From Stigmatella aurantiaca DW4/3-1 (GTDB taxonomy: Bacteria > Myxococcota > Myxococcia > Myxococcales > Myxococcaceae), in NCBI RefSeq assembly GCF_000165485.1, contig NC_014623.1, forward strand, positions 9,814,893 to 9,878,892: a stretch of DNA of 64,000 nt, given 5' to 3'. The notes under the pieces are model-generated. The model saw nothing but the letters and a program-made list of their open reading frames with translations. It made no database searches and was not told where the DNA came from. The position numbers were made by a program, and so were the translations under genes. Below, piece by piece: positions 1 through 64,000 of the stretch (position 1 is its first letter; each line of letters starts with the position of its first letter).

Positions 1-8
1 GCAAGGAG

Positions 9-617
9 TTAAGAGCCGCTCGCGGCAGTCCGTGACGGGGTGAACAAGCCTCGCTCACGCAAGCGTTCGAGAATGTTCTTCACCCCCTGCTCCACGGACT
101 CCTTGTCCGTCTGGACGAGCACATCCGGGGACTCGGGGGGCTCGTAGGGATCCGAGATGCCGGTGAAGTTCGAGATCTCTCCAGCGAGGGCCTTCTTGTA
201 GAGCCCCTTCACATCGCGCTGGATGAGCGCCTCCAGGCTGGCATGGGCATGCACCTCGATGAAGGCAATGCCCTGCTCGCCCGCCAGTTTCCTCACCTCG
301 TCGCGCGCCTGCCGGTACGGAGAGATGGCCGCGGTGATGACCGCGACCCGATGGCGGGCCAGCACGCGGGCGACATAGCCGATCCGGCGGATGTTCTCCT
401 CACGGTCGGCCTTGGAGAAGCCAAGCCCTCTCGAGAGGATCGTCCGGACCTCGTCACCATCCAGGACCTCCACGGGTTGAACCTTCTCCAACTGGTGCCG
501 AACCGCGTTGGCGAGCGTGCTCTTGCCCGCCCCAGACATGCCCGTCAGCCAGAGAATGAATCCCCCAGGCCGCCCCCCGTACACATCCTGAATGTGAGAC
601 GCCTTCTCGTGTTCCAT
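9..617 (-). CDS. cysC: Adenylyl-sulfate (APS) kinase
   Basis: Cytoplasmic enzyme that phosphorylates APS to PAPS, the sulfate donor of sulfotransferases. The P-loop GMSGAGKST lies near residue 25, followed by the D-G-D-x-V-R and GLGFSKADREEN motifs and the family's C-terminal block RDVKGLYKKA and FTGISDPYE. The 202-residue length from this ATG is normal for stand-alone CysC. The frame stays open to 725, but that extension would run into the ABC gene and has no homologous look; an ATG at 632 is an alternative start. It is the last gene of a minus-strand group, 52 bases after the ABC transporter. No CysN/CysD sulfurylase is visible here. Because two sulfotransferases are encoded 9-11 kb away, a role in PAPS supply for that locus is a reasonable inference. 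Confidence 0.95.
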   Translation of the reverse strand: MEHEKASHIQDVYGGRPGGFILWLTGMSGAGKSTLANAVRHQLEKVQPVEVLDGDEVRTILSRGLGFSKADREENIRRIGYVARVLARHRVAVITAAISPYRQARDEVRKLAGEQGIAFIEVHAHASLEALIQRDVKGLYKKALAGEISNFTGISDPYEPPESPDVLVQTDKESVEQGVKNILERLRERGLFTPSRTAASGS

Positions 618-669
618 CGCGCACCCCAGCATCTCCGCTCTGGGGGGGGATATCCAGGGCGCACTCCCG

Positions 670-2514
670 CTAATTCGTCTGGTACCCGCGCGCCTGAAGG
701 TTGAAGAGGTGGGCGTAGCGCCCATCGAGCGCCATCAACTCGGAGTGGTTGCCCAGCTCGTCCACCCGGCCGTTGTGCAGCACGGCAATGCGGTCCGCCA
801 TCCGCACCGTCGAGAAGCGGTGGGAGATGACCAGGGTGATGCGGTTGGCCGCCAGGGCCTGGAAACGCTCGAACAGGGCGTGCTCCGCCTCCGCGTCGAT
901 GCTGGCCGTCGGCTCATCCAGGATGAGCACCTCGGCCTCCCGCATGAAGGCCCGCGCCACCGCCAGCTTCTGCCACTGTCCCCCGCTCAGCTCGAACCCC
1001 TTGTCGAACCACCCCCCCAGCATGGTGTCGTACTTCTGCGGAAGCTCCTCGATGACGCCGTGCGCCCCTCCATGCTCGGCCGCTTGGCGGATGCGCTCCC
1101 GGTTCTCGATGGACTGCACATGGCCCAGCCCGATGTTCTCCGCCACGTTGAACTGGTAGCGCACGAAGTCCTGGAACACCGCGCCGAAGCGCGAGCGCAG
1201 GTCCTCGGGCTCCATGTCCTTCACGTTGACGCCGCCGTAGAAGATGTCCCCCTCGGTCGGCTCGTACATGCGCAGCAGCAGCTTCACCAGCGTCGTCTTT
1301 CCTGCGCCGTTCTCGCCCACCAGCGCCAGCTTCTCGCCAGGTTCCAGGCGCAGCGACACGCCGCGCAGCGCCCAGGCCTCCTTGCCCGGGTAGCGGAAGG
1401 ACACGTTGCGCAGCTCCAGCGTGTTTCCCAGCCCCTTCCGAGGGGAGAGGGCAGGCACCACCCGGGGCGTCTCCGCGCCCGTCGGAATGTCCAGGTAGGC
1501 AAAGAGGGTGCTCATGTAGAGCGCCCCCTCGTACATGGAGCCCAAGCTCGTGAGGATGCCCTGGAAGGCGGTCTGCCCGCCGCGGAAGAGGGACAAGTAC
1601 AGCACCATGTCTCCCACCGAGATGAGGCCCAGCGTCGCCCGGCCCGCGATGAAGGCATAGCACCCGTAGAACGCGCCCAGCGCCAGGGCCCCCAGCCCCA
1701 ACCCCCACGCCATCCGCCGGATCGACAGTCCCTTCTCCTCAGAGAAGAACTTCCAGTGCAATGACTGATAACGGTCGAGCACCATGGGGCCCAACCCGAA
1801 CAGCTTCACCTCCTTGACGTGGTTGTCTCGGGTGAGGATCCACTCGAGGTAAGCCAGCTTCCGCCGCTCCGGTGCTCTCCACGAGTGGAGCCGAAACCCC
1901 TCCTCCGCCATCCGCGCCTCCGCGATGAACGCCGGAATCGACGCCAGCACCAGCACCGCCACGCTCCACGGAGAGAGGGTCACGAGCATCACCGCGTACG
2001 TCGACAGCGTCACGAGGTTGCGGATGATCGAAAAGGCCTCCATGACCAGCGACAGCGGGCGGGTGGACGCCTCGCGCCGCGCGTTCTGCATCTTGTCGTA
2101 GGTGTCCGAGTCCTCGAAGTGCCGCAATTCGAGCGTCAGCGCCTTTTGGAGGATCCGCTCGTTGAGCAAGTTGCCCAGCCCGACGCGCAGCAGCTCTCGC
2201 GTCAGCGCCAGGCCTCGCTCCACCGTCACCGACACCAGCATCAGCCCCAGTTCCAGCGCCACCAGCTCCAGCACCCGGTGGCGCGCCGCCTCCCCGCCCC
2301 CCTGCCCCGCCACGACTCCGTCCACGATGAGCTTGCCGACCCAGGCAATCGACGCCGGCAACACCGCCGCCGTCAACGTCAACAGGCCCAGCACCACGGC
2401 GCCCCGCGGGCTCGACTCCCAGAAGAGGCGAAAGGTGCCGGGAAGCTGCCGGAAGAGACTGCCTGCGTTCTTCAGGCGATCCTTGAGCGAGGACGGAGGA
2501 GACAATGCGGACAC
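670..2514 (-). CDS. ABC exporter, fused membrane and ATPase domains
   Basis: A 614-residue half-transporter of the exporter type. The N-terminal ~330 residues contain about six hydrophobic membrane segments. The C-terminal nucleotide-binding domain has Walker A GENGAGKT near residue 398, signature LSGGQWQK near 508, Walker B VLILDEP near 526 and the H-loop SHRFSTVR. It would work as a dimer in the inner membrane, exporting an unknown substrate. It lies 44 bases downstream of a nucleotidyltransferase-like gene and just upstream of cysC on the same strand. The substrate cannot be read from the sequence; export of a product of the neighbouring sulfotransferase locus is an inference. Confidence 0.93.
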   Translation of the reverse strand: MSALSPPSSLKDRLKNAGSLFRQLPGTFRLFWESSPRGAVVLGLLTLTAAVLPASIAWVGKLIVDGVVAGQGGGEAARHRVLELVALELGLMLVSVTVERGLALTRELLRVGLGNLLNERILQKALTLELRHFEDSDTYDKMQNARREASTRPLSLVMEAFSIIRNLVTLSTYAVMLVTLSPWSVAVLVLASIPAFIAEARMAEEGFRLHSWRAPERRKLAYLEWILTRDNHVKEVKLFGLGPMVLDRYQSLHWKFFSEEKGLSIRRMAWGLGLGALALGAFYGCYAFIAGRATLGLISVGDMVLYLSLFRGGQTAFQGILTSLGSMYEGALYMSTLFAYLDIPTGAETPRVVPALSPRKGLGNTLELRNVSFRYPGKEAWALRGVSLRLEPGEKLALVGENGAGKTTLVKLLLRMYEPTEGDIFYGGVNVKDMEPEDLRSRFGAVFQDFVRYQFNVAENIGLGHVQSIENRERIRQAAEHGGAHGVIEELPQKYDTMLGGWFDKGFELSGGQWQKLAVARAFMREAEVLILDEPTASIDAEAEHALFERFQALAANRITLVISHRFSTVRMADRIAVLHNGRVDELGNHSELMALDGRYAHLFNLQARGYQTN

Positions 2515-2558
2515 ACCGCTTATCTACCTTGGGGACCTCGCGCCTGTCGCCCCTGCTC

Positions 2559-3380
2559 TCAGCGGAAGACGCCGTCGAGCACCTTCCGGGAAGCCTCTTG
2601 CCGGGCACACGCATACAGGCGCTGCTTGAACTCCTCGCGTTGCCCATGCTGGGAGCCAAAGTGGCTGTTCACGAAGCCCAGGAGACGCGCGCCCGTCCCC
2701 TGGATGTCATGGTCCGCATACCGCTCCAAGTGCTCCAGTGCGTTGGCCGCCGGGGTATAGCCACGGCAGATGAACTGGAGGATCCGGAAGGTGATCCGGT
2801 AGCTGGTCTCCAAGACCCGGGGGTGCGTGATGAGCCGGAGGATCCTCCCCTGGACATCCTCCAGGCCGCAGCCCAGCGGGTCGAGCAACACGCCCCCCTC
2901 GTGACACGCGAAATAGAACGCGTTCACCGAGAAGTCCCTCATGAGGGCGTCGTCGCGCACGTCGCCCCGGGGGATGAAAGACGTGGTCCGCATGTCGTCG
3001 TTCTGGATGTCCCCGGGGCTCCGCAAGAAGCTGAAGTCCACGCCCCCTGAAGCATCATCTCCCCAGCACATCATGCCGAACCGGTCCAACCGGGATCGCA
3101 CCGGATCAATGTCCGGATAGGCATGGCGGAGCAGCTGGTGGACCTCTTCCATCGAGCGATCCACGGCGATGTCGACATCCTGGGTGGGCACGCCCATGAG
3201 CCAATCCCGGGGGGCTCCTCCCACGATGTAGACCTGCATCCCGGCCGCTGCCAGCAGGCCCACGACATCCTGGATGCGAACCTCGTGCGCCGTGTCCCGG
3301 TAGATGACCTGCTCCAGAGAGGAGAGCACAAGGTGGGAGTCCACCGGATGGCTCCGGTAGCGTTCAAGAAGGTCTGGCAC
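2559..3380 (-). CDS. CCA/poly(A)-polymerase head-domain nucleotidyltransferase-like protein (copy 1)
   Basis: This 273-residue protein resembles the N-terminal half of class II tRNA nucleotidyltransferases and poly(A) polymerases. It has VGGAPRDWLMG near residues 53-63, followed by the metal-binding DVDIAVD and the later RDFSVNAFY and DPLGCGLEDV blocks typical of the family. It lacks the long C-terminal tRNA-binding part and any HD domain, so a true CCA-adding role is doubtful. A closely similar second copy lies at 12887-13711. It is co-directional with the 5'-nucleotidase (48 bases upstream) and the ABC exporter (44 bases downstream). What it nucleotidylates is unknown. Confidence 0.85.
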   Translation of the reverse strand: MPDLLERYRSHPVDSHLVLSSLEQVIYRDTAHEVRIQDVVGLLAAAGMQVYIVGGAPRDWLMGVPTQDVDIAVDRSMEEVHQLLRHAYPDIDPVRSRLDRFGMMCWGDDASGGVDFSFLRSPGDIQNDDMRTTSFIPRGDVRDDALMRDFSVNAFYFACHEGGVLLDPLGCGLEDVQGRILRLITHPRVLETSYRITFRILQFICRGYTPAANALEHLERYADHDIQGTGARLLGFVNSHFGSQHGQREEFKQRLYACARQEASRKVLDGVFR

Positions 3381-3428
3381 GTTCCGCAGGATACGCCCTG
3401 CCAGAGAAAAACACGGGAGGAACCCGTG

Positions 3429-5258
3429 TCAGGGCGTTCCGGACACAGGTTGGCATTTTCCTTCCCCCACGAAGCGCATCCGGCCAGGGGGAGGCGCCGC
3501 CAAGGGCCGCTGCGCCTTCTGCCAGAAAGCGATGAGCGCATCACGCAGGCCCAGCTCCTGGCCGAGTCCCAGATCGATGGCGTCCTTGGGAAAGGTTGCC
3601 AGCAGGGGGCCCAGGCCGTTGCCACCTCGCGCCAGGAAGTCTGGCATCACCACCCGGTAGGTCCGCTCCGGACGAACTGGCCTCCCATCGGGCAGCGAGA
3701 TGCGTTTGAGACGTCCAGGCCCTGGGCAACGGGCCAGCTCCACCTGCACTCCCGAGATCTGATAGACCCCCTGGCGCGCGGTGCCATAAACGTGCTCGAG
3801 CAGGCGCCAGAGCTGCTCTCCCGTCAGGGTCAGCGTGGCGAGCGTGTTGTCGAAGGGAAGCATCTCGTACACGCCGCCATAGGTCAGCGCTCCCGCCTGC
3901 AAGTCGGCGCGCATGCTTCCCGCGTTGAGCAGGGCCACGTCCGCGTGCATCAGCTCGCGCAAGGAGTCCGTGAGGAAACTTCCGAGGGAACTCTCCTCCG
4001 TGAAGTGGCGGCCCAGCACCTGGGGTACGCTCAGCCCGAGCAACCGCTTGCGCTCCGCGTCGGCCCTGGCCAGCGCGGGCGCGAGGAGCTGCTCGATCGT
4101 GGCGTCCTTCTCCACCGGCTGGCCCAGAAACGTGGCCTGAACGAGCTTCACGGTGGGCTGCTCCTGCAAGCTCCGCTGCGCACACTGGCGCGTCGTCTCA
4201 TCGACCCGCGCACACACCGGAATGAGGGGCTGGATGACCGTCCGGTCCTCCAGAACCTTGTGCGTGCGCGGATCCACGAAGAGTTCGATGGTGCCAAAGA
4301 ACCGGCCGTTCTCACGGGACTCGATAACGGGGGTCCCTTGAATGAAATGGCCCATGGGCTGGTGCGTATGTCCCGCCACCACCGCGTCCAGGGTGCCAGG
4401 AGGCAACGCCTGCAACAGATCGGTGAGTTCCTCTCCAGGCGCGCACGAGCTGAGGTCACGCGGGTGGTCCCACGCACGGCACTGCCCGCCGATGTGAGCC
4501 ACCGCGATGACCAGCTCCGCCCCCCTCGTCCTCAGTCGGCTGGCGGCGGCGAGCGTCTCGGGCAGCAGTTCGCCAAAGCGCAGGCCCGCGACGTTCAATC
4601 GGTTCGTGGTCTCGGGTGTCCTCGGCGTGGAGAGGCCGACGATGCCCACCTTCACCCCCTTCATGGTCAGCAACAACGTCCCGTCGCCCCGCAGCCACTC
4701 GGGCCGCTGGCCTGTCGCTGCGTCGTAGAGGTTGGCCGAGAGCAGGGGGAAGTGCGCCTGGGCCATCCGCGCCTTGAGCGCGCCGAGAGGATCCATCTCG
4801 GGACGGCTCGCGGCCTGCGCCGGGCCTACCGGTCCGTAATCGAAGTCGTGGTTGCCAATCGCCGCGGCGTGATAGCCGAGCTGGTTGTAGGCATCGATGA
4901 CGGCAGCCCCTTCCCCCAGGTTGGAGGCCAACGCCCCTTGAAACAGATCCCCTCCATCCAGCAGCAGGACACCGTCCGGGTTCGCGGCCCGGAGGATCGC
5001 GAGATAGCCCGCGAAGACGGCCAGCCCTCCCTCCTCGGCCAAGGTTCCATCGGAAAGCGAGAAGGGGTTCGGATGAATCCAGCCGTGCAGATCATTCGTT
5101 CCAACGAGGGTGAGCTGGATCGGCTCGGCGGCCTTGGGAGCACTGCTCACGGAAGACACCGTGGCAGGTGCGGATGCACCGCGTGTTCCCTGACACCCCA
5201 CAAGACAAAAAACCAAGAGGGCAGAGAGACACGGCCAGAGAAATCCCAGGGAGGGCAT
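3429..5258 (-). CDS. UshA-type 5'-nucleotidase/metallophosphatase lipoprotein
   Basis: Predicted cell-envelope enzyme that hydrolyses nucleotides or related phosphate esters. From the ATG at 5258 the product has 609 residues and begins with a lipoprotein signal peptide (LVGC, Cys22). The calcineurin-like domain carries GTNDLHG, DGGDLFQG, GNHDFDYG, AHIGG and GHTHQP in order. The C-terminal substrate domain has NAGSMRAD, PFDNTLAT and ARGGNG as in UshA and CpdB. A GTG at 5267 in the same frame is an alternative start; neither has a clear ribosome site. It is divergent from the gene at 5289 with only 30 bases between starts. It may head the minus-strand group ending in cysC. Confidence 0.92.
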   Translation of the reverse strand: MPSLGFLWPCLSALLVFCLVGCQGTRGASAPATVSSVSSAPKAAEPIQLTLVGTNDLHGWIHPNPFSLSDGTLAEEGGLAVFAGYLAILRAANPDGVLLLDGGDLFQGALASNLGEGAAVIDAYNQLGYHAAAIGNHDFDYGPVGPAQAASRPEMDPLGALKARMAQAHFPLLSANLYDAATGQRPEWLRGDGTLLLTMKGVKVGIVGLSTPRTPETTNRLNVAGLRFGELLPETLAAASRLRTRGAELVIAVAHIGGQCRAWDHPRDLSSCAPGEELTDLLQALPPGTLDAVVAGHTHQPMGHFIQGTPVIESRENGRFFGTIELFVDPRTHKVLEDRTVIQPLIPVCARVDETTRQCAQRSLQEQPTVKLVQATFLGQPVEKDATIEQLLAPALARADAERKRLLGLSVPQVLGRHFTEESSLGSFLTDSLRELMHADVALLNAGSMRADLQAGALTYGGVYEMLPFDNTLATLTLTGEQLWRLLEHVYGTARQGVYQISGVQVELARCPGPGRLKRISLPDGRPVRPERTYRVVMPDFLARGGNGLGPLLATFPKDAIDLGLGQELGLRDALIAFWQKAQRPLAAPPPGRMRFVGEGKCQPVSGTP

Positions 5259-5288
5259 GTGAATCACGATGATATAAGAACCAACACC

Positions 5289-6536
5289 ATGCCTTCACGT
5301 GGATTTCAGCGCGTCTACCAAGCGGGTACGCGCGACCTCAACGGCCGCTTCATGGGCGGCACGGAGATCATGCATCTGGCCGCACACGCGGGAAGGCTTT
5401 ACGCGGCGACTTCCACCATGTGGGACCAGCCCGGGGAGGACCCTGCCGTGGGCGCCCAGGTGCTCGTTCTGGACCGTCCGGGCGGGGCTTGGCGGGTGGA
5501 CCATGCGTTCGAGACCCGGAACTGGCGGATGAGCCTCGTCTCCCTCACCTTCACCGGTGACCGGCACGGGCGCACGCTGGAGGCACCCGTCCCCCTGTTG
5601 CTGGCGGCACCTTCGGATGGCCAGGGCCACGCCACCGTTCACAGCCGCGATGAAGGCTCGGGAACCTGGACCCGGATGGCGCTCGCCGCCCAGAGCCCCC
5701 GGACGGCCAGCGTCCGCAGCCTGTTTCTTCACCGGGACACGGTCACCGGCATCGAGCACGTCTTCGCCGGCACCTTGCCGGGAGGACTCTTCCGGGGGGG
5801 CTACGATGCCTCCGTGCCCGGGAACATCCACTGGGATGAGGCGCCTGAACTCGCGGACTACAAGGCCCGGCCCATGGCCTTCGCCGTCTGCAACGGGGCG
5901 CTGCACGTGGCCATCAAACCCCACCTGTACCGGCGCGTGGACGGTGAGGCTCCCCGCTGGGAGAAGGTCTACACGCTGCCTGAGGACGTGACCCGCATCA
6001 GCAGTGGCCTGCGCGGCCTGACCACCGTGCCCCACCCGTCAGGCCAAGGCGAATGCATGCTCGCTGCCCTGGAGGGAAACCGGGCCCGCATCATCCGGAT
6101 CGATCCCCAGGACGACTACCGCGCGACGCTCGACCTGGAAGTTCTCCAGTTCTTGGAAACCCAGTGGGGCCGGCGCCCGGGCTACGCCATCGTGGCCTAC
6201 GACGACATGACGCCGGTGCCGCTGCCGGGAGGGGGGACGGCGTTGCTCATCGGCCTCGAGGCCACGCACAGCGCCCAGCACGAAACCCACCCCAAGGACG
6301 GCTGGGAGCCCGGAGGCAGGTACCTGATCCGCCACCCGGACCAACACTACGTGTTGCGGCAAATCATCGATCCTTCCCTGGACCCGATGCCGCCGCTCGT
6401 GTCCACGCGCACCATTCGCGTCTCGCCCTTCGACCCGGAGACCCTCTATTTCGGCGGGTATGATCCCAACTCCATGCCCGCTCACAACACCGGCTGGGTC
6501 TTCTCGGCGCCGCTGGACGTGGCCTTGGGCGCATGA
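5289..6536 (+). CDS. Hypothetical protein, probable beta-propeller
   Basis: A 415-residue protein I do not recognise by family. It has no signal peptide or membrane segment. Repeated short stretches such as HAGRLYAATS, EHVFAGTLPGGLFRG, NGALHVAIKPHLYR and ETLYFGGYDPN have the hydrophobic-strand and turn pattern of beta-propeller blades (sorting-type reporter or exo-alpha-sialidase folds), but no catalytic motif is evident. The frame stays open far upstream to 3123, opposite the 5'-nucleotidase; that part is antisense shadow. The ATG lacks a good ribosome site. A GTG at 5259 preceded by GGGAGG is possible but would overlap the divergent gene. It is followed after 60 bases by the AMP-ligase gene and may belong to that locus. 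Confidence 0.7.
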   Translation: MPSRGFQRVYQAGTRDLNGRFMGGTEIMHLAAHAGRLYAATSTMWDQPGEDPAVGAQVLVLDRPGGAWRVDHAFETRNWRMSLVSLTFTGDRHGRTLEAPVPLLLAAPSDGQGHATVHSRDEGSGTWTRMALAAQSPRTASVRSLFLHRDTVTGIEHVFAGTLPGGLFRGGYDASVPGNIHWDEAPELADYKARPMAFAVCNGALHVAIKPHLYRRVDGEAPRWEKVYTLPEDVTRISSGLRGLTTVPHPSGQGECMLAALEGNRARIIRIDPQDDYRATLDLEVLQFLETQWGRRPGYAIVAYDDMTPVPLPGGGTALLIGLEATHSAQHETHPKDGWEPGGRYLIRHPDQHYVLRQIIDPSLDPMPPLVSTRTIRVSPFDPETLYFGGYDPNSMPAHNTGWVFSAPLDVALGA

Positions 6537-6596
6537 AGGCCCTTGCATGAGAGCGGACGCACTCATTAAATTCCAGATAAACCCCCAAATCAGCCA

Positions 6597-8177
6597 TTGG
6601 TCCCATTGAGTACGCGCTCCGAACAGCGGGAATCGGCTCCCAAGCCGCCCGCACCTGGCGTCCCTGCCGCAGGCGTTGCCTTCGGTGAAGTCTTCTCCCG
6701 GGCTCTCTCGGCCGCCTCTGAACACCAGAGCCTTCTGACGGATGGCAGGCTTTCGCTGTCCTATTCAGAGCTGAGCGGGCACTTCACTCACCTCGATGCC
6801 TTCTTCGCCTCACACCACATCGTGCCCGGGAGCATTCTGGTCCTGGAGTGCGTCAACTCCGTTCCCGGAGCGCTGAGCCTCCTGTACGTGATGTCCCGGG
6901 GCTTCAGCCTGGTGCTGCTCCCACCACCGGGCAAGGCGGCTCCCTCTGTCCCGCTGCCACGTTTCTGCCACCACCGCCTGACGGTCCAGAGCCAGCTCGT
7001 GGATGGCGCGGACATCGTCCTGAACCGTCCCGAGACCTTCCTCCAATACACCCGGAGCGAGGAGCCCGTCCTACCGCTGGACCCGGCACATGCCACGGGG
7101 AAGATCTTCCTGCGGACCTCGGGAAGCATCGGCACGCCCAAGCTGGCCATGTACACGCACGGCCAGTTGCTCGCCAACGCCCTCAACGCCGTGGAGCGGC
7201 TGCACCTGTCGGAAGCGGATCACATCTCGCTCCCCGTGCCGCTGTGCCACATGTTTGGGCTCGGCGCGGGCTTCCTGCCGGGCTTCTCCGTCGGTGCCTC
7301 GCTGGGCTTCGTGGAGGGCGCCAACATCCTGCGCTACCTCGAGCACGAGCGGTATTTCCGCCCCACGGTCGCGTTCATGACCCCAGCCCTGTGCTCCATG
7401 TTCTTGCGGCAGCAAAGCGCGCCGGAGCACTACCGCCACGTGGTGCTGGCCGGAGACAAGCTGAAGCCCGAGTCCTTCGATGCCGCGGAGGCCCGATTCC
7501 GGCGCGCGGTCCTCCTCTATGGCACCACGGAAATGGGCGTCATCGCCGCCTCGGACGCCGAATCCCATGAGGGGCCCCGCTCCGTCACCGTGGGCCCCCC
7601 CTTGCCGGGCATCGAGCTGAAGCTGGAGCAGCCCAGCGACGCCGGTGCGGCACCCGAGGTGGTGGCGGGAGCCATCGTCTGCCGCCATCCCCATGGCTTC
7701 GAAGGCTATGTGGACAACGACGGCGGGCCCTGGACAGGAGAGCCTCCCTTCCACGAAGGCTGGTACCGCACCCGGGACTGGGGCCGCTTGCACGCCGGAG
7801 GACTGCTGGAGGTCCTGGGGCGTCAGGATCACAGCGTCAACCGGGATGGCCGCCTCGTGCTGCTCGCCGAAGTCGAGCGCGCCCTGGAAGGAATCACCGA
7901 CGTGGCACAGGCCATCACCCTGCTCGGCGCGGAGAACCTCCGGGGCCGCCACATCCTGGCCTTGTGCACGCCGCGAGAGGGCCGGAGTTTGGATAGCGCT
8001 CAAGTGCGCGCGGCCTGCGCCAGCCTCCTGCCGCCCTATGCCACCCCCGATGAGGTGCGCATCCTTCCCTCGTTCCCCCTGCTGCCCAACGGCAAGATCG
8101 ACCGGCGCACCCTGATGGTTCAGTTCACCGGGACACCTCCCCCCCCCGCCAGCGAGAAGAAAGAGAACCAGACATGA
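6597..8177 (+). CDS. AMP-dependent acyl/aryl ligase (adenylation enzyme)
   Basis: A 526-residue ANL-superfamily enzyme that activates a carboxylic acid as its adenylate. It has the P-loop-like TSGSIGTPK near residue 178, the A5 motif YGTTEMG, the A7-region YRTRDWG, a divergent A8 loop (DHSVNRDGR) and the C-terminal LPNGKIDR with the catalytic Lys. Its stop overlaps the carrier-protein ATG by four bases (ATGA), so it very likely loads that carrier. The start is uncertain: the assigned codon is TTG, another TTG lies at 6606, and no ATG is suitable. The substrate cannot be predicted from the sequence. It is the first committed gene of a seven-gene plus-strand run ending at 12873. Confidence 0.92.
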   Translation: MVPLSTRSEQRESAPKPPAPGVPAAGVAFGEVFSRALSAASEHQSLLTDGRLSLSYSELSGHFTHLDAFFASHHIVPGSILVLECVNSVPGALSLLYVMSRGFSLVLLPPPGKAAPSVPLPRFCHHRLTVQSQLVDGADIVLNRPETFLQYTRSEEPVLPLDPAHATGKIFLRTSGSIGTPKLAMYTHGQLLANALNAVERLHLSEADHISLPVPLCHMFGLGAGFLPGFSVGASLGFVEGANILRYLEHERYFRPTVAFMTPALCSMFLRQQSAPEHYRHVVLAGDKLKPESFDAAEARFRRAVLLYGTTEMGVIAASDAESHEGPRSVTVGPPLPGIELKLEQPSDAGAAPEVVAGAIVCRHPHGFEGYVDNDGGPWTGEPPFHEGWYRTRDWGRLHAGGLLEVLGRQDHSVNRDGRLVLLAEVERALEGITDVAQAITLLGAENLRGRHILALCTPREGRSLDSAQVRAACASLLPPYATPDEVRILPSFPLLPNGKIDRRTLMVQFTGTPPPPASEKKENQT

Positions 8178-8515
8178 GCGCCCAACCCGCCGGGAACCTC
8201 CCCCCCAGTCCCGAGAATCCGCTGGCCCCCCCGTCCGAGGTTGGTCACATCGTCACGCAACTGCGGCGGATGATCGTCCACGAGTTGGACGTGCGCATCC
8301 AGGAAGAGGAACTCACCAGCGACACGTCTCTGATCGATGGGCGCCTGGCGCTCGACTCCATCGTCCTCTTCGAGCTCATCACACTCATCGAGAAGCGCTT
8401 CGGCTTCGAGTTCTCCGATCAAAACCTTCGCATGGAGGTCTTCGCGAGCCTCACGGCGCTGGCGCAGCACATCCATCACGCCACGGCCCAGTCCAAGCAG
8501 GCTGCGGCCGTCTGA
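8174..8515 (+). CDS. Acyl/peptidyl carrier protein
   Basis: A 113-residue discrete carrier protein. The phosphopantetheine attachment site is in LALDSIVLFEL, with Ser62 as the modified residue, inside a typical four-helix carrier domain (about residues 22-100). The first ~20 residues are Pro-rich and probably disordered. The gene overlaps the ligase upstream by four bases and is followed after 35 bases by the radical SAM gene, so the intermediate made in this locus is probably tethered here as a thioester. No dedicated phosphopantetheinyl transferase is seen in the window. Confidence 0.93.
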   Translation: MSAQPAGNLPPSPENPLAPPSEVGHIVTQLRRMIVHELDVRIQEEELTSDTSLIDGRLALDSIVLFELITLIEKRFGFEFSDQNLRMEVFASLTALAQHIHHATAQSKQAAAV

Positions 8516-8550
8516 GTCCCACCTGTTTCATCCGTGAAGAGGATGCCGCC

Positions 8551-9834
8551 ATGAGCACCACCGCCCAGGACACCGTTCCTCGCATCGAGCTGACCCGGAA
8601 GGGATTCATCACCAACTATCCCCCGTACCGTTACTGGCGCCCCGAGACCGCCCAGCGGCTCCTGGATCCCAAGCCGCTCAACATCTATGTGCACACGCCC
8701 TACTGTGTGCAGCGGTGCGCGTACTGCCACTACAAAACCACCACCCTCAATGAGAACCGCAAGGCGGAGATCGACCGGTACGTCCAGTCGTTGTGTACCG
8801 AGATCCAGCTCGCCTCCAAGCGCTTCCACCTCAAGGAGCGGCCCACCCACTCCATCTACTTTGGCGGCGGCACGCCCACCCTGCTGTCCAAGGAGAACCT
8901 CAGCCGCATCATGGACTGTCTCCGCGAGCACCTCACCTTCGCGGATCCGGAGATCACCGTCGAGGGCGAACCCGTCACCCTCATCCAGGCCAAGGCGGAC
9001 CACCTCAAGAGCCTGGGCGTCAACCGCATCAGCCTGGGCATCCAGTCCCTCGCCGACGAGATCATCCTCAAGACCGGACGCCGCGACACGGAGAAGCACG
9101 CGTTCAAGGCCATCGAGATCGCCAAGGGCACCGGCGCCGTCGTCAACGTGGACCTGATGAGCGGCCTGGCGGGCGAGACGGATGCAACGTGGGCGTACAC
9201 CGTGGAGCGCGCGCTCGCCGCCGACGTGCACTCGCTCACCGTCTACAAGACCGAGCTGTACGCCAACACCGAGTACTACGCCGGCATCAAGAAGAACACC
9301 CTGGAGCTGCCCTCCGATGACGAGGAGCTCAAGTATGCCGCGTATGCCATCGAGCAGATCGAGGCCAAGGGCTACCTCCCGGTCAACTTCTTCACCTTCA
9401 CCCAGGGCGGTGGCCACATGCAGCGCCACACCACCAGCAAGTGGAGGGGTGACGACATCTACGCGTTCGGCGTGTCGGCCTTCGGCTCGATTGGCAGTTT
9501 CTCCGTCCAGAACATCAGCGACCTGGAGAAGTACTCGAGCACCCTGGAAGCGGGAGAGCTGCCCATCGCGCGCGGCTACCACCTGAACGCCAAGGACCTG
9601 ATGGCCCGGGATGTCGTCCTGGGCATGAAGCTGATCCACTTGGACCGCAAGGCCTTCCGGCAGCGCTATGGCCTGGACCTGGTGCGCCTCTGCGAGCCCA
9701 TGGTGAATGCCTTGGTGGAGGAAGGCTTCATCACCGTCTCGGACGAGCGCCTCTCCCTGACCCGCAAGGGCATCCTGTGGGGTGACTACACGGGCCGCCA
9801 GCTCGCCGCGGCGGTGGATGCGGTGGCGTCCTGA
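8551..9834 (+). CDS. HemN/HemW-like radical SAM enzyme
   Basis: A 427-residue radical SAM protein of the coproporphyrinogen oxidase-like family. The 4Fe-4S cluster cysteines are C52, C56 and C59 in YCVQRCAYC, and the SAM-binding glycine motif is YFGGGTPT. The middle section (LGIQSLADE and MSGLAGETD) also follows HemN/HemW. The residues after the CxxxCxxC motif are H-Y-K rather than the G-x-C of true HemN, so heme synthesis is unlikely. In secondary metabolism, family members perform methyl transfer or cyclopropanation. Its place between a carrier protein and sulfotransferases suggests it modifies the carrier-bound intermediate (inference). ATG at 8551. Confidence 0.9.
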   Translation: MSTTAQDTVPRIELTRKGFITNYPPYRYWRPETAQRLLDPKPLNIYVHTPYCVQRCAYCHYKTTTLNENRKAEIDRYVQSLCTEIQLASKRFHLKERPTHSIYFGGGTPTLLSKENLSRIMDCLREHLTFADPEITVEGEPVTLIQAKADHLKSLGVNRISLGIQSLADEIILKTGRRDTEKHAFKAIEIAKGTGAVVNVDLMSGLAGETDATWAYTVERALAADVHSLTVYKTELYANTEYYAGIKKNTLELPSDDEELKYAAYAIEQIEAKGYLPVNFFTFTQGGGHMQRHTTSKWRGDDIYAFGVSAFGSIGSFSVQNISDLEKYSSTLEAGELPIARGYHLNAKDLMARDVVLGMKLIHLDRKAFRQRYGLDLVRLCEPMVNALVEEGFITVSDERLSLTRKGILWGDYTGRQLAAAVDAVAS

Positions 9835-9859
9835 GCCCTGAGCCCCTGAGCGCCCCTCG

Positions 9860-10627
9860 ATGATCCTCACCAGCGACTTCGTCTACATCCACCAACCCAA
9901 GACGGGCGGAACCTTCGTCACGAAAGTGCTGGAGCGGCTCTACCCCAGCGGCGACAGCCCGCCGGGCAAGCGGGGGCGGCTCATCAACACCCACAAGCAC
10001 GGCGCCTGCAGCGAAGTGCCCGAGGAGTGGCGTGGCAAGCCCCTGCTGACGACGCTGCGCAACCCGTACGATCGCTACGTCTCCCAGTACCGCTTCGCCT
10101 GGTGGAAGCGGTACCCGGACATGTACTGCGGTGAAGACGAGATGCGGGCCATGTTCCCGCACTACCCGGAGCTGTCCTTCGGCGAGTTTCTGCTGCTGGC
10201 AAACACGAAGTTCGTCAACCGGCACCAGCGGCAAGAGACGGGCTTCCGCAACGAGCACTTCCCCGAGGAGCGGCGCCTGGGCTGGCACACCGAGCAGTTC
10301 GTGCGCTTCTACTGCCGCCAGCCACGCGAGGTCTTCCGTGCCATCGACGAGGCGTATATCGCCGAGGGCCGGCTCCGGCAGGACCTATTCCCCGTGAGAT
10401 TCACCTTCTCGGAGAGCCTCAACGGGGAGCTGCACGCCTTCCTGCGCGAGGTGGGCCACGCCCCCGAGGACATCGCCTTCATCCTGGACGCGGCGAAGAT
10501 CTACCCGGAGGAGGGCGGACGGGCTCCCGAGGACCGCTGGGAGTCCTATTACACGCCCGAGCTCAAGCACCTCGTGCGGACCCGGGAGCGGCTCCTCTTC
10601 GAGCTGTTCCCCCAGTACGACGTGTGA
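9860..10627 (+). CDS. Sulfotransferase family protein (1)
   Basis: A 255-residue cytoplasmic-type sulfotransferase. The 5'-phosphosulfate loop is HQPKTGGTF at residues 11-19 and the 3'-phosphate site is TLRNPYDRYVSQY. These are the standard PAPS-binding elements. It lies 25 bases after the radical SAM gene and 17 bases before an SDR. It is not closely similar to the second sulfotransferase at 11357, so the two probably act on different positions or substrates. The acceptor is unknown. Confidence 0.9.
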   Translation: MILTSDFVYIHQPKTGGTFVTKVLERLYPSGDSPPGKRGRLINTHKHGACSEVPEEWRGKPLLTTLRNPYDRYVSQYRFAWWKRYPDMYCGEDEMRAMFPHYPELSFGEFLLLANTKFVNRHQRQETGFRNEHFPEERRLGWHTEQFVRFYCRQPREVFRAIDEAYIAEGRLRQDLFPVRFTFSESLNGELHAFLREVGHAPEDIAFILDAAKIYPEEGGRAPEDRWESYYTPELKHLVRTRERLLFELFPQYDV

Positions 10628-10644
10628 GGCGAACGAGAAACGCG

Positions 10645-11349
10645 ATGGACACCCCCCAGATTGCATTGGTCACCGGGGCCAACCGGGGCCTCGGACTCGA
10701 GCTGTGCAAGCAACTCGCCGCGCGAGGCACCCGCGTCCTGCTCACCGCCCGAAGCGAGGAGAAGGGCCAGAAGGCGGCACGGGCGTTGGCCGAACAAGGG
10801 CTGCCCGTCAGCTTCTTGTGGCTCGATGTCACGAGCGAGCAGAGCCTGGTGCAGGGAGTGGAGTACATCTCCCGCGAGTTCGGGCGCCTGGACATCCTCG
10901 TCAACAACGCGGCCGTTTCGCTCGACCTCAAGCGGCCCGGCCTCGAGATCGGCATGGACATCGTCCGCACCACCATCGAGACGAACGTCTACGGTCCGCT
11001 GCGCCTCACCCAGCTCGCCGTGCCTCTGATGCGCAAGAACCACTACGGCCGCATCGTCAACGTCTCGAGCGGCCTGGGCTCCTTCTCGCGCATCACCGCC
11101 GGCAAGTTGGCGTACCGCCTCTCCAAGGCCTCGCTCAACACCATGACCAAGGTCTTCGCCGATGAGCTTCAGGACACCAACATCCTGGTCAACGCCGTGA
11201 CGCCCGGTTGGGTCCGCACGCACCTGGGAGGCATCCGGGCGGAGCGCTCCGTCGAGGAGGGCGTGGACAGCATCCTTTGGCTGGCCACCCTTCCGGACGA
11301 TGGCCCTCGCGGGAAGTTCTTCAAAGACCGCAACGAATTCCCCTGGTAG
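10645..11349 (+). CDS. Short-chain dehydrogenase/reductase
   Basis: A 234-residue classical SDR. It has the NAD(P)-binding TGANRGLG near residue 10, the NNAAVS motif near residue 89 and the YRLSK active-site tyrosine-lysine pair preceded by a Ser in NVSSG. The product reduces a ketone or oxidises an alcohol; the substrate is not evident. ATG at 10645 is chosen because the annotated alignment begins there; the frame is open to 10624. It lies inside the ligase-carrier-radical SAM-sulfotransferase run, 17 bases downstream of one sulfotransferase and 7 upstream of the next. Confidence 0.9.
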   Translation: MDTPQIALVTGANRGLGLELCKQLAARGTRVLLTARSEEKGQKAARALAEQGLPVSFLWLDVTSEQSLVQGVEYISREFGRLDILVNNAAVSLDLKRPGLEIGMDIVRTTIETNVYGPLRLTQLAVPLMRKNHYGRIVNVSSGLGSFSRITAGKLAYRLSKASLNTMTKVFADELQDTNILVNAVTPGWVRTHLGGIRAERSVEEGVDSILWLATLPDDGPRGKFFKDRNEFPW

Positions 11350-11356
11350 CCGCCCC

Positions 11357-12220
11357 ATGATCAAGCCCAACTTCTTCATGGTCGGGGCCCCCCGCTGTGC
11401 CACGACCTCGATGTACACATACCTCAAGCAGCACCCGGACATTTTCCTGTCGCTGCTCAAGGAGCCCATCTACTTCGGCTCGGATCTGACGCGCCAGCCC
11501 CTGGCCATTACCGAAGAGGCCCACTACCTCAGCCTCTTCGCCGGCGCGGGGAACGCCCAGGTCGTTGGAGAAGGCTCGGTCTTCTACATCATGTCGAAGC
11601 GGGCTCCCCAGGAGCTCAAGGACTTCTCTCCGGCCGCACGCATCCTCATCATGCTGCGGGATCCCGTGGACATGATGCACTCGCTGCACTCCCTGTATCT
11701 GCGCACCGGCAACGAAGCGCTGGAGGACTTCGAAGACGCGCTCGAGGCAGAGGCCACCCGGGCCCAGGGCCAGCGGCTGCCGCCCCGGTGCTATTTTCCC
11801 GAGGGGCTCCAGTACCGCTCGGTGGCCCACTACGCCGAGCCGGTGGAGCGCTTCCTGCGCACGTTCGGCCCCGAGCGCGTTCACGTGCTCCTCTTCGATG
11901 ACCTCGTCCGCGACACCGCCGGAGAGTACCGGCGCACGCTGGAGTTTCTCGGGGTGGACCCCCATCACCCCGTGGAACTCGATGTGGACAAGGCCACGGA
12001 ACTCATCCGGCCCCTTGTCCTCAAGCAGATGCGCGCCGCCTCCCAAGAGGTCCGCCAGAAGCTGAAAACGGGACGAGACTCCCACCGCGGCCCCCGGAGC
12101 AAGCCCGTCTCCGCCGCGCTCCGGGCCCGCCTGCATGAGGAGCTGCGGCCCGATGTGGAGCGGTTGAGCACCCTGCTCAACAGGGATCTCTCCCACTGGT
12201 GTAAGGCTCGTCCCTCATGA
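11357..12220 (+). CDS. Sulfotransferase family protein (2)
   Basis: A 287-residue sulfotransferase of the heparan-sulfate/NodH-like type. The 5'-phosphosulfate loop APRCATTS lies at residues 11-18, followed by LKQHPDIF, and the 3'-phosphate motif is IMLRDPVDMMHSLHS. It starts 7 bases after the SDR and overlaps the next gene by four bases (ATGA). Its PAPS-binding signatures differ from the upstream sulfotransferase at 9860, so the pair is not a recent duplication. Confidence 0.9.
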   Translation: MIKPNFFMVGAPRCATTSMYTYLKQHPDIFLSLLKEPIYFGSDLTRQPLAITEEAHYLSLFAGAGNAQVVGEGSVFYIMSKRAPQELKDFSPAARILIMLRDPVDMMHSLHSLYLRTGNEALEDFEDALEAEATRAQGQRLPPRCYFPEGLQYRSVAHYAEPVERFLRTFGPERVHVLLFDDLVRDTAGEYRRTLEFLGVDPHHPVELDVDKATELIRPLVLKQMRAASQEVRQKLKTGRDSHRGPRSKPVSAALRARLHEELRPDVERLSTLLNRDLSHWCKARPS

Positions 12221-12873
12221 ACGAGGGAGCCTTCCAGCTGGCGCGCATCATCCGGCGGCTCAAGGCGCGCGTGAGCACCGAGGAACTGGGAGGCGAGACC
12301 GTGGAGCAGCTCGTCCGCCGGTGGTCCCGGCTCCGCTCCCCCGAGCTGAACATCGACGTCCGGGAGTATGACCCGCGCTGGCCCGAGACGTTCGAGGCCG
12401 AGAAACACCGCATCCACGGCGCGCTGAAGGACCTGGGGCTGGTGGACATCCAGCACATCGGCAGCACCTCCATTGCCCCCCTGCCCAGCAAGAACATCGT
12501 TGATCTGGCGGTGGCCGTTCCGTCCTTGCCGTGCAGCGTCCCGCAGACGGAGGCGCTGCTTGGACTCGGCTACCAGGCCTATGGGCCCAGCCCCATCGAT
12601 CCAGACTTCTCCTGGTTCTGGCGCATCGAGGCAGAAGGCCAGGGAGCCTTCGTGGTCCATGTGTGCGGAGCGCAGAGCCCGTGGTTCTCCCACTTGATCC
12701 ACTTCCGCGACTTCATGCGGGCTTTTCCCGAGGAGCGCCAGCGGTACGAAGCCTTGAAGCGAGAGCTGGCCCAGGTGCCGGATCAGAGCTGGCTGGAGTA
12801 CAGCATCGTCAAGCGCGCCCTGGCCTTGCGCATCACCGAACGCGCCAACGCCTGGGCCGCGCGAGGCCCATGA
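12217..12873 (+). CDS. GrpB (UPF0157) family protein
   Basis: A 218-residue protein whose residues ~45-210 match the GrpB family, a nucleotidyltransferase fold of poorly known function. Diagnostic pieces are YDPRWPETFEAEK, QHIGSTSIAPLPSKNIVDLAV and the HLIHFRDFMRA stretch. An N-terminal ~40-residue extension precedes the family domain. The start overlaps the sulfotransferase stop (ATGA), so it is translationally coupled to the biosynthetic run and is its last gene. It ends 13 bases before the convergent nucleotidyltransferase-like gene. Confidence 0.88.
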   Translation: MNEGAFQLARIIRRLKARVSTEELGGETVEQLVRRWSRLRSPELNIDVREYDPRWPETFEAEKHRIHGALKDLGLVDIQHIGSTSIAPLPSKNIVDLAVAVPSLPCSVPQTEALLGLGYQAYGPSPIDPDFSWFWRIEAEGQGAFVVHVCGAQSPWFSHLIHFRDFMRAFPEERQRYEALKRELAQVPDQSWLEYSIVKRALALRITERANAWAARGP

Positions 12874-12886
12874 CGAAAACAGCCCC

Positions 12887-13711
12887 TCAGCCTTCCTGAT
12901 GGGCGAAGACCCGGTCCAGCACCTGCCGGGAAGCGTCCTGGCGCGCAAAGGCAGAGAGCCGTTGCCGGAACTCCCTCCAGAGCGCCGGGTCCTTTCCGAG
13001 GTGGTTGGGCAGCCAGTTCAGAAGACGGTCCCCCATGCCCTGGATGTCGTGGTCCGCGAAGCGCTCCAGGTGCTCGTGGATGTTGGGCGCTGGCACGTAC
13101 CCTCGGCACAGGAACTGGATGATGCGGAAGGTCGTCCGGTAGCTGGTGCTCAGAACCCGGGGATGGGTGATGAGCCGAAGCACCCGGCCCCGCAAGTCTT
13201 CCACGCCGCAGCCGAGCGGATCCCACAAGCGGCCCTCTTCATGGCAGGGGTAGTAGAACGCATTCATGGAGAAGTCCCGCGTGAGGGCATCCTCCCGCAA
13301 GTCTTCCCGGGCCACGAACGACGTGGTCCACATGTCGTCGTTCTGGATGTCGTGGTGACTGCGAAGGATGTTGAGGTCCACGCCGCCTAAAGCCGCATCC
13401 CCCCAACTCAGCGTGCCGAAGCGCTCGTTCCGCCGCAACACTGGATCCATCCCAGGAAAGGCCTGGCGCAGAATCGCATGGGCCTCCTTTACCGGCCGGT
13501 CCAAGGAGAGGTCCACGTCCTTGACGGGCTCCCCGGTGAGCCAGTCCCGGCAAGCGCCTCCCACCACGAAGACACGCATCCCCCGGCCTTGAAGCAGCTC
13601 GATCACATCCTGGATGCGAACCGCGTGCCCCGCATCCCGGCAGATGATCTGCTCCAAAGACGTTCGCACCACCGGAGTCTCGATGGGATGGCTTGGGTAC
13701 ACTTCGCTCAC
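12887..13711 (-). CDS. CCA/poly(A)-polymerase head-domain nucleotidyltransferase-like protein (copy 2)
   Basis: A 274-residue paralogue of the product of 2559-3380, alike over its whole length. Shared blocks include RIQDV near the N-terminus, VGGACRDWLTGEP, DVDLSLDRP, RDFSMNAFYY, DPLGCGVEDL, ITHPRVL and the C-terminal ARQDASRQVLD. The start is GTG at 13711, preceded by AAGGAG at a good distance; the open frame to 14359 is not used. It converges on the GrpB gene and diverges from the SDR at 13938. Like copy 1 it keeps the head-domain catalytic acids but lacks the tRNA-binding C-terminal part. Confidence 0.85.
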   Translation of the reverse strand: MSEVYPSHPIETPVVRTSLEQIICRDAGHAVRIQDVIELLQGRGMRVFVVGGACRDWLTGEPVKDVDLSLDRPVKEAHAILRQAFPGMDPVLRRNERFGTLSWGDAALGGVDLNILRSHHDIQNDDMWTTSFVAREDLREDALTRDFSMNAFYYPCHEEGRLWDPLGCGVEDLRGRVLRLITHPRVLSTSYRTTFRIIQFLCRGYVPAPNIHEHLERFADHDIQGMGDRLLNWLPNHLGKDPALWREFRQRLSAFARQDASRQVLDRVFAHQEG

Positions 13712-13854
13712 GATGCGTTCTCCTTGGACCCGCGCCTGGCTCTCGGCACTTCCGATGGCGGAAGCGTTCCACCTCCGGAGCCCTTCCCCCCGAAGCCTAC
13801 CGCGTCGTGGCAGGGGGAAGCCTTGGAGGACTGCACGGCGGGAATTGGAGAAGT

Positions 13855-13895
13855 CCTCAGTTAGGGCAGTATCCACCGCACATCGAGAACTGAGG
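13855..13895. promoter_or_regulatory. 8-bp inverted repeat in divergent promoter
   Basis: CCTCAGTT at 13855-13862 is repeated in inverted orientation as AACTGAGG at 13888-13895, separated by 25 bases. It lies between the GTG of the nucleotidyltransferase-like gene (13711, minus) and the SDR ATG (13938, plus). It could be a regulator site or chance; nothing else supports it. Confidence 0.35.
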
Positions 13896-13937
13896 CGCTT
13901 CCCGGGCATGCGATATACGGGGCCAGGAGGAAACATC

Positions 13938-14717
13938 ATGTCACGCAAGGTGGCTCTCGTTACGGGAGCTTCAGCAGGGCTGGGAGAGCAGTTCGCGCAG
14001 CGCTTCGCCCAGGATGGGCACGACCTCATCCTGGTGGCACGCACCACCTCCCGGCTGGAGACGCTGGCCGCCCGGCTGGAGCAGGCGCATGGCATCAAGG
14101 CCCACGTCCTGACCGCGGACCTGTCACGGCCCGAGGCCCCCGAGCGCCTCTTCGAGGACGTGCGCGCCCGAGGGCTGACGGTGGAGTACCTCGTCAACAA
14201 CGCGGGCTTCGGCTCCGCGGGACCCTTCCTGGAACAGCCCCTGGAGCGCGAGGCGGAGATGGTGGAGGTCAACTGCACCTCCCTGCTGAAGCTGACGCAC
14301 CTCTTCGCGCGGACCATGCGAGAGCGGGGCTCCGGGCGCATTCTCAACATCGCGTCCACTGCGGGCTTCCAGCCGGGCCCCTATATGGCCACGTACTACG
14401 CCACCAAGGCCTTCGTGTTGTCCTTCTCGGAGGCGCTGGCACACGAGCTCAAGGGAACCGGGGTGACGGTGACGTGCTACTGCCCGGGGGCCACGCACAC
14501 GGAGTTCGCAGCCCGTGCGCAAGTCGAGAAATCGCGTCTGTTTCAGCGGCCAGGGGTCGCGACGGCGCCCGATGTGGCCGCGGATGGCTACGCGGCGATG
14601 ATGAAGGGCCGCGTCCTGTCGATCCATGGCCTGCTCAACTGGATCGGCACGATGGGCGTGCGCTTCGGACCGCGCGCCCTCGTGCGCTCCATCGCCGCCA
14701 GCCTCAACCAGTCTTAA
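13938..14717 (+). CDS. Short-chain dehydrogenase/reductase
   Basis: A 259-residue classical SDR with TGASAGLGEQFA at residues 9-20, NNAGFGS, a Ser in NIASTAG and the active-site YYATK. It resembles the DltE/YqjQ-like group of NADP-dependent SDRs. The start is fixed by a strong ribosome site (AGGAGG, 7 bases before the ATG); the frame is open upstream to 13614. The stop codon TAA overlaps the stop codon of the convergent gene on the other strand. No substrate can be assigned. Confidence 0.93.
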   Translation: MSRKVALVTGASAGLGEQFAQRFAQDGHDLILVARTTSRLETLAARLEQAHGIKAHVLTADLSRPEAPERLFEDVRARGLTVEYLVNNAGFGSAGPFLEQPLEREAEMVEVNCTSLLKLTHLFARTMRERGSGRILNIASTAGFQPGPYMATYYATKAFVLSFSEALAHELKGTGVTVTCYCPGATHTEFAARAQVEKSRLFQRPGVATAPDVAADGYAAMMKGRVLSIHGLLNWIGTMGVRFGPRALVRSIAASLNQS

Positions 14718-17700
14718 GCGGCGTGTCCCTTCCGCCGCTCCAGCGTGCCACGGGCCAACTGGATGATCTCATCCTCGGAGAGCTGCTCGGTCCGCATCAC
14801 CGAGCGCTCCGCCCGGAGCTGCTGTACCTGCCCTTCGCGCAGCACGTGGAATTGCCCCGTCTTCTGGGGAGGGAGCTTCACGCTCGCATCCACGCGGGCC
14901 TCGGAGAACATGGGCTTGAGCCTCCTGAGTGCGACGTCCTCCCTCACGCTGCCCACGAACCAAGTGCGTACGTTCTCGCGGCACTTGTAATCCAGGTCCC
15001 CCGGGCTCTGGGTGGCGAGCATGACGCCTACCCCCGCGGAGCGGGCCCGCCGGAGGAGGTTCTCCATGGGCTGCTTGGTGGCGGGCTTGCTCACCGCGGG
15101 CAGATACAGGTCCGCCTCGTCGAAGAGGAGCGCGGCCTGAAGCCGGGAAGAGGGGTGCTGGCTCGCCCAGCGGTTCGTCTCCAGCAAGAGCTGGGACACC
15201 CAGAAAAGCACCCGTGAGTTCGCGCCGAGGAACTTGGTACTGATGATGCTCAGCCGCGTCCGGCCGGGTATCGCGGAGGCGCCACGTCCCAGCAGCTCAT
15301 CCATGTCCAGCCGCTCTCCACCGGACGCCAGCAATGGGCGGATGGTGAGGCGAAGCACCTCCAGGTCCTGAGCGAGCTTGGTGAACGTCTTGGGAGGCAG
15401 TCCCCCGGTCTCCTGGAGCAGCGCCGCATCCTGAGCGGCGACGAACTGTTGCACCGTCTCCAGGGTCAGCTCCTTGCTGATGGGCCGCTGCACCAACAAC
15501 CGGAGCGCCTGGGCGAGCAGTGCACGGGCGGCGTTGTCCGCGGAGGTGGTCTTGTATTCGAGCATCCCGGCAATGGCGTCCGCTGCCTGCTGCACGCCCT
15601 GGTCCCGCTCCTCTTCGGGCAGTGCCTCCAGCCCCCGGGGAACGATGGGAATGGCCAGCGGCCGTCCATCCGAACGGCCCGGCGTGTAGAGCGCCACGTC
15701 GACGCGCTCTCGCAGGAGGCGCCGGCGCTCGCTCAGGAGCTGCGAGTCCAGGGGCTCTTCCCAGGCCTTCTCGCTCGCATAGGTGGCCAAGTCTCCCTTC
15801 CGGTCCACGAGGAGCACGGGAATGCCCTGAAGCAGGAGCTGCTCGAGGATGTTGAGCGCCAATGTCGTCTTTCCACTGCCGGTGCCCCCCAGGAAGGCAC
15901 TGTGCCGGGTGAGCTCTGACATCTCCAGCGGAACGGACTGCGACAAGATCCCCGGAGAAGACCCGAGCGTCAGCGGCCCCGTGAGCACAGTGTTGACGGG
16001 CGCCTGAACGGACGAAGCCAAGGTCTCCTTCAAGGTCTCCTTCAAGGTCTCAGCGAGGGGTTTCTTGGGAGCGTCTTCGATGGACCGCACCGTTGGGAGA
16101 GGAGCAGACGGGGTCTGTGGAGGTCCGCTCGTTCGATCCAGCCCAAGCATGTCTCCCACGGACTTCAGCCGGGTGATGAGCCGGGCCGAGCGGCTCCACT
16201 CCGTCAGCGTGGACTGTCCCGCGTTCTTCTCCCGGAACGCTCGCAGCGCCACGAGTTCGCGCAGCTCGCTGTCACCCAGCACCACGCGCCGCCCGCCCCT
16301 GCTCATCAACTTTTTGATCTGCTCTGCCACGGTGGTCCCGGTCGACGAGGGAAAATCCGAGGTCCGCACGATGACAGGCACACCGCTGGCGGCCTTCTTG
16401 AGCGCTTCGGCCATCTGCCTTCCGAGCCCTCCTCCTTGAGGACTCCGCTCGCAGAGGGCGATGAAGAGCTGGCCATTCCCTGGCTGAACGGTGACTTCCA
16501 GGGAGGCCTCTCCTCGCGGCTTGACGGCGAGCCGCTGGGCGCCCCCCAGCTCGTCGCTGCCCACCTCGATGGCCCAGGCAAGCAACTCCGCCACGTCCGC
16601 ATCCTCCTCGGGAAGCGACGCCTTGCAGGAAGAACGGAAGTCCAGCCACATCTGCTCCAGATCCACCGTGGCTGGCTGCGTCTGGGAGACCGTCGCGCCC
16701 TGTCCTCCCGCCACGCCTTTGCGAGGAAGTGGGAAGACCTCCGGGAGGCGTCCGTCCTGGATGGCGCGGTCCCGGTACCGCTGGCACTCGTTCAACACAT
16801 CGCGCGCCCGCTGGCCTCCCAACACCTCGAAGCGCTCCGCGGGAATGGGCCAGGTGGGCTCCGCCGGGTCGAAGCCCACGCCCCGCTGCTCATACAACGA
16901 GCGCAAGCGCTGGGCCGCGATGCTCCGGGCCGTGTCCGCCGTCACCGTGCCTTCGAGGTCCACCGGCTCGGGATCATTCTCCAGCCGGTCCACCAAGGGA
17001 CGGTTCAGCACCGGCCGTATCTTCCCCCAGTAATCCGACAGGCAGCAGATGACCATCACCGCGTTGGGCACCTTGCTGGCGATGGCCGCGAGGCTGTTCA
17101 TGGCCCGGCGGAAGGAGTTCTCCATCTGCGGGCGCTGCTCGAAGTCGCTGACGTCCTCGACCTGATCCACACACAAAACGAGCGCCTGTCCCAGGGCGCC
17201 CATCAGCCGGCCCAGGTGCTCCACCATCCGTGCCGGGGCGTCGTCCGCAGTCCGGGGAATGAGGTCCCCAATCATCTTCCGGTCCATCGCGGACAGCTCT
17301 TCGCAGCGCAGCCAGTGGAAGATGCGCCGGTTGATGCGTGGGTCCCTGCGCTGTAGGTAGAGCAGGGCGCGAAGCAGATCCACCTCGACGTTCCGAAAGC
17401 CCGATTCGGAGAGCAGTTCGTCGGCCACCATGTGGATGGTCCCGTCCAGCTCGTCGTTCTCCAGCACCCGCTCCTCCGGAATGAGCGGCGCGAAGGCGCT
17501 GGTGCAGCGCTTCATCAGCGCATCCGACAGCCGCATCAGCCCACTGTCCTCACTCAGGGACACGTCATAGGGCCGGTCCAGCGAGTCGATGAGGTTCGAG
17601 AGGATGTAGCGCTCGTACTGGGCCACATCGACCGTCATGGGCATGTAGCCGACGAAGCCCTGGCCCTTTCCGTGGACGAGGTTTCGGAAAGCCCGTACCA

Positions 17701-17932
17701 GGTGCGTCTTCCCACTGCCGGAGTCGCCTCGCAGCAGCAGCAGCCGTCCCGCTCCGGGCCCAGGCGGCACGGACACCTGATCCACCAGGCGCTTGAAGAC
17801 CCGGCGGGCAGGCGCGTTGAGCGTCTCGACATCAAAGGGATCCGGATGCCAGAGGTACTGGCCCTGCTGAACACTGCTGAAGATCTCAATGCCCTCGGTG
17901 AGGAAGGCCTCAAGCCGGGATGGGATGGACAT
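14714..17932 (-). CDS. Double P-loop protein: AAA-type NTPase fused to a HerA-like ATPase
   Basis: A 1072-residue protein with two ATPase modules. The N-terminal module has Walker A GDSGSGKTH at residues 69-77 and a Walker-B-like LVLCVDQVED near residue 250, as in AAA/Orc-type NTPases. After a poorly conserved middle, a HerA/FtsK-like module has Walker A GGTGSGKT at 682-689, Walker B LLFDEADLY, and the family's ATQSPGDLDYK block near the end. The ATG at 17932 is chosen because the protein aligns from there; the frame is open to 18046. It is the third gene of an operon with a winged-helix-like protein and a nuclease. The fold combination suggests a DNA-translocating motor; the biological role is unknown. 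Confidence 0.88.
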   Translation of the reverse strand: MSIPSRLEAFLTEGIEIFSSVQQGQYLWHPDPFDVETLNAPARRVFKRLVDQVSVPPGPGAGRLLLLRGDSGSGKTHLVRAFRNLVHGKGQGFVGYMPMTVDVAQYERYILSNLIDSLDRPYDVSLSEDSGLMRLSDALMKRCTSAFAPLIPEERVLENDELDGTIHMVADELLSESGFRNVEVDLLRALLYLQRRDPRINRRIFHWLRCEELSAMDRKMIGDLIPRTADDAPARMVEHLGRLMGALGQALVLCVDQVEDVSDFEQRPQMENSFRRAMNSLAAIASKVPNAVMVICCLSDYWGKIRPVLNRPLVDRLENDPEPVDLEGTVTADTARSIAAQRLRSLYEQRGVGFDPAEPTWPIPAERFEVLGGQRARDVLNECQRYRDRAIQDGRLPEVFPLPRKGVAGGQGATVSQTQPATVDLEQMWLDFRSSCKASLPEEDADVAELLAWAIEVGSDELGGAQRLAVKPRGEASLEVTVQPGNGQLFIALCERSPQGGGLGRQMAEALKKAASGVPVIVRTSDFPSSTGTTVAEQIKKLMSRGGRRVVLGDSELRELVALRAFREKNAGQSTLTEWSRSARLITRLKSVGDMLGLDRTSGPPQTPSAPLPTVRSIEDAPKKPLAETLKETLKETLASSVQAPVNTVLTGPLTLGSSPGILSQSVPLEMSELTRHSAFLGGTGSGKTTLALNILEQLLLQGIPVLLVDRKGDLATYASEKAWEEPLDSQLLSERRRLLRERVDVALYTPGRSDGRPLAIPIVPRGLEALPEEERDQGVQQAADAIAGMLEYKTTSADNAARALLAQALRLLVQRPISKELTLETVQQFVAAQDAALLQETGGLPPKTFTKLAQDLEVLRLTIRPLLASGGERLDMDELLGRGASAIPGRTRLSIISTKFLGANSRVLFWVSQLLLETNRWASQHPSSRLQAALLFDEADLYLPAVSKPATKQPMENLLRRARSAGVGVMLATQSPGDLDYKCRENVRTWFVGSVREDVALRRLKPMFSEARVDASVKLPPQKTGQFHVLREGQVQQLRAERSVMRTEQLSEDEIIQLARGTLERRKGHAA

Positions 17933-17954
17933 AGGCGCTCCAGGGGATGACGGG

Positions 17955-18947
17955 CTAGACAACGACAAAGTGAAAGCTGGCTCCGTATGCGCGCACTTCG
18001 GACTCGGCGATATCGTGGGAGTCCATGGCCGACACCAGATCCGCACGGCTCAGGGACAGCCTGCGGGTGCGGTTCGCCTCGAGCAGCGCCGTGTCGAACG
18101 CCTGGCGGCTGCTCCACTCGGGGTGGAGCACCTTCCAGATGCGGGAGATGAAAACCTTGTTGGGTCCAAAGCGTCCATCTGGCAAATCCCGTGCGACCGA
18201 GAGCACCCGCTGGGCGAAGTCATCTTTCGCAGCCGGCGGCTCCGAGCGACGAGGCGGGGGGGTCACTTCGGGGACAGCACTGGCTTCCGGCAGGGCCCAT
18301 TGCCTCAAGGCCGCGAGCCTCACCGCCTCCACGCCTGGGCGCGTCGCGTCGGCGGCCTGGGCCGCGAGCTGCTCCAGCGCCTGGCGTGGATCCGGAACGG
18401 CCGAATCCAGAAGCTTGCCCAGCAGGTGGGCCTGAACAGCCTTCAGCGTGAAGGGTTGCTCCGTCTCCACCCCCAGTTGACGCCACAGGAGCCGGTCCCT
18501 CACCTGCTCCAGCGTGAGCGGCTCGCTCCCTTCGAGCCGATGCGCCCGCTTCAGGAGCGCCGCGCGGATCCCCCTGGCGGTGGACACCTTGGCCAGCACC
18601 TCTTTCGAGGGCTTCAGGTCCAAGGTGCGCGCCAGCAGATGGGCGGTCTTCACCTTCTTCCAGGTCAGCCCCCGGGGCAACTGCTCCACCTGAAGGAACC
18701 GGAGGGCCCGGGCTCGGCCCTCCGCGGTCAGCTCCAGGCCGGTGCGTCCGCGTCCAGCGATGAGCTTCCCGCGCAGGAGCCCTTCCCGCAGCGCCTCGAA
18801 GCGTTCCTTGCATTGGGCTGGGCTGAAGCGGTGCTCGACAAAGGGGCGCAGCGCGGCGTCCAGTTCCCTCTGCGAGCCAGGCTTCTGGCCGCGCGTGAGC
18901 AACCACGACAGGGCAAGCCCTGTCAGACGGGTATCAGCGGTGTCCAT
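17955..18947 (-). CDS. Hypothetical winged-helix-like protein of the three-gene module
   Basis: A 330-residue protein without signal peptide or membrane segment that I cannot assign to a named family. The first ~90 residues end in LELTAEGRARAL, the usual wing strand of a winged-helix domain. A charged helical middle (90-240) and a Pro-rich linker follow. A compact C-terminal domain begins near residue 243 (GRFGPNKVFI, LSRADLVSAM, SEVRAYGASFHFV). The ATG at 18947 is preceded by CAGGAG and overlaps the nuclease stop by 14 bases; the ATPase begins 22 bases after its stop. Its role may be DNA or partner binding for the ATPase and nuclease (inference). Confidence 0.75.
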   Translation of the reverse strand: MDTADTRLTGLALSWLLTRGQKPGSQRELDAALRPFVEHRFSPAQCKERFEALREGLLRGKLIAGRGRTGLELTAEGRARALRFLQVEQLPRGLTWKKVKTAHLLARTLDLKPSKEVLAKVSTARGIRAALLKRAHRLEGSEPLTLEQVRDRLLWRQLGVETEQPFTLKAVQAHLLGKLLDSAVPDPRQALEQLAAQAADATRPGVEAVRLAALRQWALPEASAVPEVTPPPRRSEPPAAKDDFAQRVLSVARDLPDGRFGPNKVFISRIWKVLHPEWSSRQAFDTALLEANRTRRLSLSRADLVSAMDSHDIAESEVRAYGASFHFVVV

Positions 18948-20157
18948 GTGGCATCTCCTGCCCGGAGGACTCGCGCCTCCGGGCTTCCATCAGCGTGTCG
19001 ATTGTTTCGAGGATGTCCTCCAGCCGGGCGACGACGTCCTCGGCCAGGAAGCGGACCACCCAGTAGCCCAGGCGTTGAAGCGCGAGGTCCTTCCGTCGAT
19101 CCCGGCGGAAGTCCTCCGCCCCCCGGAAGTGGAAGTACCCGTCGATCTCCACGGCCACACGCAGCTCGCGGCACAGCAGGTCGATCTCCAGGGAACGGCC
19201 TCCCGTGCCCGGCTCAACGAGGCCGTTCAGCGTGAAGCACCCCCGTGTCGCGGGGCGGTGCTGAAGAAGCTCATAAAGGAACTGCTCGGCCTTGCTGCGT
19301 GAGCGGTCTCCCGCCTCCGGCCCGGCGGCGGTGAGGGCACGCGCCGCCTCGACATAGTGCGCGACGAGGGGCGCAGGCGTGCCTTCTTGCTGAAACCGGG
19401 CCAGGGCCGGGCCAATGGCCTCCGAGGCCGTGCCCGGTGCCGCCTCTTCCGGAACGTCCTGCCAGCCTTCCCGCAGCATGGCGAGGACATGGGACTCGCC
19501 CCGATCCTGGCAGGCCGCGAACGCTTCCGGCGTGAGGATGCAGACCACGGTGAGTGATGGGGCCGCCGCACAGATCGCCGCAGCGGCGCGAAGCCTGCGC
19601 AGTTCCGAGAGGCCCACCCGGATGCGCAGGGCCGGTGTCTCCCCGGCCGGGACCCAGCCCAGCACCGCCCGGAGGGCCGAGAACGGCTCCCGCGCGATGG
19701 CCGCCTCCACCGCGTCCGGGAGCATCCCCGCGGCGGGAATCTCCTGGGATGCCAGCAATTGGAGGCTCAACTCCCACGTGGCCTTCACGGTCTGAGCTGG
19801 GCTCAAGGCGTCCACGAACAGGGCGCGCTCATGGGCGGTCTTCTGCCGGAAAAAGAGCGGCCGTGGAGAGCCCGGGGACGCGTGGAGGGCAACGAACGCC
19901 TCCGCATCCGCGAACAGCTCCCGCTCACGGGCCAGCGCCGCCGCCCACGCGCGCACCATGGCGCGCGGCTCATCCGCTTCCGGGGCGGCAACGCTCACCC
20001 CGCGGCGGTGGGCCCACCCGGTGAAGAGCGCGAGCGCCCGCGCGGGAGAACCCACGAGGGCGCTCAGGGTGGCAATCCCCTCTTCACGCCGACGGGCGTG
20101 CCGGTCCAGCGCGTCGAGCAGGGCGGTGTGCGCGGGAAGCAACAAGCAAGTCCCCAC
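18934..20157 (-). CDS. Protein with C-terminal DUF559/VSR-like PD-(D/E)XK nuclease domain
   Basis: A 407-residue protein. The N-terminal ~280 residues are Ala/Arg-rich and unrecognised. The C-terminal domain (about 285-385) has the PD-(D/E)XK arrangement of DUF559 and very-short-patch-repair-like nucleases: E291 in SKAEQFLYELL, D326 in LEIDLL, then E337-I-D339 in AVEIDG, followed by RRDRRKDLALQRLGYWVVRF. Those residues would bind metal and cut DNA. The start is uncertain: GTG at 20157 has no ribosome site, and in-frame TTG codons follow. It heads the operon with the winged-helix-like and double-ATPase genes. Confidence 0.85.
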   Translation of the reverse strand: MGTCLLLPAHTALLDALDRHARRREEGIATLSALVGSPARALALFTGWAHRRGVSVAAPEADEPRAMVRAWAAALARERELFADAEAFVALHASPGSPRPLFFRQKTAHERALFVDALSPAQTVKATWELSLQLLASQEIPAAGMLPDAVEAAIAREPFSALRAVLGWVPAGETPALRIRVGLSELRRLRAAAAICAAAPSLTVVCILTPEAFAACQDRGESHVLAMLREGWQDVPEEAAPGTASEAIGPALARFQQEGTPAPLVAHYVEAARALTAAGPEAGDRSRSKAEQFLYELLQHRPATRGCFTLNGLVEPGTGGRSLEIDLLCRELRVAVEIDGYFHFRGAEDFRRDRRKDLALQRLGYWVVRFLAEDVVARLEDILETIDTLMEARRRESSGQEMPHGHR

Positions 20158-20195
20158 GGCGCGTGAGACGGAAGACCGTCACGCGAGAGCAAAGA

Positions 20196-20212
20196 CCTGC
20201 CCAACGGGCAGG
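20196..20212. promoter_or_regulatory. 7-bp hairpin upstream of the nuclease operon
   Basis: CCTGCCC-AAC-GGGCAGG is a perfect 7-bp stem with a three-base loop, about 40 bases upstream of the GTG of the minus-strand nuclease gene. There is no adjacent T-run in either direction, so a terminator is less likely than a leader hairpin or operator. Confidence 0.35.
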
Positions 20213-20270
20213 CGGGTGGTCAGCTGTTTTTGGCTGGCCCAGCATGTGCCCGGCAGGGGGTGGACCGGAC

Positions 20271-20288
20271 ATACCCCTTAAGAGGTAT
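20271..20288. promoter_or_regulatory. 18-bp near-perfect palindrome (operator candidate)
   Basis: ATACCCCTTAAGAGGTAT is symmetrical about CTTAAG with one mismatched pair. Immediately after it, 20292-20306 holds CAGCCCC-C-GGGGCTG, a second perfect 7-bp inverted repeat. Both lie about 115-150 bases upstream of the start of the nuclease/ATPase operon and just beyond the end of the RlpA-like gene. They are plausible binding sites for a dimeric repressor of the operon. Confidence 0.45.
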
Positions 20289-20355
20289 ATCCAGCCCCCG
20301 GGGCTGCATGCTGTCCCCCTTCGCTCATGGGGACTGCTCCAAGCTCCAGGGAGCT

Positions 20356-20775
20356 TCAGAGCACCTGGTACTGCACGACGATGTTGCCGAGATCCGTGTT
20401 CGCGATCTGGGTGAAGGCACCGTAGGTCAGATCGAGACAGACCGCGCCGCCAAAGCCACCCCGGTCATTGATGGTCACCGTGACTGACTTGCCTTGGTAG
20501 GTCACCTTCACCCGGGTGCCAAATGGCAAGGAGTTGTGGGCAGCCTTGAGCGCCATCCGGTGGAACGGCTCTCCGCTCGCCGTCGGCCAGCCCTCGGGAA
20601 TCTCCCCCACCGCGCCGTACCAGGTCGCGTTGCAGGTGGCCATCGTGCCAATGGCACTCACGGACGCCTCTGCCGGACGGGCCAGCATGAGGGTCCCCAC
20701 CACGCCCACGCTCAACACGATGGCGGCGGCGATCACGGCATGGCGGTGGATGTTCAAACGGTTCAATGAATTCAC
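20356..20775 (-). CDS. Secreted RlpA/expansin-like double-psi beta-barrel protein
   Basis: From a GTG at 20775, preceded by GGAGA at 7 bases, the product has 139 residues. It begins with a signal-anchor or signal peptide (hydrophobic residues ~13-32, cut after PAEAS). The mature part is a single double-psi beta-barrel: CNATWYG, HNSLPFGTRVKVTYQGK, VTINDRGGF and LDLTYGAF, with the Asp that RlpA-type and expansin-like domains use or conserve near the sugar-binding groove. It probably acts on or binds peptidoglycan or other polysaccharide outside the cell. It lacks the SPOR domain of full-length RlpA. An ATG further upstream in the frame is possible. Confidence 0.82.
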   Translation of the reverse strand: MNSLNRLNIHRHAVIAAAIVLSVGVVGTLMLARPAEASVSAIGTMATCNATWYGAVGEIPEGWPTASGEPFHRMALKAAHNSLPFGTRVKVTYQGKSVTVTINDRGGFGGAVCLDLTYGAFTQIANTDLGNIVVQYQVL

Positions 20776-20880
20776 AATAATTCTCCGGTATTGGCAAAAG
20801 CCTCTCATGGGGTGCTGCCCGCACACCCTTTAACCGGATTACGCGTATGTCCATTTTTACGACTCTAGATCTGATATAGA

Positions 20881-20904
20881 CCCAACAAAGAGGCTCACCG
20901 CCTC
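20881..20904 (-). terminator. Intrinsic terminator of the imelysin-HTTM operon
   Basis: On the minus strand, GAGGC-GGTGA-GCCTC forms a 5-bp stem followed by TTTGTT. The stem overlaps the stop codon of the HTTM gene, so it is a likely but short terminator. Confidence 0.5.
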
Positions 20905-22328
20905 CAGCTCATCGTTGGGTTCAGACGCACGGGCGGAGACGACGGCGGAGACAGAATCCATCCCTTGGGTGACAAACCATCCTCTTCGCGCGCCAGATCC
21001 GTCTCGGGATCCACAAAGGGTTCCGAAGGACGGCCATTCAATGACACGCGGGCATCCGCGTGAACCTCGACCCGGCCCTTTCCCTTGTCCTCGAAGTCCC
21101 GCGCGATGCGGTGGGCCAACTGAAGGATGAGGTCCGGCTGGACCGACATCTCCCGCTCCTGAAGCCGCGTGAGGTACTGGCTCGGAGGCACATGCCACTC
21201 CCGGCCCGTGTCCGGGTCGCGGACCACGAACGTCACACTGCCATTCTTCTCCCGCGTCATGACGCGCCATGAGAACCGCATGCCTTGCTCATGCCAGGAG
21301 ACATTGCCCCCATAGAAATGGGTCCGCAGGGGGAGGAGGAGCTGCACCACGCCATAGGCCACCGCTGCCCCCAACGCCCACCGGGCCTTTCGCCCCGGTG
21401 CGATGGGCTCGCGCGGTCCAGACACAGCGGGGGCTGGCTCGGGGGGGCGGTCTTCCCTGCCCCCCCATCGCTGGAGCCGCGCCCAGGCCCACCGGGGCCA
21501 GGACGGGCCAAAGAACACCAGCGCCGAGATGACCATGATGACGGGGAACATCCCGATGGGGAACAGCATCGAGGTCGCCGCGTGGAAGCCCAGCACCCCC
21601 CCGTAAGCCCATGGGCGGAGCCGCCGGTTCAGCAGGAAGGCGACAATGGCCGTGTCGAAGAGAAAACCGGCCCAGGCCGCGGCATAGGCCACCCAGCGCT
21701 GCTCCAACAGCGGCCCTGCCAGGGGCAGGCTCGTGCGTGCAGACAGCCAGATGCTGAGCGGCTGCGCGTGGATCAGCCAGTCCGAGGTGAGCTTGGCAAG
21801 CCCGGCGAACACATAGACCACCGCGACCTGGAAGCGCAGGAGGTACGTGCACCAGGCAGGCAACACGTCCCGGCGCAGGGCCGGATTCCTCCAAGCATCC
21901 ACGGAGAACGCCCGGTGCGCTGGCACGAAGCAGAGCAGCCCGGCCAGCAGGCTCACCAGGTAGTAATGGTTGAGGTAGTTGGTGACGTCCACCAGTTGGA
22001 CATAGGTGAACGCGACGAAGAGCAGGGCCACGGCCACCCGGTAGTAGAAGCCCGCGGCCACGCACAGGCCCAACACCGCCAGAACGCCGAAGACGCCGTG
22101 GATCCACGGTGAGGGCAGCACCGGCACCCACGAGAATCCCCAGTAGGTGAACCGGAACGTCGCTCGGACGAAGAGCTCATCGACCCAGCCGTAGGCGAGA
22201 AAGCGCACCGCCGAGACCGTGATCATCAGCCCGAACGCCACCCGGAAGGCCACCAGCGCCGCGATGTCCTTCGGCGCGAGCAGCCACTCCCAGAGGCCCG
22301 AGCGCTCGCCCGGCACCTGCTTAGTCAT
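20895..22328 (-). CDS. HTTM / vitamin K-dependent gamma-carboxylase-like membrane protein
   Basis: A 477-residue protein with several membrane helices in the first ~290 residues and a soluble C-terminal part. It has the HTTM-family hallmarks NYLNHYYLVSLL (H121-Y-Y) and FVFAGLAKL-like VYVFAGLAKLTSDW, in which K179 lines up with the catalytic base of the animal vitamin K-dependent carboxylase. Whether bacterial members carboxylate anything is not established. It overlaps the imelysin gene by 8 bases and is therefore translationally coupled to it. HTTM and imelysin genes often occur together in iron-regulated loci (family knowledge). Confidence 0.9.
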   Translation of the reverse strand: MTKQVPGERSGLWEWLLAPKDIAALVAFRVAFGLMITVSAVRFLAYGWVDELFVRATFRFTYWGFSWVPVLPSPWIHGVFGVLAVLGLCVAAGFYYRVAVALLFVAFTYVQLVDVTNYLNHYYLVSLLAGLLCFVPAHRAFSVDAWRNPALRRDVLPAWCTYLLRFQVAVVYVFAGLAKLTSDWLIHAQPLSIWLSARTSLPLAGPLLEQRWVAYAAAWAGFLFDTAIVAFLLNRRLRPWAYGGVLGFHAATSMLFPIGMFPVIMVISALVFFGPSWPRWAWARLQRWGGREDRPPEPAPAVSGPREPIAPGRKARWALGAAVAYGVVQLLLPLRTHFYGGNVSWHEQGMRFSWRVMTREKNGSVTFVVRDPDTGREWHVPPSQYLTRLQEREMSVQPDLILQLAHRIARDFEDKGKGRVEVHADARVSLNGRPSEPFVDPETDLAREEDGLSPKGWILSPPSSPPVRLNPTMSWRR

Positions 22329-23550
22329 TGTCCCCTTCCACCGAAGACGGCAGTTCGAGATCCAGCACGGTGACGATGTCGACCTTGAGCAAATCCGTCA
22401 CGCCCTTGACCGCGTCGTACAGCGCCCGCACCGAGGCCTTGTCCTGGGCAAGGGCCTCCCGGAGGTCCGGCTCCTCCAGGGCCTCCAGGGCCGCCTGGGC
22501 CTCGGGAATCCGCTGGCGGAGACTGACGGCCAGGGGCTCCGAGCCCACCGAGATCAACAAGTCATCGAACCCCGTGCCCGAAAAGTCTGGGCCGCACCCT
22601 TCGGCCAGCCGCCGGAATCCCACCAGGTTGGCACGCACGTTCGCCTTCGAGCGCCCCGCGAACTGCGACTCCAGCAACTCCGGGCACGTGTTGCTGTCGC
22701 AGTCCCTGAGGGCGAGCGGCCGCGCGAGCTTCATGTCCTTCACTTCCCGCTCCACATAGAAGAGCGCATCGCTCAAGGCGTTCAGCGCCCCCTGACTCGT
22801 CGGGTACACGGCGTTGCCCGTGCCCGCCGTCTCCAACGTCCGCAGGAAGTTTCCCTTGTCCGCCGCCCATGCCTCCACGAGGAGATCCGCGCGGCGGCGC
22901 ACATCGGCGGCCGCCACCAGGGCATAGGCCCGCTTGCGCGACTCCCGCTCTTGCGTGGACAAGGCGGCCCACGTGCCCCCCGAGACGATGGGAGAGGTGG
23001 ACGGGCACACGGTGTCCGCCCCCTCGTAGAAGAGGAGGTACTCCACGGCATACAGCCCCCGGCGGCTCACCAGGGACGACGGAAAGCCAGACGTCTCGTA
23101 TGACTTGGAGACGATCTGCTCCTCGACCGCGCACCGGCTGACCAGGGGCCAGGAGTAGATGTTGTCGCGCAGCTCCGCGCCCCCCGCGACACTCCTCGGC
23201 GCCGCGGGCCCCAGTTGGAACACCTCTGACACCTGCCAGGAATCCATGGCCGCATGGAACGCCTCGCGCGCGGCCTGACGCGTCCCCGCCTCGGGGCTCG
23301 CAACGAATGCCGCCAACGCGGACTCCAGCCCGGCCGCCGCCCGCTGGAAATCCTGGGCGCTCGTCAACACGCAGCTTCCCGCGGCGGTCAGCAGCGCACC
23401 GCGCGTGTTGTCCCCCTCCCCGCCTGTCCCGCCGTCTCCAGGAGCCGGTTTGTTCTCCTCCTTGCATGCGGAGAGGCTCAGGAGGGTGGCCAGCAGCGCG
23501 AACACCGTCCCGCCCTGGAACTTCTTGCGAAAACGCCTCGTCTCTTCCAT
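22321..23550 (-). CDS. Imelysin-family (M75) lipoprotein
   Basis: A 409-residue lipoprotein with lipobox LSAC (Cys29), followed by a Gly/Asp/Glu-rich spacer. The two-lobe helical imelysin domain covers about 55-400. The family motif GxHxxE, usually read as GFHALE, appears here as G165-L-Y167-A-V-E170, so the His is replaced by Tyr. Imelysins are iron-regulated envelope proteins that probably bind iron or a siderophore-related ligand; true peptidase activity is doubtful. Start: ATG at 23550 gives a normal signal peptide; an ATG at 23586 is also in frame. It diverges from the delta-60 protein gene, with a Fur-like palindrome between them. Confidence 0.9.
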   Translation of the reverse strand: MEETRRFRKKFQGGTVFALLATLLSLSACKEENKPAPGDGGTGGEGDNTRGALLTAAGSCVLTSAQDFQRAAAGLESALAAFVASPEAGTRQAAREAFHAAMDSWQVSEVFQLGPAAPRSVAGGAELRDNIYSWPLVSRCAVEEQIVSKSYETSGFPSSLVSRRGLYAVEYLLFYEGADTVCPSTSPIVSGGTWAALSTQERESRKRAYALVAAADVRRRADLLVEAWAADKGNFLRTLETAGTGNAVYPTSQGALNALSDALFYVEREVKDMKLARPLALRDCDSNTCPELLESQFAGRSKANVRANLVGFRRLAEGCGPDFSGTGFDDLLISVGSEPLAVSLRQRIPEAQAALEALEEPDLREALAQDKASVRALYDAVKGVTDLLKVDIVTVLDLELPSSVEGDND

Positions 23551-23697
23551 GGCTCCGCACCTATCTGATGATTTTGCAAATGACAAACGTTCGCATCTAC
23601 CACTTCCCAGCCCCTCGAAATCCTTGAAGAACGTTGGGTCGACGATCCGTTCTTGACATCTATTTGGCTCTCAACATAGGACGCAGCCCCATCTCTT

Positions 23698-23724
23698 TTT
23701 TGAAAACGATTATTGTTTTCAAAA
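23698..23724. promoter_or_regulatory. Fur-box-like perfect inverted repeat
   Basis: TTTTGAAAAC at 23698-23707 and GTTTTCAAAA at 23715-23724 are perfect 10-bp inverted arms around GATTATT. The inner 19 bases (GAAAACGATTATTGTTTTC) match the classical Fur consensus at 13 of 19 positions. A TTGACA at 23653-23658 could be a -35 element for the plus-strand gene, but the -10 is weak. The site lies between the imelysin (minus) and delta-60/TonB (plus) genes, which fits iron-dependent repression of both sides. Confidence 0.65.
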
Positions 23725-23761
23725 TTCCGGGATTGCTTTTTTTTCCGAGAGGACAGGTCAC

Positions 23762-25249
23762 ATGCACAACGAGACGAAGGACTCCAGCATGAAGGCGACG
23801 CTCGCCGGTGCGCTGGTATTGGCGCTGGCCCTGGGGTTCATGGGCGGTTGCGGCGACGATGATGATGAGACTGTGCCTCCCACCAACACGCCCGACGCGG
23901 GCACGGGCGACGCGGGCACGGGCGACGCGGGCACGGGCGATGGCGGCACGGGCGATGCGGGGACGCCCCCCACGGCCGACGACACCGATCTGGCGGTGGT
24001 GCGCTTCAACACGGATGGCACCCTGGACACGGCCTTCGGGACCAACGGCATTGCCAAGGTGGACCTGAGCACGGGCACCGCGAACGCGCGTGACACCTTG
24101 TGGAGCATGGACAAGGACGCCTCGAACCGCCTCGTCCTGTTCGGCAACCGGAAGGCGGATCCGAACCGTTCGGATCTCGACTATGCCGTGGCCCGCCTCA
24201 CCGCCGACGGCACGCTCGACACGACCTTCGGCACCAACGGCATCTACTCCCTCAACATCTCCAACCTGAGCGAGCAGGCGCGCCATGGGTTGGTTCAGCC
24301 GGACGGGAAGATCATCGCCTCGGGCTACCTGCCGCAGCCGACCGGAGTGGGCGCGCAGTCGTCCAACCGGATTCTGCTCCAGCGCCTGGATGACGCCGGC
24401 AAGTTGGATCCCACCTTCGGCTCGAAGGGCGTGGTGAACTCGGCGCCGTTCAAGTCCTCGGATCCTGACAACGTGGAGTGGGGCCTGGTCGAGGCGTATG
24501 CGGCGGGCTATCAGTCGGGCAGCTACGTCACCACGGGCTACGGCCGCGTCGCCCCGTCTGGCACGGTGGACCTGCTCTCCTTCCGCTACACCTCGGATGG
24601 CAAGCTGGACTCCACCTGGGGCACCAATGGCGTCTACCTGCTGAACCTGACGGGCGCGGATGACCGTGGCCGTGACCTGACCGTCCTTCGGGACAACCGC
24701 GTGTTCATGGTGGGCAGCGCCACCCCGGCGACGTCCAACATCGACGCCCTGGCCGTGATGCTCCAGTCCAACGGCCAGCCGGACACGAGCTTCGCCGCCG
24801 AGGGCTACAAGACCTACGACTTCGGCCGCGGGGACGAGGCCTTCTTCGATGTGGCGCTCTCGCCCGATGGTGCCTGGGTTGCCGCGGCGGGCTACTCGGC
24901 CGTTTCGGCCACCGACAGCGACGCGGCCTTGCTCGTGCGGTCGACGACGAGTGACACGGAGTTCGCCGGTGTGGTTCCCCTCTCCGAGACGGGAAACAAC
25001 CGCTTCTGGGCGATCGCGTTCAACCCGGCGAGCACCCAGGTGTACGCGGCGGGCTTCATCAACGAGGGTGGCGACAACCACTTCGCCGTGGCGCGCTACA
25101 ACACGAACGGTACCCTGGACACCACCTTCGGCACCAACGGCATCGCGAAGCTCAACGTGGTCGCCGCGGGGACGCTCGAGACGGCCCGCTCCGTCGTCGT
25201 CCAGTCCGATGGAAAGATCGTGGTGGCGGGAATCATCGAGAAGCGCTGA
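23762..25249 (+). CDS. Delta-60 repeat lipoprotein
   Basis: A 495-residue lipoprotein: signal peptide with GGC (Cys30), then an acidic and Gly/Thr-rich linker with a tandem DAGTG repeat (about residues 45-70), then a domain built from delta-60 repeats. The repeats read as LAVVRFNTDGTLDTAFGTNG and similar, at least seven of them, which would fold as a beta-propeller. Function is unknown. Its start has a GAGGACAGG ribosome site. It stands between the Fur-like box and the TonB receptor, co-directional with the latter but separated from it by a strong 12-bp hairpin. ATG at 23789 (MKATLAG) is an alternative start. Confidence 0.88.
   Translation: MHNETKDSSMKATLAGALVLALALGFMGGCGDDDDETVPPTNTPDAGTGDAGTGDAGTGDGGTGDAGTPPTADDTDLAVVRFNTDGTLDTAFGTNGIAKVDLSTGTANARDTLWSMDKDASNRLVLFGNRKADPNRSDLDYAVARLTADGTLDTTFGTNGIYSLNISNLSEQARHGLVQPDGKIIASGYLPQPTGVGAQSSNRILLQRLDDAGKLDPTFGSKGVVNSAPFKSSDPDNVEWGLVEAYAAGYQSGSYVTTGYGRVAPSGTVDLLSFRYTSDGKLDSTWGTNGVYLLNLTGADDRGRDLTVLRDNRVFMVGSATPATSNIDALAVMLQSNGQPDTSFAAEGYKTYDFGRGDEAFFDVALSPDGAWVAAAGYSAVSATDSDAALLVRSTTSDTEFAGVVPLSETGNNRFWAIAFNPASTQVYAAGFINEGGDNHFAVARYNTNGTLDTTFGTNGIAKLNVVAAGTLETARSVVVQSDGKIVVAGIIEKR
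23894..23953 (+). repeat. 15-bp tandem repeat (DAGTG linker)
   Basis: Three exact copies of GACGCGGGCACGGGC at 23894-23938 and a fourth copy with two changes at 23939-23953. They code for the DAGTG linker of the delta-60 lipoprotein. Slipped-strand length changes would keep the frame because the unit is five codons. Confidence 0.9.
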
Positions 25250-25287
25250 GTTGAACAGCAGTGCGTTGAACTCCTGAGCGTCGCCGC

Positions 25288-25322
25288 CTGGACACGGAGG
25301 GGCCCGTCCTCTCCGTGTCCAG
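25288..25322 (+). terminator. Strong hairpin after the delta-60 gene
   Basis: CTGGACACGGAG and CTCCGTGTCCAG form a perfect 12-bp stem around an 11-base loop, 39 bases after the stop of the delta-60 gene and 54 bases before the TonB-receptor ATG. No T-run follows directly (CTCTTGTTT comes about 13 bases later). It probably ends or attenuates the upstream transcript. Confidence 0.65.
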
Positions 25323-25375
25323 CCGCGGAAGGCGCTCTTGTTTCAAGCCGTCCCGTGCAAGGAGAGGGACAGACG

Positions 25376-27652
25376 ATGCCAGCAAGAATGTGGGCGTTCC
25401 TCCTCGTCCTCTCGACGGGAGCGGCGGCTCAACCGGTGGAACCCGCCACGGAGACACCGCCCAGCGCCGAGGAACCTGTCCCGAGCCCCCCGGAGCCCCG
25501 TCCCGAGGAGCCGCCCGCGGCGGTCGAAGGTTCGTCTCCTCCCCAGGAGGTGATCCCCCTCGATGAGCCGAAGAAATTCGAGAGCGTGGTGGTGGGAACC
25601 TCGGAGACGCGGACCAGCGGCTCCATCCACATTCTCACGCCGGCCAAGCTCCAGCGGCTCGAGCTGGATGATCCGGCGGCGATCCTCCAATCGGTGCCCG
25701 GCGTCTATGCGCGGGGCGAGGATGGTTTCGGGCTGCGTCCGAACCTCGGCCTGCGAGGCGTGAACCCCGACCGCAGCAAGAAGGTGACCCTGCTGGAGGA
25801 TGGCATCCTCTTCGGACCAGCGCCTTACTCCGCGCCGGCGGCCTATTTCTTCCCGCTGATCACCCGCATGCAGTCCGTGCGCGTCCTCAAGGGGCCCTCG
25901 GCCATCCAGCAGGGCCCGCAGACCGTGGGCGGCTCGGTCGAGTTCATCACCCGGGACATCCCAGGCGGAGAGGACTACGGGGTGGATCTGGGCGGTGGCC
26001 AGAACATGTACGGCAAGTTTCATGGCCATTACGGGGCCAGCACGGAGCACTCGGGGTTCGTGGTGGAGGGCGTGCACCTGCGGAACGACGGCTTCAAGGA
26101 GCTGGACTCCGGCGGCAACACGGGCTTCCGCCGCAACGAGTGGATGATGAAGGCCCGCCACGAGTTCGAGCCCGTGGGAGAGGCACGCCAGAGCCTCCAG
26201 CTCAAGCTCGGCTACTCCGATGAGTCTTCCAACGAGACCTACCTGGGGTTGAGCGACGCGGACTTCGAGGAGAATCCCCTGCGCCGCTATGACGCGAGCC
26301 GCATGGACCACATGCAGTGGCACCGCACCCAGGCGGTGCTCAGCCACCAGCTCGAGTTGGACGGGCTGGCCGTCACCACCCAGGCCTACCGCCATGACTT
26401 CCATCGCATCTGGCGGAAGGTGAACCGCTTCGAGGGCGCGAGCATCGCCAGCGTGCTGGCGGACCCCACGAGCGCTCGCAACGCCATCTACTACGGCGTG
26501 CTGACCGGGCAGATCGACTCCTCGACCGCGCAGGAGACGCTGCTCATCGGCCCCAACAACCGCGCCTTCGTTTCGCAGGGAATCCAGAGCGTGGCACGGT
26601 GGAGCCCCACCACCGGCCCGGTAAAGCACAACGTGGAGTGGGGGGTCCGGTACCACTACGACCGGATCGACCGGCTGCACACGGAGGATGGCTTCCTGAC
26701 GCTCGCGGGAGAGCTGATCCCGGACGGCAAGGCCACGCGGACCACGGCCGACAACATCGACTCGACGCATGCCCTGGCGTTCCATGTGACGGACGCCCTG
26801 GCGTGGGAACGGTTGTTGGTGACGCCTGGGGTGCGGTTGGAGGTGATTCGCTCCAAGTCCAAGGACCATCTCACCGGGACGACGGACAAGGGCTCCCTCA
26901 ACGTGCTGATGCCGGGACTGGGCCTCTATGGCGCGCTCACCCGCTCCCTGGGGCTGTTTGCCGGCGCGTACCGGGGCTTCTCGCCCCCCGCGCCCGGCCA
27001 GAACGCGAAGCCCGAGAAGAGCATCAACTACGAGGGCGGCGCCCGGTGGACCCGAAGCGGCGAGCGCTTCGAGGTGGTGGGCTTCTTCAACGACTATTCG
27101 AACCTCACGGACATCTGCACCTTCTCCAACGGCTGTGTGAACGACGATCTGGACAGCCAGGTCGATGCCGGACGGGCGCACATCTGGGGCATGGAGGTCT
27201 ACGCGGAGAAGACCTTCCGTCCCGGCGGGGGCGTCACCTTCCCCACGTCGGTGGCCTATACGCTCACCCGGACACGGCTCCAGGAGGACTTCCGCTCGGC
27301 GGATCCCCAGTTCGGCGTGGTCCGAGCCGGGGACGAGATGCCCTATGTGCCGCTCCACCAGTTGGCCGCCTCGGCCGGCGTGGAGGCCGCCCTGGGAGGG
27401 CTCTTCCTGAACGCCACCTATGTAGACACCATGCGGGAGAGCGCGGGGCAGGGCGAAATCCCGGCGGGTGAGCGGACAGGCGCGCTGCTGACGTTCGATG
27501 TGAACGCGAGCTGGAACTTCTCCCGCGAGGGGCTGCTCTACCTGAACGTGCGCAACCTCCTGGACAAGGAGGTCATCGTGTCGAGGAGGCCTTTCGGCGC
27601 ACGGCCGAATGCCCCCCGCCTCATCACGGCGGGGCTCAAGTACTCGTTCTGA
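25376..27652 (+). CDS. TonB-dependent outer-membrane receptor (FecA-like)
   Basis: A 758-residue outer-membrane transporter. The signal peptide ends near residue 19 (GAAAQ) and a Pro/Glu-rich spacer follows. The plug domain (about 60-185) contains ILQSVPGVYARGEDGFG, PNLGLRGVNPDRS, LLEDGI and GPSAIQQGPQTVGGSVEF. The rest is a 22-strand barrel ending in the outer-membrane signature LKYSF. The plug resembles FecA-type ferric-siderophore or citrate receptors. The ATG at 25376 has a good AAGGAG site. Together with the divergent imelysin/HTTM pair and the Fur-like palindrome it points to iron (or another metal chelate) uptake. Confidence 0.93.
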   Translation: MPARMWAFLLVLSTGAAAQPVEPATETPPSAEEPVPSPPEPRPEEPPAAVEGSSPPQEVIPLDEPKKFESVVVGTSETRTSGSIHILTPAKLQRLELDDPAAILQSVPGVYARGEDGFGLRPNLGLRGVNPDRSKKVTLLEDGILFGPAPYSAPAAYFFPLITRMQSVRVLKGPSAIQQGPQTVGGSVEFITRDIPGGEDYGVDLGGGQNMYGKFHGHYGASTEHSGFVVEGVHLRNDGFKELDSGGNTGFRRNEWMMKARHEFEPVGEARQSLQLKLGYSDESSNETYLGLSDADFEENPLRRYDASRMDHMQWHRTQAVLSHQLELDGLAVTTQAYRHDFHRIWRKVNRFEGASIASVLADPTSARNAIYYGVLTGQIDSSTAQETLLIGPNNRAFVSQGIQSVARWSPTTGPVKHNVEWGVRYHYDRIDRLHTEDGFLTLAGELIPDGKATRTTADNIDSTHALAFHVTDALAWERLLVTPGVRLEVIRSKSKDHLTGTTDKGSLNVLMPGLGLYGALTRSLGLFAGAYRGFSPPAPGQNAKPEKSINYEGGARWTRSGERFEVVGFFNDYSNLTDICTFSNGCVNDDLDSQVDAGRAHIWGMEVYAEKTFRPGGGVTFPTSVAYTLTRTRLQEDFRSADPQFGVVRAGDEMPYVPLHQLAASAGVEAALGGLFLNATYVDTMRESAGQGEIPAGERTGALLTFDVNASWNFSREGLLYLNVRNLLDKEVIVSRRPFGARPNAPRLITAGLKYSF

Positions 27653-27786
27653 GAGGAAGAAGAGGGCTCAGACGGGCAGAAAACCAAGGGGGTCCGTCCG
27701 GCTTGAAGGGGCCGGCCAGACTTCCCTTGTCGTTTGTGCGACACTCCCCCACGGGTTACCCGGCACTCCCCCCTGCCCGAGGGAAC

Positions 27787-29181
27787 ATGAGCGTCCTCAT
27801 CCAGAATGGCCGAATCGTCACCGCCGTGGACGACTACGTGGCGGATGTCTTCATCGAGGGAGAGAAAGTCTCCCTCATCGGTAAGAACCTGAAGGTCGCG
27901 GCGGACAAGGTCATCGACGCCACGAACCGGCTGGTCCTCCCCGGTGGAATCGATCCCCATACCCACTTCGACATGCCCTTCGGGGGCACCGTCTCGGCGG
28001 ATGACTTCGCCAGCGGGACGAAGGCCGCGGCGTTTGGCGGCACCACCTGCATCATCGACTTCGCCGTCCAGACCAAGGGCCAGTCCACCCTCCAGGCGCT
28101 GGATGTCTGGCACGGCAAGGCGCAAGGCAAGGCGACCATCGACTACGCCTTCCACATGATCGTCACCGACATGCCGGACGAACGGCTGCCGGAGATGCGT
28201 CGGCTGGCCGACGAGGGAATCACCTCCTACAAGCTGTTCATGGCCTACCCCGGCGCCCTCTACGTGGACGACGGGACGCTGTACCGGGCCTTCCGCCAGG
28301 CCGGGGAGAACGGCACCCGCATCTGCATGCATGCCGAGAACGGCATCGTCATCGATGAGATCATCAAGGCGGCGGTGAAGGACGGAAAGACGGAGCCCAA
28401 GTGGCACGCGCTCACCCGGCCCACGCGCATGGAGGCCGAGGGTGTGCACCGCGCCATCAGCATCGCCGAGGTGGCCCAGGTGCCCCTCTACATCGTCCAC
28501 CTGTCCAGCTCGGATGCGCTGGAAGAGGTGAAGCGCGGCCGGGCGCGCGGCGTGGATGTGATTGCCGAGACGTGTCCCCAGTACCTCTTCCTGGACCAGA
28601 GCTACTACGAGCGCGAGGGCTTCGAGGGCGCCAAGTGGGTGATGACCCCCGCCCTGCGCGAGCGGTGGAACCAGGACGAGCTCTGGCAGGGCCTCAAGTT
28701 CCGCGACCTGGAGACCATCGCCACGGACCACTGTCCGTTCTGCTTCAAGGACCAGAAGGAGCTGGGCAAGAGCTCCTTCACGAAGATCCCCAACGGGGCC
28801 CCGGGCGTGGAGAACCGGATGAGCCTCGTCTACAACGGCGGCGTGGTGTCCGGGCGCATCTCGCTCAACCGCTTCGTGGAGCTGACCTCCACGGCCGCCG
28901 CCAAGGCCTTCGGCCTCTTTCCAAAGAAGGGCACCATCGCCGTGGGCTCCGATGCGGACATCGTCATCTTCGATCCGGACCGCAAGGAGACCATCAGCGT
29001 GAACAACCCCCACACGCACCACATGCGCGTGGACTACAGCGCCTATGAGGGCTTCGTGGTGCAGGGCTTCACCGAGACGGTGCTCTCCCGCGGCCGCGTC
29101 CTCATCGAGAAGAACGAGCTGAAAACCGAGGGCGGCGGGCAATTCGTCAAGCGCGCCCTGTGCAACGCGTTGCTTCGCTGA
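27787..29181 (+). CDS. hydA: Dihydropyrimidinase
   Basis: A 464-residue enzyme that opens dihydrouracil or dihydrothymine to the N-carbamoyl-beta-amino acid, the second step of reductive pyrimidine degradation. It has the binuclear zinc ligands H58 and H60 in PHTHFDMPFGG, the carboxylated Lys K149 in SYKLFM, H182 in HAENG, the HLSSSDALE motif and TDHCPF. Length is normal for the family. Start ATG 27787 follows a CGAGGGAAC sequence. It begins the pyrimidine-degradation operon; the next gene starts 63 bases later. Confidence 0.95.
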   Translation: MSVLIQNGRIVTAVDDYVADVFIEGEKVSLIGKNLKVAADKVIDATNRLVLPGGIDPHTHFDMPFGGTVSADDFASGTKAAAFGGTTCIIDFAVQTKGQSTLQALDVWHGKAQGKATIDYAFHMIVTDMPDERLPEMRRLADEGITSYKLFMAYPGALYVDDGTLYRAFRQAGENGTRICMHAENGIVIDEIIKAAVKDGKTEPKWHALTRPTRMEAEGVHRAISIAEVAQVPLYIVHLSSSDALEEVKRGRARGVDVIAETCPQYLFLDQSYYEREGFEGAKWVMTPALRERWNQDELWQGLKFRDLETIATDHCPFCFKDQKELGKSSFTKIPNGAPGVENRMSLVYNGGVVSGRISLNRFVELTSTAAAKAFGLFPKKGTIAVGSDADIVIFDPDRKETISVNNPHTHHMRVDYSAYEGFVVQGFTETVLSRGRVLIEKNELKTEGGGQFVKRALCNALLR

Positions 29182-29244
29182 AGTCTCCCCTCATTCCCAT
29201 TCACCCATCCCCGGGACCGCGAGGTCCTTGCTCCGAGGTGCGGC

Positions 29245-30114
29245 ATGCGTAAGGTCATCGGCGGGCTCATCCAGTGCTCCAACCCCATCAACGACCCGGC
29301 GGCGTCCGTTCAGACCATCCGGGACGCGATGTTCGAGAAGCACCTGCCCCTCATCGAGGAGGCGGGCAAGCGCGGCACGCAGATCCTCTGTCTCCAGGAG
29401 GTCTTCAACGGGCCGTACTTCTGTCCCTCGCAGGACGCGAAGTGGTGTGACATCGCCGAGACCATTCCCGGCCCCACCGTGGAGCAGCTGTCCGCCTACG
29501 CGAAGAAGTACCAGATGGCGATGATCATCCCCATCTACGAGCGGGAGATGGCGGGCGTCTACTACAACACCGCCGCCGTCGTGGACGCGGACGGCACGTA
29601 CCTGGGCAAGTACCGCAAGAACCACATCCCCCACACCAACGGCTTCTGGGAGAAATTCTTCTTCAAGCCCGGCAACCTGGGCTACCCCACCTTCCAGACG
29701 CGCTACGCCCGCATCGGCGTGTACATCTGCTACGACCGGCACTTCCCCGAGGGCGCGCGCCTCTTGGGGCTCAACGGGGCGGAGATCGTCTTCAACCCGT
29801 CCGCCACGGTGGCGGGGCTCTCCCAGTACCTGTGGAAGCTGGAGCAGCCCGCGCACGCGGTGGCCAATGGCTACTTCATCGCCGCCAGCAACCGCGTGGG
29901 CACCGAGGCGCCCTGGAACATCGGCCGCTTCTACGGCAGCAGCTACTTCTGCGATCCGCGCGGCAACATGCTCGCCGTGGCCAGCGAGGACAAGGATGAG
30001 CTCATCACCGCCGAGATGAACCTCGATCTCATCGAGGAGGTGCGCCGCACCTGGCAGTTCTTCCGGGACCGCCGGCCCGACACCTACGAAAACATGTCCA
30101 AGCAGTTGCCGTAA
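29245..30114 (+). CDS. Beta-ureidopropionase-type nitrilase-superfamily amidohydrolase
   Basis: A 289-residue nitrilase-superfamily enzyme. The catalytic triad is E52 in CLQEVFNGPYF, K125 in YRKNHIP and C162 in YICYDRHFPEGAR. The sequence around the Cys and the NGFWEKFFFKPG segment match N-carbamoyl-beta-alanine amidohydrolases. It would hydrolyse the ring-opened product of the upstream dihydropyrimidinase to beta-alanine or beta-aminoisobutyrate, CO2 and ammonia. A GAGGTG ribosome site precedes the ATG. It lies between the dihydropyrimidinase and a class III aminotransferase. Confidence 0.93.
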   Translation: MRKVIGGLIQCSNPINDPAASVQTIRDAMFEKHLPLIEEAGKRGTQILCLQEVFNGPYFCPSQDAKWCDIAETIPGPTVEQLSAYAKKYQMAMIIPIYEREMAGVYYNTAAVVDADGTYLGKYRKNHIPHTNGFWEKFFFKPGNLGYPTFQTRYARIGVYICYDRHFPEGARLLGLNGAEIVFNPSATVAGLSQYLWKLEQPAHAVANGYFIAASNRVGTEAPWNIGRFYGSSYFCDPRGNMLAVASEDKDELITAEMNLDLIEEVRRTWQFFRDRRPDTYENMSKQLP

Positions 30115-30134
30115 TTCACGGGGGAGACGAGACG

Positions 30135-31433
30135 ATGGAATCCAAGACGATTCGCGCCAAGCACAAGCAATACCTGCTGCCGTCGGTGGCTAACTACTAC
30201 GAGGAGCCGGTGGTGCTGCACGAGGGCAAGGGCTCGCGCCTCACCGATCTCGATGGCAAGAGCTACCTGGACTTCTTTGGTGGCATCCTCACCGTCTCCG
30301 TCGGACACGCCAACGAGCGGGTGAACGCCGCCGTCAGCGCCCAGCTCCAGCGCCTGAGCCACGTCTCCACGCTCTACCCCACCGTGCCCATCGTGGAGCT
30401 GGCCGAGAAGCTGGTGGCCGTGGCCCCTGGCAACCTGAAGAAGGCCTTCTTCACCGCCTCGGGCACCGAAGCCGATGAGACGGCGGTGGTGCTCGCCCAG
30501 GTGGCCACCGGCAACCAGGAGCTCATCGCGCTGCGCCACGGGTACTCTGGCCGCTCGCTGCTGGCGCAGTCGCTCACGGCGCACTCGAACTATCGCGCGG
30601 TGCCCAGCCAGGTGGCCGCCATCAAGCACGGCCTGTCGCCTTACTGCTACCGCTGTCCGCTCAAGCTGGAGCCCGGCAAGTGTGGCGTCGCGTGCGCCAA
30701 GGATCTCGATGAGCTCATCCGCACCACCACCACCGGCCGCATCGCCGGCATGCTGGCCGAGCCCATTCAGGGCGTGGGCGGCTTCATCACCCCGCCCAAG
30801 GAGTACTTCGAGATCGCCTCGGAGATCGTCCGCAAGTACGGCGGGTTGATGATCATCGACGAGGTGCAGACGGGCTTCGGGCGCACGGGCAAGATGTGGG
30901 GCGCGCAGCAGTACGGCGTGGACCCAGACATCATGACGATGGCCAAGGGCATCGCCAACGGCCTGCCCCTGGCCGCCACGCTCTGCACGCCCGCCATCGG
31001 CGATGCGTTCAAGTCGAGCACCATCTCCACCTTCGGCGGCAACCCGCTGTCGTGTGCGGCGGCCGGTGCCGTGCTGGAAGAGATCCAGGAGAACAACCTC
31101 GTGGAGAACGCGGCGAAGCGCGGCGAGGAGCTGCGCGAGGGCCTCGTGAAGCTCCAGCGCAAGTACCCGAAGACCATCGGGGATGTTCGCGGCATGGGCT
31201 TGATGCAGGCGCTGGAGCTGGTGGTGGACGAGACCATCCAGGATCGCACCCCCAACCCGCGCGCCACGCTCCAGCTCTTCGAGGAGACGAAGAAGCGCGG
31301 CCTGCTCATCGGCAAGGGCGGGCTCTACGGCAACACCATCCGCATCGCCCCCGCGCTCAACATCACGGCGGGCGAGATCTCCGAGGGGCTCCGGGCGCTC
31401 GAGGAGTCCTTCGCGGCGATGGGGGTGGCATGA
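30135..31433 (+). CDS. Class III PLP aminotransferase, probable beta-alanine/omega-amino acid transaminase
   Basis: A 432-residue aminotransferase of the AGXT2/GABA-transaminase group. PLP is bound by K271 in MAKGIANGLP, with D242 in IIDEVQTGFGR and TASGTEADE as the phosphate-binding loop. An unusual short Cys-bearing segment YCYRCP (C181, C184), followed by C193 and C197, is inserted ahead of the D-E-V-Q motif. By position it would convert beta-alanine (from the upstream amidohydrolase) to malonate semialdehyde. Start 30135 has a GGGGAGACGAGACG upstream stretch. Its stop overlaps the PreT ATG (ATGA). Confidence 0.9.
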   Translation: MESKTIRAKHKQYLLPSVANYYEEPVVLHEGKGSRLTDLDGKSYLDFFGGILTVSVGHANERVNAAVSAQLQRLSHVSTLYPTVPIVELAEKLVAVAPGNLKKAFFTASGTEADETAVVLAQVATGNQELIALRHGYSGRSLLAQSLTAHSNYRAVPSQVAAIKHGLSPYCYRCPLKLEPGKCGVACAKDLDELIRTTTTGRIAGMLAEPIQGVGGFITPPKEYFEIASEIVRKYGGLMIIDEVQTGFGRTGKMWGAQQYGVDPDIMTMAKGIANGLPLAATLCTPAIGDAFKSSTISTFGGNPLSCAAAGAVLEEIQENNLVENAAKRGEELREGLVKLQRKYPKTIGDVRGMGLMQALELVVDETIQDRTPNPRATLQLFEETKKRGLLIGKGGLYGNTIRIAPALNITAGEISEGLRALEESFAAMGVA

Positions 31434-32776
31434 GGGAAGGGGACGCGAAGAGGTGGGAGCTTCCACCAGGCCGGGCGGAAGAGGCCTTCGAGGACAAGAA
31501 GCCCCTGTACACCCCCGCCGAGGCCCTGGCCGAGGCCAACCGCTGCCTGTACTGCTCCGGGGCCCCCTGCATCCAAGCCTGTCCCACCGGCATCGACGTC
31601 CCCACCTTCATCCGGAAAATTGGCACCGGGAACCTGAAGGGCGCCGCGCGCACCATTCTCTCCGCCAACCTCCTGGGACAGAGCTGTGCCCAGGTCTGTC
31701 CGGTGGAAGTGCTGTGCGCGGGCTCCTGCGTCTACACCGGCTGGGGCCGAGAGCCCATCGCCATCGGCCGGCTCCAGCGCTACGCGGTGGAAACCACGCT
31801 GTCCAGCCACCCCGCGCTCTTCCAGGCCAAGCAACCCACCGGCAAGCGCATCGCCCTGGTGGGCTCGGGCCCCGCCTCCATCGCCGCCGCCGGGCTCCTC
31901 GCGCTGGAAGGGCACACGTGCCTGCTCTATGAGCGCAAGGCGCTGCCCGGGGGGCTCAACACGCTGGGAATCGCCCCCTACAAGCTCAAGGGCCCGGAGG
32001 CCCTCCAGGAGCTGGAGTGGGTGCTCTCGCTCGGGCGCATCGAGGTGCGCACGGGCATCGAGGTGGTGGAGACGGCCAGCGGCCCCGGCCAGGTGTCCGC
32101 CACCGGGCTGCTGGCCACCCATGACGCCGTGTTCCTGGGGCTGGGGCTCGGCGCGGACGCGCGGCTGGGCATCCCCGGCGAGCAGGGCGAGGGCGTCCAC
32201 GGGGCCACCCACCTCATCGAGCGGCTCAAGACCGATCCCGGGCTGACGCTGGAAGGGGTCCGCCGGGCCCTCGTCATCGGCGGAGGCAACACCGCGCTCG
32301 ACATCGCCCACGAGCTGGCGCTGCTGGGCGTGGAGGTCGCCATGGTGTACCGCCGCTCCGAGCAGGAGATGGGCGGCTATGTCCACGAGCTGGACGCCGC
32401 CCGTCTGGACGGGGTGCGGCTCCTGGAGAACCGGCAGCCGGTGGAGATTCTTCGCGAGGACGGCCGGGTGGTGGCGATGCGGCTGGCGTTCCTGGCCGAG
32501 GGCAAACCCCTGCCAGGTGCCGGTGAGACGCTGCCCACGGACCTCGTGGCGGTGGCCATTGGCCAGGACCGAGCCACGCACGTGGCCCGGGCCTTCGCGG
32601 GCGTTGCGCTGGATGAGCGGGGCCGGGTGAAGGTGGATCCGCTCACCCACCGCACCGGCAACCCGAAGGTCTGGAGCGGTGGTGATTGCGTCAATGGCGG
32701 CAAGGAAGTCGTCAATGCCGTGGCGGAGGCGAAGCTCGCCGTCCGGGACATCCAGCGGTACCTCGCGGGAGAGTGA
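31430..32776 (+). CDS. preT: Dihydropyrimidine dehydrogenase, NAD-binding subunit PreT
   Basis: A 448-residue flavoprotein of the glutamate-synthase small-chain type. The N-terminal iron-sulfur region has CLYCSGAPCIQACPTG and CAQVCPVEVLC with C-A-G-S-C. FAD is bound by LVGSGPASIAAAG, and NAD by VIGGGNTALDIA. Together with PreA it reduces uracil and thymine with NADH. It is longer than E. coli PreT by ~35 residues, mostly at the N-terminus. The start overlaps the aminotransferase stop by four bases, and the stop is 5 bases before the PreA ATG, so both are tightly co-translated. Confidence 0.93.
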   Translation: MREGDAKRWELPPGRAEEAFEDKKPLYTPAEALAEANRCLYCSGAPCIQACPTGIDVPTFIRKIGTGNLKGAARTILSANLLGQSCAQVCPVEVLCAGSCVYTGWGREPIAIGRLQRYAVETTLSSHPALFQAKQPTGKRIALVGSGPASIAAAGLLALEGHTCLLYERKALPGGLNTLGIAPYKLKGPEALQELEWVLSLGRIEVRTGIEVVETASGPGQVSATGLLATHDAVFLGLGLGADARLGIPGEQGEGVHGATHLIERLKTDPGLTLEGVRRALVIGGGNTALDIAHELALLGVEVAMVYRRSEQEMGGYVHELDAARLDGVRLLENRQPVEILREDGRVVAMRLAFLAEGKPLPGAGETLPTDLVAVAIGQDRATHVARAFAGVALDERGRVKVDPLTHRTGNPKVWSGGDCVNGGKEVVNAVAEAKLAVRDIQRYLAGE

Positions 32777-32781
32777 AGGCG

Positions 32782-34170
32782 ATGGCTGACCTGTCGATCG
32801 AGTTCTGCGGGATCCGCAGTCCGAATCCGTTCTGGCTGGCCTCGGCGCCGCCCACCAACACCGGTGACCAGGTGATGCGGGCCTTCGATGCCGGCTGGGG
32901 CGGCGCCGTGTGGAAGACGCTGGGCAACCCCATCGTCAACGTGACGAGCCGCTTCGGTGGCATCGACTACGGCAACACCCGGCTGATGGGGCTCAACAAC
33001 ATCGAGCTCATCACCGACCGCCCCCTGGAGGTGAACTTCCGGGAGATGCTCGAGGTGAAGAAGCGCTTTCCGAAGCACACCCTCGTCGCCTCGCTCATGG
33101 TGGAGACGAAGGAGGAGTGGCGGGAAATCATTCAGCGCTCCGAGGACGCCGGCGCGGACCTGCTGGAGCTCAACTTCGGCTGTCCGCACGGCATGTGTGA
33201 GCGCGGCATGGGCTCGGCCGTGGGCGCGGAGCCCAAGGTGCTGGAGGAGATTGCCCGGTGGGCCGTGGAGTTCGCCCGGGTGCCCGTCATCGTCAAGCTG
33301 ACGCCCAACGTGGGCGACATCCTGGAGCCCGGCGAGGCCGCGGTCCGGGCCGGTGTGCCAGCGCTCTCCCTCATCAACACCGTCAAGTCCATCATGGGGG
33401 TGGACCTGGACCGGATGGTGCCGCTGCCCCGCGTGGGGGATGCCTCCACCAACGGCGGCTACTGCGGCCCCGCGGTGAAGCCCATCGCCCTGCACCTGCT
33501 GTCCCAGCTCGCCCGCCATCCGCAGTGTGGCCGGCTGGCCATCTCGGGCATCGGCGGCATCTCGAACTGGCGCGACGCGGCCGAGTTCATCGCCCTGGGG
33601 GCCACCTCCGTGCAGGTGTGCACCGCCGTCATGCACCATGGCTTCCGCATCGTGGAGGACATGCTGGAGGGGCTGTCGGACTTCCTGGACGAGAAGGGGA
33701 TGTCCTCCGTGGCCGAGCTGCGCGGCCGCGCCGTGCCCGCCTTCCGCGACTGGGGCGAATTGGATCTGTCGTACAAGCTGGTGGCGGACATCAACCCGGA
33801 CACCTGCATCGGCTGCCAGCTCTGCTACGTGGCCTGCATGGATGGCTCGCATCAGTGCATCCACCTGCCAGGACGGACGGAGGAACAGTCCCGTCAGGCC
33901 GGACACACGCACCTGCCCAAGCACGTGCCCGAGCGCGCGGTGACGGCGGCCGCTGCCACTCCAGGCGCACGCGTGCCCTTCGTGGATGAGGAAGAGTGTG
34001 TCGGGTGCAACCTGTGCCAGCTCGTGTGTCCGGTTCCGGGCTGCATCACCATGGAAGAGGTCTCCACGGGCCGCCCCCGGGAGAGCTGGAACGACCGCAT
34101 CGCCCACGGGAAGGCGTACGTCCCCGGTGGGCTGGAAGCCACGGAAGCCACCCGCAGGAGGAACCGCTAA
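32782..34170 (+). CDS. preA: Dihydropyrimidine dehydrogenase, catalytic subunit PreA
   Basis: A 462-residue dihydroorotate-dehydrogenase-like FMN subunit with two C-terminal 4Fe-4S motifs. The active-site loop holds FGCPHGMCERGMGSA; FMN and substrate positions include NVGDI and GGISNW. The ferredoxin motifs are DTCIGCQLCYVACMDG and EECVGCNLCQLVCPVPGC. It forms the PreTA enzyme that reduces the uracil/thymine double bond. The ~50 residues beyond the E. coli length are mainly around the iron-sulfur motifs. It starts 5 bases after PreT and is followed after 3 bases by the permease. Confidence 0.94.
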   Translation: MADLSIEFCGIRSPNPFWLASAPPTNTGDQVMRAFDAGWGGAVWKTLGNPIVNVTSRFGGIDYGNTRLMGLNNIELITDRPLEVNFREMLEVKKRFPKHTLVASLMVETKEEWREIIQRSEDAGADLLELNFGCPHGMCERGMGSAVGAEPKVLEEIARWAVEFARVPVIVKLTPNVGDILEPGEAAVRAGVPALSLINTVKSIMGVDLDRMVPLPRVGDASTNGGYCGPAVKPIALHLLSQLARHPQCGRLAISGIGGISNWRDAAEFIALGATSVQVCTAVMHHGFRIVEDMLEGLSDFLDEKGMSSVAELRGRAVPAFRDWGELDLSYKLVADINPDTCIGCQLCYVACMDGSHQCIHLPGRTEEQSRQAGHTHLPKHVPERAVTAAAATPGARVPFVDEEECVGCNLCQLVCPVPGCITMEEVSTGRPRESWNDRIAHGKAYVPGGLEATEATRRRNR

Positions 34171-34173
34171 TCC

Positions 34174-35643
34174 ATGTCGCTGACCAATGAGGATCTCGCC
34201 GCGACGCCCCCAGAAGCGCGCACCTGGACCCTGAAGCACTTCGTCGCGCTCTGGGTGGGCATGGCCGTCTGCATTCCCACGTACACGATGGCCGCTGGGC
34301 TCATCGACCAAGGCATGAGCTGGGGCCAAGCGCTGTTCTGCGTGGGCCTGGGCAACGTCATCGTGCTGGGCCCCATGATCCTCAACGCCCACGCGGGCAC
34401 GCGCTATGGCATCCCCTTCCCCGTGTTCGCCCGGGCCTCGTTCGGCGTCACCGGGGCCAACGTCCCCGCGGTGCTGCGCGCCCTGGTCGCCTGCGGCTGG
34501 TTCGGCATCCAGACGTGGTTGGGCGGACAGGCGCTGTGGCAGCTCCTCCTGGCCATCGCACCGGGGGTCGAGGCGTCCCTCACCTCGGCGGGGATGAAGG
34601 CGGCCATCGGCATCCACCCCGGTGAGCTGCTCGGGTTCGCCGTGTTCTGGCTGGTGACGCTCTACTTCATCATCAAAGGGACCGAGTCCATCAAGTTCCT
34701 GGAGCTGTACTCCGCCCCTTTCCTCATCGTGGTGGGGCTCGTCTTGTTGATCTGGGCCTGGGTGAAGGCGGATGGCTTCGGGCCCATGCTCTCGCAGCCC
34801 TCGAAGCTCACCGAGCCGGGCGCGTTCATGGCCGTCTTCATCCCCGGCCTCACGGCGATGGTGGGCTTCTGGGCCACCCTCTCGCTGAACATCCCGGACT
34901 TCACCCGCTACGCGCGCAGCCAGAAGGACCAGATGCTGGGGCAGGCGCTGGGGCTCCCGGGAACCATGGTGCTCTTCTCGTTCATCGGCGTGGCCGTGAC
35001 GTCCGCCACCCCCATCATCTTCGGAGAGCTCATCTGGGATCCGGTGAAGCTGATGGGCCGTGTGGGCGGCGCCTTCGTCACGCTCATCGCCATGTTCTCG
35101 CTGTCCATCGCCACGCTCTCCACCAACCTGGCCGCCAACGTCGTCTCCCCGGCGAACGACTTCTCCAACCTGGCGCCCGGGAAGATCTCCTACCGGACGG
35201 GGGGAATCATCACCGCGGTCATCGGGGCGGTCATCTTCCCGTGGAAGCTCATCGAGTCCTCCGGCGGCTACATCTTCACCTGGCTCATCGGCTACTCGGC
35301 GCTGCTGGGCCCCATCGGCGGCATCATGGTCGCGGACTACTTCCTGCTGCGCCGGCGCGAGCTGGTGGTGGAGGACCTGTACCGCCGGGGCGGCAAATAT
35401 GAGTACCGCGGGGGCGTGAACTGGTGGGCCATGCTGGCGCTCGCCATTGGCGTGGCGGTGAACGTGCCCGGATTCCTCGCCGAGGCCGTGCCGGGGCTCA
35501 AAGACTCGGTCCCAGCCTTCTGGCGCTCGCTCTACACCTATGCTTGGTTCGCGGGCTTCCTGCTGTCCGGGGCCCTCCATCTGGCCTTCTCCACCTGGGT
35601 GGCCCGGACCGAGACCCGGCTGGAGCCGGAGCGCACTGCATAG
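34174..35643 (+). CDS. NCS1-family nucleobase/hydantoin permease
   Basis: A 489-residue inner-membrane symporter with about 12 membrane helices. Diagnostic NCS1 pieces are WVGMAVCIPTYTMAAGLI near the first helix, FPVFARASFGVTGANVP, CGWFGIQTWLGG, FTRYARSQKDQ and LSTNLAANVVSPANDF. Members import uracil, allantoin or hydantoins with Na+ or H+. Placed directly after preA (3-base gap), it most likely imports the pyrimidine substrate of this operon; the exact substrate is inferred. A plus-strand amidohydrolase follows 9 bases later. Confidence 0.92.
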   Translation: MSLTNEDLAATPPEARTWTLKHFVALWVGMAVCIPTYTMAAGLIDQGMSWGQALFCVGLGNVIVLGPMILNAHAGTRYGIPFPVFARASFGVTGANVPAVLRALVACGWFGIQTWLGGQALWQLLLAIAPGVEASLTSAGMKAAIGIHPGELLGFAVFWLVTLYFIIKGTESIKFLELYSAPFLIVVGLVLLIWAWVKADGFGPMLSQPSKLTEPGAFMAVFIPGLTAMVGFWATLSLNIPDFTRYARSQKDQMLGQALGLPGTMVLFSFIGVAVTSATPIIFGELIWDPVKLMGRVGGAFVTLIAMFSLSIATLSTNLAANVVSPANDFSNLAPGKISYRTGGIITAVIGAVIFPWKLIESSGGYIFTWLIGYSALLGPIGGIMVADYFLLRRRELVVEDLYRRGGKYEYRGGVNWWAMLALAIGVAVNVPGFLAEAVPGLKDSVPAFWRSLYTYAWFAGFLLSGALHLAFSTWVARTETRLEPERTA

Positions 35644-35652
35644 AGGGACAGG

Positions 35653-37656
35653 ATGACGAAGGCACGCGTGTGGGTGGGGCTGCTGCTGCTCTGGATGGTT
35701 CCCACCTCGGAGGCCGCCACGGAGCGCAGCTCCGTGGTGATTCTGGGCAAGGTGGCGGGGCACCAGCAGGTGGAGTCCCTCCCCGATGGACGGATCAAGG
35801 TCCACTTCGAGTACAACGACCGCGGACGCGGCCCCTCGCTCGATACGGTCTATCAGGTGGGCGCCAACGGCACGGTCACCTCCGCCGAGAGCCAGGGGGT
35901 CGATTACCTCAAGGCCGCCGTCCAGGAGCGCTACACCGCCCAGGGCACCTCCCACGCCTGGAAGAACTCGGCCGAGGACGAGCAACGGGAGGTCCCGGGG
36001 CCGGTCTTTTACCTGGGCCTCCACGCTCCCCCCGAGGAGACCGTCCTGCTGGTGCGTGCCGCGCTGCGGGCCCCGGGGCAGCGCCTGGCCCTGCTTCCCT
36101 CCGGCGAGGTCCAGGTCTCGGCCGTCGCCACCCAAACCCTCAAGGGCAAGTCGAGCAGCCGCAAGGTGCGGCTCTACGCCCTGAGCGGGGTCGACCTCGA
36201 GCCCAGCTACGTGTGGCTGGACGAAGACCAGCGCTTCTTCGCCAGCGGTTCAAGCTGGTCGATGACCCTCCGCGAGGGTTTCGAGAACACCCAGGAGCTG
36301 CTCCTCCAGCACCAGGAGGCCGAGCAAGGCCGCCTCGCGCAAGCGCGCGCCAAACAGCTCACCACGAAGCTCGATCGTCCGCTCGCCATCACCCACGCCC
36401 GCGTCTTTGATCCGGGCACGCTCGAGGTGGCAGAGGACCAGACCGTGCTGGTGGCCCAGGGCCGCATCACCGCCGTGGGCCTCTCGGCGAAGCTGCCGGT
36501 GCCTCCAGGGGCCCGCACGCTGGATGCCCAGGGCCGCTTCCTCATGCCGGGCCTCTGGGACATGCACGCGCACATCAGCCGGGGGCCCGATGGCGTCATC
36601 GCCATCGCCGCGGGCGTCACCACCGTGAGGGATCTCGCCAATGACGAGAAGGCCCTGACCGGGCTCATCACCGACATCGAAGCCGGACGGGACATCGGGC
36701 CGCGCGTCATCAAGGCCGGCTTCATGGATGGCCGCAGCCCCTACTCCGGGCCGACCAAGGTCTTCGTGGACGATGAGGCCGAGGCCCGCACCGCCATTGA
36801 CCACTACGCCGCCCACGGCTTCGAGCAGATCAAGGTCTACAGCTCGATCAAGCCGGAGCTCGTGCCCGTGATTGCCAGCCTGGCCCACGCCAAGGGGCTC
36901 CGGGTCAGCGGCCATGTGCCCGCGTTCATGACCGCACGGCAGTTCGTCGAGGCAGGCGCCGACGAGATCCAACACATCAACTTCCTGGCGCTCAACTTCC
37001 TGTTCGACAAGGTGCAGGACACGCGCACCCCGGCCCGCTTCATCGCCGTGGGGGAGAACGCCGCCACCCTGGAGTTGGGCTCGCCCGCGGTGCGCGACTT
37101 CATCGCGCTGCTGCGGGACCGGAAGGTGGTGGTGGACCCCACGGTGTCCATCTTCGATGACATGTTCCACAACCAGCCGGGTCACTGGCACGAGGGCGTC
37201 AGCGCCCTCCTGAACCGGGTGCCCCCCACCTGGCAGCGCTGGATGCGCTCGGGCAGTGGAGGGCTCCCGGACGTCCCGAAGCGGCCCGAGCTCTACCGCG
37301 ACTCGTTCCTGCGCCTCGTGGAGTTCGTGGGGCTCCTGCACCGCAGCGGCGTGCGCATCGTCGCCGGTACGGACAATGTCTCGGGCTTGGTCCTGCCGCG
37401 GGAACTCGAGCTCTATGTCGCGGCCGGCATCCCTCCCAAGGAGGTGTTGCGCATCGCCACGCTGGGCAATGCCGAGGTGATGAAGCGCGACAAGGAATTC
37501 GGCCGTGTGTTGCCCGGCTACACCGCCGACCTGATCCTCATCGAGGGCGACCCCACCCTCCTCATGAGCGACGTGCGCAAGGTGCGCCACGTCATCCGGG
37601 GCGACCGCCTCTATGAGAGCGCGGCCGTGTTCCGCTCCGTGGGCATTGTCCCCTGA
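35653..37656 (+). CDS. Secreted amidohydrolase-superfamily protein
   Basis: A 667-residue protein with an N-terminal signal peptide (cut near SEAAT, residue ~21). Residues ~22-240 are an unrecognised beta-rich domain. Residues ~245-660 form an amidohydrolase barrel: LMPGLWDMHAHISR supplies HxH, EQIKVYSS the Lys that would be carboxylated, SGHVPAF and ADEIQHINF further His ligands, and VAGTDN the Asp. This arrangement resembles periplasmic imidazolonepropionase-like and prolidase-like hydrolases. It is 9 bases after the permease, so it may be the last gene of the pyrimidine operon, but its substrate need not be a pyrimidine. Confidence 0.88.
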   Translation: MTKARVWVGLLLLWMVPTSEAATERSSVVILGKVAGHQQVESLPDGRIKVHFEYNDRGRGPSLDTVYQVGANGTVTSAESQGVDYLKAAVQERYTAQGTSHAWKNSAEDEQREVPGPVFYLGLHAPPEETVLLVRAALRAPGQRLALLPSGEVQVSAVATQTLKGKSSSRKVRLYALSGVDLEPSYVWLDEDQRFFASGSSWSMTLREGFENTQELLLQHQEAEQGRLAQARAKQLTTKLDRPLAITHARVFDPGTLEVAEDQTVLVAQGRITAVGLSAKLPVPPGARTLDAQGRFLMPGLWDMHAHISRGPDGVIAIAAGVTTVRDLANDEKALTGLITDIEAGRDIGPRVIKAGFMDGRSPYSGPTKVFVDDEAEARTAIDHYAAHGFEQIKVYSSIKPELVPVIASLAHAKGLRVSGHVPAFMTARQFVEAGADEIQHINFLALNFLFDKVQDTRTPARFIAVGENAATLELGSPAVRDFIALLRDRKVVVDPTVSIFDDMFHNQPGHWHEGVSALLNRVPPTWQRWMRSGSGGLPDVPKRPELYRDSFLRLVEFVGLLHRSGVRIVAGTDNVSGLVLPRELELYVAAGIPPKEVLRIATLGNAEVMKRDKEFGRVLPGYTADLILIEGDPTLLMSDVRKVRHVIRGDRLYESAAVFRSVGIVP

Positions 37657-37669
37657 GCGCCCTGGGCCC

Positions 37670-37691
37670 GCGGCCCTCCCGCGAGGGTCGC
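37670..37691. terminator. Bidirectional hairpin between convergent genes
   Basis: GCGGCCCTC-CCGC-GAGGGTCGC forms a 9-bp stem (one G-T pair) with a four-base loop, 14 bases after the amidohydrolase stop and 26 bases before the end of the minus-strand glutathione peroxidase gene. No T-tract follows. Confidence 0.5.
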
Positions 37692-37716
37692 GAAGCCCAT
37701 CCCCCGCCCAGCCGTC

Positions 37717-38262
37717 TCAGGCGGCCAGCGCGGCGTCAATCGCCTGGCGCAAGCGCGGATCCTCGACGGTCACGTCCGGGGCAAAACGGCCCACCACGCG
37801 GCCGTCGCGGCCCACGAGGAACTTCTCGAAATTCCACGCCACCCCAGGAGCCGGGTTGACCGCAATGCCATAGCCTCGCAGCCGCTCACGCATCGGGCCT
37901 TCGCCGGTGGCCGCCGGCTGGGCGCCGATCAGCGTCTGATACAGCGGATGGGTGGTGCTCCCCGCCACGCTGATCTTGGAAAACAACGGGAAGCTCACGC
38001 CGTAGTTCAGGCTGCAGAACTGTTGGATCTCCGCGTCCGTGCCCGGCTCCTGCTCCTTGAAGTCATTGGCCGGGAAACCCAGTACCTCCAGCCCCGCGCC
38101 GTGCTTCTCGCGGTACAGCGCCTCCAGCCCCGTGTACTGCGGCGTCAGACCACACTTGGAGGCCACATTGACCACCAGCAAGACCTTGCCGCGGTAGTCC
38201 CCCAGCGAGGCGGGCTTGCCCGCAATGGAGGTCAGGGGAATGTCGTAGAGAGAAGAGGTCAT
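37717..38262 (-). CDS. Glutathione peroxidase (Cys type)
   Basis: A 181-residue thiol peroxidase of the glutathione peroxidase family. The peroxidatic residue is Cys37 in NVASKCGLTPQY (no selenocysteine), Gln71 lies in ANDFKEQEPG, and the Trp-Asn pair is in VAWNFEKFLV. It reduces hydroperoxides, using thioredoxin or glutathione. Length and order are standard. ATG 38262 is chosen because the family starts there (an in-frame frame extension to 38310 exists). It is divergent from the TSP3 lipoprotein, with a long hairpin just upstream. Confidence 0.94.
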   Translation of the reverse strand: MTSSLYDIPLTSIAGKPASLGDYRGKVLLVVNVASKCGLTPQYTGLEALYREKHGAGLEVLGFPANDFKEQEPGTDAEIQQFCSLNYGVSFPLFSKISVAGSTTHPLYQTLIGAQPAATGEGPMRERLRGYGIAVNPAPGVAWNFEKFLVGRDGRVVGRFAPDVTVEDPRLRQAIDAALAA

Positions 38263-38281
38263 GGCGATCGGACCGGGCCGT

Positions 38282-38312
38282 GGGTGAGAAAAGGCCCCCT
38301 TTTCGCTCACCC
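38282..38312. promoter_or_regulatory. 13-bp hairpin upstream of glutathione peroxidase
   Basis: GGGTGAG-AAAAGG on one side pairs with CCTTTT-CG-CTCACCC on the other, giving 13 base pairs with a two-base bulge and a three-base loop. It starts 20 bases upstream of the minus-strand glutathione peroxidase ATG. It could be a 5'-leader structure controlling that gene or a regulator site. Confidence 0.5.
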
Positions 38313-38475
38313 TATCGTGGGCGCACTCCCTGTCACAGCGGCCCTCTCAATAAATAGTAAAAATGGAAATTAATGAAAAACATGAACAGCAATTGAAACC
38401 CAGGGAGCCCGTATCAGACACTGAGCAACGCAAGCACCGCATGCAGCGGAGCGCACGTCGCCGGAGGTATCTCCC

Positions 38476-39141
38476 ATGAAGCAGCAACTCAAGCAGAGAG
38501 TGCTTTGGCAGGGTGTGATGATGGCCGCAGTCAGCTGGGGGTTGCTCGTAGGCTGTGGGGATACGGGCCCGGAGGACGAATCCGGGCCGCATGCGGAAGC
38601 ATCCTCCCAAGAGGCCTCGCTGGCGGCGCCGCGCTGCTCAAGTATCTGCACCGCCACGGTCTCCTGTGACACGCGCTGCGATCTGGTCCCCGGAGAGCCC
38701 TCCACCTGCGAGGAGAATGGCCGGTGTATCACCGGTGATTTGGATGCTGACGGTGTCTACTTCCCTCAGGACAACTGCCCCAGGGCCTACAATCCCACCC
38801 AGGCGGACTGTGATGGAGATGGCCTCGGCGATGCCTGTGAGAATGATCCGGGTGTGTGGGTCTACAAGGCTCCCACCCTGATGCTGTGCCACTTCGACGC
38901 GGACATGTCCATCAGCGGCGTCGATGTGGAGATCTACACCGCGGATGTGTATCAAGACATCAGCTGCCTCCACCTCCCAGATCGCTACAGCAGGCGAGAG
39001 GTGTCCAGCGTGCATTGCGGCTTCCACAGCGAGAGCACCTGCCAGAACCGCGTGGCGGAGCGCGTCACGGAACTGGCGGCGCAGGGATACTATCCGATCA
39101 CAACGTCGGACCAGGACATGTGCCCTTACCCTCGCCTCTGA
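38476..39141 (+). CDS. TSP3-repeat lipoprotein of unknown function
   Basis: A 221-residue lipoprotein with lipobox LVGC (Cys27). Residues ~90-120 contain thrombospondin-type-3 calcium-binding repeats (DLDADGVYFPQDNCP and DCDGDGLGDACENDPG). The rest is Cys-rich with an unrecognised C-terminal domain. The ATG has a GGAGG site 8 bases ahead. The upstream 38344-38400 stretch is strikingly AT-rich for this genome and is likely its promoter. It ends 13 bases before the convergent PilT gene. Confidence 0.85.
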   Translation: MKQQLKQRVLWQGVMMAAVSWGLLVGCGDTGPEDESGPHAEASSQEASLAAPRCSSICTATVSCDTRCDLVPGEPSTCEENGRCITGDLDADGVYFPQDNCPRAYNPTQADCDGDGLGDACENDPGVWVYKAPTLMLCHFDADMSISGVDVEIYTADVYQDISCLHLPDRYSRREVSSVHCGFHSESTCQNRVAERVTELAAQGYYPITTSDQDMCPYPRL

Positions 39142-39154
39142 AAGCCTCTGCCCC

Positions 39155-41059
39155 TTACTTCGCGGGGGCTCCCGAAGCCTCCGCCGGCCCGTCCACCTTG
39201 AAGCCCGCGCGCTCCAGCATGGCCCGCATCTCACTGCGGGCCACCGCCTTGCTCAGCGCCTCGTTCGGCTCCACCACCTTCTTCTTCACCAGCTCCAGCA
39301 GCGCGTCGTTGAGCATCGTCATGCCCTGCCCGCGCGAGGTCTGCATCACCGAGGGAATCTGAAACGTCTTGCCCTCGCGGATGAGGTTGGACACCGAGCC
39401 GGAGCACAGCAGCACCTCTTGCGCCGGTACCCGGCCGCCCCCGATGCGCTTGCACAGCGTCTGGGTAATCACGCCCTTGAGGGACTCGGAGAGCATCATC
39501 CGGATCTGCGCCTGACGGTCCGATGGGAACTGGTCGATGATGCGGTCCACGGTGGAGGCGGCCGTGTTGGTGTGCAGCGTCCCGAAGACCAGGTGTCCCG
39601 TCTCCGCCGTCTCGATGGCGATGGCGATCGTCTCCAGGTCGCGCATCTCGCCCACCAGCACCACGTCCGGATCCTCTCGCAGCGCCGCCCTCAGCGCGTT
39701 CTTGAAGGAGTTCGTGTGGACGCCCACCTCGCGCTGGTTCACCAGGCAGCTCTTGTTCTTGTGAACGAACTCAATGGGGTCTTCGATGGTGATGATGTGG
39801 TCTTCGCGGTGGCGGTTGACGTAGTCGATCATCGCCGCCAGCGTGGTGGACTTGCCTGAGCCCGTCGGCCCCGTGACGAGCACCAGCCCCTTGCTCAGGA
39901 AGCACAGGTCCAGGATGTGCTTGGACAGCCCCATCTCCTCCGCCGTGCGGATGGTGTTGGGGATCTGCCGCAGCACCGCGCCGATGCCCTTGCGGTCCTC
40001 GAAGACGTTGACCCGGAAGCGCGCCGCCTCCGTCTCGTAGGCGAAGTCCGTGTCGTGGGCCTCCTCCCACTGCTTCTTGTTCTTCTCCGGCGCGATGCTG
40101 AAGAGCAACGCCTTGAGGTGCTGGGACGAGAGCACGGCGTACTCCGACACCCCCACCATGTCGCCATCGACGCGCAGGTGCGGCACCGTCTCGCTGGCCA
40201 GGTGCAGGTCCGAGGCGCGGCGGGACAGCATCAGCTCCAGCAGCCCCAGCATCTCTTGCTTGTGCCCGGACGTCTCACCGGCGACCTGGAGCCCCAAGGG
40301 CTCGGAAACCCCCGGCGCGGGCGGACTGGGGACCGCCACCGGGGCAGGGCTCAGGGCCACCGCCACCGGGGCCGGCGGACTGGGGACCGCCACAGGCGCG
40401 GGGGTGCTGGGTGCCGCCACCGGCGCCTGAGGGAGCGGGATCGCCGTCATGGGCCGGGCGGCTTGGGGCGCGGGCGCGGGCCTGGCAGGAGCCCCCGCCA
40501 AGGCGGCGGCCGGCAGCGGCACGGGTGTCATCCCAGGCCGCACGTTCTGTGGCGCGGGCGGCGCGGGCGCAGGCGCGGGCATGGACAGCGGGGCCGGTGT
40601 CGCCACGGGGCGCGCCGTCTGCGGCACGGGAGCGGGCGTGGGCGCCGGCATCTCGATGGGAATGGGGGTGGCGAACGAGGGGGTGAAGCCCTCGGCGGCC
40701 AGCTGCATCATCTCCGCGGGCGAGGCCAGCTCCAGCTCCCCCTCGGCCGAGTACCCCGGCGTCACCGGCGTCATCCACGCCTTCACGTGGCCCTGGACGT
40801 GCTCCAGCTTCACCTGCACCGCGCCCCCGGGCGCCTGGTAGGAGAAGGCACTGGGCCCCTCGGCCGGAAAGCCCCCTCGCTGCTCGGGGGGCACCAGCTC
40901 GGCCAGCGCCCCGAGGATCTGCTGCGAGGTGAGGTTCTGCTTCAGCACGGGCAACAGGCCGAACGCCGTGCGCATGTTCACCCCGTTGCCTGTCTCGAAG
41001 AGCAGCTCCTGACCTGCGTCCTTGAACAGCTTTTCGATGATGGCGTCGAGCCTGGCCAT
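39155..41059 (-). CDS. pilT: PilT-family ATPase with N-terminal extension and Pro/Ala linker
   Basis: A 634-residue protein. The C-terminal ~350 residues are a full PilT/PilU retraction ATPase: SRRASDLHL, RQIPNTIRT, Walker A GPTGSGKST near residue 397, EDPIEFVH, the AALREDPDVVLVGEMRDLET block and GTLHTNTAASTVDRI. Ahead lies a ~115-residue domain (MARLDAIIEKLF onward) and a ~170-residue Pro/Ala/Val linker. Such ATPases drive type IV pilus retraction and twitching (S motility). The extension is not in standard PilT; it could be a degenerate second N-domain. ATG 41059 lies 4 bases after the stop of the gene at 41064, so the two are coupled. Confidence 0.92.
   Translation of the reverse strand: MARLDAIIEKLFKDAGQELLFETGNGVNMRTAFGLLPVLKQNLTSQQILGALAELVPPEQRGGFPAEGPSAFSYQAPGGAVQVKLEHVQGHVKAWMTPVTPGYSAEGELELASPAEMMQLAAEGFTPSFATPIPIEMPAPTPAPVPQTARPVATPAPLSMPAPAPAPPAPQNVRPGMTPVPLPAAALAGAPARPAPAPQAARPMTAIPLPQAPVAAPSTPAPVAVPSPPAPVAVALSPAPVAVPSPPAPGVSEPLGLQVAGETSGHKQEMLGLLELMLSRRASDLHLASETVPHLRVDGDMVGVSEYAVLSSQHLKALLFSIAPEKNKKQWEEAHDTDFAYETEAARFRVNVFEDRKGIGAVLRQIPNTIRTAEEMGLSKHILDLCFLSKGLVLVTGPTGSGKSTTLAAMIDYVNRHREDHIITIEDPIEFVHKNKSCLVNQREVGVHTNSFKNALRAALREDPDVVLVGEMRDLETIAIAIETAETGHLVFGTLHTNTAASTVDRIIDQFPSDRQAQIRMMLSESLKGVITQTLCKRIGGGRVPAQEVLLCSGSVSNLIREGKTFQIPSVMQTSRGQGMTMLNDALLELVKKKVVEPNEALSKAVARSEMRAMLERAGFKVDGPAEASGAPAK
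40320..40393 (-). repeat. 20-bp direct repeat inside the PilT linker
   Basis: GGCGGACTGGGGACCGCCAC occurs exactly at 40320-40339 and again at 40374-40393, 54 bases (18 codons) apart. It encodes the repeated APVAVPSPPAP segment of the linker. The spacing allows length variation that keeps the reading frame. Confidence 0.85.
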
Positions 41060-41063
41060 GGTC

Positions 41064-41546
41064 TCAGGGGGAGAGGAACTCCACGTACGCGACGTGGCGT
41101 TTGTTGATGAGCGCCATCCGCTCTCCTTGGATGAGCCGGAGGAAGGACGGCGTGCCGTTGAGGTAATCCATGAGCCGCGAGCGATCGTTGGGCTGGAGGT
41201 AGGTGACGAGCCCCTGGAGCTTCTGGCCATCCACCATCCGCACCTCCACCTCGTGCTCGGTGAGGATGGTGAGCCGCTCCTCTTCCCGCAGCTCGTGCGC
41301 GGCCTCCACCCAGGCCAGCGCGATGCTCGCGCTGTTCACGAAGGTGACCGTCTCCCGCGCGACATCGGAGACCGGCACGAACTTCGATTCGCCGTTGAGC
41401 AGGTCCGACAGCCGCTCGCCTTGAGGGATGCCGGGCGTGGCCTCGTTGAGGAAAACATGGACCTGGCGTGTCTCCCCTCCGGGGAGCACGAGTTGGGCCG
41501 GGACACGTCGTTTCGGGATGCGGAACTCTTCCAAGGCGATGTCCAT
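41064..41546 (-). CDS. Hypothetical protein coupled to PilT
   Basis: A 160-residue soluble protein of no family that I recognise. It begins MDIALEEFRIPKRRVPAQLVL and is a mixed alpha/beta fold, with VPVSD, FVNSASIALAWVE and LTILTEHEVEVRMVDGQ strands. No signal peptide is present. It ends 4 bases before the PilT ATG on the same strand. The tight spacing suggests a partner of that ATPase. The frame is open to 41636; GTG at 41555 is another possible start. Function is unknown. Confidence 0.8.
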   Translation of the reverse strand: MDIALEEFRIPKRRVPAQLVLPGGETRQVHVFLNEATPGIPQGERLSDLLNGESKFVPVSDVARETVTFVNSASIALAWVEAAHELREEERLTILTEHEVEVRMVDGQKLQGLVTYLQPNDRSRLMDYLNGTPSFLRLIQGERMALINKRHVAYVEFLSP

Positions 41547-41785
41547 TTCTAGCACGGGGGAACCCAACGTCCCATCCTGCGCCAGAGGCAGCCTGCCCCG
41601 GCCAGGTGTGGCAGGCAGGCACGTCAAAAACCACACTTCTGCCCACCGTGGCGCAGTCTCCGCGAGCCCACGCCGACCTGAAGCGCTCCCTGCTCGAGGC
41701 CCCCCCCGTGGGCTCCTTCACTGGCAGTCAGGGCCGCACGGTGCACGGCCCCGGCCGCGCCTCCCCGAGGCCGTCCGGCCTGGAC

Positions 41786-42331
41786 TCACATGTCCGCGGA
41801 CGGGGCGGGCTGGCTGGCGGACCCCAGGGCCAGCGCAATGCTGGACCGCAGCTCGCCGGGAGCCCAGGGGGTGGCCAGGGTGAAGTGGCTCAGCGAGCTC
41901 CGGCGCAGGGACGAGGCATCCTCGCGGGCCAGGGCGGTGGACAGGAGAATGCGGGGCCCTTCGTACGCATGGTCCACCAGCCGGGCCAGGAACCACGAGG
42001 CCCCGCGCCCATCCATCAACGCCAGGTCGACGATGACGGCGGCCATCGAGGGCCGCGCGGAGAGCTTGCGAATGGCGGAGGCAAAATGAATGGCGTGCAA
42101 CAACTCGAAGTTCCGGGCCAGCTCGCTGGCCACCGCGTTGCGCACGCTCACCCGCTCCGCGACCACCAGGACGCAGGGCTCCTGCTCTACGCCGGAGCGG
42201 TCCGGGGGCGAGGAGCGCAGCGGCACCTGACACGGAGCGGTGGGCGAGGGCATCCCCACGACCCCGGGGAGAAAGGCCCTGCGCCGGAGGCCCTTGAGCT
42301 CCGTGCCCGCCGAGTCCCGTGTGGCCGGCAT
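41786..42331 (-). CDS. Response-regulator-like pseudo-receiver protein
   Basis: A 181-residue protein. Residues ~50-170 read as a CheY-like receiver: PCVLVVAERVSV at the start, VIVDLALMDGRG holding the candidate phospho-Asp, then ILLSTALARED, and LATPWAPGEL in place of the usual K-P-W. The acidic pair that normally binds magnesium is replaced by A-E and the conserved Lys by Thr, so phosphorylation may not occur in the usual way. The first ~45 residues are Pro/Arg-rich. Start is uncertain (ATG 42331 lacks a ribosome site; the frame is open to 42400). Two-component output domain: none. Confidence 0.6.
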   Translation of the reverse strand: MPATRDSAGTELKGLRRRAFLPGVVGMPSPTAPCQVPLRSSPPDRSGVEQEPCVLVVAERVSVRNAVASELARNFELLHAIHFASAIRKLSARPSMAAVIVDLALMDGRGASWFLARLVDHAYEGPRILLSTALAREDASSLRRSSLSHFTLATPWAPGELRSSIALALGSASQPAPSADM

Positions 42332-42479
42332 GAGGCAGGGAGTGGAGGGAAGCGGTCTGGACACCCAGGCAGAGTAAACCCCTCGCCCCGCGAGACGCAA
42401 TCGCGGGTTCGGCTCAACTCAAAACGCATACATGCCCTCGAGATTCAGGCGCCCAAGTAGGCCTGTCCACTGGGCACAA

Positions 42480-42499
42480 GGCCTCCTGTCCTGGAGGCC
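42480..42499 (-). terminator. Terminator of the metallophosphoesterase gene
   Basis: GGCCTCC-AGGACA-GGAGGCC on the minus strand is a perfect 7-bp stem followed by TTGTG, 29 bases past the stop of the metallophosphoesterase gene at 42528. Confidence 0.6.
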
Positions 42500-42527
42500 G
42501 GTACCCCTCTCGCGCAGCGCCCCGCGC

Positions 42528-43745
42528 TCACTGTGCCACGAGCGTCACCTCGGCGATTTCCGGCGCGGGCCCCAGGCGCAGCGGAGGCCCCCAGTAGCCC
42601 GTGCCCCGATGGGTGTACACGCGCACGCCGGCAATCATCGCCAGCCCCCGGATGACGGGCTGCTGGAGCTTCACGAAGAACATGAAGGGAAACAGCTGTC
42701 CCCCGTGGGTGTGCCCAGACAGCTGCAGGTCCACGCCCAACCCACGTGCCAGGAACGCCGCGCGCGGCTGGTGCGCCAGGAGCAGGCGCGGCACCCCCTC
42801 GGGCGCGCCCGCCAGAGCCAGATCCGGCCGGCACATGTGCGCCGGGTCCACCCGGCCGCCCTCCACGTCCGTCACCCCCGCCACGGTGAGGCGGGCGCCC
42901 GCGCGCTCGACGACGCGGTGCTCATTGCGCAACACGGTGAGCCCCAGCCGCGCCACCTCGGCGGACCAGGCCGCGCCCCCGTGGTAGTACTCGTGGTTGC
43001 CCGTGACGTAATAGACACCCAGGGGCGCCTTCAGCCCGGACAGCGGCGTCATCTCCTCCCGCAGGGCGCGCACGCTTCCATCCACCAGATCCCCCGTCAC
43101 CGCGATGAGGTCTGGCTTCAAGGCGTTCACCTGATCCACCACGCGCTGAAGGAAGTGCCGGTCCAGCGTGGGACCAATGTGGACATCGGAGATCTGCACC
43201 ACCCGTGCGCCGTGGAGGCCCGGGCCCAGGTGCGCCATGGGAATGAGGATCCGCTCCACCCGCGCCCGCCCCCGCGCCGTGCGGAACGCGAAGCCGAGCG
43301 CCGGCACCACCACCGCCAGGACACCGAGGGCCTTGATGCGCGCGAACTCCAGGCCCTGGGGCGCCTCGCCCACGAGCCGCCACACCGCGCCGAACAGGTC
43401 CGCCACCACCGTGGCCGAGAGCAACAACCCGAACGCGCCCAGCCACAGCATGGACGTCCAGTAGAGCGCCCGGCTGAACCACGTGGGCCGCCAGCGCGAG
43501 GCCATGAAGCCCACGGGAATGGAGGCGAACAGCAGCGCCAGCGCGCCGAGCCCCAACGCCGTCCACGGCTGCCCCCACCCCGGCGCCCATACCAGGCGCA
43601 GCCCCAGGTAGCCGTGCAATCCGGCCACCAAACCGACCGCGAAGAGCATCGCCATCAGCCCTCGGATGATGAGCCCGACAGGAACCTGGCTCAACGGAAT
43701 GCCTTCTTGCTGCTCGTGTTCAACGCCTGGGGAGAGCTGCGACAT
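42528..43745 (-). CDS. Membrane-anchored metallophosphoesterase
   Basis: A 405-residue protein with about four membrane helices in residues 20-165, then a YaeI/YkuE-like calcineurin-type phosphoesterase domain. Metal-binding motifs appear in order: QISDVHIGP, VTGDLVDG, VTGNHEYYHGG, LLLAHQPRA and LSGHTHGGQLFP. Related proteins hydrolyse UDP-diacylglucosamine or other lipid-linked or nucleotide diesters, but the substrate here is unknown. The predicted active site would face one side of the inner membrane. It is divergent from the secreted hypothetical protein at 43882. Confidence 0.9.
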   Translation of the reverse strand: MSQLSPGVEHEQQEGIPLSQVPVGLIIRGLMAMLFAVGLVAGLHGYLGLRLVWAPGWGQPWTALGLGALALLFASIPVGFMASRWRPTWFSRALYWTSMLWLGAFGLLLSATVVADLFGAVWRLVGEAPQGLEFARIKALGVLAVVVPALGFAFRTARGRARVERILIPMAHLGPGLHGARVVQISDVHIGPTLDRHFLQRVVDQVNALKPDLIAVTGDLVDGSVRALREEMTPLSGLKAPLGVYYVTGNHEYYHGGAAWSAEVARLGLTVLRNEHRVVERAGARLTVAGVTDVEGGRVDPAHMCRPDLALAGAPEGVPRLLLAHQPRAAFLARGLGVDLQLSGHTHGGQLFPFMFFVKLQQPVIRGLAMIAGVRVYTHRGTGYWGPPLRLGPAPEIAEVTLVAQ

Positions 43746-43881
43746 CCTTCACTCCACCAGCGGCGCCGGACCCACCGCTGGAATCGAGCCTGTCAGCATA
43801 ACGGCGCGTCCCCCAAGGCGCTCGTCCACCCGCCCGTCCTTTTGGGTGAATTCCCAGCGGGGGCATCCCTATCTTCTCTCC

Positions 43882-44421
43882 ATGAAGAGAATGTCCGCGA
43901 TGGGGGCTGTGAGTGTTCTCTCGGCGGGCCTGCTGGCAGGTGGGCAGGCGTTCGCGGCCGAGAACGAGGAGCTGTTCCTGCGCACGCCGCAAGCCGCCTT
44001 CTCCGGGCGCGTCACGGCCCATGGCTTCACGGGACCCACCTTCCAGCTCTACCGCTCGCCCAGCCAGATCCGGGGCCGGGTCAATGGCCAGCCGGTGAGC
44101 CTGGCCCTCGCGGGGGAGCAAGTCTCGGGGCTCGTGGGAAGCCTGCCCGTGCGCATGCGCGTGCACCGGCAGGGAGAGCAGGTGACGTTCAGCGGGACCT
44201 TCGCTGGCCGGTTCACCCAGCTCGCGTGGGACGCCCAGAAGCTGACAGGCACCCTGGGGCGCTGCGGCTATGAGCTGCGCTTCGTGCAGGACCACTATGA
44301 AGGAGAGCGCTCCTGCGGAGGCCTCATCGAGGCGCCGGTGGTGCTGGAGGTTCCCGAGGCGTTGGCCCGCGAGGGAGATGTGCAGGTGGCCGCCGTGCTG
44401 GCCCTCGTGCTCGGCGTCTAG
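43882..44421 (+). CDS. Secreted hypothetical protein
   Basis: A 179-residue protein with a classical signal peptide cut after QAFAA (near residue 25). The mature part is rich in short beta-strand repeats (FSGRVTAHGFTGPTFQLYRS, IRGRVNGQPVSL, FSGTFAGRFTQLAW) and includes a Cys pair. No family is recognised. Its 3' end overlaps the C-terminal coding end of the convergent MYXO-CTERM gene on the minus strand by 98 bases, so both cannot evolve freely there. ATG 43882 has a weak ribosome site; the frame is open upstream to 43666. Confidence 0.75.
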   Translation: MKRMSAMGAVSVLSAGLLAGGQAFAAENEELFLRTPQAAFSGRVTAHGFTGPTFQLYRSPSQIRGRVNGQPVSLALAGEQVSGLVGSLPVRMRVHRQGEQVTFSGTFAGRFTQLAWDAQKLTGTLGRCGYELRFVQDHYEGERSCGGLIEAPVVLEVPEALAREGDVQVAAVLALVLGV

Positions 44422-46402
44422 ACGCCCTCGCGCCCAACAGGAGCACCAAGGCCCCCAGGCCGCCTCCCGAGGCCGTCCCGCACCCACAGCCCGCCTCCGT
44501 CTCCAGGGGGGCCATCACCTCGAACGTCGTCACCTGGGAAAAGAGCGCCTCTCCTTCTTCCGTGCCGACCACCCGGGCCGAGACCTGATGCGTGCCGGGT
44601 GACAGGGCCTGGCTGGCGGTGAGCACGTAGCGGAAGCGTCCGTCGGCATCCGCCGCCACACGGGCCACTTCCACCGCGTCCACCTCGATGGACACCGTGA
44701 CATCCGGTGGGCTCTTGCCGGCCAGCAGCGGGGTGGGCTCCACCCGTGCGCCCTCCAGGGGCACCACCATCACCACCGCCGACGGCTCCGGCGTCACCTC
44801 GCCGCCCACCTCGAAGGAGACAGGCGCCGACAGGGCGCCGCGAATGCCCAGCAGCGTGGAGGACACCCTCACCTCGTGGACGCCCAGCGCCAGCGGTTCG
44901 GAGGCTCTGAAGGTGAAGCGGTTCTGGGTCTCGCTCAGGCTGAACTCCGCGAAGGGCTGGCCATCGAGAAAGAGGTGGATGCGCGAGCCCGGCGCCGCCG
45001 TGCCTTCAAAGCGGGGCTGTGAGGACACACCGCGCGCCCCGTTCGCGGGCCGGCGCAGCACGGGAGCCGGCGGCGGCCCCAGGGGAGACTCCAGGGTCTT
45101 GCTAAGCCCCTGGGAGAGCCCTTCCTGTCCCTGGAGTGGCCCCGCCCCGCGCGCATCCTTGTCCGCGCTCGACAGGCCCGCGGCGCCCGCGAGCACCACC
45201 TGGGGACATGCCAACGGCGCCCCCTGAAGAAACACGACGCCGCCGGCGCCGCCCCCGCCAGGGCCTGTTCCCAGGGAGGCATTCGTGGTGCCCCCGCCCT
45301 TGCCACCAGAGGCCTCCACGGCCTTGCACTCCAGCCCTCCGCCTGACCGGAGCGAGATGGCCCCTCCTGCCCCTCCACCGCCCGCCCCATCATCTCCCGG
45401 CAGCGCGGTGTCCGCCGCGGCGCTCCCGTTGGCCAGGAAGCGCCCCTGCCCCTGCACCCGGCCCGCGCGGATGAGCATCACCCCGCCGCCCGCGCCTCCG
45501 CCGGTGCCATAGGTATCGTTGCTCTCCCCCTCGCCGCCGCCCCCGCCAAAGATAAGGCGCTCGGCCGGCGCATACAGCACGGGCGCCCCGCCCAGACCGC
45601 CCACGTTCCGCCTGTCATCCAAGGAGCGCCCCCCCACGCCGCCCACCCCGCCATGTCCTCCGCCCCCTCCGCCCGCGTTGCGGCAGTTGCCGCCTCCTCC
45701 CGCGTTGGCCAGGTTGCCGCGTCCCGAGGTCACGCCGAAGCGTTCGGCCACCAACCCCTCTCCTTTATAGGAGCCACCTTGCGCAACGGGCACGTCGAGC
45801 CCCTCGCAGCCTTGCAGGCTGGTGTGGTTGAACGAGCGGCCGCCCCGGAACCCCATCCCCGCCACGGTGATGGAGCCCTCGTTGGTCAGCGTGCCGGTGA
45901 CCAGGAACACCAGGAGCCCGCCCACCTTCCCATCCCACGGCGCCGCGCGCAGCGTGGCCTTCTCCGCCACCTGGACGGACGTGTACTCCGGCACGCTCAC
46001 CACCTGGGTGCCGGGCGCGGGATGATCGTGGAGCAGCGGCGCGGTCAGCGTCACCACCGTCCCGGAGACCGACGCCACGCGCGCGAACTCGAACCGGCCC
46101 ACCGGCCCGAGCGAGAGATCCACCGGCGCCTGCGCCCCGGAGGCGGGCACGGGCGTCACCCCGGAGGACGGATGGAGCAGCACCAGTTCCCCCGCCGTGA
46201 AGCCGGAGGCATCGGACACGGCCAGCTCCCGCGCCCCCGCCACCCCACCGGTGCTCAAGAGGGTGTAGCGGTTGATGACCACCATGTCCGAGTTCCTCAC
46301 GGACAGCGCGCCGCTGCGCCCCGAGCCCACCCCGAAGGTGTCTGGCTCCGCGAGCACGCGTTGCGTCAAGAGAAGGCCTAGCAAGAACAGAACCATCCTC
46401 AT
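44324..46402 (-). CDS. AgmC-like Gly-rich surface protein with MYXO-CTERM-like tail (copy 1)
   Basis: A 692-residue exported protein. The signal peptide (MRMVLFLLG...VLA) is followed by AEPDTFGVGSGRSGAL, the start seen in adventurous gliding motility protein AgmC-type proteins. A Gly-rich region (about 180-400) with GGGG runs and repeated LANAGGGGNCRNAGG is followed by two Ig-like/beta-sandwich segments. The end has CGCG, a hydrophobic stretch and an Arg cluster (RASRRRARG), as in MYXO-CTERM sorting tails. Relatives sit at the cell surface. The coding end extends ~20 residues past the Arg cluster, overlapping the convergent gene by 98 bases. Paralogue at 46483-48516. Confidence 0.85.
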   Translation of the reverse strand: MRMVLFLLGLLLTQRVLAEPDTFGVGSGRSGALSVRNSDMVVINRYTLLSTGGVAGARELAVSDASGFTAGELVLLHPSSGVTPVPASGAQAPVDLSLGPVGRFEFARVASVSGTVVTLTAPLLHDHPAPGTQVVSVPEYTSVQVAEKATLRAAPWDGKVGGLLVFLVTGTLTNEGSITVAGMGFRGGRSFNHTSLQGCEGLDVPVAQGGSYKGEGLVAERFGVTSGRGNLANAGGGGNCRNAGGGGGGHGGVGGVGGRSLDDRRNVGGLGGAPVLYAPAERLIFGGGGGEGESNDTYGTGGGAGGGVMLIRAGRVQGQGRFLANGSAAADTALPGDDGAGGGGAGGAISLRSGGGLECKAVEASGGKGGGTTNASLGTGPGGGGAGGVVFLQGAPLACPQVVLAGAAGLSSADKDARGAGPLQGQEGLSQGLSKTLESPLGPPPAPVLRRPANGARGVSSQPRFEGTAAPGSRIHLFLDGQPFAEFSLSETQNRFTFRASEPLALGVHEVRVSSTLLGIRGALSAPVSFEVGGEVTPEPSAVVMVVPLEGARVEPTPLLAGKSPPDVTVSIEVDAVEVARVAADADGRFRYVLTASQALSPGTHQVSARVVGTEEGEALFSQVTTFEVMAPLETEAGCGCGTASGGGLGALVLLLGARASRRRARGPARRPPAHLPRGPTPREPPAPPAPR

Positions 46403-46482
46403 GAGGCCATGGTGCCCCAGCCCCCCACCAGGGGTCGAGACACACACATCCGCTTTTCGCTCCCACCGGGGGGAGCCCCCCC

Positions 46483-48516
46483 TCACGGGCGGCGGGCCCT
46501 GAGGCGGCGGCGCGAGGCCCATCCCACCCCCAGCAGCGCCAGCACGCCCCACCCCACGCCGGTGGAGGCCCCACACCCACAGCCCACCCCCAGGCGGGTG
46601 ACCACCTCGAACTGGGTGGGAGCGGGCAGGGGATCCTCGTCCCCGGCCGCCAGGAGCCGGGCGGTGGCCGAGTGAGACCCCGGGGCAAGGGCCTGCTCGG
46701 CGCTCAGCGCGTGATGGAACCGGCCCTCGCCATCCACCTCCACCTGGGCGACCTCCACCCCATCCACCTGGAGGCTCACGCTCGTGCCCGTGGGGGCCGT
46801 CCCGGCCAGCAACGGCGTGGGGCCCACCACCTCGCCCTGCCCGGGCACCACCAGCAGGGCAAGCTTCGGCGCCTCCTCCCCCGCATCCGGCATCGGAACG
46901 CCCCCGTCCTCGCCCTCGTCCACCACGACCTCGAAGCGGTTGGCGCTGGACCGGGCGCTCCAGACCCCCAAGGACTCCGCGACGGCGCTCAGTTCGTGCG
47001 CGCCGGGCGCCAGGGGCGTGGACACCTGGAAGGAAAAGACCCCGCTGGGGCCCGAGTCCACCGAGGCGAAGCGCTCGCCATCCAGGAAGAGGTGTACCCG
47101 GACGCCCGGCTCGGCGGAGAGCTCGACGAGGGGACGGGGATCCACCCCCGTGGCCCCCTGCGCGGGCGCCGTCACCGTGGGCTGGGTGGGAGACCGGAAG
47201 GGCTTCTGGACGCTCTGCACCAGCCCCAGGGCCGTGCCCGTGCTCCCGTTGGCGGGCGTCGCGCCGTGAGAGTCTTTGCTGGCCGCCGACTGGCCCGCGA
47301 TGCCTCCCGAGACCGACGACAGACACGGCACGGAGGCGCCTTGCAGGAAGACGACACCACCGCCGCCGCCGCCGCCAGGCCCGAGCGCGGCCGTCGTATC
47401 GCGCACATCCCCTCCATTGGCCCCCCGGGCTTCCACCACGTCGCAAACGAGGTCGTTCGCCGCCCGCAGGACAATGGCTCCGCCCGCGCCGCCGCCGCCC
47501 GCCCCATCCTCGCCCTGGGTGATCAACGGCTGGGCGCCGTTGGCGTTGAAGAGCCCATCTCCCGCGATCTCCTGGGCGCGCAGGAAGATCAGCCCTCCGC
47601 CCGCGCCACCCGCCGAGCCCTTGTTCTCGTTGCCCTCGCCGGCGCCCCCTCCTCCACCGAAGAGGAGCCGCTCCGTGGGGCTGTACACGACCGAGGCCCC
47701 GCCCAACCCACCCACCGCCTGATTGCCCCGGGCGGTCGAGGCGCGCCCTCCCATGCCGCCCGTCCCCGCATGGGAACCGCCGCCTCCGCCCGCGTTGTGG
47801 CAGTTGCCCCCTCCCCCCCCGTTGGCCAGGTTTCCATACCCCGAAGCCGAGTTGTGGCGCCCCTCCACCAGCCCCTCGCCTTTGTAGCTTCCGCCGCTCA
47901 CCGCCGGCTCATCCAGGTTCACGCACCCGGCCAGATCCGCGTGGTTGACGAAGCTGCCCCCGCGAAAGCCTCCCCCCTCCACGGAGAGCAGCCCTTCGCT
48001 GAAGAACCGGCCAGACACCAGCGCCACGAGGATGCCGCCCGTGCTCCCATTCCAGGGCGTGGCCCGCAGCGAGCCCAATTTCTGCACGGTCAACGAGGTG
48101 TACTCGGGCACGCTCACCACCTGGGACACGCCCCCCGGATAGCCGTGGAGCAGGGGCGCCGTCAGCGCCAGCACGCCCGGAGACACCGCCGCCACGCGCG
48201 CGAACTCGAACCGGCCCACCGTCCCGCTGGCCAGGTGCAGGGGCCGGGCATCGCCCGAGGAGGGCACGGGCATCAGCCCCGTGGACTGATGGACGAACAC
48301 CAGATCTCCGGCCTGGAAGAGGGCGGAGTTTCCCACCGGGAGGGACGTCGCCCCGGCCGTGACGCTGGCCTTCAGCGGCGTGTAGCGGTTGATGATCTGG
48401 TTCTGGGCAGAGACGGTCAACGGGCCGTTCCGCCCCGTGCCCAGCCCGAAGGTGTCCGGCTCCGCCAGCACGCCCCCCGCACACAGCAGGACGGCCAGCA
48501 CCAGAGAGGTTCTCAT
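46483..48516 (-). CDS. AgmC-like Gly-rich surface protein with MYXO-CTERM-like tail (copy 2)
   Basis: A 677-residue paralogue of the downstream copy, 80 bases upstream of it on the same strand. It has a signal peptide ending VLA, AEPDTFGLGTGRNGPL, a receptor-like beta section, the Gly-rich stretch (LANGGGGGNCHNAGG, GGGAGEGNENKG), Pro-rich Ig-like repeats and a C-terminal tail with GCGCGAS, a hydrophobic segment and WASRRRLRARR. The tail fits MYXO-CTERM sorting. The AgmC family was found through gliding-motility screens in Myxococcus xanthus (family knowledge); a role in gliding here is an inference from sequence similarity recalled from memory. Confidence 0.85.
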   Translation of the reverse strand: MRTSLVLAVLLCAGGVLAEPDTFGLGTGRNGPLTVSAQNQIINRYTPLKASVTAGATSLPVGNSALFQAGDLVFVHQSTGLMPVPSSGDARPLHLASGTVGRFEFARVAAVSPGVLALTAPLLHGYPGGVSQVVSVPEYTSLTVQKLGSLRATPWNGSTGGILVALVSGRFFSEGLLSVEGGGFRGGSFVNHADLAGCVNLDEPAVSGGSYKGEGLVEGRHNSASGYGNLANGGGGGNCHNAGGGGGSHAGTGGMGGRASTARGNQAVGGLGGASVVYSPTERLLFGGGGGAGEGNENKGSAGGAGGGLIFLRAQEIAGDGLFNANGAQPLITQGEDGAGGGGAGGAIVLRAANDLVCDVVEARGANGGDVRDTTAALGPGGGGGGGVVFLQGASVPCLSSVSGGIAGQSAASKDSHGATPANGSTGTALGLVQSVQKPFRSPTQPTVTAPAQGATGVDPRPLVELSAEPGVRVHLFLDGERFASVDSGPSGVFSFQVSTPLAPGAHELSAVAESLGVWSARSSANRFEVVVDEGEDGGVPMPDAGEEAPKLALLVVPGQGEVVGPTPLLAGTAPTGTSVSLQVDGVEVAQVEVDGEGRFHHALSAEQALAPGSHSATARLLAAGDEDPLPAPTQFEVVTRLGVGCGCGASTGVGWGVLALLGVGWASRRRLRARRP

Positions 48517-48580
48517 GTGCGCATGGTGCCCCAGTCCCCCGAAACGGGTCGAGGGCTGCCCAGCACCTGCGTCCGCCGCC

Positions 48581-49090
48581 TTACTCCCTCTCGCCCTCTC
48601 CGGTCATTGCCAGGAGGGCGGCCCGGTTCAAGGGTTCGAAAAAAGACTGGCGCAGCAGGCGCGGCAAGGCGCGCTTGTCCACACAGACCAGTTGGAGCGC
48701 ATCCGCCCACTCGCCCAGCACCGCCACCGCGCGCACCCCCGCGTCGTCCCGGTACACGTCATTCAGGTTGTGAACGAGCGCGGGCAGATCCTCCACCTCC
48801 CAGCGCTCGGTGCGCTCCCCCACCAGCGCGTGCAATTCCAGATGGGGGCGCTCCCGGACGTCCACGAGCTTGAAGCGCCGGGCCGCGCCGCCCATGGCCA
48901 GCGTGAGCGGCCCCACCAGCTCATCCGGGCGGACATTGAAAGCCACCGTCAGCCCCCCTTGAAGCAGGCCCGCCTCGCACAGACGCAAGAGGGACACCGG
49001 CGGCGGCTCGCCCGGCACCGCCACCTGTGCGGCGGCCACACGGTCTTTGACCAGACGCTCACGTCCGAGTGCGTCAATCAGCGAGGACAT
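48581..49090 (-). CDS. Hypothetical protein
   Basis: A 169-residue soluble protein that I do not recognise. The ATG at 49090 is preceded by AAGGAG at about 10 bases, which fixes the start (the frame is open to 49123). The product is rich in Leu, Val and acidic residues (GEPPPVSLLRLCEAG, VEDLPALVHNLNDVYRDD, AVAVLGEWADAL) and looks like a compact alpha/beta domain. It lies upstream of, and co-directional with, the AgmC-like pair, separated from copy 2 by 64 bases. Confidence 0.7.
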   Translation of the reverse strand: MSSLIDALGRERLVKDRVAAAQVAVPGEPPPVSLLRLCEAGLLQGGLTVAFNVRPDELVGPLTLAMGGAARRFKLVDVRERPHLELHALVGERTERWEVEDLPALVHNLNDVYRDDAGVRAVAVLGEWADALQLVCVDKRALPRLLRQSFFEPLNRAALLAMTGEGERE

Positions 49091-49296
49091 TCGCCCAGGC
49101 TCCTTCTGTCGAGCGCCGCCCACTGAGCGTCTCCCCGGAGTTCCGCGTCCTTTGATACATCCGCTTTGACACTCACTTTCAGGCCCGGCTGCTTTCTCTT
49201 GAAATCATGGGCACGTGGGTTTTGTCAGACTCAAAGACACTTGGGCTCGTTCTCGGACCCAACACATTCGACGCAATAAATCCGCGCGGCTGGACT

Positions 49297-49311
49297 ACCC
49301 GTGAGACGGGT
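49297..49311. promoter_or_regulatory. Hairpin with T-run upstream of SDR
   Basis: ACCCG-TGAGA-CGGGT followed by TTTCTGCTT on the plus strand, 41 bases before the SDR ATG. It has terminator shape but sits in a leader; it could be an attenuator or end a transcript from further upstream. The 49091-49352 region otherwise holds no gene that I can support. Confidence 0.35.
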
Positions 49312-49352
49312 TTTCTGCTTTCCTCTCCGGCGTCACTGAACGGGGGGTGCGC

Positions 49353-50081
49353 ATGGGTACTTTAGACGGGAAGATTGCCATCATCACGGGTGGAGGTTCG
49401 GGGATCGGTTTTGCGATTGCCGAGCGCTTCGCGCGGGATGGAGCGCAGGTGGTGCTCGCGGGACGCAGGCCGCAGCGGCTGGAAGAGGCCGCGGCGAAGA
49501 TTGGCCGCGGGGCCCGGGGCGTGCCGACAGATGTCGGCGATGAAACACAAGTCAAACGGCTCATCGATTCGGTGCCCCGTGTCGATCTGCTGGTCACCTG
49601 CGCGGGCGGCGCGGTGTTCGGGCCGGTGGAGGACGTGCCCACCCAGGCGTGGAGTGACATGTTCCAATCGCGTTTCTTCGGGCAGCTCTCCGCCTGCCGG
49701 TACGCGGTTCCGAAGATGGCGCCGGGCAGCGCCATTCTCCTGTGCTCGGGGGTGGCCGGCCATGCGGCCCTGGTGAACTACTCGGGCGGTGCGGGGCTGT
49801 GTGGCGCGGTCAACGCCCTGGGGCGCTCGCTGGCGATCGAGCTGGCGCCCAAGGACATCCGGGTCAATGTCCTGTCGCCCGGACTGACGCGGGACACGGC
49901 CATCGACTGGGGCGTGCCGCCCGAGAAGCTGAGCGCCTTCATGGAGGGCCTCGTGGGCCGGATTCCCTTGAAGCGCTCGGGCACCGTCCACGACATGGCG
50001 GACGCGGCCTTCTTCCTGTGCACGAACACCTATGCCACCGGCCAGGTGCTCGACATCGATGGAGGGTGGACGGCGGTCTAA
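49353..50081 (+). CDS. SDR-family protein without the usual catalytic Lys
   Basis: A 242-residue SDR-fold protein with the cofactor motif TGGGSGIGFAIAERFA, CAGGAVFG and a Ser in LCSGVAG. In classical SDRs the active site is YxxxK. Here the segment reads YSGGAGLCG, so the position of Lys is Ala. Related divergent SDR groups are known that lack the Lys, so it may bind NAD(P) but work by another mechanism or be non-catalytic. The C-terminal GQVLDIDGGW is intact. GTG at 49347 and ATG at 49353 are both in frame; ATG is used. Confidence 0.88.
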   Translation: MGTLDGKIAIITGGGSGIGFAIAERFARDGAQVVLAGRRPQRLEEAAAKIGRGARGVPTDVGDETQVKRLIDSVPRVDLLVTCAGGAVFGPVEDVPTQAWSDMFQSRFFGQLSACRYAVPKMAPGSAILLCSGVAGHAALVNYSGGAGLCGAVNALGRSLAIELAPKDIRVNVLSPGLTRDTAIDWGVPPEKLSAFMEGLVGRIPLKRSGTVHDMADAAFFLCTNTYATGQVLDIDGGWTAV

Positions 50082-50088
50082 ACCGCGC

Positions 50089-51714
50089 TCAGTTGAGCTT
50101 GAACTGCTGGCTGGGACCGGCGTGACAGGGGCGCTGGGTGAGCGGGTTGCCGGGCGCCGCGGTCCCGCCAGCAATGTCCAGGCACTGGCCGCTGTGCTTG
50201 ACCGTGATGCGGTAGAACCCGTCGTCCATCGCGAAGAGGGCGAAGCGCTGGGAGTCGCCCCCATGGCACGGGTTCTGGACGAGCGCGGCGGGCTGCTCTG
50301 AACTGCCGTTGACGGCATCCAGGCACTGGCCGCTGTGCTGCGCCACGATGCGGTAATCCCCGGACGCGTCCGGCTCGACCCGGAAGCGCTGGCTGGGGCC
50401 CGTGTGGCAAACCGACTGCATGAGCTCCGCCCCCGCCTCCGCGCTTCCGCCCACGACATCCAGACACTGGGCGCTGTGCCGCGCGATGATCCCCATCGGC
50501 GTGGTGATGTGCGGATTGGAGAAGAGCAGCCGGTTGGGGGAGCCCGCCCCCGGGTTCTGGACCTTGCCCACCGAGGCATACCCGGTGAGGGCCTGGGCCA
50601 CGAGGGACGGATCCGCGGTGGGGTTGAACTCCAGGAACAGGGCCGCGGTGCCCGCCACATGGGGCGCGGCCATGGAGGTGCCGCTCAGGGTGCTGGTCAC
50701 CGTGTCGCTGCTGTACCAGGCCGAGGTGACCCCCGTGCCGGGCGCGAAGAGATCCAAACACGGGCCCTGGTTGGAGAAGGCGGCGCGGTGGTCGGCGCGG
50801 TCCGTGGCGCCCACGGTGAGGGCCTCGGCGAGGCGCGCGGGAGAGAAGGCACAGGCATTGGCGTTCTGATTGCCCGCGGCCACGGTGTAGACGACGCCCG
50901 CGGCGATGGAGTTGCGGACCGCGTCATCCACCGCCTGATTGGCGCCCCCGCTCAGGCTCATGTTGGCCACCGCGGGCTTGAGGTGGTGGGCGGTCACCCA
51001 GTCCACCGCGCCGATGATGGTGGACCACTCCGCGCCGCCCGAGCAGCCAAACACCCGCACCGAGTGCAGGGAGACGCCCTTGGCCACCCCCCAGGTGGCG
51101 CCACCCAGGGTGCCCGCCACGTGGGTGCCATGGCCATGGCAGTCCCCCGCGCCATTCCCATCGGAGACGCCGGAGTAGTCCAGCGAGACGCGGCCGCCGA
51201 ACTCGGCATGCGTGGCGCGGATGCCCGTGTCGATGACGTACACGTGCACCCCCTTGCCGCTGAAGTTGTAGGTGTAGACGCCGTTGAGCGGCAGGTCCTG
51301 CTGGCCGATCCGGTCCAGCCCCCAGGTGAGGTTCGCCTGCACGGCATCCGGGTAGGCCAACCCATCCTCCACCACGTACTTCACGGCAGGGTCCGACGCG
51401 AGTTGCCGGGCCTGCGTCTCGGGAGCCCTCACCAGGAAGCCTCGCAGCGCGTGCGCATAGGTCCGCTCCACGGTCACGCCGTGGCGCACGGCGAGCGCGC
51501 GCGCCAACTCCTCCACGGACAGCAGCTCCGCGCCGGGCATCGGCTCCTTGAGCACGACGATGTATTGCCCGGGAACCCACTCGCCGCCCGTTCGCAGGAG
51601 GCCCCGCGAGGTCACCAGGCGAACCGTGGCTTCGGAAGCCAGCGGACCGGACTCCGAGGCGCATGCCCCCAGCGCCACGCAGGCGAGGCAGAGCAGGCTC
51701 AGACGAAGTCCCAT
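50089..51714 (-). CDS. Subtilisin-type (S8) protease lipoprotein with ricin-type lectin domain
   Basis: A 541-residue secreted protease. Lipobox LGAC (Cys18), then an I9-type propeptide (about 25-115), an S8 catalytic domain with D162 in VIDTGIRATH, H195 in HGHGTHVAG, N282 and S347 in GTSMAAPHVAG, then a C-terminal beta-trefoil lectin with three QCLD repeats (QCLDVVGG, QCLDAVNG, QCLDIAGG). Myxobacteria use such proteases in predation. ATG 51714 has CGGAG 7 bases ahead. The stop is 7 bases from the convergent SDR stop. Confidence 0.94.
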   Translation of the reverse strand: MGLRLSLLCLACVALGACASESGPLASEATVRLVTSRGLLRTGGEWVPGQYIVVLKEPMPGAELLSVEELARALAVRHGVTVERTYAHALRGFLVRAPETQARQLASDPAVKYVVEDGLAYPDAVQANLTWGLDRIGQQDLPLNGVYTYNFSGKGVHVYVIDTGIRATHAEFGGRVSLDYSGVSDGNGAGDCHGHGTHVAGTLGGATWGVAKGVSLHSVRVFGCSGGAEWSTIIGAVDWVTAHHLKPAVANMSLSGGANQAVDDAVRNSIAAGVVYTVAAGNQNANACAFSPARLAEALTVGATDRADHRAAFSNQGPCLDLFAPGTGVTSAWYSSDTVTSTLSGTSMAAPHVAGTAALFLEFNPTADPSLVAQALTGYASVGKVQNPGAGSPNRLLFSNPHITTPMGIIARHSAQCLDVVGGSAEAGAELMQSVCHTGPSQRFRVEPDASGDYRIVAQHSGQCLDAVNGSSEQPAALVQNPCHGGDSQRFALFAMDDGFYRITVKHSGQCLDIAGGTAAPGNPLTQRPCHAGPSQQFKLN

Positions 51715-51887
51715 GGTTCACTCCGAGTGACACACAGCGTCAAAGTTCCACGGTACCAGACATTTCCTGGATTCCGAAGCTAAACTGAGAGTGCGTCCCA
51801 CGGAGCGTGTGTACGCCCGAGAACCCTCCTGCCGCCGGAGCGAAGGGCGGCATTGGCGCGCAGGCGAGGGCTGGCGAGACTGCCTGG

Positions 51888-52169
51888 GTGACACGAACGG
51901 TCCCTCCTTGGCTCATGGGCGCGCGGGTGCTGGGCACCGCGGCGCTCGTTGGCGCGCTGGCGCTCTCCCTGCAACCTGGCCTGGGAAGGCCCTGGCTGGG
52001 GGCGGTGCTCATCGGCGTGTTTCTGGTCCTGAGGCTGGGCGGCGAGTGGTTTCTCGCCCTGCGCTTTCCGGATCCCTCGGGCCGCCACCGCCGCTCGGCC
52101 GTGCTGAGCAGCGTGCTGGCCCTGGGCATCGTGGCCTTCTGGTTCTACGTCCGCTCGCGCGGCATGTGA
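51888..52169 (+). CDS. Small membrane protein, hypothetical
   Basis: A 93-residue protein with three membrane helices (ARVLGTAALVGALALSL, GAVLIGVFLVLRLGG, SSVLALGIVAFWFYV). The start is uncertain: GTG at 51888, ATG at 51915 and GTG at 51807 are all in frame, with no strong ribosome site. Its last 25 bases overlap the coding end of the LysR gene on the other strand. No family was recognised. Lies between the protease gene (divergent) and the regulator. Confidence 0.5.
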   Translation: MTRTVPPWLMGARVLGTAALVGALALSLQPGLGRPWLGAVLIGVFLVLRLGGEWFLALRFPDPSGRHRRSAVLSSVLALGIVAFWFYVRSRGM

Positions 52170-53065
52170 GCGCGCCGCCGATTCACCCTCAGGAAGTCGG
52201 CGAGCGCTCGCAGCTTCGGCGCCACGTGCGCACGGCTCGGGTAGTAGAGGAAGAAGCCGGAGAACAGCGGGCAGTACGGTTCGAGCACGGACACGAGGCG
52301 CTTCTCGGCCAGCAGCTTCCGCACGCGGCTCTCCGGGACGTAGGCGAGCCCCAGCCCGTCCACCGCGGCGCCCACCATCAGGTCCCACTCGTTGAAGAAG
52401 ACGCGGCCGTCGACCGCGAGCTTGAGGTTCTTGGCGCCGTCCTTGAACTCCCAGCGGTAGACGCCGTCCCCCGTCCTGCCGCGGGAATTGATGCAGTCGT
52501 GCTCGCGCAGCTCCCGCGGGTGCTTCGGCTTGCCACGCGCCGCGACATACGCTGGCGAGCCAACCACGGTCATGCGGATGTCACCGCTCACCGGGACGGC
52601 GATCATCTCGCGCTCCACCCGCTCGCCGACGCGGATGCCCGCGTCGAAACCGTTCTCGACGATGTCGACGAACGCGTCGTCGATGTGAAGGTCGGCCTTG
52701 ATGCCGGGATAGGCCGCGAGGAACCCGGCGAGGCGGGGGGCGAGCACCTCCTCGTAACCGTAGCGCGGCAGGGTCAGGCGCAGGGTGCCGGTGGGGCGAT
52801 CGCGCATCTCGCCGAGTGACTCGAACGCCTCGTGCACGCTCTTCATCGCGGGGCCGATCTGTGCCAGGAAACGCGCGCCCGCCTCGGTGAGCCCCACGCT
52901 GCGCGTGGTGCGCTGGAGGAGGCGCACGCCGACACGCTCCTCGAGTGCCCGGAGGATCTGACTCACCGCCGAGGGGGTCACCCGCAGTTCCGCCGCGGCC
53001 GCGGTGAAGCTGCGTTTCTCCGCCACCGCGAGCAGGGCCGTGAGGCCCGAGAGTTCATCGCGCAT
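52145..53065 (-). CDS. LysR-family transcriptional regulator
   Basis: A 306-residue LysR regulator. The helix-turn-helix is in the first 65 residues (SFTAAAAELRVTPSAVSQILRALEE, then LLQRTTRSVGLTEAG), and residues ~90-300 form the periplasmic-binding-like effector domain. The start at 53065 is supported by the family alignment. It is divergent from the SDR at 53139, and LysR proteins typically control such a divergent neighbour. The palindrome at 53104-53113 is a candidate site. Confidence 0.95.
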   Translation of the reverse strand: MRDELSGLTALLAVAEKRSFTAAAAELRVTPSAVSQILRALEERVGVRLLQRTTRSVGLTEAGARFLAQIGPAMKSVHEAFESLGEMRDRPTGTLRLTLPRYGYEEVLAPRLAGFLAAYPGIKADLHIDDAFVDIVENGFDAGIRVGERVEREMIAVPVSGDIRMTVVGSPAYVAARGKPKHPRELREHDCINSRGRTGDGVYRWEFKDGAKNLKLAVDGRVFFNEWDLMVGAAVDGLGLAYVPESRVRKLLAEKRLVSVLEPYCPLFSGFFLYYPSRAHVAPKLRALADFLRVNRRRAHMPRERT

Positions 53066-53103
53066 TCTTTAGAATAACTACAAAGCGCATCGAGATTCGA
53101 CGC

Positions 53104-53113
53104 ATTCCGGAAT
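53104..53113. promoter_or_regulatory. Palindrome in LysR/SDR divergent promoter
   Basis: ATTCCGGAAT is a perfect 10-bp palindrome between the LysR start (53065) and the SDR start (53139). It is a plausible half of a LysR-type T-N11-A operator, but no second site was recognised. Confidence 0.35.
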
Positions 53114-53138
53114 CCGGGGGCCTTCGTATCTTAGGGAC

Positions 53139-53984
53139 ATGAAAACCATCATGAGCCCACAGGGCAAAGTCTGGTTCGTCACAGGGGCGTCGTCTGGGTT
53201 TGGCCGCTGCATCGTGGAGGAGGCCCTCGCGCGGGGCGAGCGCGCCGTCGCGACGGCCCGGGATCCGCGCACACTCGAGGACCTCGTGGCACGCGCCCCG
53301 GATCGCGTTCTCGCGGTCCGGCTCGACGTCACGAAGGTCCACGAGGTCCAAAGCGCCGTCTCCGCGGCCCTGGGGCGCTTTGGCGCCATCGACGTGCTCG
53401 TGAACAACGCGGGCTACAGCGTGGTCGGCGCGGTCGAGGAGACGAGCGACGAGGAGCTCCGGGCCGTGTTCGAGCCGCTGTTCTTCGGCGCGGCGGCGAT
53501 GACGCGCGCCGTGCTCCCGCACATGCGCGAACGCCGCTCGGGCACGATCGTCCAGCTCTCGAGCGCGGCCGGGTTGGTGACGTGGGCGGGCGTCGGTGCG
53601 TACTGCGCGGCGAAACATGCGCTCGAGGCCCTGTCCGAGTCGCTGGCGAAGGAGGTCGAGCCGCTCGGCGTGCGGGTCCTGATCGTCGAGCCTGGCATGT
53701 TCCGCACGAAGCTCCTCGGCGCGTCGTTCCGGGCAATGCCCCCCCTGGAGGCCTACGCCTCGACGGTGGGCGCGATGCGCACGTACTCCATACAGTCCGA
53801 CGGCCAGCAGCCCGGCGATCCCGCCAAGGCCGCGCGTGCGATCGCGGATGCCGTCGCGGCGGGGGCTCCGGCGTTGCGCCTCCCCCTCGGCCCGGACGCG
53901 ATCGAATCGATTCGCGAGAAGCTCACCCAGGTCAGGGCGAACGTGGATCGCATGGAGCCGATCGCACGCTCGACGGTGTTCTGA
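53139..53984 (+). CDS. Short-chain dehydrogenase/reductase
   Basis: A 281-residue classical SDR with TGASSGFGRCIVEEA, NNAGYSVVGA, a Ser in QLSSAAG and the YCAAK active site. The C-terminal third (SDGQQPGDPAKAARAI, LPLGPDAIESI) matches a broad NADP-dependent oxidoreductase group. It is divergent from and probably regulated by the LysR protein at 52145. Its stop lies 16 bases from the convergent ychF stop. No specific substrate is indicated. Confidence 0.93.
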   Translation: MKTIMSPQGKVWFVTGASSGFGRCIVEEALARGERAVATARDPRTLEDLVARAPDRVLAVRLDVTKVHEVQSAVSAALGRFGAIDVLVNNAGYSVVGAVEETSDEELRAVFEPLFFGAAAMTRAVLPHMRERRSGTIVQLSSAAGLVTWAGVGAYCAAKHALEALSESLAKEVEPLGVRVLIVEPGMFRTKLLGASFRAMPPLEAYASTVGAMRTYSIQSDGQQPGDPAKAARAIADAVAAGAPALRLPLGPDAIESIREKLTQVRANVDRMEPIARSTVF

Positions 53985-54000
53985 GCCGCGAGCGGCCGGC

Positions 54001-55110
54001 TCAGACGTTGAAGCGGAAGTGCATGCAGTCGCCGTCTTGAACGACGTACTCCTTGCCTTCCACGCGCAGCAGCCCCTTCTCCTTCACCGCGGACTCGCTG
54101 CCAAGCTTGATGAGGTCCTCCCAGCGCATCACCTCGGCCTTGATGAAGCCGCGCTCGAAGTCCGAGTGGATGACGCCGGCCGCCTGGGGGGCCTTGAAGC
54201 CCGTGTGGATCGTCCAGGCACGGCACTCCTGCTCGCCCACGGTGAAGTACGTCTGCAAGCCCAGGAGCTTGTAGCCCGCGCGCACCACCTTGTGGAGCCC
54301 CGGCTCGGTGAGCCCCGCGCTCTCCAGGAAGCCGGGACGCTCCTCCTCGGGCAGCTGCTGGATCTCCGCCTCCATGGCCGCGGCGAGCACCACCACCCCG
54401 GCGCCCTCCTTCGCGGCCATCTCCCGCACCGCCTTCACGTGCACGGAGTCATCTTCCTTGCCGATCTGCGACTCACCGATGTTCGCCACGTACAGCACCG
54501 GCTTGTCCGTCAGCAGGAACAGCTCGCGGATGGCCGCGCGCTCGTCCTCGTTCAGCTTCTGCGCGCGCACGGTGATGGACGCGTCCAGCCCGGCCTTGAT
54601 GCGGTCGAGCAGCGCCAGCTCCGCCTTCGCCTCGTCACCCGCCTTGCCGCCCGTCTTCGCGTTGCGCTGAGCGCGCTCGCGCCGCTTCTCCACCGTCTCC
54701 AGGTCCTTGAGGCACAGCTCAATGTCCACCACGTCCCGGTCCCGGACGGGGTTCACCCCGCCCTCCACGTGGGTGACGTTGTCGTCCTCGAAGCAGCGCA
54801 GCACGTGCAGCACCGCGTCCACCTGGCGGATGTTGGCCAGGAACTGGTTGCCGAGCCCCTCGCCCTTCGAGGCGCCGCGCACCAGGCCCGCGATGTCCAC
54901 GAACTCCAGCGAGGTGGGTATCTTCTTCAGGGGCTTGATGAGGGCCGAGAGCTTGTCCAGCCGCTCGTCCGGCACGGGCACCACGCCCACGTTGGGCTCG
55001 ATGGTGCAGAACGGGTAGTTGGCCGCCTGAGCGCCCGCGGAGGACAGGGCGTTGAACAGGGTGGACTTGCCCACGTTGGGCAAGCCGACAATTCCAATGG
55101 AGAGCGCCAT
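54001..55110 (-). CDS. ychF: Redox-regulated ribosome-binding GTPase/ATPase YchF
   Basis: A 369-residue Obg-family P-loop protein. The N-terminal GTPase-like domain has GLPNVGKST, then NYPFCTIEPNVG and VDIAGLVRGA; a helical domain follows, and the C-terminal TGS domain ends CMHFRFNV. YchF binds ribosomes and hydrolyses ATP in preference to GTP. Length and order are standard. It lies downstream of atpF on the same strand, 51 bases after the atpF stop, but not within the ATP synthase function. Confidence 0.97.
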   Translation of the reverse strand: MALSIGIVGLPNVGKSTLFNALSSAGAQAANYPFCTIEPNVGVVPVPDERLDKLSALIKPLKKIPTSLEFVDIAGLVRGASKGEGLGNQFLANIRQVDAVLHVLRCFEDDNVTHVEGGVNPVRDRDVVDIELCLKDLETVEKRRERAQRNAKTGGKAGDEAKAELALLDRIKAGLDASITVRAQKLNEDERAAIRELFLLTDKPVLYVANIGESQIGKEDDSVHVKAVREMAAKEGAGVVVLAAAMEAEIQQLPEEERPGFLESAGLTEPGLHKVVRAGYKLLGLQTYFTVGEQECRAWTIHTGFKAPQAAGVIHSDFERGFIKAEVMRWEDLIKLGSESAVKEKGLLRVEGKEYVVQDGDCMHFRFNV

Positions 55111-55161
55111 GACGGCTCCTTGAACCCGCGCATGCGGCGGGTCACTTCCCTTCGCGGAAAC

Positions 55162-55710
55162 TTACGAGGCGCGGCGGCCGGCCTGCGCCGGGCCCGCCAC
55201 GGGCAGCCCCTGGACGAACTGCTCGGCCAGCGCGCGGTGCTTGGCGTCGTCCATGCGCTCGGAGAGCAGCTTGCCGGCCACTTCCATGGCCAGGTCCACC
55301 GCCATCGTGCGCACCTCGGCGATGGCCTTGAGCTTCTGGTCTTCAATCTCGCGCCGGGCCTGGACCTTGAGCTCCTCGGCCTCCTTGCGGCTCTTGTTCA
55401 TCAGCTCGTCGCGGTACTTCTCCATGTCCTGCTGGTTCTTGCGCATCATCTCCGCGGCCTCGCGGCGGGCCTCGGCGATGGCCGTCTTCTGGTCGGCCAG
55501 GAGCTTCTCCGCCTCGGAGCGCTCGCGCTTGGCGCTCTCGATGGCGCTGGAGATCTGCTTCTCGCGCTCCTCCACCAGCGACAGGATGGGTCCCCACGCC
55601 TTCCACCGCAGCACCACGGCCACGAGGATGAAGGTGACGAGGGTCCAGAAGATGAGGCCCGGGCGGACCTCCACGAAGCTGCTGGCGGCGAGGACGGAAG
55701 GCAGGAGCAT
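55162..55710 (-). CDS. atpF: ATP synthase F0 subunit b
   Basis: A 182-residue subunit with one N-terminal membrane segment (LIFWTLVTFILVAVVLRW) and a long amphipathic helix that forms the peripheral stalk (SAIESAKRERSEAEKLLADQ and similar, to about residue 165). It links the membrane F0 sector to F1. ATG 55710 is preceded by a suitable context; the frame is open to 55764. It is the last gene of an F0 run; the next gene downstream is ychF, not atpH, so the F1 genes lie elsewhere. Confidence 0.93.
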   Translation of the reverse strand: MLLPSVLAASSFVEVRPGLIFWTLVTFILVAVVLRWKAWGPILSLVEEREKQISSAIESAKRERSEAEKLLADQKTAIAEARREAAEMMRKNQQDMEKYRDELMNKSRKEAEELKVQARREIEDQKLKAIAEVRTMAVDLAMEVAGKLLSERMDDAKHRALAEQFVQGLPVAGPAQAGRRAS

Positions 55711-55830
55711 GGCGGCGTGTCCGGAGACGGCGGAGGAGAGGCGGGGAGAAACTTCCGGGTTCAACGTTCAGCGGGGACAGCGGGCCCGGCACCCCCACGG
55801 GGGCGCCGGACCGGACCTGGGCGGAAGCCC

Positions 55831-56061
55831 TTAGGTCTTGGTGGCCAGCAGGATGCAGACCACGAGCGCGAACAGCGTGGCGCCTTCGATGAGCGCCGCG
55901 GCGATGATCATCGTGGTGCGGATGTCGCCACCGGCGGCCGGCTGACGGCCGGTCGCGTCCATGGCGGCGGCGGCCAGCTTACCGATGCCGAGACCGGCAC
56001 CGATGATGGAGAGGCCGGCACCGATACCAGCGGCCAGGAAGGCAAGAGCGAGGTTGGTCAT
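55831..56061 (-). CDS. atpE: ATP synthase F0 subunit c
   Basis: A 76-residue proteolipid with two membrane helices. Helix 1 has the Gly-rich GAGLSIIGAGLGIGK; the loop holds ATGRQPAAGGD; helix 2 carries the ion-binding carboxylate E59 in AALIEGATLFALV. The absence of the helix-1 Gln and of a Ser/Thr directly after the Glu argues for proton rather than sodium coupling (inference). It lies 120 bases upstream of atpF and 138 bases after atpB, with hairpins in the atpB-atpE gap. Confidence 0.95.
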   Translation of the reverse strand: MTNLALAFLAAGIGAGLSIIGAGLGIGKLAAAAMDATGRQPAAGGDIRTTMIIAAALIEGATLFALVVCILLATKT

Positions 56062-56131
56062 GGGAGTGCTTCGTCTTTCTTCTTCAGGGACCCACTTGTG
56101 GGGGGGTCGTTGTGTCCCTTTGGGGCTACCT

Positions 56132-56184
56132 CCGGCGGACTCGCGTCCTCCGGGTACGGATGGGAGCCCCCGGAAGGGGCCCCC
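56132..56184 (-). promoter_or_regulatory. Two hairpins in the atpB-atpE intercistronic gap
   Basis: On the minus strand, 56132-56153 reads CCGGAGGAC-GCGA-GTCCGCCGG (9-bp stem with one mismatch and a GNRA loop), and 56162-56184 forms GGGGGCCCC-type stem of 3+5 bp around a five-base loop. They lie in the transcript between atpB and atpE. In E. coli, sequences in this gap raise atpE translation; a similar role, or RNA processing, is inferred. Confidence 0.5.
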
Positions 56185-56199
56185 TCAACTCGTCAGGCG

Positions 56200-57234
56200 T
56201 CAGGCGTGGGCCCGGCCATGGTCGTGGCTGGGGCCGCCCTCCTTGTGGCCGTGGCCGTGCTCGCCGTGCGCGTCATGGTGGTGGCCCATGGCCACGCCCA
56301 TGCCGATGAACAGCGCGGAGAGCATGGTGAAGACGTAGGCCTGCACGAAGGCCACGAACAGCTCCAGCAGGTAGATGCCCATGGCGAAGGGCACGCTGAC
56401 CAGCGCCACCGCGGGGTGGCCGAGCATGAAGATGAGGCCCAGCAGGAAGAACAGGACGATGTGGCCGGCCAGCATGTTGGCGAACAGACGCATCGTGAGG
56501 GCGAAGGGCTTGGTGAACAGGCCCAGGATTTCCACCGGAATCATGATGGGCCACAGCCACGGGGCCACGCCGCCCGTCAGGTGGCCCAGGTAGCCGCCCA
56601 AGCCCGCGGCGCGGATGCCGGCCACCTGCGTGAGGACGAAGGTGCAGATCGCCAGGCCCGCGGTGATGGCCAAGTTCCCCGTGGCGGTGGCCATCCAGGG
56701 CACCAGGCCCAGCATGTTCATGAAGAGGATGAAGAAGAACGCGGTGAGCAGGTAGGGCACGTACCGCGGGCCCTCCTCCTTGCCGATGTTCTTGATGGCC
56801 AGCTCGTCCCGGACGAAGACGATGAGCATCTCGAACATGTTGGCGCCCACCCCGCGCGGCACCAGCTTGCTCTTGTCCCGGTTGCTGAAGCCCAGGATGA
56901 AGAGGATGAGCAGCGCCGCGGCCAGCCACATCATCACCGTGTGCTTGGTGATGGACAGGTCCAGGCAGCCTGCGCCCAGCCCCGGCACCACCTCGCCGTG
57001 GTCCGTGCTCACCTTCGCGCAGGCCCCCTCGTGGAAGGGGATGAGAATCTCGGGCAGGTGGATGGACTTGTGTTCGTGGCTGAGGGGAATCTCGAACTCG
57101 TACTCGTGGGAGTCCGACACGTGGTGGAGGATGTAGCCGGCCACGTCCTCCTTGTGCTCGCCCTCCGCCGCGGCATCCGCGGCGAGCGCGGAGCCCGCGA
57201 TCAGACTGGCGAACAGAACCATTGCCTTGCGCAT
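56200..57234 (-). CDS. atpB: ATP synthase F0 subunit a
   Basis: A 344-residue membrane subunit, long for subunit a. It starts with a cleavable-looking signal peptide ([18 protein letters not shown]), then a ~100-residue periplasmic region and five or more helices. The essential Arg is in [17 protein letters not shown], and [17 protein letters not shown] completes the half-channel region. The last 28 residues hold ten His ([18 protein letters not shown] onward), which is not usual. Its ATG shares one base with the stop codon of the upstream atpI-like gene (TGATG), and a GGAGGCGAG site precedes it. Confidence 0.94.
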
Positions 57235-57632
57235 CACTCGCCTCCGCTGGACGCCTTTTTCGAGGCGGCCAACACGTAGCTGACCTCTACCCACTGCAGC
57301 ACGACGTACACACCGAAGAACCCCACGACGAAGGCCGCCGCCGGCAAACCGCGCGACACCATCGCGTACAACCCCGCCCCCACCGCCACCGCCCTCAGGG
57401 CGAACACCATCCCCACCGCCTTGAGCGCCGCCTGGAGGCTGCGCCGCACCGCCCACCGCTTCAGCACCAGGGACACCACCCCGGTCATCCCCGCCATCCC
57501 CGCGCCCCACAGCGCCGCCCACCGCGTCTCCGGCACCACCGGCAGCGCCGCCGCCAGCGCCACCCCCACCCCTACCACCCCCGCGGCCACCAGCGCGTGA
57601 TTCTGGAAGGATTCCTCCGAGGGCCCCTTCAC
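57234..57632 (-). CDS. atpI: ATP synthase subunit I-like membrane protein
   Basis: A 132-residue protein with four predicted membrane helices ([66 protein letters not shown]). The start is a GTG at 57632 that overlaps the atpZ stop as GTGA; the longer frame (to 57911) is antisense to nothing but covers atpZ in another frame and is rejected. AtpI helps c-ring assembly or Mg2+ uptake in other bacteria. The stop overlaps the atpB ATG by one base. Its sequence is divergent, so the assignment rests mainly on context. Confidence 0.75.
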
Positions 57633-57895
57633 CGCCGCTTCCCCAACCGTGTCATCTCGTGGAGGAACGCGTAGAACCCCACGCAGATCCCCACCAGGCT
57701 CAGCCCCACCAGCAACCAGGGCTGTGTCCCCCACCACCGGTCCAACCAGTACCCGCCCAGCACCCCCACCACCGCCCCGCCCACCAGCTTCCAGACCGCC
57801 GCCATGTACGGCGCCGCCGACCTCATCTCCCGGGCCGTGGGGGACAGCTCGCTTCCCGGCTCCCGGGGTGTCTTGTCCTGGGGCTCTTGTGCCAT
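57629..57895 (-). CDS. atpZ: AtpZ/AtpI-family membrane protein
   Basis: An 88-residue protein with two membrane hairpin helices: [20 protein letters not shown] and [18 protein letters not shown], the pattern of AtpZ-type subunits that precede F0 genes. The Arg/Lys-rich C-terminus (TRLGKRR) is cytoplasmic. It is the first gene of the F0 run; its stop overlaps the next start (GTGA). Upstream, 57896-58141 holds the divergent promoter region with the sensor kinase gene; no clear -35/-10 was recognised. Confidence 0.88.
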
Positions 57896-58141
57896 CGGAC
57901 GCCTTCCCCACTCCCGGCTCAGATTCCAGATTTCACGCGCGCCGGCCGCTTAGCACTGAAGGCGCGGCCTGCGCAACCGCTACGCTCGGCGCACTGCGGA
58001 GGCCCTAGAAGGGCCCGGAATCCCTTTGGAAAGCCGGGGGGGGCCGCCTGAGCCCGGACGCCTCCCCACCAGCACGGGGGACTGGCCAGAGGTCGGCTTC
58101 CCCTGAGCGGGCTTGGGGTGCCATGTTCCGAGGCTGTGACG

Positions 58142-60763
<2,622 letters not shown>

Positions 60764-60799
60764 CGAGGGCCTGCCTGCCCAGGCGGTGCTCCGGATCCA

Positions 60800-61435
60800 T
60801 CAGGAGCGTTCGGAAGCCGTATCGCGCCGGCGCACCGAGCCCATCACGTAGTCGATCCACCGGTTGCTGATGCCGAAGTTGCGGTCCGGGCAGGCGAAGT
60901 GGTGCGCCATGTGGTGCGCGCGCAGCGCCCTGCCCCAGGCCGTGCGCGGCTTGAGGAAATGCAGCGCCCAGTGGGTGATGTCGTAGAAGAGGTAGGCCGC
61001 GACGATGCCGCAGAAGTACGGCAGCGTGACGGCGGGCTTGCCCACCCACCACAGCCCTCCGCCAATGAGCAACGCCAGCGGAATGCTCGCCCCCAGTGGC
61101 ATCACCAGCCGGTGAGGATCATCCGGATACTGATGGTGATAGCCATGCGCGATGAAGTGGAACTGCTTGGCCAGCCGCCCCTTCCCCTCCCAATGGAAGA
61201 TGAAGCGGTGGATGGCGTACTCCATCAGGAACCAGGTGAGGGCGCCCGCCGCGAACCCCTCGACCGCCAGCAGCGGCCGGGTCGTCCCACTCCACAGCCC
61301 CCAGCCCATCAAACCCACCACCACGGGGATGTAGACGATGGCGGGGGTCGCGGGGTGAATCCTCGAGCAGAACTCGAGGAAGGCGTTGTCGAACATCCGA
61401 CCCGATACGTGGCGTATGTACTCGTCGTTCTTCAT
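60800..61435 (-). CDS. Fatty-acid-hydroxylase/sterol-desaturase family membrane protein
   Basis: A 211-residue protein with about four membrane helices and the eight-His di-iron pattern: HRFIFH, HGYHHQYPDD, HWALHF and HHMAHH. It resembles fatty acid 2-hydroxylase (FA2H-like) in size and His spacing. It would oxidise a lipid acyl chain in the membrane. Myxobacteria make 2-hydroxy fatty acids (known chemistry). ATG 61435. It lies convergent with the sensor kinase and divergent from the YebC-family gene. Confidence 0.92.
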   Translation of the reverse strand: MKNDEYIRHVSGRMFDNAFLEFCSRIHPATPAIVYIPVVVGLMGWGLWSGTTRPLLAVEGFAAGALTWFLMEYAIHRFIFHWEGKGRLAKQFHFIAHGYHHQYPDDPHRLVMPLGASIPLALLIGGGLWWVGKPAVTLPYFCGIVAAYLFYDITHWALHFLKPRTAWGRALRAHHMAHHFACPDRNFGISNRWIDYVMGSVRRRDTASERS

Positions 61436-61539
61436 GGCGGCGCAATGGACCGTTCGTCGAGTTCCGTGCTGCGGCCTCAGACACGGGGGTGTCTATATAC
61501 CCTTTCTCCGCCGGATGGGATTTGTCGACGGGCTTTGAA

Positions 61540-61554
61540 TGACGCGTCGCGTCA
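61540..61554. promoter_or_regulatory. Perfect 15-bp palindrome upstream of YebC
   Basis: TGACGCG-T-CGCGTCA is a perfect 7-1-7 palindrome 88 bases before the YebC-family ATG and 105 bases from the fatty-acid-hydroxylase start. Nearby GGAGCGCTCC at 61632-61641 is a second 10-bp palindrome that also contains the ribosome site of the plus-strand gene. Confidence 0.5.
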
Positions 61555-61641
61555 CAGCCAAGGACCCACTGTTCACATCTATGAGAAGCACCCCTCGACG
61601 AGGAGCGCCGTGGGCCGGCTGAATCTGCTAGGAGCGCTCCC

Positions 61642-62340
61642 ATGGGCGCACAGTGGAAGCACAAGGGGCGTACCGAGAACGCCGCCGCCAAGGGGAAGAT
61701 CTTCACCAAGCTGGTGAAGGAAATCATGGTCGCCGCCAAGGGCGGGCCGGATCCCAGCACCAATGCGCGGCTGCGCATGGCCGTGGACGCGGCGAAGAAG
61801 GCCTCGATGCCGCGCGACACCCTGGAGCGCGCGATCAAGAAGGGCTCGGGCCAGCTCGATGAGCAGGTCAACTACGAGGTGGTCACCTACGAGGGCTTCG
61901 CGCCCCACCAGGTGCCCGTCATCGTCGAGTGCCTGACCGAGAACAAGAACCGCACCGCCACCAACATCCGGGTGCTGTTCCGCAAGGGGCAGCTCGCCTC
62001 CAGTGGCGCGGTGTCCTGGGACTTCAACCGCCTGGGCGTCATCGAGGCCTCGCCGCCCGCGGCGGACACTGACGCCGAGACCGCCGCCATCGAAGCCGGG
62101 GCGCAGGATGTGGAAAAGGGGGAGGAGGGCGGGGCGCGGTTCCTCACCGCGCCGACCGACCTGGACGCCGTGGGCCGCGCCCTCACCGGCCAGGGCTGGA
62201 CGGTGAGCGCCTCGAACCTGGCCTGGATCGCCAAGAACCCGGTTCAGCTCGAAGGGGAGGCGCGCGGCGAGGTGGAGTCCTTCCTGGAGGCGATCGACGA
62301 AGATGACGACGTGCAGAACATCTTCGTCGGCCTGCGATGA
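61642..62340 (+). CDS. YebC/PmpR-family protein
   Basis: A 232-residue YebC-family protein, shared by almost all bacteria. It has the N-terminal [47 protein letters not shown] and [12 protein letters not shown] blocks. Proteins of this family act as DNA-binding regulators or assist translation of proline-rich stretches. The N-terminus [10 protein letters not shown] differs from the common MAGHSKW, as in some delta-proteobacteria. ATG 61642 has a GGAGCGCTCCC context. It ends next to the PEGA lipoprotein stop. Confidence 0.95.
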
Positions 62341-62718
62341 TCACATGCTGCTGGGAGCGGAGGACGTCCGCGCCTCCAGCTCATAGCTGTGCTCGGGGTT
62401 GTAGCCCATCACCCACAGGAACGGCACGAGCAGGAAGACGCCGCCAATGCAGGGGCCCACCTCGAACTGCTCGTTGCGTGAGATGACGGCCTCGAAATCC
62501 TCGTAGCCCTCCTTCTTGAGCCTCACGCGGGTCGAGGACCCCACCGTCTTCGTGTCCGAGTGGGTGTACGGCGTCGAGCCCACCCGGCTGCCATCGATGT
62601 AGACGGCCGCACCAGAAGGCTCGCTGCGGATGAGGGTCGAGCTGGTGCACCCCACGGAAAAGGTGAGCAGCAGGGAGGCCGCCACGAGACGCTGCGAAGA
62701 GTGTCCAGTCTTCAACAT
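62341..62718 (-). CDS. PEGA-domain lipoprotein
   Basis: A 125-residue lipoprotein with lipobox SVGC (Cys24). Residues ~30-90 form a PEGA domain (SEPSGAAVYIDGSRVGSTPY), a surface-layer-like fold; a hydrophobic stretch near the C-terminus (GGVFLLVPFLWVMGY) may be a second membrane contact. Its start is ATG 62718 with AAAGG 5 bases ahead. It is divergent from the YidD-like gene with only 16 bases between the two ATGs, so each promoter must lie inside or beyond the other gene. Confidence 0.85.
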   Translation of the reverse strand: MLKTGHSSQRLVAASLLLTFSVGCTSSTLIRSEPSGAAVYIDGSRVGSTPYTHSDTKTVGSSTRVRLKKEGYEDFEAVISRNEQFEVGPCIGGVFLLVPFLWVMGYNPEHSYELEARTSSAPSSM

Positions 62719-62734
62719 ATGCCTTTGGGATAGT

Positions 62735-63145
62735 ATGGCCTCCTCCATGCTGTCAATTTCCCCCCTGCTCACCGCCTGGGCGCTGGTGGCACTCCCGCCG
62801 CCTCCGTTCGGGGATGCGCGTCATCCGGTGACGCACGAGGTGTCCCGAGTCCAGCCCTCGCGGCGGGAGGCGCCGGGCGACAGCCAATTTCTGGGCGTGG
62901 CCTACCGCTTCTATCAAACCGTCGTGACGCCCATGGATGGGCCTCGCTGCGCGCACCGGCCCACCTGCTCGGCCTATGCGCGGCAGGCCATCGCGCGGCA
63001 TGGGCTGGTGGGGCTCTGGCTGGCTTATGACCGGCTGCTGCGCGATGCCCGCTCGTCGCAAGTCCGGGCCCTGCCGGTGGTCCTGGAACACGGGCGGTTC
63101 GTGTATCTGGATCCCCTGGAGGAGAGCACCTTCTGGTTACCCTGA
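62735..63145 (+). CDS. yidD: YidD-like membrane protein insertion efficiency factor
   Basis: A 136-residue protein whose residues ~58-105 are the YidD/DUF37 domain: YRFYQTVVTP, CAHRPTCSAYARQAIARHG and LAYDRLLRD. YidD supports YidC-mediated membrane insertion. Ordinary YidD is ~70-85 residues and follows rnpA; here the domain has an N-terminal hydrophobic leader (SPLLTAWALVALPPPPF), is not near rnpA or yidC, and is followed after 2 bases by a TPR membrane protein. So it may be a paralogue with a specialised role. ATG 62735 or 62747 could be the start. Confidence 0.82.
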   Translation: MASSMLSISPLLTAWALVALPPPPFGDARHPVTHEVSRVQPSRREAPGDSQFLGVAYRFYQTVVTPMDGPRCAHRPTCSAYARQAIARHGLVGLWLAYDRLLRDARSSQVRALPVVLEHGRFVYLDPLEESTFWLP

Positions 63146-63147
63146 CC

Positions 63148-63969
63148 TTGCTGGCCCTGGCACTCGCGGGCACCCCCGGGGCGGATGAGCAACTGGGCTT
63201 CGCCGGCGCGCTGCACGCCGAGGGCGACTATTACCGGGCGATCGGCGAGTACAAACGCTTTCTCTACCTCTACCCAGACGAGCCCCGGGCGGATGAGGCG
63301 CGGCTCTCCATCGGCCGGGCCTATGCGCAGGGCGGACAGGCCGACGCCGCCGAGGCCTATTTCCTGTCTCTGTCTGGCATCTCCCCCGCCTGGCGCTCCC
63401 GGTCGATGCTGGAGATCGGCTGGGCCCGCGCCATGGCGGGCCGGCCCGAGGCCGCGGCCCTGTCGCTCAAAGCCTTTCTCCGGGAGCCCGGCCCCCTGGC
63501 GGAGGACGGCGCGCACCGCGCCCGCTATCTGCTGGGTTGGTCCCTGCTGGAGCTGGGTCAGGGGAGCGAGGCCTCGCAGGCGTTCGCCGCCCTGCCCCCT
63601 TTTCCCGGGCAGGGGCGTCTCACCGAAGCGGCCCGGAGCTGGGGAGCCTTGCCGCGCAAGTCGCCCGTCCTGGCCGGCGTCCTGTCCCTCATCCCAGGGG
63701 CTGGGCACGTCTATATTGGAGAGCCCGTGGTGGGGCTCGCGGCCCTGGCCTGGAACGGCCTCTTCTCTTTCGCGCTCTACGAGTCCATCCGCCAGGAGCA
63801 GCTGGGCATCGCGGTGCTCCTGGGGGCGCTCGAGTCGCTCTGGTACACGGGCACGATCTTTGGCGCCGTCAGCGGGGCGCAGAAGTACAACCGGGACGTG
63901 CGCTGGCGGGCGCTCGATGCGCTGCGCCTGAGCGCCCCTGACCGCCCGGAGCGCTGGCCCCCCGGCTGA
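63148..63969 (+). CDS. TPR-type membrane protein
   Basis: A 273-residue protein. An N-terminal signal-like stretch (LALALAGT) precedes TPR-like helices (residues ~20-155: GDYYRAIGEYKRFLYLYPDE, RLSIGRAYAQGGQADAAEAY, DGAHRARYLLGWSLLELGQG). The C-terminal part (about 170-250) has two or three membrane helices with SLIPGAGHVYIGEPVVG, which resembles small TM2/DUF5683-type domains. The start is uncertain: TTG at 63148, 2 bases after the YidD stop. Function is unknown; coupling to the YidD-like gene is suggested by the spacing. Confidence 0.7.
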   Translation: MLALALAGTPGADEQLGFAGALHAEGDYYRAIGEYKRFLYLYPDEPRADEARLSIGRAYAQGGQADAAEAYFLSLSGISPAWRSRSMLEIGWARAMAGRPEAAALSLKAFLREPGPLAEDGAHRARYLLGWSLLELGQGSEASQAFAALPPFPGQGRLTEAARSWGALPRKSPVLAGVLSLIPGAGHVYIGEPVVGLAALAWNGLFSFALYESIRQEQLGIAVLLGALESLWYTGTIFGAVSGAQKYNRDVRWRALDALRLSAPDRPERWPPG

Positions 63970-64000
63970 GCCGCCCCGCCAGGGCTACGGCTTCGGGCAG

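Follow-up and report, generated by a model that had tools for sequence, protein, structure and literature searches.

An inserted orphan gene cluster around a stand-alone carrier protein in Stigmatella aurantiaca DW4/3-1

The stretch of 64,000 nucleotides analyzed here (the window, positions 9,814,893-9,878,892 of a genome that forms a single contig of 10,260,756 bases) contains a block of ~13 kb and twelve genes that has been put as one unit between two adjoining myxobacterial genes. It is a real, well-bounded orphan cluster whose parts come from known families. Our best explanation, held with slightly more confidence than doubt, is that the block represents a specialised-metabolite cluster that moves by horizontal transfer, in which a ligase would load an acid onto a carrier protein, a radical SAM enzyme would add a one-carbon unit, and the actions of a short-chain dehydrogenase/reductase (SDR) and of sulfotransferases would complete the product.

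Insertion Site and Gene Organization

The limits of the block were determined by DNA comparison of window positions 1-20000 with the sibling genomes. In G001, cysC (97605-98246) is followed on the same contig by an SDR gene (98253-99074) that corresponds to window positions 13,902-14,722, and G004 is likewise cluster-free with the same empty site; the joint between the two genes is visible directly in the sequences of both siblings. As cysC and this second SDR gene (SDR2, at 13,941) sit 7 bases apart in the cluster-free siblings, positions ~663-13,901 of the window represent an inserted block. In G138 the stretch matching window positions 676-13,699 is contiguous and has different flanking genes.

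A preliminary description of this DNA had counted cysC (9-725), as a source of PAPS, among the members of the locus. Its adjacency to the SDR gene in the siblings identifies cysC as an old neighbor of the insertion point, and in G138, G115 and G116 it is located elsewhere, distant from the cluster; cysC was therefore rejected as a member.

The seven tightly packed plus-strand genes (6597-12873) of that description are all present. They code for an acyl ligase, a carrier protein, a radical SAM enzyme, the sulfotransferase-like protein ST2, an SDR, the sulfotransferase ST3 and a GrpB-family protein. The genes overlap by 4 bases at the junctions ligase/carrier, ST2/SDR and ST3/GrpB, and the remaining gaps measure 35, 25 and 7 bases. 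The inventory had missed an eighth plus-strand gene, encoding a beta-propeller protein (5289-6536), although the interval it gave begins with the start of this gene, 60 bases of spacer separating it from the ligase gene, as well as two genes for nucleotidyltransferases with a PolyA_pol head (2559-3380 and 12887-13699, both on the minus strand). A scan for promoters and terminators gave nothing above chance.

Distribution, Decay and Constraint

An orthologue of the radical SAM enzyme was found in 5 of the 195 Myxococcota genomes, and the ligase (by profile search), ST2 and GrpB occur in exactly the same five. The PolyA_pol-head protein is present in these five and has one further relative (43%) in G003; the propeller is present in the five, as a paralog elsewhere in the own genome, as a secreted lipoprotein (40%) in G165 and as fragments in G117. 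The order ligase-carrier-radical SAM-ST2-SDR-ST3-GrpB-PolyA_pol is kept in G138 and, inverted, in G115, and G116 has the same gene run as judged by coordinates; in G115 and G116 the propeller and a nucleotidase gene are arranged differently. In all versions the SDR gene lies between both sulfotransferase genes. Four further genomes repeat this order, so the clustering exceeds chance by far. The search for the order ligase-carrier-radical SAM-sulfotransferase in other myxobacterial genomes thus found these genes conserved together, and their presence in the same genomes with the order kept supports the earlier proposal of one unit and one pathway. What stands of that proposal is a single biosynthetic unit, inherited together, with a stand-alone carrier at its center; cysC falls outside it, and the ABC transporter belongs to it in part.

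Coverage outside the Myxococcota consisted of a single pattern scan over 84,980 species, which detects close relatives only, and of plasmids. Plasmid-borne HemN-like proteins (29%) were considered as cluster relatives and rejected, as the two annotated neighborhoods among the three records contain neither ligase nor carrier.

The window and G138 share 77% DNA identity over positions 6723-13699, yet reach 79% identity in the radical SAM, ST2 and GrpB proteins. At this DNA identity, unconstrained drift would be expected to leave far fewer identical residues, which suggests that the proteins are maintained. In G117 (C1:8904341-8914226), fragments that correspond to the regions of ligase, carrier, ST2, SDR and propeller are found inside 10 kb, and the radical SAM gene has been lost. 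The decay of the propeller gene along with the rest argues that it belongs to the cluster. The sharp limits of the gene set, together with the natural controls that near relatives provide as empty sites and a decayed copy, make the product searchable by strain comparison.

Ligase and Carrier Protein

The first two of the seven genes, both on the plus strand, encode an AMP-forming acyl ligase (6597-8177; PF00501, 5e-33) and a stand-alone acyl carrier protein (8174-8515; PF00550, 2e-8, over the cut-off). In the carrier, Ser62 in the motif LALDS is conserved, and D61-S62 is invariant in five sequences. Among solved structures, oxalate-CoA ligases and NRPS A domains come closest to the ligase. Residue F220 occupies what we take to be the position of the amino-binding aspartate of PheA (hand alignment), which weakly suggests that the substrate is a carboxylic acid without an alpha-amino group. 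The ligase would activate such an acid and load it onto Ser62 of the carrier.

The pair resembles AmcH/AmcB of cispentacin biosynthesis through weak NCBIfam matches (ligase 73 bits of 370, carrier 43 of 80), but these scores are far under the cut-offs and the ketosynthases are absent here. No match of ligase or carrier to a known primary pathway exceeded any curated cut-off, in agreement with the earlier proposal.

Radical SAM Enzyme

The third gene (8551-9834, plus strand) encodes a HemN-like, class C-type radical SAM enzyme, with PF04055 (7e-22) and the HemN_C domain PF06969 (2e-11) both over the cut-off and an invariant CxxxCxxC motif (C52, C56, C59). Searched against the PDB, the profile of the enzyme matched HemN (1olt, 4e-48) and also NocN (9p2u, 1e-26), a class C methylase. 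The SAM-II residues of NocN are Tyr34, Tyr96, Arg153, Asp196 and Ser225 (PMC12871812). Their counterparts by alignment, the identical Y46, Y103, R159 and D201 and the conservatively replaced T230, are invariant in six orthologues. The enzyme also contains DLMSG, comparable to DIMSG in NocN, where HemN and the two other HemN-family proteins of the genome have DLIYG or DFIYG; among these proteins DxMSG is therefore shared with NocN only. These features support a two-SAM, class C-type chemistry, in which the enzyme would use two SAM molecules to place a one-carbon unit, methyl or cyclopropane, on an sp2 carbon in the acyl chain attached to the carrier.

The enzyme is thus similar to the class C radical SAM methylases (NosN/NocN, TbtI, C10P) in its CxxxCxxC motif, its HemN-like two domains, the residues of the NocN SAM-II pocket and DxMSG. 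It differs from them in sequence (~29% identity) and in being the fixed neighbor of a ligase and a stand-alone carrier, a setting for which no class C methylase was described in the literature searched. Few members of the class have been studied in detail (NosN, TbtI, C10P; PMC12871812).

Among curated families the enzyme scores highest with HutW, HemW and HemN, as would be expected if the enzyme were a tetrapyrrole protein of this type and the block served heme or porphyrin metabolism. We consider this very improbable: a heme-type assignment was rejected because the scores are all under the NCBIfam cut-offs (HutW 214.6 of 400, HemW 190.8 of 205.4, HemN 176.7 of 324.95 bits), the genome encodes other HemN-family proteins, there are no heme genes in the block, and the link with ligase and carrier is fixed.

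Sulfotransferases and SDR

ST2 (9860-10627, plus strand) matches PF03567 slightly below the cut-off (20.9 bits versus 22) and has PAPS-site motifs; all five orthologues match the same family, and PKTGGTF and RNPYDRYVSQY are invariant. Its predicted structure (pLDDT 43) is unusable as a fold model. We regard ST2 as a likely sulfotransferase. ST3 (11357-12220, plus strand) clearly belongs to the sulfotransferases on family matches, with PF13469 and PF00685 over the cut-off and an invariant PAPS-binding motif, GAPRCATT; its start is most likely at 11357 and not at 11300, because the orthologues start there. Between them lies the SDR gene (10624-11349, plus strand; PF00106, 3e-47). The SDR would reduce or oxidize a carrier-bound intermediate, and one or two PAPS-dependent sulfotransferases, drawing PAPS from the general supply of the cell, would sulfate a hydroxyl or amine. 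The metabolite is probably sulfated. A point against the proposed pathway is that neither a thioesterase nor any other release enzyme is encoded in the block.

In curacin release, a sulfated beta-hydroxyacyl-carrier undergoes decarboxylative elimination. If sulfation served such a step here, the end product would be an alkene without sulfate, and an SDR together with a sulfotransferase acting on a carrier is the pair needed. We judge this route improbable, as a thioesterase is absent from the block, two sulfotransferases would be left unexplained, and the nearest relatives of ST3 are the generic sulfotransferase 3rnl (6.5e-46) and heparan 3-O-sulfotransferases, with the PKS sulfotransferase chain 4gox a weak match.

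Caprazamycin-type sulfation combines a PAPS sulfotransferase with a propeller arylsulfate sulfotransferase, and the block is similar in having sulfotransferases together with a beta-propeller. Its propeller, however, lacks a Pfam arylsulfotransferase match and has no histidine among the residues invariant in seven relatives, and the type III PKS is absent here. In the literature searched there was no match for a HemN-like radical SAM enzyme and a sulfotransferase together in a gene cluster, and the combination of these known families as a whole did not turn up there either.

A Related Trio in Sorangium

Sorangium cellulosum So ce26 (NZ_CP012673) contains ligase, carrier and radical SAM genes in the same order, with products 51%, 49% and 62% identical to those of the block. 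They are followed by genes for a propeller-like protein, a cupin/hydroxylase-sulfotransferase fusion and a class III aminotransferase and by NRPS/PKS genes, placing a sulfotransferase domain two genes beyond the trio. The trio thus appears to be a portable module for acyl processing within specialised metabolism, encountered twice with a sulfotransferase. The preliminary description had noted the lack of PKS or NRPS modules; this is true of the Stigmatella-type block, where no condensation or ketosynthase domain was found among the proteins, but the Sorangium relative of the trio adjoins NRPS/PKS genes.

The fold of the So ce26 propeller-like protein was read from sequence, and BLASTP shows no detectable relation to the propeller of the block. 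Within the 21 kb read around the trio there is no GrpB or PolyA_pol gene. The fusion protein (locus 12348-14141), encoded beside NRPS genes, has an N-terminal part resembling an Asp/Arg-hydroxylase or cupin (weak matches).

Propeller, GrpB and Nucleotidyltransferases

The propeller gene (5289-6536, plus strand), co-inherited with the cluster, encodes a protein of 415 amino acids with a well-predicted structure (pLDDT 87). Pfam, NCBIfam, PHROGs and PDB sequence searches gave no match, and the fold matches many unrelated generic propellers, including virginiamycin B lyase and YncE. A distant relative in G165 (C69, 9450-11192) resembles a secreted lipoprotein and occurs without the cluster.

The last of the seven genes (12217-12873, plus strand) encodes a GrpB-family protein (PF04229, 1.5e-33) that matches the solved GrpB 2nrk. 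The literature searched contained no GrpB in a biosynthetic cluster; the only role found for GrpB/UPF0157 was in CoaE folding. Both PolyA_pol-head nucleotidyltransferases keep the catalytic motif (GG..RD..G..DxD in the protein encoded at 2559-3380), and the catalytic residues G47, G48, R51, D52, D61 and D63 are invariant in five proteins. The two nucleotidyltransferases and GrpB may modify the product or a partner, although it is hard to see where the nucleotidyltransferases would fit into the scheme proposed above. As part of that scheme, the cluster would give a biosynthetic setting to GrpB, a family about whose function very little is known, and to minimal nucleotidyltransferases of the PolyA-polymerase type.

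A paralogous locus of the own genome (G000:C1:8486000-8502000, 6379-10339) contains a propeller, an SDR, a GrpB and a nucleotidyltransferase-like protein without Pfam match, with a HAD hydrolase nearby; genes for a ligase, a carrier, a radical SAM enzyme and sulfotransferases are all absent from it. Propeller, SDR and GrpB may therefore have a separate role, and the block could consist of two modules joined by chance and moved together, one of ligase, carrier, radical SAM enzyme and sulfotransferases, the other of propeller, SDR, GrpB and nucleotidyltransferase with a different function. The Sorangium trio, with no recognizable propeller homologue, GrpB or PolyA_pol protein alongside, is in line with this view. 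Against it, the SDR gene sits between both sulfotransferase genes in every version, the propeller decayed with the remainder in G117, and one set of five genomes contains both the GrpB and the PolyA_pol relatives. We consider a chance union possible but rather less probable than a single specialised-metabolite cluster.

If, within a single pathway, all parts acted on one product, a PKS/NRPS-free carrier route would have a class C radical SAM enzyme alkylate the acid, two sulfotransferases decorate it, and the PolyA_pol-head proteins, together with GrpB, add a nucleotide or transfer one. This would yield a new class of sulfated, nucleotidylated metabolites and make GrpB a biosynthetic protein; we offer this extension tentatively and think it unlikely.

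Three nucleotidyltransferase-fold proteins in a mobile block could also indicate a defense or nucleic-acid modification island, for which the patchy presence and block insertion speak as well. The only PADLOC signal was a weak viperin score for the radical SAM domain, and a carrier, an acyl ligase and sulfotransferases are not known defense parts, making such an island highly unlikely.

Transporter, Nucleotidase and Other Loci

The ABC exporter of the preliminary description exists as an MsbA-like transporter (670-2514, minus strand), the second copy in the genome, and is a block member in some genomes only. It is carried by the block in the own genome, G005 and G138, but the cluster is not accompanied by a copy in G115 and G116. 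At least one copy is present in 71 of the 86 family genomes, two in the own genome and in G005, and G138 has a further copy at 6.3 Mb. The transporter may export the product in some genomes.

A secreted lipoprotein of the 5'-nucleotidase type (3429-5267, minus strand) likewise rides with the block in some genomes only. It was rejected as a core member, as it occurs without an intact cluster in G117, G013 and G020; in G117 the gene beside the decayed remnant retains 95% DNA identity and an open frame.

In G003 (C162, 8500-13069), the gene for the PolyA_pol-head relative lies back to back with that of an STM4012-type HemN-like radical SAM protein. The same region codes for a HAD hydrolase and a 450-amino-acid protein without assigned function and adjoins an apparent MFS/EmrA-type efflux pair, possibly representing another orphan cluster.
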